Positions 1-21,722 of a DNA stretch of 21,722 nucleotides are shown piece after piece. Both the position numbers and the translations under genes were made by a program. The DNA comes from a virus, in the IMG/VR virus record IMGVR_UViG_3300036791_000321, positions 1-21,722 of that record, one strand, 5' to 3'. The notes below the pieces were generated by a model. That model searched no databases. It was not told where the DNA came from and was given only the letters and a program-made list of their open reading frames with translations. The first letter of the stretch is position 1; every line of letters begins with the position of its first letter.

Positions 1-327
1 GTCGTGTGGGAGTCCCAGCCGCCCAGAAAAGTCGGGGGGGGCCGGTCATCAGTCGACGCGCCGGCGCGGGGATGACGAGACGAGGTGGCCTCGACCCCCC
101 GGGTGTCGACAACACACCTGCCACCCGTCTTAGAGGGAACAGACCACACCCCCAGCACTACGGCACCAGGGTGGCGGCGCACCGTGGACACAGCACGCGC
201 CCGTACCCCACGACGTGACACCAGGCGAACCGAACACTGACCACCGGCAACGGATCACGCTCACCACACAGCGCCACGTGATCGACCACCACGTGGCACG
301 GTGCGCCCGGTGCTGATGTCCGACGCT
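1..327. other. Non-coding end region, candidate cos/packaging region
   Basis: No convincing gene is seen here; the short open frames lack a ribosome binding site and domain signal. If the molecule is circular, or linear with cohesive ends, this stretch lies between the HNH endonuclease gene and terS, the usual place for cos in HK97-like actinophages. It contains a G run near 34-41 and a perfect 8-bp inverted repeat (GCCACGTG at 273-280 and CACGTGGC at 290-297). I cannot point to the cleavage site itself, so the cos assignment is positional inference. Confidence 0.4.
273..297. repeat. 8-bp inverted repeat downstream of HNH gene
   Basis: GCCACGTG (273-280) and CACGTGGC (290-297) are perfect reverse complements separated by 9 bases, 31 bases past the HNH stop codon. 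It could be a terminator-like hairpin for the leftward early operon, although no T tract follows, or a protein-binding site within the packaging region. Confidence 0.4.
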
Positions 328-615
328 TCATAGCCTCGACTCATACGGCGCCACGCTGGTGCGGTAGCGCCCACCCGTCGGACTGATCGAACCACCGGCC
401 GAGCTGTTGCACTGACCGCACGCCGCCCGCAGGTTGGACAGTTCCCAGAATCGATCGGGATGCGTCGAGCTCGGCAGTACGTGGTCGACGGTGTCGGCCT
501 TGCCTCGACACCCTGGCCGCTGCATCTGACAGACCCACCGGTCACGTTCCAAGACGTACAACCGCACGCGTCGCCATCGCCACGTGCTCATGCGTGGGTC
601 GTGCGTCGTCTTCAC
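328..615 (-). CDS. HNH endonuclease
   Basis: A 95-residue protein with a complete HNH nuclease fold signature: an N-terminal basic helix, C29 and C36, the 'VDHVLPSS' core with Asp44-His45, Asn61 in 'LSNLRAACGQCNSS', and the second metal-binding pair C66/C69. In HK97-like phages such an HNH protein next to terminase assists the large subunit in cos cleavage and packaging. The start is GTG at 615, fixed by a GTGA overlap with the stop of the upstream membrane protein; an ATG nine codons in is possible. It is the last gene of the leftward early operon. On a circular map it would lie directly before terS, which supports a packaging role over a homing-endonuclease role. Confidence 0.85.
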   Translation of the reverse strand: MKTTHDPRMSTWRWRRVRLYVLERDRWVCQMQRPGCRGKADTVDHVLPSSTHPDRFWELSNLRAACGQCNSSAGGSISPTGGRYRTSVAPYESRL

Positions 616-776
616 AGCAGCAGCGCCAGCAGACCGGCACCGGCCGCGATGCCAGCACCAGCCAGCAGATCGGGCGCGTTGTCCGGTGTGCCGACCAACA
701 CCACGACGCCCAGCACGATGGCGGCGACCGCGGCACAGACGACGAAGAACTTTCGCAGGGTGTCGGCTTGGGTCAT
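612..776 (-). CDS. Small two-helix membrane protein, holin-like
   Basis: A 54-residue protein that starts at ATG 776 behind an excellent ribosome binding site (AAGGAGG about 7 bases upstream, overlapping the stop of the preceding gene). Residues 10-28 (FFVVCAAVAAIVLGVVVLV) and 34-54 (a Leu/Ala/Gly-rich end) form two membrane helices separated by a short loop, with a charged N-terminus. This is the form of a class II holin. However, it lies in the early operon beside HNH rather than beside the endolysin, where a second holin-like protein exists at 6773-6958. It could be the true holin, an antiholin, or an unrelated membrane protein. The stop overlaps the HNH start as GTGA. The gene is real on start-site evidence; the function is inferred. 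Confidence 0.7.
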   Translation of the reverse strand: MTQADTLRKFFVVCAAVAAIVLGVVVLVGTPDNAPDLLAGAGIAAGAGLLALLL

Positions 777-788
777 CGACTTTCCTCC

Positions 789-1028
789 TTAGCGACCGCA
801 GACGCCCGACAAGCAGCCGCCCTCGTCGTCGGTGTCGAACAGTGTGGGTTGCGCCTCGCCGATGGCTTGGTCGAGCGGCCGGTTGTAGCGGGTCAGGTAT
901 ACGTGGTCCTTACCCAGCTTGTCGCGGCGGTCGTTCAGCAGGCGTTCCAGCGCCACCGATGACCAGAACAGGTCGGGCCGATCGTGGCGCATCTCTGACC
1001 ACGTCCGCGGCGAGTGCATCGGGCAGAA
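789..1028 (-). pseudogene. C-terminal part of PAPS-reductase-like protein, downstream of an in-frame amber
   Basis: This stretch continues, in the same frame and with no gap, the reading frame that stops at the TAG codon 1031-1029. It encodes 79 residues beginning FCPMHSPRTW, then a region like the C-terminus of phage PAPS-reductase-like proteins ('LERLLNDRRDKLGK', 'YLTRYNRPLDQAI') and ending with a Cys-rich GGCLSGVCGR before TAA. Without readthrough the only start inside is ATG 1019, which lacks a good ribosome binding site and would yield 76 residues. The conserved C-terminus after the stop suggests a recent nonsense mutation, readthrough, or a base error. Confidence 0.7.
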
Positions 1029-1601
1029 CTAGCACGACGACTTACCGGGCACCGGCAGGCCAGCCGAGCGGATGACGGTCATGCAGCGGTCGCGGTTCAG
1101 GCGCAGATCGAGCAGCGGATAGGTCACGAGCTCCCAGGCTCGGGGTTGCGCCCGCTCGACGCGGTGCGCCTCGTCCGTCGAGAACCCGATCGCCACCGTG
1201 GCCGGATGCTCGGGCGTGGCGCCGTGGTCCTTGTGCCACTTGGCCATCACTTCGAGCTTGTAGGTGATCGTGCACCCACGGTTACCGGGCGCGCCGTTGG
1301 ACATGCGAACGGGGATCGGCAGACTCATCGACTCGGGCCGGGTCAGACGGTCGAGCAGACTCTCGGGGCCCTTATGGGCGCCGCGCACCCGAACCTTGTG
1401 CAGCTCGACCACCTCGATGCCGTTGGTGGCGGCGTAGGGCATGGCGACCTCGCGGACATAGCGCAGCGTGTCGGGGTGCTCGGCGTCCTCGCCCACGTTG
1501 CAGAACAGGGCCACGTCGAAGTCGATGCGACCCGTGGCGGCCAGCACGAGCATCGCCGTGGACTGGACGCCGCCGCCGTAGCTGATGGTGCGAAGGGTCA
1601 T
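1029..1601 (-). CDS. PAPS reductase-like adenine nucleotide alpha-hydrolase (truncated by amber codon)
   Basis: The 190-residue product has the N-terminal ATP-binding loop SYGGGVQSTAML (7-18), a variant of the SGGxDS PP-loop of ATP pyrophosphatases and PAPS reductases. It also has a 'FCNVGEDAEHPDTLRYV' segment and 'PVRMSNGAPGNRGCTITYKL' typical of the phage branch of the family. The frame stops at TAG 1031-1029 directly after 'PVPGKSSC', where relatives continue with an aromatic residue and FCP; the sequence after the stop continues that motif in frame. The family transfers sulfur or activates substrates with ATP; the phage members have no settled substrate. A role in nucleic-acid modification is possible given the adjacent methyltransferase. 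Start ATG 1601 overlaps the preceding stop as ATGA. Confidence 0.75.
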   Translation of the reverse strand: MTLRTISYGGGVQSTAMLVLAATGRIDFDVALFCNVGEDAEHPDTLRYVREVAMPYAATNGIEVVELHKVRVRGAHKGPESLLDRLTRPESMSLPIPVRMSNGAPGNRGCTITYKLEVMAKWHKDHGATPEHPATVAIGFSTDEAHRVERAQPRAWELVTYPLLDLRLNRDRCMTVIRSAGLPVPGKSSC

Positions 1602-1687
1602 CGGTGTTTGTCGCCGTACTTGGTCAGCACGTACCCGATCGCCGTGATGGCGACACCGATAGCGATGACGGCGACGATGAATGTCAT
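1598..1687 (-). CDS. 29-residue single-pass membrane peptide
   Basis: A very short ORF lies between the methyltransferase and PAPS-reductase-like genes. It begins with ATG 1687, which overlaps the methyltransferase stop (ATGA), and ends with TGA 1600-1598, which overlaps the next start (ATGA). The peptide is one hydrophobic helix (MTFIVAVIAIGVAITAI) followed by GYVLTKYGDKHR, a basic cytoplasmic-type tail. Four-base overlaps at both ends, the same as at neighbouring junctions, are the main evidence that it is translated. Function unknown; small phage membrane peptides can act in lysis control or superinfection exclusion, but nothing here decides this. Confidence 0.6.
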   Translation of the reverse strand: MTFIVAVIAIGVAITAIGYVLTKYGDKHR

Positions 1688-2571
1688 GTCGACCACCCAG
1701 CCGGGGACGCGGCGGATCGTACCGTTGCAGACATTGGTTCACCTCCCACGTGTGCGGGCCGTGTCCCCGGCTCGATGCTCACAAGGTGGGCCATCAGCTG
1801 CCGTCCGACCCACTCGGCGACCTGCGGGACGACGGCGTTACCGAGACACCGCAGTCGGTCCACCCGGTCGGAAACCCCATCAGCCACTCGACCCACGTCG
1901 GGTTCAACGGTCCACCAACTGCCGTCTGCAACCCATCGCCACTCTTCGCCGACAGGTCGGCTCGATTCGTGTTCCCATGCCTCGTCGGCGTCGGCCACAG
2001 CCCCGTCTTCGCCATTGTCTCCAAAGACGGTCGCACGGGCCCGACGCGGCCCGCTGCGCCGCCCTGGTTCGATCCGTAGCTGACAGCGCTCGGCGTGGGC
2101 CACGGCGAACAATCGCCATCGGAGGTGAGGCGCACCGAGGGCGGCCGCTGGTATGCACGTCCATTCGACGTCATACCCGATCGAGGCCAGATCGGCGAGC
2201 ACTCCATCCCAGCCAAGTGAAAGGTGCCCTGGGACGTTCTCCAGCAGTGCGTGGCCGGGTCGTAGTCGGCGAAGGGCGTCAGCGAAGTAGGGCCAGAGGT
2301 GCCGAGGATCGCTGTCACCTTGTCGGCCTCCGGCGAGGCTGAAGGGCTGGCAGGGGTACCCACCGGCCACAACGTCAACTGGTCCCACGTCATCAGGTAG
2401 TTCTCTCACGTCCTCGTAACAGGGCAGACCGGGCCAATGGCGGGCCAGCACCCGGCGGCAGTAGGGGTCGAGCTCGCACTGCCAGCGGACATCGAACCCG
2501 GCCCGTTCCAGGCCGAGGTCGATACCGCCGATGCCGGTGAACAGCGAGCCGACGGTCGGAGCACTGGTCAT
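1684..2571 (-). CDS. DNA (cytosine-5) methyltransferase
   Basis: A 295-residue C5 cytosine methyltransferase with the ordered motifs: I, SLFTGIGGIDLGLERAGF (9-26, AdoMet binding); IV, GYPCQPFS with catalytic Cys74; VI, ENV (111-113); VIII, GAPHLRWRLF (146-155); a short target-recognition region (about 158-220); and X, LGNAVVPQVAEWVG (243-256). It methylates cytosine in a sequence context that cannot be read from the protein. No cognate restriction enzyme is seen, so it is an orphan phage enzyme, probably for protection from host restriction or for regulation. Start ATG 2571 and the stop both lie in ATGA overlaps. The last about 35 residues are non-conserved. A second ORF runs inside it in the +1 frame (1794-2393). 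Confidence 0.92.
   Translation of the reverse strand: MTSAPTVGSLFTGIGGIDLGLERAGFDVRWQCELDPYCRRVLARHWPGLPCYEDVRELPDDVGPVDVVAGGYPCQPFSLAGGRQGDSDPRHLWPYFADALRRLRPGHALLENVPGHLSLGWDGVLADLASIGYDVEWTCIPAAALGAPHLRWRLFAVAHAERCQLRIEPGRRSGPRRARATVFGDNGEDGAVADADEAWEHESSRPVGEEWRWVADGSWWTVEPDVGRVADGVSDRVDRLRCLGNAVVPQVAEWVGRQLMAHLVSIEPGTRPAHVGGEPMSATVRSAASPAGWST
1794..2393 (-). CDS. Nested ORF in the +1 frame of the methyltransferase gene
   Basis: A 199-codon ORF lies wholly inside the methyltransferase gene, shifted by +1. Its translation is not random. It contains WPRSGMT (69-75) followed by 'NGRAYQRPPSVRLTSDG', two WPTP motifs (98-101 and 133-136) and LNPTWVEWLMGFPTGWTD (163-180). These are the hallmarks, in the same order, of a widespread protein family that I know from phages and bacteria and that is usually annotated as hypothetical. 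The motifs map onto bases encoding conserved methyltransferase segments. It may be a genuine overprinted gene, or the whole family may be a conserved shadow of methyltransferase genes. ATG 2393 has no clear ribosome binding site, so translation is unproven. Confidence 0.35.
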   Translation of the reverse strand: MTWDQLTLWPVGTPASPSASPEADKVTAILGTSGPTSLTPFADYDPATHCWRTSQGTFHLAGMECSPIWPRSGMTSNGRAYQRPPSVRLTSDGDCSPWPTPSAVSYGSNQGGAAGRVGPVRPSLETMAKTGLWPTPTRHGNTNRADLSAKSGDGLQTAVGGPLNPTWVEWLMGFPTGWTDCGVSVTPSSRRSPSGSDGS

Positions 2572-2834
2572 CCGTCACCGAATAGCGGTTCCTGCTCGCC
2601 GAACTGGTGGCAGGCCTTGTGGCGGAACCGGCCGAGGTCGCGGCGGTCGGTGACCCCGTGGGCGCCACCTCCGGCCCGGTTCATCAGCCAGCCAACAGCC
2701 AGGATGAGCGTGCCCGGGGCGTCGGGATCGAGCGGACCCCGCTTCCCGTGGCAAATCTCGCATTCGGGGCGGCCGTCGGGCCCGACGCTGGGCTCGATGT
2801 CCACGCGCAGGCTGGCGGTGTTGGTGCGGGTCAT
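2568..2834 (-). CDS. Small zinc-finger-like protein
   Basis: An 88-residue protein with CEICHGKRG (C25, C28) and RHKACHQF (H72, C75), which could together bind one zinc ion. A hydrophobic patch (TLILAVGWL, 42-50) lies between them. Start and stop are both in ATGA overlaps with the replication-type gene upstream and the methyltransferase downstream, so the ORF is well supported and co-translated. I do not recognise a named family. Its place between replication and modification genes suggests a nucleic-acid-related role, but that is inference. Confidence 0.75.
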   Translation of the reverse strand: MTRTNTASLRVDIEPSVGPDGRPECEICHGKRGPLDPDAPGTLILAVGWLMNRAGGGAHGVTDRRDLGRFRHKACHQFGEQEPLFGDG

Positions 2835-3337
2835 CGACGGCCCCGGTGCTTGCCCTTCGGCAGCCGCGACCGCAGGTCTGCGAGTTTCTCTTGCAGCACC
2901 TCCGGGGGCGTCGGTGGCGGCATCGGGACAATTTCGACCGCGGGCGCGTTAGTTGTATCTACGTAACTACGTTTTGTGTCCGACAGCCCGGATACTTTTC
3001 GGACGCTTTTCGGATACTTAACCGACCCGTCTAAGGGTCCGGCTGCCGGACCCTTTACGGACAAGTTATCCACAACCTGGAGCCGGTAAGTATTGGCATC
3101 GCCCCGGCCGTTTCCACCGTGTCGCACCCGGGCCAGTTCGCCCAGGTACTCCAGCGCGTGGATCGCCTCCCATGCGGTGGACTTGGCCACGCGGGCCTGC
3201 TCGGCCACGGCGCCGATCCCGATATGGACCTCGCCGTCGTGGTCGGCGTGGTCGGCCAGGACCAGCGCCACGACCAGCACGGTCATATTGGGAGCCTGGG
3301 AGTAGTCCCAGACCGCGGTGGAGGCTCGGACGCTCAT
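2831..3337 (-). CDS. Winged-helix replication-initiation-type protein
   Basis: A 168-residue protein. Its N-terminal domain (10-86) looks like the helix-turn-helix of phage and plasmid replication initiators: 'AVWDYSQAPNMTVLVVALVLADHAD', then 'IGIGAVAEQARVAKSTAWEAI' as the HTH (about 41-60), and a wing ending 'GDANTYRL'. A basic, repetitive linker follows (SVKYPKSVRKVSGLSDTKRSYV, 105-126), with a Pro-rich and basic C-terminus. The DNA that encodes the linker is unusually AT-rich, with a perfect DnaA box and short repeats, as expected when the initiator binds an origin inside its own gene. No helicase or polymerase gene is present, so replication would rely on host enzymes. Start ATG 3337 lies in an ATGA overlap. 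Confidence 0.7.
   Translation of the reverse strand: MSVRASTAVWDYSQAPNMTVLVVALVLADHADHDGEVHIGIGAVAEQARVAKSTAWEAIHALEYLGELARVRHGGNGRGDANTYRLQVVDNLSVKGPAAGPLDGSVKYPKSVRKVSGLSDTKRSYVDTTNAPAVEIVPMPPPTPPEVLQEKLADLRSRLPKGKHRGRR
2950..3074. other. Candidate replication origin inside the replication-type gene
   Basis: A locally AT-rich block in a GC-rich genome. It holds a perfect DnaA box TTATCCACA (3066-3074), CGGATACTT twice exactly 22 bases apart (2989-2997 and 3011-3019), TTTWCGGAY three times (2996-3004, 3007-3015, 3054-3062) and a near-perfect hairpin with 10-bp arms AAGGGTCCGG/CCGGACCCTT (3033-3042 and 3046-3055). This matches the arrangement of origins with iterons within initiator genes, as in lambdoid phages. 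It is inference from sequence layout. Confidence 0.5.
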
Positions 3338-3558
3338 CGGCCGTCCCGCCTCGCCTCGCGCAGTTCCGCCGCCAGCACGGCATCGCGCCACGCCCGGAGG
3401 TCGTGCGGGTCGGCGGCCCATGTCGCCCCGACACCACGGACGAGGGTACGGATCGCCGGGACCGGGACGCCCTGGTGACGTTCGGGGTCGTTCAACCAGT
3501 CGTCAACCAGTGCCGCCGCCTCCAGCAGCTCGTCGGGCCTGGGCGTCGCGTCAGTCAC
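3334..3558 (-). CDS. Hypothetical small acidic/basic helical protein
   Basis: A 74-residue protein with no recognised domain. It is predicted mostly helical, with an acidic first half ('PDELLEAAALVDDWLNDPERHQG') and a C-terminal 'LRAWRDAVLAAELREARRDGR' helix. The start is GTG 3558 behind a good ribosome binding site (GGGGAGGT about 7 bases upstream); this start also overlaps the preceding stop as GTGA. The stop overlaps the replication-type gene start as ATGA, so the two are probably translated together. Confidence 0.65.
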   Translation of the reverse strand: MTDATPRPDELLEAAALVDDWLNDPERHQGVPVPAIRTLVRGVGATWAADPHDLRAWRDAVLAAELREARRDGR

Positions 3559-3683
3559 GTCGACCACCTCCCCACCGTGAGCTCGGCCAGGTAACGCCGG
3601 GCTCGGGCCACCACGAACGGGTCGCCGCTCCGGGCGGCCACCTGGAGCCGGTGACGGGCGCGCACGATGCGCCACCACGTCAT
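3555..3683 (-). CDS. Hypothetical 42-residue basic protein
   Basis: A short ORF starting MTWWRIVRARHRLQVAARSG and ending LAELTVGRWST. It is Arg- and Trp-rich with no recognised domain. Support is its exact fit between neighbours: ATG 3683 overlaps the upstream stop as ATGA, and its TGA overlaps the next GTG start as GTGA. It may be a DNA- or RNA-binding peptide, or may chiefly serve translational coupling. Confidence 0.5.
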   Translation of the reverse strand: MTWWRIVRARHRLQVAARSGDPFVVARARRYLAELTVGRWST

Positions 3684-3910
3684 CGGGCTTCGCGCCTTGT
3701 GATCCGGTCGACCAGGGCGCGCACCCGGGCCTCCCAGATGCTGCGATAGCGCGGGTCAGTGGTCTCGCGCAGCTTGCCGCGGGTGCGCTCCAGCTCGGCC
3801 CGCAGATACACCAGACAGCCCCGCTGATGGTCCCGAACGGCGGCCCGCTGTGCCACGGCGGCCCGCTGGGCCATCGAGTACCCGCAATCGCACACCGGGC
3901 CCAGCTGCAT
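3680..3910 (-). CDS. Hypothetical protein with N-terminal Cys pair
   Basis: A 76-residue protein. The N-terminus has CDCGYSM (C7, C9) and a further Cys at 32, and the rest is a basic helical stretch ('YLRAELERTRGKLRETTDPRYRSIWEARVRALVDRITRREAR') that looks like a single long or coiled helix. The start ATG 3910 has a ribosome binding site AAGGGGA 5-6 bases upstream, inside the gene of the preceding CxC protein. No family recognised. Confidence 0.65.
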   Translation of the reverse strand: MQLGPVCDCGYSMAQRAAVAQRAAVRDHQRGCLVYLRAELERTRGKLRETTDPRYRSIWEARVRALVDRITRREAR

Positions 3911-4052
3911 GGTCGTCCCCTTTGTGTCTCACGTGCTGCTCGATCGCCGCGCTGTAGGTGCGGCCGGTGAACCACTCACCGCAGGAGCACCGGACCCAGC
4001 AGCGCGAGCGGTTCACGCCCGAGCCCGAGCCGACGACGCGGTGGTCAGTCAC
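3756..4052 (-). CDS. Small Cys-containing (zinc-ribbon-like) protein overlapping the next gene
   Basis: The N-terminal about 40 residues (MTDHRVVGSGSGVNRSRCWV, then RCSCGEWFTGRTYSAAIEQHVRHKG) look like a short zinc-ribbon/DNA-associated phage protein with a Cys-x3-CxC pattern and a His. The start is GTG 4052, overlapping the preceding stop by 8 bases. The open frame then runs 155 bases into the 3680-3910 gene in another frame, and that part reads like out-of-frame sequence. Either a true long overlap exists, or a frame error hides an earlier stop near 3905. The N-terminal half is the better-supported part. Confidence 0.45.
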   Translation of the reverse strand: MTDHRVVGSGSGVNRSRCWVRCSCGEWFTGRTYSAAIEQHVRHKGDDHAAGPGVRLRVLDGPAGRRGTAGRRSGPSAGLSGVSAGRAGAHPRQAARDH

Positions 4053-4656
4053 CCGCGAACCGCCCCGGCGGGTAGACGTCGTCGTGGGTGACGCCGATGA
4101 CCTCGCCCGTATCTGGGTCGGCGTCGGGCACCGCTGGGCCCGCATCGTGGCCGCCGTCCCAGCCGTCGTCGTCCTGGTTCATCAGGTCATCGGACGGCGC
4201 CCCGCCGACGATGTTGCAGATGGCCCGCGACAGCGCCCGGGTGTGGCTGGTGGCGCTGATGTCGTGGTCGCTGTGGGTCCAGTGCTTGCGGCCGTTGCAG
4301 TTCGGCGAGCAGCCCCGGCCGCAGCGCTCTTTGAGCGAGGCCACGCCGACCCCGGTGGACTGGCGCCCGTTCTGCGCCTCGACCACGACGATGGTCGTGA
4401 CCCGGTTCACGTTGCCGCCCGGCGTGAGCTCGACCACCCGGTCGAGCAGGCGATCGAGCAGCGAATAGGCCAGCATCAGGCGCAGCCAGCCGCTGCGGAC
4501 CACGAACCGGCCGCCCGGCGCGACTTGCCAGTCCTCGGAGCGCAGCACGCCGCGGCAGGTGGCCTCGAAGGCGTCGATGGCGCCGATCACGTCGGCCACG
4601 GGCGCCGGGATGACCACGGCGGACTGGCGGGCCAGCTCCAGGCCGGTGGCGGTCAC
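4045..4656 (-). CDS. Early-operon protein, possible recombination or ssDNA-annealing role
   Basis: A 203-residue protein that I do not assign to a named family. Features in order: an N-terminal helix; a beta-rich centre with 'VNRVTTIVVVEAQNGRQSTGVGVASLKE' (83-110); a Cys cluster C112/C116/C120; and a conserved-looking 'SDHDISATSHTRALSRAICNIVGG' (129-152). The last pattern, an invariant-type HTRALSRA helix after a strand-rich core, recalls Rad52-like/ERF-type annealing proteins, but the match is weak. The C-terminal about 50 residues are acidic and disordered-looking, as in many ssDNA-associated proteins. Start GTG 4656 is in a GTGA overlap with the upstream gene. Confidence 0.6.
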   Translation of the reverse strand: MTATGLELARQSAVVIPAPVADVIGAIDAFEATCRGVLRSEDWQVAPGGRFVVRSGWLRLMLAYSLLDRLLDRVVELTPGGNVNRVTTIVVVEAQNGRQSTGVGVASLKERCGRGCSPNCNGRKHWTHSDHDISATSHTRALSRAICNIVGGAPSDDLMNQDDDGWDGGHDAGPAVPDADPDTGEVIGVTHDDVYPPGRFAGD

Positions 4657-5063
4657 TGGGGCGGCTCCACGAACAGGCTTCGCGTGGACGGCGAGCGGGT
4701 GGCCACCGACTGCCGTTTGCCGGATCGTCGGTTACTCCCCGGCCGTTCACCAGACCGGGTGCCCAGTGGTTTACGCGGCGGGACCAGGACGAACCGGAAC
4801 CCGGCGGGTATGGCTTGGCCCGACTTGTCATAGGCGCGAACGGCGGCGGCGGTGCTGGGGTGAAGGTCGTAACGGTGCCAGCCGTCCTGACGCTGTATCC
4901 GAGCAGAGTCTGCGCCGACCCGTGCATCCAATGCACCCCGCAGGCGGCGCAGTCGGTTGGCGCCCACGCACTTGGTGGGCGAACAGTTCACGGCGCCCCA
5001 CCGATCGCGCTCCGCTATCACGACGGTCAGGCCCGTCGTGGCATCGATCAGTCGCTCGGTCAC
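4653..5063 (-). CDS. Hypothetical early protein
   Basis: A 136-residue protein with no recognised domain. The first 90 residues look folded ('ATTGLTVVIAERDRWGAVNCSPTKCVGANRLRRLRGAL', then 'RIQRQDGWHRYDLHPSTAAAVRAYDKSG'), with two Cys at about 26 and 31. The C-terminal third is a basic, Ser/Arg-rich tail ('RKPLGTRSGERPGSNRRSGKRQ') that could bind nucleic acid. GTG 5063 overlaps the stop of the HTH gene (GTGA), and its own stop overlaps the next GTG (GTGA). Confidence 0.6.
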   Translation of the reverse strand: MTERLIDATTGLTVVIAERDRWGAVNCSPTKCVGANRLRRLRGALDARVGADSARIQRQDGWHRYDLHPSTAAAVRAYDKSGQAIPAGFRFVLVPPRKPLGTRSGERPGSNRRSGKRQSVATRSPSTRSLFVEPPQ

Positions 5064-5239
5064 TCGACCACCTCGGCGGGCTCGGTCGCCTGGCACCAAA
5101 TCTGGTAGGCCCGCTGGCGGGTGACGCCGAGGAAGTCCCCGATCCTGCGGAACGACCAACCCTGGGCCACGAGGTCCACCACGGCCTGGGCCCGGTCGGT
5201 GTCTACTGGTCCCGGTGGGTGTCCTCGCTTGCGTGGCAT
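5060..5239 (-). CDS. Small helix-turn-helix protein, first gene of the early operon
   Basis: A 59-residue protein when started at ATG 5239 (MPRKRGHPPGPVDTDRAQAV). Residues about 19-48 ('VVDLVAQGWSFRRIGDFLGVTRQRAYQIWC') form a typical HTH of the resolvase/sigma-like kind, in which 'RRIGDFLGVTRQRAYQ' carries the turn and recognition helix. The frame is open up to GTG 5275, but that extension is unlike the rest. It is transcribed away from the integrase, so it may act on the divergent control region as a Cro-like, excision or early regulatory factor. No separate large immunity repressor was found, so this is also the best repressor candidate. Confidence 0.65.
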   Translation of the reverse strand: MPRKRGHPPGPVDTDRAQAVVDLVAQGWSFRRIGDFLGVTRQRAYQIWCQATEPAEVVE

Positions 5240-5267
5240 GACTGCCCAGGATGACGGAACCGCGACG

Positions 5268-5331
5268 GGCGTCAAGTCCTGGTCGCAGCCCTGCCAACCC
5301 TTATTGTGTCGGGCTCTTTACACTTGACGCC
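5268..5331. promoter_or_regulatory. Pair of 10-bp inverted operator-like sites in the control region
   Basis: GGCGTCAAGT (5268-5277) and its exact reverse complement ACTTGACGCC (5322-5331) flank 44 bases upstream of the HTH gene. Each contains TTGACG reading outward, which resembles a -35 element for leftward (HTH gene) and rightward (integrase side) transcription. The -10 hexamers that would go with them are weak. The likeliest reading is two regulator half-sites or two divergent promoters. Confidence 0.4.
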
Positions 5332-5546
5332 ATGTCCACGCGGACCCGCAATGGGTGCGTGCACGTGGTCACAATCCCCCCGACCGCAGCACCAATGAAC
5401 GCCCCCGCATCGCCCCAGGTCAGACGCTATTGCGCGTCTATCATCTGGTATACGCGCAATCTACCCGGGGCGCGTCTGTGGCGGTTCCGTGACACTTGGC
5501 GGCACGCCCGTTTCTTCCCAGCGTTCTCTAAGCCTGGGCGCACACT
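5276..5546. promoter_or_regulatory. Divergent control region between early operon and integrase
   Basis: About 270 bases between the diverging HTH gene and the integrase, more AT-rich than its surroundings. It holds the inverted operator-like pair, a dif-like core site (5429-5460), two copies of GCGCGTCT (5432-5439 and 5470-5477), and a low-confidence 72-codon plus-strand ORF from ATG 5332. Promoters for both directions should lie here. Confidence 0.55.
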
Positions 5547-5550
5547 GTGA
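5332..5550 (+). CDS. Uncertain small ORF ahead of integrase
   Basis: A 72-codon ORF starting MSTRTRNGCVHVVTIPP and ending FPAFSKPGRTL, rich in Arg and aromatic residues near its end. It has no recognised domain and no good ribosome binding site. Its only support is that its TGA overlaps the GTG start of the integrase as GTGA, the same junction type used throughout this genome. It covers the dif-like site, so it may simply be open by chance in a regulatory region. Confidence 0.2.
   Translation: MSTRTRNGCVHVVTIPPTAAPMNAPASPQVRRYCASIIWYTRNLPGARLWRFRDTWRHARFFPAFSKPGRTL
5429..5460. other. dif-like tyrosine recombinase core site, candidate attP
   Basis: Two 12-base arms, ATTGCGCGTCTA (5429-5440) and TATACGCGCAAT (5449-5460), are reverse complements at 11 of 12 positions and enclose an 8-base centre TCATCTGG. 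This is the geometry of core sites bound by XerC/D-like tyrosine recombinases. It lies 86 bases upstream of the integrase gene, a usual attP position. No host att site is in the window, so the assignment is inference. Confidence 0.45.
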
Positions 5551-6506
5551 GCGGTACCGGTACCCGCCGCAGTGCATCGAAGACGATGACGACCGCTGCT
5601 CGGGCCTCCGACTACCTGGGAGGGCGGCTGGCACGCGCCGAGATATCGGCGCGGTCGGCCACCCTGCACAGGTCCCGCCTCGTCACGCTGGTCGCCGTCT
5701 GTCCGAAGGTGACCGACCTCACCCGGGCGGGCATCGAGCGGTGGCTGGGTTCGCTCCAGGTGGCCGCCGCCAGCCGTCGGGCCTACCTGTCCACCGTAAA
5801 GGGTTTTACGGCGTGGCTGGTGGATGAGGGCGACCTGACGGCCGATCCCTGCGCCCGCGTGCCCCGGGTCCGCGAGCCGCGCCGGATGCCCCGGGCGCTG
5901 TCGCGGGCCCAGGTGCGGGCCCTCTTGGAGGTGCTGCCCGATGTCCGGGCCTGGGCGATCGTGATGCTCATGGTCGGCTGCGGGCTGCGGGCGGCCGAGG
6001 TCGGCGCGCTGGAGCTGGCCGACTGGGACCAGGGCCGCCAGACGTTGTTCATCCGGGGCAAGGGCGGCCACGAGCGCATGGTGCCCGTGCCCGACGAGGT
6101 CGGCGAGCACCTGGAGAAGCTGCTGACCGAACGGGGCTATGCCGCCGGTCCGCTCATCGTGGGACGGCGGCGCCAGTACGGGCAGCACCTAAGCCCGGCC
6201 GCCGTGTCCAACTACGTGTCGCGGTGGATGGCCGACGCCGGGATCAAGGCCGGGGCCTACGACGGGCGCTCGGGCCATGCGCTGCGCCACACCTGCGCCT
6301 CGGACGTCTTCGAGGCGTCCAAAGACCTGCGGACGGTGCAGGAGATGCTGGGCCACCAGCACCTGGCCACCACGGCCATCTACCTGCGCCACAGCGACCT
6401 GGACCGGATGCGGGCGGCCATGGCGGGCCGCGACTACACCAGCGACCCCGAGCCGACGCCACCGGCCGAGCCCACCCGGCGCGGCCACCTCCGGGTCGTG
6501 GCCTAG
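5547..6506 (+). CDS. int: Tyrosine recombinase (phage integrase, XerC/D-like)
   Basis: A 319-residue integrase with an N-terminal SAM-like core-binding domain (about 20-95) and the complete catalytic set: Arg148 in GCGLRAAEV, Lys172 in GKGGHERMVP, His244 and Arg247 in HALRHTCASD, His270 in MLGHQHL, and nucleophile Tyr279 in TTAIYLRHS. It integrates and, with helpers, excises the phage genome. The protein is compact and XerC/D-like, without a long arm-binding domain. GTG 5547 gives the longest form; ATG 5586 (MTTAARASDYLGG) is a good alternative. It is transcribed opposite to nearly all other genes, and its end converges on the lysis genes with several hairpins between. Confidence 0.93.
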   Translation: MSGTGTRRSASKTMTTAARASDYLGGRLARAEISARSATLHRSRLVTLVAVCPKVTDLTRAGIERWLGSLQVAAASRRAYLSTVKGFTAWLVDEGDLTADPCARVPRVREPRRMPRALSRAQVRALLEVLPDVRAWAIVMLMVGCGLRAAEVGALELADWDQGRQTLFIRGKGGHERMVPVPDEVGEHLEKLLTERGYAAGPLIVGRRRQYGQHLSPAAVSNYVSRWMADAGIKAGAYDGRSGHALRHTCASDVFEASKDLRTVQEMLGHQHLATTAIYLRHSDLDRMRAAMAGRDYTSDPEPTPPAEPTRRGHLRVVA

Positions 6507-6552
6507 TCCCTAGGGATTAGCCCTAGGCACAGAAATACCCAACGGGTGTTTG

Positions 6553-6570
6553 CCGGGGACCCGTCCCCGG
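6553..6570. terminator. GC-rich hairpin after integrase
   Basis: CCGGGGAC and GTCCCCGG are perfect reverse complements around a two-base centre, 47 bases past the integrase stop. There is no T tract, as is common for actinobacterial intrinsic terminators. Confidence 0.4.
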
Positions 6571-6583
6571 GCAGATGATGGTG

Positions 6584-6646
6584 GGGGGGGCCAGGGTAGG
6601 CGGTTCACGCGGTACCCATTCCCGTTGCCGCCGCCCTGGCACCCCC
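6584..6646. terminator. Long imperfect hairpin
   Basis: A G run followed by GCCAGGG-TA-GGCGG (ending 6603) can pair with CCGCC-G-CCCTGGC-A-CCCCC (6628-6646), giving about 17 base pairs with small bulges and a loop at 6604-6627. It lies between convergent genes, consistent with a bidirectional terminator. Confidence 0.35.
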
Positions 6647-6730
6647 TCGCATTAACCCTATACAGCCCTCGCTAATCCTGCATTGGTGCCATTAGCGCGA
6701 CCGGTGGCGATCCGTACCGTGGGCGGCGGC

Positions 6731-6771
6731 GGGCGCCCGGTGCTCCATCCCGTCTGGGGCGCTGGGCGCCC
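6731..6771 (+). terminator. 16-bp hairpin next to the holin-like gene stop
   Basis: Bases 6731-6746 can pair without gap to 6756-6771, leaving a 9-base loop. Three of the 16 pairs are G-U in plus-strand RNA and would be mismatches in the opposite RNA, so the structure favours a plus-strand transcript reading out of integrase. It ends two bases before the stop codon of the minus-strand gene. Confidence 0.45.
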
Positions 6772-6772
6772 G

Positions 6773-6958
6773 TCAGTCCCGACGCCGGTGGCCGATGTCG
6801 GACAGCATCTCGTCCACCGGCACGATGCCCACCAGCACGGCGCCGACGATGAGCTGGCCCACGTTCGGGCTGGCGCCCACCAGGCCGTCGAGGATCACCG
6901 CCACGCCCAGCACGAACAGCACCAGCCGCCGCAGCCCCACCCAGACGGCCGGGACCAC
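6773..6958 (-). CDS. Holin-like membrane protein next to endolysin
   Basis: A 61-residue protein starting at GTG 6958, one base after the endolysin stop. It has two hydrophobic segments (RLVLFVLGVAVILDGLVG, 10-27, and VGQLIVGAVLVGIVPV, 32-47) and a charged tail ending MLSDIGHRRRD. Size, two helices, charged C-terminus and position directly after the amidase fit a holin that releases the endolysin through the membrane. An upstream frame extension exists but lies in endolysin coding sequence and reads as out-of-frame sequence. Another two-helix protein at 612-776 competes for the role. Confidence 0.65.
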   Translation of the reverse strand: MVPAVWVGLRRLVLFVLGVAVILDGLVGASPNVGQLIVGAVLVGIVPVDEMLSDIGHRRRD

Positions 6959-6959
6959 G

Positions 6960-7760
6960 TCAGGCCCGATCGGGGCGGCCCTTGTACGGCGCCGAGCCGT
7001 AGGCGAACACCGAGCCGTCGCTGATGAGCAGCCAGTAGCCGTCGTCGCCGTGACCGGCGATGCCGACGACCGACTGACCGGCCTGGATGCGGTCGTCGCC
7101 CGTCCCGTCATACGGCGACCCTTTGTTCTGGGCCGAGCCGAAGGCGTAGATGGCGCCGTCCTCGGTGGTCGTCCAGTAGCCCTGGCCGTCCTCGGTCGCT
7201 GCGATCATGGTGCGTCCCTTCCGTTGGGCTGGTGCGGGCCCGGCTGACCCGTGCACGGCCTGGGTAATGACCTGATCCATAGGGAAGCCGTCGCCACAGT
7301 CCCAGTGGCCGCCACCGGCCGCGCCGAGGTCGACGTGCTGGCAGACGCCCCGGCTGCGCCCGTCCTGGGCCTGGGTGGCGTTCAGCCGGACAATGGGAAT
7401 GCCGAACGCCGCCGCCTCCTCGGCGATCCACTTGGCGCAGTTGTCGAGCATGTTGGGATGCGCCGCCCACTCGGCGGGCGACCAGGCGGCGAAGCCGCAG
7501 AGCTCGATCTGGACGGCATACGGATTGGCGTCGGCCGCCGTCCATGCCTTCTGGTCACGCTTGACGTACTCGCCGACCGTGTTGACCTTGTCGTCGCTTC
7601 CGGTGTGGGAACTGACCTGGTTGGCCGGATTGGCGAACCACCCGCCGAGCGACTCGATCGTGGTCGAGCCCTCGGCCGTGTGCAGCACGATCAGCCGCAC
7701 CGCTGACCCGCCGCGGCTGGAGTAGCACGCCGTCGGCAGCCAGACGCGGTCGAGCGTCAC
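6960..7760 (-). CDS. Endolysin, N-acetylmuramoyl-L-alanine amidase with GYW repeats
   Basis: A 266-residue lysin. Residues about 20-170 form an Amidase_2/PGRP-type zinc amidase: VRLIVLHTAEGSTT with ligand His27, VQIELCGFAAWS, and GVCQHVDLG with His142, followed by 'HWDCGDGFPMDQVI' with the third ligand at Asp154/Cys155. It cleaves the bond between muramic acid and L-Ala in peptidoglycan. Residues about 185-262 hold two repeats (GYWTTTEDGAIYAFGSAQNKG and GYWLLISDGSVFAYGSAPYKG), which resemble surface repeats of Acidimicrobiia-type actinobacteria and probably replace a usual wall-binding domain. Start GTG 7760 overlaps the upstream stop as GTGA. Confidence 0.88.
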   Translation of the reverse strand: MTLDRVWLPTACYSSRGGSAVRLIVLHTAEGSTTIESLGGWFANPANQVSSHTGSDDKVNTVGEYVKRDQKAWTAADANPYAVQIELCGFAAWSPAEWAAHPNMLDNCAKWIAEEAAAFGIPIVRLNATQAQDGRSRGVCQHVDLGAAGGGHWDCGDGFPMDQVITQAVHGSAGPAPAQRKGRTMIAATEDGQGYWTTTEDGAIYAFGSAQNKGSPYDGTGDDRIQAGQSVVGIAGHGDDGYWLLISDGSVFAYGSAPYKGRPDRA

Positions 7761-7906
7761 GCCGCGCCGCCCTCGCTGTCGACGTCATCGTCGCGGCCCC
7801 AGGGCTCGGACGGCTCGGCGTCGGGCTCGGGGACCGGGTCGGGCGCCGGGACCTCGTCGTCGGGGCGTGCGTGCTGCGGCTCGTGGTCGGGTGTGGTGTC
7901 GGGCAT
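7757..7906 (-). CDS. Acidic, proline-rich 49-residue protein
   Basis: ATG 7906 follows a strong ribosome binding site (GAAGGAGA about 5 bases upstream). The peptide is Asp/Glu/Pro-rich (MPDTTPDHEPQHARPDDEVP, later DPVPEPDAEPSEPWGRDDDV) and looks disordered. Its stop overlaps the endolysin start as GTGA, so it probably couples to endolysin translation. No function can be read from the sequence. Confidence 0.65.
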   Translation of the reverse strand: MPDTTPDHEPQHARPDDEVPAPDPVPEPDAEPSEPWGRDDDVDSEGGAA

Positions 7907-7987
7907 GGGTGTCTCCTTCGCGTTCTCCCCGGTACCTGGGTCCGGGCGGGTCGTTTGCGGGGCTTAGATCGAAGCGTTGAGCAGGGC

Positions 7988-8341
7988 TTACGTGGGGCCG
8001 CCCGTGCCCGCCAGGCGGTTGCCCTCGGCGTCGAAGAACAGCCCGGCCATGGTCGGCCAGTCGGCCTGTACGGCGCTCAATATCTGGGCGTCCTCGATCA
8101 GCGCCGAATCGACGCCGCCGTGGCCGTCGTCAGCAGCATCGGCGAACCCGGGCGCCGCCGCCAGCATCCGCAGGAAGGACGCGCTGACCGGCCCGTCGCT
8201 GCGCAGCACCGCCGAGGCCAGCGCGGTGAACTGCGGGCGGGCGTCGTCCTTGAAGATGTCGGCCTGCTCGGTCTGCGCCGCCCGGGTTCGATTCTGGAAG
8301 TCGGGGTCGATCTCCAATAGCGACACGGTCAAATAGGTCAT
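7988..8341 (-). CDS. Hypothetical tail-region protein
   Basis: A 117-residue protein starting at ATG 8341 behind an excellent ribosome binding site (AAGGAGGA about 10 bases upstream), 20 bases after the receptor-binding protein stop. It looks mainly helical: 'LLEIDPDFQNRTRAAQTEQADIFKDDARPQFTALASAVLR', then an Asp-rich stretch 'GFADAADDGHGGVDSALIEDAQIL'. Similar small helical proteins often sit between tail tip and lysis genes in actinophages, but I recognise no named family. It may be a minor virion or chaperone protein. Confidence 0.65.
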   Translation of the reverse strand: MTYLTVSLLEIDPDFQNRTRAAQTEQADIFKDDARPQFTALASAVLRSDGPVSASFLRMLAAAPGFADAADDGHGGVDSALIEDAQILSAVQADWPTMAGLFFDAEGNRLAGTGGPT

Positions 8342-8360
8342 CGTGGATTGTCCTCCTTGG

Positions 8361-9362
8361 TCAGGTCCCGGCGCCCAGGTAACTGGCGGTGGCGTAGGTC
8401 CACGTACCGGAGGCGACGCCACCCAGGGCCGTCGAGCCCACCTGCAGGGTGTAGCGCCGGTCGCCCGCGTTGAGAAAAGTGGTCTGCACACAGACGGCCG
8501 TCATCGTGGTGCCGACGCCGGAGTGGTTGGTCGAGCCCGCCTCGGGCGTGGTGCCGTTGGTGCCCAGCACGGCCTGCACCCACTGCCCGGCGCCGCTGGC
8601 CGAGGCCGAGAGGATGACCACGAACTGCCACCAACCGGCGACGGGGGCGGTAAAAAAGCCGTTCGTGGTGTCATAGACGGCGTAGTCGTCTCTCGTGACG
8701 GCGTTCATCACGAGCGGGACATAGCCCGCGGTGTTTAGCGTCCAGGCCGACGAGCGGAAGACCCGGGACCGCAGTACCGAGGTGGCCTTACGGTAGAGGC
8801 CGCCGTTGACGCCGCCCTTGGCCACCCAGACCTCGCCGTTGCTATCGGTGAAGCTGGCGAACGGTGCCCCGGCGCCGAGCGGCGGCGGAATGTTCAGGCC
8901 GAGCATCTTGCGCCGGTCGGTCACCTGGGCCGGGGTGATCCAGTTTTGGCCGCCGGTCACGAGGATCGAGGCAATGGCCAGGCTGTTGACCGGCGTGGCC
9001 GGTACGGCGCCGTTGACGACCCCGGCGATGGCGGTGAAGACGAAGTCGTCGTTGGTCCCGGCGTCGACGGTCGAGTCGCGCACGGTGGCCACGATCAGGT
9101 CGTTACGGTTCGACCCCGACACCGGCGGCTGGGTCAGCGTCACCGGCTCGACGCCGTCGGAGCTGATCAGCGCCGTGGTCCCGTCGGTCAACGGCACGAC
9201 GGCATTACCGGCCGACATCTTGATCACCAACGTGGTCGAGTCGGCGCTGGCCGCGAGGCCCTGGTTCACGCCGCCGGTCGGCCACATCATGTTGAGCAGC
9301 ACCCGGTCGAGGCTGGCCGGGTAGTGGTTCTTCTGCTGCCACAGCGGGGCATAGCGGGTCAT
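8361..9362 (-). CDS. Tail tip/receptor-binding protein with C1q-like C-terminal domain
   Basis: A 333-residue protein. The N-terminal about 160 residues match the baseplate-attachment part of actinophage minor tail proteins: 'YPASLDRVLLNMMWPTGGVNQGLAA', 'SGNAVVPLTDGTTA'-like strands, 'SGSNRNDLIVATVRDSTVDAGTNDD' and 'LAIASILVTGGQNWITPAQVTDRR'. After a linker, residues about 198-333 look like a C1q/TNF-type jelly roll: FFTAPVAGWWQFVVILSASA, 'VCVQTTFLNAGDRRYTLQVGST' and the terminal YATASYLGAGT. Such domains trimerise and bind the host surface. Start ATG 9362 has GGGAGGAC upstream. I infer that it is the receptor-binding protein. Confidence 0.75.
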   Translation of the reverse strand: MTRYAPLWQQKNHYPASLDRVLLNMMWPTGGVNQGLAASADSTTLVIKMSAGNAVVPLTDGTTALISSDGVEPVTLTQPPVSGSNRNDLIVATVRDSTVDAGTNDDFVFTAIAGVVNGAVPATPVNSLAIASILVTGGQNWITPAQVTDRRKMLGLNIPPPLGAGAPFASFTDSNGEVWVAKGGVNGGLYRKATSVLRSRVFRSSAWTLNTAGYVPLVMNAVTRDDYAVYDTTNGFFTAPVAGWWQFVVILSASASGAGQWVQAVLGTNGTTPEAGSTNHSGVGTTMTAVCVQTTFLNAGDRRYTLQVGSTALGGVASGTWTYATASYLGAGT

Positions 9363-9372
9363 GGCGTCCTCC

Positions 9373-10623
9373 CTAACGCCGGGCCAGGGCGGCGATCGAG
9401 CGACTGTGGGCCTGGAACATGTCGGCGAACTGGGTATCGGGCCGGGCCGTGGTGATGGCGAGGGCCTCGGAGCCGTCGTCGTCCACGTTGAATTCCATTT
9501 CGACCACCCGCACGGCGTCCTCCACGTGCAGGCGCCCCGAGTCGACCCGTATCTCGATGGTGTCGCCGATCCAGAAGTCGGCCCGGTTGCGCCAGCGGCC
9601 CGGGATGATGTTGAAGGTGAAGCTGGGGTCGGCCGTGCTGTGTATCTCCACCAGGCCGACGGCCGTCTCATCCAGCGAAGTCTGCAGGTTCGACTCGGGG
9701 TAGGACGCGGCAGTGTCCCAGTAGCCCTCGGGCCCGACGCTGGCGTCGGCCACCGACTTGGCCGAGAAGATCGGCACCGTGGTGGCCGGTTGCCCGGAGA
9801 CGTTCATCGGCGTTATCGAGGCGCCCGACACCCTGATGTAATTGGCGTAGTCGGACGTGGCGAAGGTGCGGGTCAGGCTGGTCACGGTCACGCCATACTC
9901 GGCGACGAACGGCTTGACCACGCCGCGGGTCGGGAACCAGACCCAGGCCACGCCGGGCTGGGCGTTGGCCAGCGGGTCGTTCGGCTCGACGCCCCACTCG
10001 AAGCCGCCGTCGCAGTTGCCGAGGGCGGTGATGTTGGCGTCGATCTGCTCGCCGCCGTAGACGATGCGCTGTCGCTGGGTCGCCGTGTCGGCGTCCGAGC
10101 GGTACGAGCTGTCCGGGTTCCGCACGCCGCCCCACGTCACGCCCATGTTGTGCTTGCCGGTCTGGGTCTGGTTGACGTTCAGCTTGACCATGTTGGCCTG
10201 GTCGATGGTGGCCGTGACGCCCAGCGCCGGGTCGTAGACCTGGCCCGGGGCGGCGATCACCCGGCGCCCGAACATGGCCCGGTAATCGGCGCAGTGCACG
10301 GTGACGGTGTGGACCGTCTCGGACAGCTGGTCTTCGATGCGGGCGATCGGGCCCCGGAAATAGCAGACGTAGACGAGGTTGACCGGGTCCCAGCGGTAGA
10401 CCACGACGTCTTGCACCAGTTCTTTGAGCTGGATGGCCTGCGGGCTGTTGCCGTCGATGACGAAGTCGAACGTGGCGGCGTCCCACAGGTACATATGCAG
10501 GTCCCGGCTGCGGACGTCGGGCAGGGTGGCCACCTGGCCGCCCGTCGGGTAACGGTTCCAGAGCTCGACGCGCCACCAGACGTTTGAGGGCGGGTCACTC
10601 GCGGCGAGCGGGGCGACGGTCAT
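9373..10623 (-). CDS. Minor tail/baseplate protein (ReqiPepy6 Gp37-like)
   Basis: A 416-residue protein of the actinophage minor-tail type. The start region 'WWRVELWNRYPTGGQVATL', 'FDFVIDGNSPQAIQLKELVQDVVVYRWDP' and 'IARIEDQLSETVHTVTVHCADYRAMFGRR' match the pattern of Siphovirus Gp37-like tail proteins, which form the hub below the distal tail protein. The C-terminal part ('FTFNIIPGRWRNRADFWIGDTIEIRVDSG', 'VRVVEMEFNVDDDGSEAL') resembles the galectin-like/hub end. Start ATG 10623 overlaps the distal tail gene stop as ATGA. Confidence 0.75.
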   Translation of the reverse strand: MTVAPLAASDPPSNVWWRVELWNRYPTGGQVATLPDVRSRDLHMYLWDAATFDFVIDGNSPQAIQLKELVQDVVVYRWDPVNLVYVCYFRGPIARIEDQLSETVHTVTVHCADYRAMFGRRVIAAPGQVYDPALGVTATIDQANMVKLNVNQTQTGKHNMGVTWGGVRNPDSSYRSDADTATQRQRIVYGGEQIDANITALGNCDGGFEWGVEPNDPLANAQPGVAWVWFPTRGVVKPFVAEYGVTVTSLTRTFATSDYANYIRVSGASITPMNVSGQPATTVPIFSAKSVADASVGPEGYWDTAASYPESNLQTSLDETAVGLVEIHSTADPSFTFNIIPGRWRNRADFWIGDTIEIRVDSGRLHVEDAVRVVEMEFNVDDDGSEALAITTARPDTQFADMFQAHSRSIAALARR

Positions 10624-11474
10624 ATCAGATACGGGTCGTTCCACGAGACGCCGAGGGCGGTGTTCGTGCCGATGCCGCTGGCCGACAGGGCCAGGGCCGT
10701 GGTCCCGCCCGGTGGGAAGCTGGGCCAGACCCCGGACGGGTGCCAGCCGCAGGCGCCGTAGGCGTCCAGCCCGTTCAGCGTCACGGTGCGGGCGTTGCAG
10801 TCGATCGAGAGCAGGTCCCCGGTGCCGAGCGCATAGCCCGACGCCAGGGCGATCTGGAACGACGAGGCGCCGACGACGATGGCCGACGCCGGGCCGTGCA
10901 CCCCGATCACCGGCCGGGCGGCCACGGTGCCGTCGTTCTCGGCCTGCAGGGTGTCGGTGGCGGCGCGCTGGGACGGCGGCGGGTACAGCCGGTCGAACGT
11001 GAGGTCGTAGGGCCGCCCGGCCAGCAGCGTCTTCTGGGTCGAGTCGTAGATCAGCGGGTCGGGCGCCTTCCAGGCGATCGAGAATGCCGACAGGCTCGGA
11101 TGGTTGAACGGGGCCGAGAAGGCCGACGCCCGGATGTTGACGTAGCGCAGCGGGACGTCGGTATCGGTCTGGACATAGAGGAAGTTTCGGGTCGCCGGGT
11201 CCAGGTACGGGGCGAAGGCGTCGAGGGCCTTGGAGCGCGAGCCCTTGGACGAGGGGACGACGCTGCCGACGATGCTGACCACCCGGGCCCCTCTGAACTT
11301 GGTGAAGTCGAGCAGGCCGTCGGCGTTGGCCCGGGGGTTGGCGTTCTCGCGGATGTCGGGGTAGCCCAGGTCGACCTGCTCGATCACGTAGCCCGCCGTC
11401 GGGTCCATGAGGTTCAACTGGGCGCCGCCGCTGCCCGTCTGCAGGTAGAGCATGACCGGGGAATTGCAGACCAT
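10620..11474 (-). CDS. Distal tail protein (Dit-like)
   Basis: A 284-residue protein directly after the tape measure gene, where the distal tail protein lies in siphoviruses. It has an N-terminal beta-rich half (LYLQTGSGGAQLNLMDPTAGY ... TKFRGARVVSIVGSVV ... YLDPATRNFLYVQTDTDVPLRYVNIRA), typical of tail-tube-like distal rings, and a C-terminal domain ('PVIGVHGPASAIVVGASSFQIAL', 'LLSIDCNARTVTLNGLDAYG') that looks like the outer carbohydrate-module-like part. Start ATG 11474 shares one base with the tape measure stop (TGATG). Confidence 0.75.
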   Translation of the reverse strand: MVCNSPVMLYLQTGSGGAQLNLMDPTAGYVIEQVDLGYPDIRENANPRANADGLLDFTKFRGARVVSIVGSVVPSSKGSRSKALDAFAPYLDPATRNFLYVQTDTDVPLRYVNIRASAFSAPFNHPSLSAFSIAWKAPDPLIYDSTQKTLLAGRPYDLTFDRLYPPPSQRAATDTLQAENDGTVAARPVIGVHGPASAIVVGASSFQIALASGYALGTGDLLSIDCNARTVTLNGLDAYGACGWHPSGVWPSFPPGGTTALALSASGIGTNTALGVSWNDPYLI

Positions 11475-13135
11475 CAGAACATTCCCGCCGAGACGGCAAA
11501 GGTGACTTTGCGGGTGAGGGCGTCGAGGTCCACGCCGCTGTTGAAGTTGGCCGTCTCGATGACCACGGCCGGGGCGCTGCGGCCCTTGCCGGTCGGCGTG
11601 CCGGTCGCCGCCCCCGTCGGGCTCGGCGGCGAGACGACGGCGGTGACCGCCTGGGTCACGTGGGCCGTCATGTCGGTCACGCCGAGGGCGAAGCCCTGCG
11701 CCGTCTGCTGGCCCAGGTCCCTGAAGACCTCGGACGGGCTGAAGATATGCAAGAACCCGGTGACGGCGTTCTTGGCCGCGCTGGCCACCCGCTTGGCCGC
11801 GTTGACCACGGCCCCGATCCCGTTCTCGATGCCGTGCACGAACCCGTCGATCAGGTCGCGCCCGGCGCCGAGCAGCCACGATCCGGCGTTGGAGAAAAAG
11901 CCGGTGATGTCGGACCAGACGCGCCGGGCGCCGTCGACTATGGCCTGCCAATGCTGGACCACCTCCCCGGCGGCGATGCCGATGGGCCCGGCGATGATCC
12001 CGAGCAGTAGCGGCCAGTAATTCTCGATCCAGTGAAAAACGTCCATCACGACGGACTTGACGAAGTCGAAGGCGGTCGTCATGGCGTCGCAGAGGCCCTT
12101 CCAGATGGACTGGAACCACGTCGTTTTGGTGGCGATGAGGACAATGGCGGCGACGAGGGCCACGATGGCCAGGATCACCAACACGATCGGGTCGGCGGCC
12201 ATCACGGCGTCGAAGGCGGCCTGGACGCCGGTCCACACCTTGGTGGCGGCTGACATCTCGTCCCCGGTCGACTTGAAGAAGCCGATGGCCGCGCTGGCGA
12301 TCTTCATGGTCGAGCCGACACCGGTCATCACGGCGCCGAACTTGGTGATGTCGGGCCCGTACTTGGTCCCGAAGGAGGCAAAGGCGTTCTCGGCCTTGGC
12401 CTTCAGGTCGGCCAGGTGACCGCTGAAGGTGTTCGCCGCGGCCGACGCTTGGCCCGACAGCACGTTCGCCAGGGCCTGGGTCGCCGTCTGGTTGTCGGCC
12501 GTCAGTTTGGTGTGTTTGTCGACCTCGATCCCGTATTCCTTCAGCAGCTTGGTGTTGCCGTTGTAGACCTTCCCGAGCTGGCCCGCCGCCGTCGAGAGGT
12601 CCTCGTGTTTCGCCGCGGCCAGGTCGGTCGCCGTCGACAGCAGTTTGAGGGCCTCGGCCGGGTCGTGGGTGGCCGTGGTCAGCTTGCGGAGGGCGTCCTG
12701 GGTCTGGGCCGACGTGTCGCCGAACTTGGTCTGGTGCTTGACCGCGGCGTCGATCTGGTCGGCGTACTGGGCGTAGCTGTTGCCCGTCGCCTTCACCGCC
12801 GCCTGCAGCTGGGCGTGGGCGCGCTGGTCGCTCGACGCCGCCGTCTGGAGGGCGATACCGGCGCCGAGGGCCACGGCACCCATACCCATGAGCACGGTCG
12901 AGGTCTCTTTGCCGTGCCCCGACAGTTGTTCCAGCGACTGCTGGGTCTGGTTGAGGGCGTCGCCGAACGGGCCGAGGACGCCGGTCGAGTTGAGCTGGTT
13001 CAGCACGCCCGAGAACGCCGCGTGCATCTTGGCCCCGGCACTCTGCCCGGCCGTCCCGGCGTCGGTGGCCGCCTTCGACAGTCCCGTGGTGTCGGTCAGG
13101 AACCGAAAGAGGATCGACGGGCCGGTACCGGCCAT
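11474..13135 (-). CDS. Tape measure protein
   Basis: A 553-residue, Ala-rich, mostly helical protein, the longest of the tail block, with a hydrophobic stretch 'DPIVLVILAIVALVAAIVLIATKTTWF' (about 318-344), a second 'YWPLLLGIIAGPIGIAAG' (about 383-400), and the late phage-TMP motif 'GFLHIFSPSEVFRDLGQQTAQGFALGV' near the C-terminus. It sets tail length and helps DNA entry. At about 0.15 nm per residue, a general rule, the tail would be about 80 nm, which is short. Start ATG 13135 shares one base with the stop of the -1-frame chaperone segment (TGATG). Confidence 0.92.
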   Translation of the reverse strand: MAGTGPSILFRFLTDTTGLSKAATDAGTAGQSAGAKMHAAFSGVLNQLNSTGVLGPFGDALNQTQQSLEQLSGHGKETSTVLMGMGAVALGAGIALQTAASSDQRAHAQLQAAVKATGNSYAQYADQIDAAVKHQTKFGDTSAQTQDALRKLTTATHDPAEALKLLSTATDLAAAKHEDLSTAAGQLGKVYNGNTKLLKEYGIEVDKHTKLTADNQTATQALANVLSGQASAAANTFSGHLADLKAKAENAFASFGTKYGPDITKFGAVMTGVGSTMKIASAAIGFFKSTGDEMSAATKVWTGVQAAFDAVMAADPIVLVILAIVALVAAIVLIATKTTWFQSIWKGLCDAMTTAFDFVKSVVMDVFHWIENYWPLLLGIIAGPIGIAAGEVVQHWQAIVDGARRVWSDITGFFSNAGSWLLGAGRDLIDGFVHGIENGIGAVVNAAKRVASAAKNAVTGFLHIFSPSEVFRDLGQQTAQGFALGVTDMTAHVTQAVTAVVSPPSPTGAATGTPTGKGRSAPAVVIETANFNSGVDLDALTRKVTFAVSAGMF

Positions 13136-13300
13136 CAGCGGGCCGCCTCGCGCTGGGCCCGCTTGACCGCGTCAGCGTCGGCCTGCATGAAGCGGACCAT
13201 CGCCGCCCAGACCTCGTCGCCCAGGTCGTCCACCTCGGCGGGCGTCAGCCGCCAGTAACGGCAGAAGGCAGCCATGGCGTCGGCCCACTGCCGCTCGTAG
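13135..13300 (-). CDS. Tail assembly chaperone, -1 frame C-terminal extension
   Basis: In the frame -1 to the upstream chaperone the sequence encodes 'YERQWADAMAAFCRYWRLTPAEVDDLGDEVWAAMVRFMQADADAVKRAQREAAR', a good match to the C-terminal part of tail assembly chaperones that precede tape measure genes. A -1 frame stop at about 13363 and the frame-0 stop at 13247 bracket the possible shift. GGACCCT (13305-13299) allows a tRNA at CCT to re-pair with CCC, but it is not a canonical heptamer. Independent initiation at ATG 13275 (46 residues) is the alternative. Confidence 0.6.
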
Positions 13301-13571
13301 GGTCCGCCGTCTCGACCTGGACCTCGCAGTCGTAGGCGTGCAGCCAGAGCGACGTCGGGTCACGGTCGGGGAAGTCGCGCAGCAGGGCCCGGAAGGCGAC
13401 GATACGGAACGGCTGGGACTGGACGAGCTCGGCGAAGGGCGTCGTCGGCTCGAGGCGGGCGATCTGGTCGAGGACACGCTGGGACGGCAGCCGGGCGGCG
13501 AAGGAGTCGGGGACGACCACCAGCGTCGGCAGCACGACATCGGCGCCGACCCCGTCGTAGACCTCGGTCAT
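13245..13571 (-). CDS. Tail assembly chaperone, frame-0 product
   Basis: A 108-residue protein between the major tail protein and tape measure genes, the fixed place of the G/GT-type chaperone pair. The fold part (to about residue 88) has 'DVVLPTLVVVPDSFAARLPSQRVLDQIARLEPTTPF' and 'RALLRDFPDRDPTSLWLHAYDCEV'. The end (TADPTSGSGPTPWLPSAVTGG) reads like the short frame-0 tail that is dropped when ribosomes shift to the -1 frame. It binds the tape measure during tail assembly. ATG 13571 overlaps the major tail stop as ATGA. Confidence 0.75.
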   Translation of the reverse strand: MTEVYDGVGADVVLPTLVVVPDSFAARLPSQRVLDQIARLEPTTPFAELVQSQPFRIVAFRALLRDFPDRDPTSLWLHAYDCEVQVETADPTSGSGPTPWLPSAVTGG

Positions 13572-14251
13572 GCCTTGCCCGCCACCCAGGCCGACCCGCT
13601 CCAGTGATTGGCCACGAGGTCGCCCGTGATGACGTACTGGCCGACGGCCCACGCCGCCGTCGGGGTGGCCGTGAGGCCGGTGAGGGCGGTCAGGTTGGCC
13701 GGGACGGTGGCGCCGGTCGGGGTGAAGTAGCCCGGCGATCCGGCCGTGGCCCCGGTGGCCGTCACCGCGCCGTTGTCGACCGACGGCGGGCCGGTCAGGT
13801 TCCAGTCGATGACGACCTCGGACGCCGCCCCGGCGTCGCCGCCCATCTGCATGAAGGGCTGGGGAATGGCGAGCCCGGAGATGATCGGGTTGGTGGCCGA
13901 GGCGACCCGCGACGAATAGGGCCGGGCCTTCCAGGCCACCGGGGTGCCGCTGGCCACGTAAGCCTGGTAGGCGGCTTGCAGCGTCTGGAACACCGACCCG
14001 GCCGTGAAGTCCTGGTAGAAGGTCACCCGCAGGTGCCACTTGGTGGCGCCCGGGTAGTCCGTCTCCGAGCAGAAGCTGGTGATGGTCACCAGCTTGTTCT
14101 CGGGGAACGCCGCCTCCAGGTGCTTGACCGTGCATCGCAGGTTCACGCCCATCAGTTCGAAATAGGCGTCGTTGAGGATCAGGGGGTTGGCGACGGGGGC
14201 GACCGGGTCGCCCACGGCCGTCAGCTCGGGGCTGTCCAGGGTGTCGGTCAT
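13568..14251 (-). CDS. Major tail (tube) protein
   Basis: A 227-residue protein just before the chaperone pair, the standard position of the tail tube subunit. It has the usual opening 'PLILNDAYFELMGVNLRCTVKHLEAAFPENKLVTITSFCSETDYPGATKWHLRVTFYQDF' (23-82), with the conserved 'G..KWHL..TFYQD' strand pair and a 'F.TLQAAYQAYVASGTPVAWKARPY' helix-strand. The C-terminal about 60 residues ('GYFTPTGATVPANLTALTGLTATPTAAWAVGQYVITGD') look like an added Ig-like or decoration segment. Start ATG 14251 has AGGCAGGA upstream, and the frame further upstream is out-of-frame sequence of the preceding gene. Confidence 0.85.
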   Translation of the reverse strand: MTDTLDSPELTAVGDPVAPVANPLILNDAYFELMGVNLRCTVKHLEAAFPENKLVTITSFCSETDYPGATKWHLRVTFYQDFTAGSVFQTLQAAYQAYVASGTPVAWKARPYSSRVASATNPIISGLAIPQPFMQMGGDAGAASEVVIDWNLTGPPSVDNGAVTATGATAGSPGYFTPTGATVPANLTALTGLTATPTAAWAVGQYVITGDLVANHWSGSAWVAGKA

Positions 14252-14274
14252 ATGGTTGTTCCTGCCTTTCGGTG

Positions 14275-14679
14275 TCATGTCGGGGTCGACCAGGGGTAAG
14301 AGGCGACGGTCTGTTCGGCCGTCTCGGCGGCGAGCGCGGCGAACTGGGGTTCGGCCGCGTGCATCGTCGGGTAGACGCTGCGGCCCTGCGGCACGTGGGC
14401 CCGGCCCCGGCTGCCGCCGAATTCGATCCAATAGGCGTAGGCCAGGCCCTCGCCCACCTGCACCCCGAACCCGCTGGCCGAGGTGTCGCCGTCGTGGACG
14501 ACCTGGGCCGTGGCGGCCAGCGCTCCGGTCGCCACGGGCTGCAGCTCGCGCACCTTCCCCTCGATCGAGGCGGCCAGGCCCTGGGCCTTGCGGGAGATGG
14601 CCGGGGCGAGCTGGGCGGCGTAGCGGGCGACGTCCTCGGCCGCCCGGGCGCCGCCGATGACCTCGACGCCCGACGTCAC
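14275..14679 (-). CDS. HK97 gp10-like tail completion/minor tail protein
   Basis: A 134-residue protein with the typical pattern of HK97-gp10-like proteins: an N-terminal helical half ('AAEDVARYAAQLAPAISRKAQGLAASIEGKVRELQ'), then 'PVATGALAATAQVV' and 'FGVQVGEGLAYAYWIEFGGSRG' (the G.L and YA..EFG signatures), ending with a helix 'AEPQFAALAAETAEQTVASY'. It works at head-tail joining or tail completion. Start GTG 14679 is set by the GTGA overlap with the previous gene, with GGAAG just upstream. Confidence 0.8.
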   Translation of the reverse strand: MTSGVEVIGGARAAEDVARYAAQLAPAISRKAQGLAASIEGKVRELQPVATGALAATAQVVHDGDTSASGFGVQVGEGLAYAYWIEFGGSRGRAHVPQGRSVYPTMHAAEPQFAALAAETAEQTVASYPWSTPT

Positions 14680-15101
14680 ATCATCACTTCCAGCGCCACC
14701 TCGGCCACGAGCACGTCGACCCCGGCGACGCGCAGCGCCCGCCAGTTGCGCTCGGCCCCGGCCACCAGCGACTTGCACGTCCCGCCCAGCGTCGGGTCGG
14801 GCCCGATGGCTGACCGGACGAACCCGATGAGGCCGTCCACGATGTCGTCGCCGTCGATCGGCCCCACGCACAACACCCCGAAGTCGGCCATATCGACCCC
14901 GAAGGCGGCCTCGGAGTAGCGCACCTCGGTCGGGCGGCCGATGACCACGGCGGGCGGGTTCACGGTCGAGGGCGGGCGCTCGAAGATCGTCGGCGGGCCC
15001 GCCACGTAGTCGTCGGGGTCGACCGGCGTCCCGGGCGGCCACGGCGCCGTCGACAGCAGGTCGTACAGCGCCTTACAGAAGTCGGCCCGGTGCCACGTCA
15101 T
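14676..15101 (-). CDS. Tail terminator-like protein
   Basis: A 141-residue protein with the layout of siphovirus tail terminators: a first helix 'FCKALYDLLSTAPWP', the strand 'NPPAVVIGRPTEVRYSEAAFGVDMADFGVLCVGPIDGDD', a helix 'IVDGLIGFVRSAIGPDPTLGG', and the last strands 'RNWRALRVAGVDVLVAEVALEVMM'. It would cap the tail tube on the head side. Its neighbours are the head-tail adaptor (ATGA overlap) and the gp10-like protein (GTGA overlap). I see no separate stopper gene, so this protein could also cover part of that role. Confidence 0.7.
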   Translation of the reverse strand: MTWHRADFCKALYDLLSTAPWPPGTPVDPDDYVAGPPTIFERPPSTVNPPAVVIGRPTEVRYSEAAFGVDMADFGVLCVGPIDGDDIVDGLIGFVRSAIGPDPTLGGTCKSLVAGAERNWRALRVAGVDVLVAEVALEVMM

Positions 15102-15472
15102 CCGAAGACCAGCGGGGCGTACAGGGCATAGCCACGATCGATGTCGGGGTCGCGGCCCGACACCCGCACCACGCCGCCGTCGGTCACGCCCAGCGTCCCG
15201 TCGAGTGAGTCGCGACGACGGTAGAGCTTTCCGGCGTGCTGGAGACAGGCGTAGTGGCAGGCGTCGGGCAGCGTCTGGGTGGTCGAGGGATAGATCGGCT
15301 CGGTCGCCGGGCCGAAGGTCCCGTCGCCGTTGTCGACCAGCTGCGTCCCGAGCACGTTGACGCCGTAGTCGATGGCGGCATCGAGAGCCGCCTGGATGAC
15401 GGCGTCTTCGGTCGGGTTCACCTCCATGCGGAGATACGACCGCACCTCCTTCAGCGCGGGCCAGGCCGCCAT
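15098..15472 (-). CDS. Head-tail connector/adaptor (gp6-like)
   Basis: A 124-residue protein resembling HK97 gp6-type adaptors: 'WPALKEVRSYLRMEVNPTEDAVIQAALDAAIDYGVNVLG' (4-42, helix pair), then 'LPDACHYACLQHAGKLYRRRDSLDGTLGV', the typical helix that ends before a flexible loop and C-terminal strand. It attaches to the portal and starts the neck. ATG 15472 comes one base after the stop of the IPT-domain gene. Confidence 0.8.
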   Translation of the reverse strand: MAAWPALKEVRSYLRMEVNPTEDAVIQAALDAAIDYGVNVLGTQLVDNGDGTFGPATEPIYPSTTQTLPDACHYACLQHAGKLYRRRDSLDGTLGVTDGGVVRVSGRDPDIDRGYALYAPLVFG

Positions 15473-15473
15473 A

Positions 15474-15884
15474 TCAGGCGTAGGTGAACTGCTCGGCCGC
15501 GGTGACGTTGCCGCGGGGGTTGAGCACGACGACGGCGACCGCTCCGGCGGCGTGGGCCGGGGTGATGCAGGTGATCGTGGCGTCGGCGTTGACCAGGAAC
15601 CCGGTCGCCGCCGTGCCGCCCACGGTGACGCCGGTCGACCCGATCAGGCCCGAGCCGCGAATGGTCAGGCCCGTGCCACCGCCCACGGGGCCACCGGTCG
15701 GGGTGATCGAGTCGACCTCGGGCGCGGCGGCCAGGGACGCCCACTGGTCCTTACGGACGGCCAGGGTGTTGGCGGGATACCAGTGCCAACTCCCCGGCAG
15801 TGCCAAGACTGCCGGGAAGTCAGTCACCGGGGCCGACGAGGTCGCGGCACCCCACGATCCCATGGGCTTGATCGCCCAGGTCAC
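15474..15884 (-). CDS. IPT/TIG-domain protein, possible capsid decoration
   Basis: A 136-residue protein starting at GTG 15884 in a GTGA overlap with the capsid stop. Residues about 55-135 form one IPT/TIG (Ig-like) domain: 'PEVDSITPTGGPVGGGTGLTIRGSGLIGSTGVTVGGTAATGFLVNADATITCITPAHAAGAVAVVVLNPRG' followed by a terminal FTYA strand. The first about 54 residues (WAIKPMGSWGAATS, SWHWYPANTLAVRKDQWASLA) are short and aromatic, perhaps a capsid-binding anchor. Ig-like domains on phage capsids often decorate the head or bind surfaces, and the position right after the capsid gene supports that. This is inference. Confidence 0.7.
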   Translation of the reverse strand: MTWAIKPMGSWGAATSSAPVTDFPAVLALPGSWHWYPANTLAVRKDQWASLAAAPEVDSITPTGGPVGGGTGLTIRGSGLIGSTGVTVGGTAATGFLVNADATITCITPAHAAGAVAVVVLNPRGNVTAAEQFTYA

Positions 15885-17263
15885 TTGGAGCTCGCCGCAG
15901 CCTTGCCGCCGTTGCCGCCGTTGGCCGGGGCGTCCTCTTCGGCCGGGGCCTCGCCGTTGACCTCGGCCAGCGTCGGCATCCCGGCCGGTGGCGTCAGCGG
16001 GATGAACGCCGGAGCGGCGAGGGACCCGAAGGCGACGTAACCGCCGTAGGCGACCTGGACGCCGAGGATCGACGGCTCGATGACCGACAGCAGCCCGATC
16101 ACCTCCTCGTAGACCTCGAAGAGGCCAGCCGGGCCGACGATGCACGTACCGGCCGGGAAGGTCGGCACGACGATCCGGGGCACGCCCAGGATGTCGCCCC
16201 GGAAGTCCATCAGCGAGGCGCCCCCGGCGTCCATGCTGTCCATGGCGTCGCCGCCGACGGCGGTGTCGGGCGGGAACACGACCCGGGCCACGTCGACCAG
16301 CGAGCCGAGGGCGGCCCAGACGTCGAGGCTGCACCAGATGCGGTTGGGCATCATCAGGCCGCCCTGATAGCTGTGCATGGCCGCGGTGTACAGCGCCAGC
16401 GTCCAGCCCTTCAGGTCGTTCGTCGCCACCACGACCGGCGTCGCCGTGGCCGCCGTCTTGAAGGCGCCCGACGCCGCCGTCTCGGTCTGCACGGCGTAGA
16501 CGTTGGCCAGGTCGGTAACCAGGATGTCCCAGGCGCTGGGCGAGCTCCAATCGATGTCCTGACGGGAGATGTCCACGGTTCCGCCATAGGTGGCCTTGGC
16601 GAAGCTGACCGGGGACACGGTCATCTTCTGGGACGGCAGCTGGGTCTTCTCACCGGCACCCCCGGCCGGGACCTGCTGGCCGACGCTGACATGCGTCGTG
16701 ATCTTCGGCCGGGTGAAGGTGGCGCCCGGGATGCCGCCCAGCGCCTTGGCGCCACCGAGCGAGCTGACAAACGGACGGTTGGCGTCGATCAGGTTGACGA
16801 CGGTTCCGACGATCGGCGTCGGCAGGATGCCCGGCGTGTCGGTCGTCTTCTGGTCGGCCACGGCCCGGGTCTGGGCCAGGCGGGCCGCCGCCTGCTCGTC
16901 GGGCCGTCCGCGGTCGGTGATGCCGTAGGCCCGCAGGTAGTCCACGAGGAAGGCGCCCGGCGTCCGGTGGGCGGCGCGACCGTTCGCCCCGTCGATGCGC
17001 CGCGGCTCGGCGGGCAGCAGGTCGGGGCGCCCGCCCATGCCGATCTGGCGCGCCGTGTCGGCATGGGTGCCGCGCAGCGCCTCAAACTTCTCCAGCGGCT
17101 CGATCTGCTTGTCGATGTCGCCGATGCGCTCACGGGCCCGCTCCAGCAGGCCGCGCTCGGCGTCGGTCAGGTCACGGCCCTCGACCTCGGCGAGGATCGA
17201 GTCGATGGTGCTGATCTGCTGGGCCCGCTCGGTGAGCAGCGAGTCGAGAACGTAATTGGCCAC
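15881..17263 (-). CDS. Major capsid protein (HK97 fold)
   Basis: A 460-residue HK97-type capsid protein. Residues 1-65 are a heptad-rich helix ('LLTERAQQISTIDSILAEVEGRDLTDAERGLLERARERIGDIDKQIEPLEKFEAL'), the delta scaffold domain that the upstream protease should remove. The mature part starts around 95-140 and has 'GILPTPIVGTVVNLIDANRPFVSSLGGAKALGGIPGATFTRPKITTHVSVGQQ', 'TYGGTVDISRQDIDWSSPSAWDILVTDLANVYA' and 'RIVVPTFPAGTCIVGPAGLFEVYEE'. GTG 17263 follows GCGGAGG at good spacing. The C-terminal tail is Gly/Ala/Lys-rich. Confidence 0.92.
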   Translation of the reverse strand: MANYVLDSLLTERAQQISTIDSILAEVEGRDLTDAERGLLERARERIGDIDKQIEPLEKFEALRGTHADTARQIGMGGRPDLLPAEPRRIDGANGRAAHRTPGAFLVDYLRAYGITDRGRPDEQAAARLAQTRAVADQKTTDTPGILPTPIVGTVVNLIDANRPFVSSLGGAKALGGIPGATFTRPKITTHVSVGQQVPAGGAGEKTQLPSQKMTVSPVSFAKATYGGTVDISRQDIDWSSPSAWDILVTDLANVYAVQTETAASGAFKTAATATPVVVATNDLKGWTLALYTAAMHSYQGGLMMPNRIWCSLDVWAALGSLVDVARVVFPPDTAVGGDAMDSMDAGGASLMDFRGDILGVPRIVVPTFPAGTCIVGPAGLFEVYEEVIGLLSVIEPSILGVQVAYGGYVAFGSLAAPAFIPLTPPAGMPTLAEVNGEAPAEEDAPANGGNGGKAAASSK

Positions 17264-17401
17264 GGGTGGACCTCCGCAATAGGTGGATCAGGGGCGCACG
17301 ATGCTGGCGCTCAACTGTCCCGATGCGGTGGGCCCCGGATAGGGCGGGCTCGACACCCGGTCCCCGGTCCGGGCCCGGCCGTGGGGCGGGCTGGCCGCGG
17401 T
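17264..17401. other. Short non-coding gap between protease and capsid genes
   Basis: 138 bases without a convincing ORF on either strand; it contains the capsid ribosome binding site and a very GC-rich stretch (about 17350-17395) with self-complementary segments (CCCGG/CCGGG). Such a gap, otherwise rare in this tightly packed genome, could hold a promoter or processing site raising capsid expression. I see no clear -10/-35. Confidence 0.35.
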
Positions 17402-18037
17402 CTATGGCTGGCGTGAGCGTAACCGCTCGACCTCTTCGCGCCAAGCATCCACGGCCAGCGGGCGCTGGGTTGTCATGGCCGCCCGGGTCTGGATGTTGAA
17501 GGCCGAGCGCACCATGGCCACCTCGGCGTCCTCAAAGACGGGCGTCGGGGTCAGGGATACCTCGAGCAGGCGGGATTCTTGCCGGGTCACGCGGTCCTTG
17601 TGCTCGGGGCCGAGGTCGGGCGCCCACTCGGCGACGTAGGCCCAGTCGCTGCGGATCGGGGCGAAGCCGATAGACAGCCCGAAGAGGTCGCCGTGATCGA
17701 CGGCCCGGGCCACCTCCTGGGTTTCGGGCCGGTCGTTCAGGCGCCAGGTGCCCCACAGGCCGTCGTCGGTGTTCTCCCATTCCTCGACGTGGCCGAGCGG
17801 TAGTGAGCGGTTGTCGTGGGCCCACAGCAGGGGCAGCTTCTTACCGGCGCCGTTCTTGGTCGAGGTGGCCAGGCTGCCCCGGGCGTGGGATTCCATGAAC
17901 CAGCCGACGTCGGCCCAGCGCTCAAAGGGCACGGCGCGCCCGTTCAGTTCGCTGTAACGACCGGCCACCCGGTCGGCGCCGACCTCGGCCAGGGCCAGCG
18001 CCGAGCGGTACATGCGGGCTTCAGGTGCTTGGGGCAT
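17402..18037 (-). CDS. Prohead protease (HK97 gp4/U35 family)
   Basis: A 211-residue serine protease between portal and capsid. The catalytic His is probably H74 in LLWAHDNRSLPLGHVEEW, and the Ser is S122 in DLFGLSIGFAP. The conserved acidic strand is 'LLEVSLTPTPVFEDAEV' (E159). It should cleave the capsid delta domain during maturation. ATG 18037 overlaps the end of the portal gene by 17 bases. The N-terminal and C-terminal tails are likely cleaved off. Confidence 0.9.
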   Translation of the reverse strand: MPQAPEARMYRSALALAEVGADRVAGRYSELNGRAVPFERWADVGWFMESHARGSLATSTKNGAGKKLPLLWAHDNRSLPLGHVEEWENTDDGLWGTWRLNDRPETQEVARAVDHGDLFGLSIGFAPIRSDWAYVAEWAPDLGPEHKDRVTRQESRLLEVSLTPTPVFEDAEVAMVRSAFNIQTRAAMTTQRPLAVDAWREEVERLRSRQP

Positions 18038-19253
18038 CGGTCCCCCCGGTGTCGGGATTGTTGGGGTCGTCGGGCTCGGCCGCCACGGGCGGCGGCGTCG
18101 TCCCGTCGGCGTTCATGTCGGCGCCCGAGCCGAGCTCACCCGCCGTCGTCGGGGGCAGGCCGAGCTCGACCCGGGCCTCGGCCAACGTCGTGATCCCGGC
18201 GCCGTAGGAGGCGACAGCGGCGGTCGTCGTCGTGGCCAGGTCTTCGCGCAGCAGCTGGCCGCGCCGGAAGCGGACGGTCGTGCCCCGCGGCAGCCAGGCG
18301 TCGGACCAGGCGTCCTCCAGGTCGGCCAGGATCGGCTCGATCGAGGTCCGCAGAATCTCCTGATACAGCGGCGCCGCCGTGCGGTAGGTCATCGACGCGC
18401 CCGGGGCGTTCGTCCAGTAGCTGTTGAGGTTGAAGATGTTCGCCACGTCGATCATCGAGAGCTGCCGGGCCTCGTTGAGCTGGGCGTCGGTCGGCGACCA
18501 GGCCAGCGGGATCACCTGGGTGCCGTTGGGCAGGATGGCGGGCTCGCGCACCGGGCCGCTGAACTTGGACATCCAGTTGTCCTTGGCCTCGTCGGCCACG
18601 CCCTGGGTCAGCGTGGTCTGCGGCGTGATGATGGCGACCGACGGCACGGCGCCACCGGCCAGGGCGCCGCGCTCGTATTCCTCCTCCTGGGCCATGCGGT
18701 CGAGCGTCGACAGGTGTTCCTCAACGATGCCGACGCCGCGCACCGGATAGGCCCGGTCGGCCGAGCGGCGCACGTGAATCACGTTCTCGGTCGGCAGCGT
18801 CACACCGGCGTAGTAGTAGGTGAGCACCGCGTCGGGGTCGAGGTTGTACGGGTTCCAGACCACCTGCACCCACGTGGTCGGCAGCCACATGACCGTCAGC
18901 GGCCAGCCGTCGGCGCCGCGTGAGGTGATGACGGCGATGGCGTTCCCGTTCAGCAGGTAATCCTCGGCCGACACCTGGACGAACCAGGGCCCGCCGCGGT
19001 CGGGGTCCGGGCGTGACAGCAGCCGGGGCTGGGGCAGGCGCTGGTAGCCGCGGTAGGCGTCCATCGGCATCTGCTTGATAAGCCCGGTGAGCAGCGACAG
19101 GGCACGCCCGACGGCGGGAATGCGCCTCGCGCTGGTCGAGTCGTAGACGTAGGCGCCCGGGAGGCCCCAAGTCCCAGGAGGTGGCAACAAGGAGCCGTCC
19201 CGGGCCATGACGCGGCCACCGAAGAGGGCCGGTTGCTGCGCCAGCATTACCAC
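18021..19253 (-). CDS. Portal protein (HK97 family)
   Basis: A 410-residue portal protein. It has 'SARRIPAVGRALSLLTGLIKQMPMDAYRG' near the N-terminus, the 'AEDYLLNGNAIAVITSRGADGWPLTVMWLPTTWVQVVWN' wing strands, 'PTENVIHVRRSADRAYPVRGVGIVEEHLSTLDRMAQEEEYERGALAGGAVPS', and the stem/crown region 'NSYWTNAPGASMTYRTAAPLYQEILRTSIEPILADLEDAWSDAWLPRG'. It forms the dodecameric DNA channel. Start GTG 19253 gives the longest form; ATG 19247 or 19208 are possible. The C-terminal about 40 residues are acidic, Pro-rich and disordered. Confidence 0.92.
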   Translation of the reverse strand: MVMLAQQPALFGGRVMARDGSLLPPPGTWGLPGAYVYDSTSARRIPAVGRALSLLTGLIKQMPMDAYRGYQRLPQPRLLSRPDPDRGGPWFVQVSAEDYLLNGNAIAVITSRGADGWPLTVMWLPTTWVQVVWNPYNLDPDAVLTYYYAGVTLPTENVIHVRRSADRAYPVRGVGIVEEHLSTLDRMAQEEEYERGALAGGAVPSVAIITPQTTLTQGVADEAKDNWMSKFSGPVREPAILPNGTQVIPLAWSPTDAQLNEARQLSMIDVANIFNLNSYWTNAPGASMTYRTAAPLYQEILRTSIEPILADLEDAWSDAWLPRGTTVRFRRGQLLREDLATTTTAAVASYGAGITTLAEARVELGLPPTTAGELGSGADMNADGTTPPPVAAEPDDPNNPDTGGTDAPST

Positions 19254-19308
19254 CGAGCGCTAACGCTAGCAAGCAACCCGCGAGCAGCCTTGGGACACTG
19301 CTTCGCAC

Positions 19309-19337
19309 TGGACGGCCAGTCAGCTCGTCCCTATGCT
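19309..19337 (+). promoter_or_regulatory. Candidate promoter for the plus-strand gene
   Basis: TGGACG (19309-19314) and TATGCT (19332-19337) are 17 bases apart, close to the actinobacterial vegetative pattern (TTGACn / TAnnnT). Transcription would start near 19344, inside the inverted repeat that follows, and run into the plus-strand gene. Confidence 0.4.
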
Positions 19338-19338
19338 C

Positions 19339-19372
19339 CCAAACTCTCAAACAAAAATGTTTGAGAGTTTGG
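19339..19372. repeat. Perfect 15-bp inverted repeat upstream of the plus-strand gene
   Basis: CCAAACTCTCAAACA (19339-19353) and TGTTTGAGAGTTTGG (19358-19372) are exact reverse complements around AAAA. The block is strikingly AT-rich for this genome and lies between the promoter-like sequence and the start codon at 19389. It could be an operator for autoregulation, or a 5' leader hairpin that blocks read-through from the opposite strand. Confidence 0.8.
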
Positions 19373-19388
19373 AGTGAGGGGTGGGGGA

Positions 19389-19997
19389 ATGACGAAAGTG
19401 ACCGACCGCGACGGCCGCATCCGGGTGCAGGTGACCGAGGCGGACATAGCCAGGGCCGAGCAGAAGAACTCAATGCGGTGTGTGGTGGCCCAAGCCCTCG
19501 CCCGCACGATCCCCGACGCCTCGCGCATCGACGTGGATATCCAGTCGATCCGGTGGTCGGCGGGCGGTGAGCGTCACGTCTACCTGACGCCCTACGCCGT
19601 GCAGGGCTACGTCGTGGCATTCGACGCTGGTGACCAGATCGAGCCCTTCAGCTTCTCGCTGGACTCCCGCAAGCGGATGCCCGTCAAGAAGCAGACCAAG
19701 ACTGCCGTCGGTACGGCCATCTCACGGGCCAACGGAAGAAGCCAGGCAGCCAGGAAGAAGCGTGAGCGGGTCGCGGCCAAGGTGGAGGCCAAGGAGGCCA
19801 CGCCGGAACTGCTGGAGGAGGTGACGGCCGAGGTCGACAAGGCCGACCGCGAGCTGGCCAGCGTGAAGGCCGCATACGAGGGCCAGCGCCAGGTCGTCCT
19901 CACGGGTGAGGGGCGCGCCAATGCCGTGCCGCGTGTGCATCGGACCAGCACGCGCACCTATGGCCACCGCGTGCTCCGGGTGAATCAGCAGGGCTAG
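19389..19997 (+). CDS. Plus-strand protein of unknown function between terminase and portal
   Basis: A 202-residue protein starting MTKVTDRDGRIRVQV behind a G-rich ribosome-binding stretch. Residues about 10-95 look like one alpha/beta domain ('EADIARAEQKNSMRCVVAQALARTIPDASRIDVDIQSIRW', 'YLTPYAVQGYVVAFDAGDQIEPFSFSLDS') of a kind I have seen in other actinophages without known function. Residues about 115-170 are a charged coiled coil ('RKKRERVAAKVEAKEATPELLEEVTAEVDKADRELASVKAAYE'), and the end is basic. It is antisense to the structural operon, with its own promoter-like site, and its stop shares two bases with the terL stop. This resembles a lysogenically expressed cargo (moron) gene; that is inference. 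Confidence 0.8.
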   Translation: MTKVTDRDGRIRVQVTEADIARAEQKNSMRCVVAQALARTIPDASRIDVDIQSIRWSAGGERHVYLTPYAVQGYVVAFDAGDQIEPFSFSLDSRKRMPVKKQTKTAVGTAISRANGRSQAARKKRERVAAKVEAKEATPELLEEVTAEVDKADRELASVKAAYEGQRQVVLTGEGRANAVPRVHRTSTRTYGHRVLRVNQQG

Positions 19998-21439
19998 TAG
20001 ACGCGAAAGTCGCCGAGGGATGCCGGGGCATGGTCGAAGGCCCAAAGGGCCAGCGTGGCGGCGGTGAGCGGGGCCAGGGACTCGGTCGACTGGCGCCGTC
20101 CCCAGACCCAGGCGTCGCCCGACGGTCGGCGCACGGCGGCGGCGGCGGCGGCGTCGAGGTCGGGATTGCGCCGATGGCGCAGCGACGGCACGTCGGCCAC
20201 CACGGCCTCCAAGAACCCGAGACAGGCGGCGGCGTAGTCCCGGCCGGTCACCGGGGCGAGCTCGACGCCTGCCCGCCGGGCCTGGTCGGCCACGTCCAGG
20301 GCGGGCCCGGTGGCGTCGTAGGCCACGGCGACCGGCGACCAGCGGTCAGCGAGCTCGGCCAGGCGCCCCGGTATCCATGAGGCGCCGGGGCGCACCTGAT
20401 CCACCTCGATGCGTCCATTGCCGTCTGTGTCTCGCCAGGCGGCCACGGTGGCCCCGTTGGACCGATCCACCGCCACGTCGAACCCGAACGCCACAGCGCC
20501 AGCCACAGGGACCGGAGGATCGTCGGTCGCCAGCGCCAGCCACGCCCCGGCCGGGATCGCCCTCGACAGCGTGCTCACCCAGCGGTTGCCGTAGGCCCGG
20601 GCGAAGTCGTCGGGCCCGAGCATGTCCAGGGCCGCGCCCATGGCCTCGTCGCTGATGGTGCGTCCGTAGGCCGGGTGGTACTGGGGCCAGGACTTGGGGT
20701 CGATCGGGTCCAGGTGGTCCGGGCAGGCCCACTCGAAGAAGGCCAGGCCGTCGCGGCGGCCATCGCGCACGGCGGCCCGGCCGCCCTCGATTGTGCCCAG
20801 CCACCAGACGCTCGACGCATCCCCGGCTGTGCTGACCTTCCAGACCTGGGCGTCGGGTTTCGTAGCCTGGGTGGGTACCACGGCCTGGTCGATCGCCTTG
20901 CCGCGGAGCATGTCGAAGGCCCAGCACTCATCTATGACGACGAGGTCGCTGGTCTTGGAGTGCAGGCCGTCGGGCGTCGGTGGGAAGGGCCGGATCAGCC
21001 CGGCCGTCGGCAGCCATTCGACATGTTCGGACCCGGTCTGTTTGCGCAGGTGGACGAACTGCGGGCCGAGGGCGGCGACCATCGGCCAGTATTCGTTGAC
21101 CAGCCAGTCCCGGGCGTCCTTGCCGGTCTGCATCGTGAAGTAGACCCGGGCCCGGACGATCCGCAGCGCCCGCTGGAGCATGGCCACGCCGTCGAGGACC
21201 GTTTTCCCCGATTGTCGCGGAACGGTTACAACGGCGCTGCGGTAGACGAACCGCTGCCACTCATCCACCTCCAGGGCCACGTCGGCTGTCCAGGCTTGCC
21301 AGGGCATGAAGGGACGGCCGACGAGGCGGGCCAGCTTGGCCGCCTCGCCGCCGTAGGTGGCGCGTTCAGGGCTGCGCGGTGTCGAAGCCGCCGGAGGCGG
21401 ACCCGCCCAGCTCGGCCAGGAGTCGATCAAAGGGGTCAC
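19994..21439 (-). CDS. terL: Terminase large subunit
   Basis: A 481-residue packaging motor and nuclease. The ATPase part has Walker A PRQSGKT (74-80), Walker B DLVVIDE (165-171) and the coupling motif STAG (203-206). The nuclease part has acidic sites Asp321 (FGFDVAVDRSNG), Asp375 (VAYDATG) and about Asp442 (SGDAWVWGRR). It pumps DNA into the prohead through the portal and cuts it at the packaging site. GTG 21439 is the only start that keeps the usual 'TYGGEAAKLARLVGRPFMPWQAW' N-terminus, which means a 74-base overlap with terS. The TAG stop meets the convergent plus-strand gene. Confidence 0.93.
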   Translation of the reverse strand: MTPLIDSWPSWAGPPPAASTPRSPERATYGGEAAKLARLVGRPFMPWQAWTADVALEVDEWQRFVYRSAVVTVPRQSGKTVLDGVAMLQRALRIVRARVYFTMQTGKDARDWLVNEYWPMVAALGPQFVHLRKQTGSEHVEWLPTAGLIRPFPPTPDGLHSKTSDLVVIDECWAFDMLRGKAIDQAVVPTQATKPDAQVWKVSTAGDASSVWWLGTIEGGRAAVRDGRRDGLAFFEWACPDHLDPIDPKSWPQYHPAYGRTISDEAMGAALDMLGPDDFARAYGNRWVSTLSRAIPAGAWLALATDDPPVPVAGAVAFGFDVAVDRSNGATVAAWRDTDGNGRIEVDQVRPGASWIPGRLAELADRWSPVAVAYDATGPALDVADQARRAGVELAPVTGRDYAAACLGFLEAVVADVPSLRHRRNPDLDAAAAAAVRRPSGDAWVWGRRQSTESLAPLTAATLALWAFDHAPASLGDFRVY

Positions 21440-21671
21440 CCGGTCCCAGGTCCAGCTTCGGGGTCAGCCCGGCCGCCTGGAGGCTGGCCAGGTAGGTGCG
21501 GTTCGCCTCACTCACGAGGTCGGGGCGGCGCTGCGCCTCGGCCACGTCGACCGCCCGGGCCTGTGAGCGCAGATGCGCCCGCATCGCCTCTTCGATGTCG
21601 GGCCGCCGGGCCAAGGAGTGATCCAGCGCAATCTCGACCCGAGCCCGTGGGATGCGCCCGGTCCTGGCCAC
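21366..21671 (-). CDS. terS: Terminase small subunit
   Basis: A 101-residue protein directly before terL. It has a basic N-terminus (ARTGRIPRARVEIALDHS) and two helices ('RRPDIEEAMRAHLRSQARAVDVAEAQRRPDLVSEANRTYLASLQAAGLTP') that fit the DNA-binding and oligomerisation parts of small terminases, followed by a short acidic linker 'LDLGPGDPFDRLLAELGG'. It recognises the packaging site. GTG 21671 is the only start after the in-frame stop at 21683-21681; the ribosome binding site is weak. The short length is at the low end for the family, and the assignment leans on position. Confidence 0.75.
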   Translation of the reverse strand: MARTGRIPRARVEIALDHSLARRPDIEEAMRAHLRSQARAVDVAEAQRRPDLVSEANRTYLASLQAAGLTPKLDLGPGDPFDRLLAELGGSASGGFDTAQP

Positions 21672-21722
21672 GATCGCCAGTCAATCACGTCGATCCTGGG
21701 CGACCGAGAGAGAAACTGCGAC
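21672..21722. other. Window end upstream of terS
   Basis: 51 bases upstream of terS. No ORF is seen. Joined to the other window end, it would form an about 380-base non-coding stretch between HNH and terS, in which the packaging site and possibly the late promoter would lie. Confidence 0.4.

Follow-up and report, generated by a model that had tools for sequence, protein, structure and literature searches.

The window analysed here is the whole of a 21.7-kb virus contig with a G+C content of 69.8%. A segment of its minus strand holds two overlapping genes (Table 1). The longer ORF, alpha, encodes a protein with the motifs of a C5-cytosine methyltransferase, and the shorter ORF, beta, begins 178 nt into alpha and is read in the +1 frame relative to it. 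A first-pass annotation of this DNA had reported the 199-codon nested ORF with its strand unstated; the ORF is present, and it lies on the minus strand. The annotation had also placed WPRSGMT, the second WPTP and the motif LNPTWVEWLMGFPTGWTD, just before motif X, over particular segments of the methyltransferase, and these placements were confirmed.

The next gene downstream (1029-1742, minus strand) shares 59 bases with the 3' end of alpha and matches phrog_424, a PAPS-reductase-like phage family (9.7e-26), with PF01507 below the cut-off. The translations, read by eye, point to an integrase-like ORF at plus-strand positions 5547-6506 and to a block of siphophage structural genes, with terminase, portal, protease, capsid and tape measure, at 6960-21439 on the minus strand. 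Based on the integrase-like ORF and the structural block, the window looks like a temperate phage, probably an actinobacterial one.

Table 1. The overlapping alpha and beta genes and their motifs, in window coordinates
Feature	Position	Strand	Remarks
Alpha gene, C5-cytosine methyltransferase ORF, 295 aa	1684..2571	minus	motifs I-VIII and X, without IX
Beta gene, nested ORF, 199 aa	1794..2393	minus	ATG start; relative frame +1 of alpha
ATG, putative internal start of beta	2391..2393	minus	upstream GTGAGAGAACTACCTG, weak Shine-Dalgarno-like GAGAG only
Alpha motif I region (LFTGIGG)	2524..2544	minus	from alignment with M.HaeIII
Alpha motif IV, catalytic Cys (YPCQPFS)	2338..2358	minus	overlapped by N-terminal part of beta
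Alpha motif VI (ENVPG)	2227..2241	minus
Alpha motif VIII region (APHLRWRLF)	2107..2133	minus	from alignment with M.HaeIII
Beta WPRSGMT motif	2169..2189	minus	over alpha LASIGYDV
Beta WPTP repeat 1 (WPTPSAV)	2082..2102	minus
Beta WPTP repeat 2 (WPTPTRH)	1977..1997	minus	over alpha VADADEAW
Alpha residues 163-237, predicted unfolded, near-neutral	1861..2085	minus	beta frame constrained; probable target-recognition region of beta
Beta motif IX-like stretch LNPTWVEWLMGFPTGWTD	1854..1907	minus	over alpha VEPDVGRVADGVSDRVDRL; just ahead of alpha motif X
Alpha motif X (LGNAVVPQ)	1822..1845	minus	helix predicted with high confidence

The alpha and beta proteins

Alpha matches phrog_363 (6.4e-76) and PF00145 (3.4e-35), but the latter match covers only positions 3-166 of the 324 in the profile. 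The protein aligns with M.HaeIII and M.HhaI, and motifs I, IV (PCQ), VI (ENV), VIII and X are all present. Its alignment with canonical C5 methyltransferases reaches motif VIII only, and matches to PDB sequences stop at residue ~163-167. In the AlphaFold model of alpha, residues 1-160 and the motif X helix (residues 238-266) are predicted with confidence and the part in between is unfolded, with a pLDDT of ~47 for residues 163-237. The model matches M.HaeIII and M.HhaI, and the fold match to 1dct has an E value of 2.4e-14. PADLOC returned only generic methyltransferase models for alpha. Since the alignment ends at motif VIII and the model is unfolded beyond it up to the motif X helix, alpha is without motif IX and without a folded small domain; the two features that together in one chain mark a single-chain C5 methyltransferase were not found in alpha. 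Judged by its alignments and predicted model, alpha is the catalytic part of a C5-cytosine DNA methyltransferase that is without motif IX.

Beta matches phrog_1008 with an E value of 6.6e-31, the best stretch being residues 4-150 of 199, and has weak matches to phrog_26627, 31772, 27243 and 10223, mostly at LNPTWVEWLMGFPTGW. No Pfam or NCBIfam family scored above the cut-off, and a sequence search against solved structures gave nothing beyond short matches that were kelch-like or due to chance. When beta was modelled by itself with AlphaFold from 59 sequences, the pLDDT was 63 and the pTM 0.31, which is too poor for a fold search. One stretch of beta aligns with canonical motif IX with an E value of 8e-6 when relatives whose beta also holds motif X are included. 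Without these relatives the E value is 0.036, compared to 0.21 or worse for 30 shuffles, and the match is weak (hhalign probability 1.4%), yet it falls at the right place. Going by these alignments, beta carries a motif IX-like stretch, LNPTWVEWLMGFPTGWT, that is missing from alpha. Relatives differ in how many WPTP-like copies beta has, from 1 to 6. These varying repeats, found at 1977-2102 in the window and in homologous loci, could be recognition modules.

Conservation of the nested frame

A long open frame inside a GC-rich gene may be a shadow, that is, a frame that stays open and looks conserved only because of the methyltransferase amino acids and the codon usage. For the window gene alone, codon permutations that keep the methyltransferase protein gave a mean of 2.3 stops in the +1 frame and a probability of 0.055 for zero stops. 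The open +1 frame in this one GC-rich gene is therefore borderline when taken alone, and the N-terminal part of beta overlies the highly conserved motifs IV-VIII, which also speaks for a shadow. The beta motif was never regenerated by permutation; the best of 5,000 permutations recovered 13 of its 18 residues.

The counts from relatives are of a different order. For 75 nonredundant methyltransferases that were found via the nested ORF, 7 stops were observed in the +1 frame versus 281 +/- 13 expected. An unbiased set was built to remove the ascertainment bias: 80 viral loci were fetched with a query limited to the first 56 residues of the methyltransferase, which lie upstream of the nested ORF, and 57 nonredundant genes were used for the stop counts. 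In the nested region of these genes 18 stops were observed in the +1 frame versus 261 +/- 10.5 expected by codon permutation. The +1 frame outside the nested region had 280 stops versus 228 expected, and the +2 frame had 574 versus 575. Nearly all of the complete loci among the 80 selected by their N-terminus have a +1 nested ORF. Canonical methyltransferases do not have this effect. PF00145 was used to pick 30 methyltransferase loci from 22 genomes, which were chosen for holding a nested match so that the counts are not population frequencies. The canonical genes among these loci have 2-28 stops in the +1 frame and no full nested ORF, and the alpha-type genes have 0 stops and a nested ORF. 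The nested ORF is thus a conserved overlapping gene, far beyond chance across relatives.

Selection was followed in both frames using 44 independent pairs of related genes, with each difference classed by whether it is synonymous in the one frame and in the other. This is a simplified version of published overlapping-gene tests, and the confidence intervals were obtained by bootstrapping pairs. The dNN/dNS of the +1 frame is 0.67 (0.61-0.75) inside the nested region versus 0.95 outside, dSN/dSS is 0.50 versus 0.85, and the divergence at 4-fold sites decreases from 0.389 outside to 0.235 inside. Region-wise omegas, defined as dNN/dSN for alpha and dNN/dNS for beta, were calculated from 30 pairs. 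In motifs I-III omega is 0.32 for alpha and 1.02 for beta. In motifs IV-VIII the values are 0.31 and 0.74 (0.65-0.84), respectively, and in the variable region they are 1.06 (0.99-1.14) and 0.77 (0.68-0.86). In the motif IX stretch alpha has an omega of 1.18 and beta one of 0.15 (0.10-0.20), and at motif X the values return to 0.33 for alpha and 0.86 for beta. These omegas indicate that alpha is the functional protein as far as motif VIII, that beta takes over across the variable region and LNPxWVEWLMGFPxGWT, and that alpha is functional again at motif X. Residue conservation in the motif IX stretch follows the same pattern, as the Glu of beta is conserved at 0.98 versus 0.77 for the overlying Arg of alpha, and the Met at 0.95 versus 0.40 for Asp. 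Over LNPTWVEWLMGFP it is the nested frame that is conserved, and EPDVGRVADG of the long frame is closer to being the shadow. The variable region of beta with its WPTP repeats is probably the target-recognition region, a placement drawn from selection and predicted disorder alone.

The reading of the nested frame as a shadow of the methyltransferase was rejected on the basis of codon permutation and of the region-wise, frame-specific substitution rates. With 18 stops where 261 were expected, a +1 frame that is constrained inside the nested region and not outside, motif residues that are better conserved in +1 than in frame 0, and canonical methyltransferases that do not share the effect, it is extremely improbable.

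Distribution of the pair and of motifs IX and X

The nested ORF family is present in 152 phage records by tblastn. Pattern scans found at least 594 relatives in viral sequences, together with 352 stretches in genomes of bacteria and archaea from many phyla. All 248 family profile matches in the fetched loci overlap a methyltransferase; 246 of these matches are strictly +1 and the other 2 are additionally in frame with motif X of the methyltransferase. A nested match, in some cases partial, was also found in 19 of 20 further bacterial loci chosen for a PF00145 match that ends early, mostly near position 165. An overlapping arrangement of this kind, which looks rare, is very common in phages and bacteria.

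Free-standing members of the family were searched for in viral contigs, a genome collection, phages and plasmids, with inspection of the best-matching loci, and none was found among 229 motif-bearing ORFs, barring 5 that are cut by contig ends. One frame call gave locus L055 as single-chain; the motif count did not put it in that class. As refuting its reading the annotation had named a lack of stop depletion or constraint in the +1 frame across methyltransferase homologs, together with a lack of independent, non-overlapping family members. Depletion and constraint are both present, and independent members were not found. Their lack does not refute the gene, since the overlap itself is conserved.

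The family was claimed to be widespread and poorly annotated. This was borne out, but the role of the nested protein as the missing piece, a candidate motif IX subunit, had been overlooked. In Paenibacillus phage Redbud the annotators had already labelled REDBUD_51 as 'g50 internal gene', and the annotation of Winget-type phages treats the two ORFs as distinct genes that overlap over a short length. In other phage records the methyltransferase frame alone is annotated, and gene callers choose one frame or the other. Two records (L081 and L084; MW202476 and PP395640) have an annotation only in the nested frame, with the methyltransferase frame absent. In Mycobacterium phage Modragons (L277) the annotation of the methyltransferase region (1742-2435) gives two hypothetical proteins on the opposite strand, and the alpha and beta pieces are scattered over three frames; this locus is probably decayed or misannotated. 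At L072:2502-3873 the alpha and beta profiles both change frame in the middle of the gene, as after an indel, so that either the sequencing is in error or the gene was broken recently. Given that gene finders report one frame only in several records, the half that is likely to set specificity is probably missing from the annotation of many methyltransferases of phages and prophages.

The positions of motifs IX and X were scored across relatives. In 199 nonredundant pairs motif IX is in beta only and motif X is in alpha only. Both motifs are in beta in 4 nonredundant pairs and both are in alpha in 3, and a duplicated IX or X was not found among the scored pairs. In about 30 more pairs X is in alpha, and the motif in beta is too divergent for the strict pattern; most of the 14 divergent pairs that were inspected have a degenerate yet recognisable motif, and a few (L081, L111 and L112) have none. 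In L123, L129, L276 and L328 the +1 ORF continues from the IX stretch into motif X, and alpha stops after VIII. In L339 the motif, and in L348 a similar one, lies in the long frame directly before motif X, in the classical order (LNPAFVEWMQGVEPGWVT and LAPAFVEWLQGLEPGWVT, respectively), and L345 has a similar IX-like motif in the long frame beside X. At L345:257-1303 and L348:218-1291 (reverse-complement) a long WPTP-rich +1 ORF is kept though IX and X are in the long frame, and this would be a third way of splitting the enzyme between frames. We hold with moderate confidence that this is a very widespread and old overlapping pair, and that a large methyltransferase family of phages and bacteria has its catalytic subunit in one frame and its motif IX and target-recognition subunit in the other. 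On this reading IX and X changed frames in different lineages, with one copy of each kept per enzyme, and specificity would evolve in the nested frame, where the long frame would encode no more than a linker.

A search of the literature outside subscription journals and REBASE found no description of the nested family, of its abundance or of the frame switching. The kind of arrangement is known; its wide occurrence and the passage of motifs from one frame to the other look new.

Expression, proposed enzyme and known systems

Among 225 genes, 157 have an internal ATG upstream of motif IV that is open into beta, versus 77 +/- 6 expected, and 65 have such an ATG with a Shine-Dalgarno sequence versus 12 +/- 3 expected. 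The enrichment of the internal ATG and of the Shine-Dalgarno sequence makes independent initiation of beta likelier than frameshifting. Beta is probably translated independently from an internal start, with the Shine-Dalgarno sequence of the window itself being weak. The first-pass annotation had left a choice between one segment encoding two proteins and a whole family that is an out-of-frame shadow. The former is supported, and the latter does not agree with the stop depletion, the +1 selection and the internal starts with Shine-Dalgarno sequences.

Programmed frameshifting would produce a single-chain enzyme if ribosomes moved from frame 0 to +1 after motif VIII and back to frame 0 before motif X. 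Selection does leave frame 0 after VIII and return to it at X, as such a double shift predicts. However, two shifts are required, and the beta frame is already under selection in motifs IV-VIII, ahead of the hand-over, where a shift would leave beta unread. The enriched internal starts, the two separate genes annotated in Winget-type phages and the biochemical precedent of M.EcoHK31I, which consists of two polypeptides, also argue against it, and frameshifting is considered very improbable. It may also be asked whether beta is an independent overprinted protein, for example a regulator, an inhibitor or an anti-restriction factor, that has only its gene in common with the methyltransferase. The lack of a known fold or family for beta fits this, as does the listing of phrog_26627 and phrog_27243 as of unknown function. 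Against it, no free-standing member was found among the 229 motif ORFs (the 5 contig-end cuts and the L055 frame call aside). Moreover, alpha is without exactly the motif that beta carries, and in relatives that motif adjoins X (L123, L129, L276 and L328) or sits in the catalytic chain (L339, L345 and L348). An independent role for beta is highly improbable.

The locus very probably encodes a two-subunit C5 methyltransferase in which alpha, with motifs I-VIII and X, and beta, with motif IX and probably target recognition, are overprinted on one DNA segment, built like M.EcoHK31I. In this two-subunit enzyme alpha would provide S-adenosylmethionine binding, the PCQ catalytic loop with its cysteine and ENV, followed by a loose linker and the motif X helix. 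Beta would complete the small domain with motif IX and would probably read the target site via its WPTP-containing variable region. A heterodimer of alpha and beta would form one active enzyme, which most likely shields the phage DNA from host restriction.

This arrangement would explain the many phage C5 methyltransferases that are seemingly without a recognition domain and motif IX, and alpha cloned alone would be expected to be an inactive enzyme. It also gives a testable function to PHROG families that are labelled as unknown or loosely as 'DNA methyltransferase'. The pair is an unusually clear natural case of selection passing between overlapping frames and could serve as a benchmark for overlapping-gene detection.

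Among the closest known systems is M.EcoHK31I from E. coli (YGGCCR), in which, like in the window, the large subunit has motifs I-VIII and X and the small one has IX; the two are likened by motif layout and not by sequence. Lee, Kam and Shaw reportedly described in 1995 that the small polypeptide of M.EcoHK31I is read from another frame within the gene for the large one, and the two polypeptides are said to be 309 and 176 aa, compared to 295 and 199 aa in the window. M.EcoHK31I is a restriction-modification enzyme of known specificity, whereas the enzyme in the window belongs to a phage and no endonuclease was recognised next to it. It has been reported that the larger polypeptide of M.EcoHK31I carries motifs I-VIII and X, that only motif IX is on the smaller one, and that the TRD is predicted in the larger subunit (PMC3404938). 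In the window the constrained variable region is in beta, the small subunit, so the placement of target recognition in beta may be wrong or may differ from M.EcoHK31I. M.AquI is naturally split after motif VIII, and IX and X are on the smaller polypeptide (PMC3404938). L123, L129, L276 and L328 resemble M.AquI in having IX and X on the smaller chain; unlike M.AquI, the window has motif X in alpha and beta is fully nested. REDBUD_51 of Paenibacillus phage Redbud has the same nesting as the window, and no function is given there. Of the families matched by beta, phrog_1008 is labelled as a DNA methyltransferase and phrog_26627 and phrog_27243 as of unknown function, with no mechanism given in the entries. 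We propose that phrog_1008 and related families consist of motif IX subunits read in the +1 frame.
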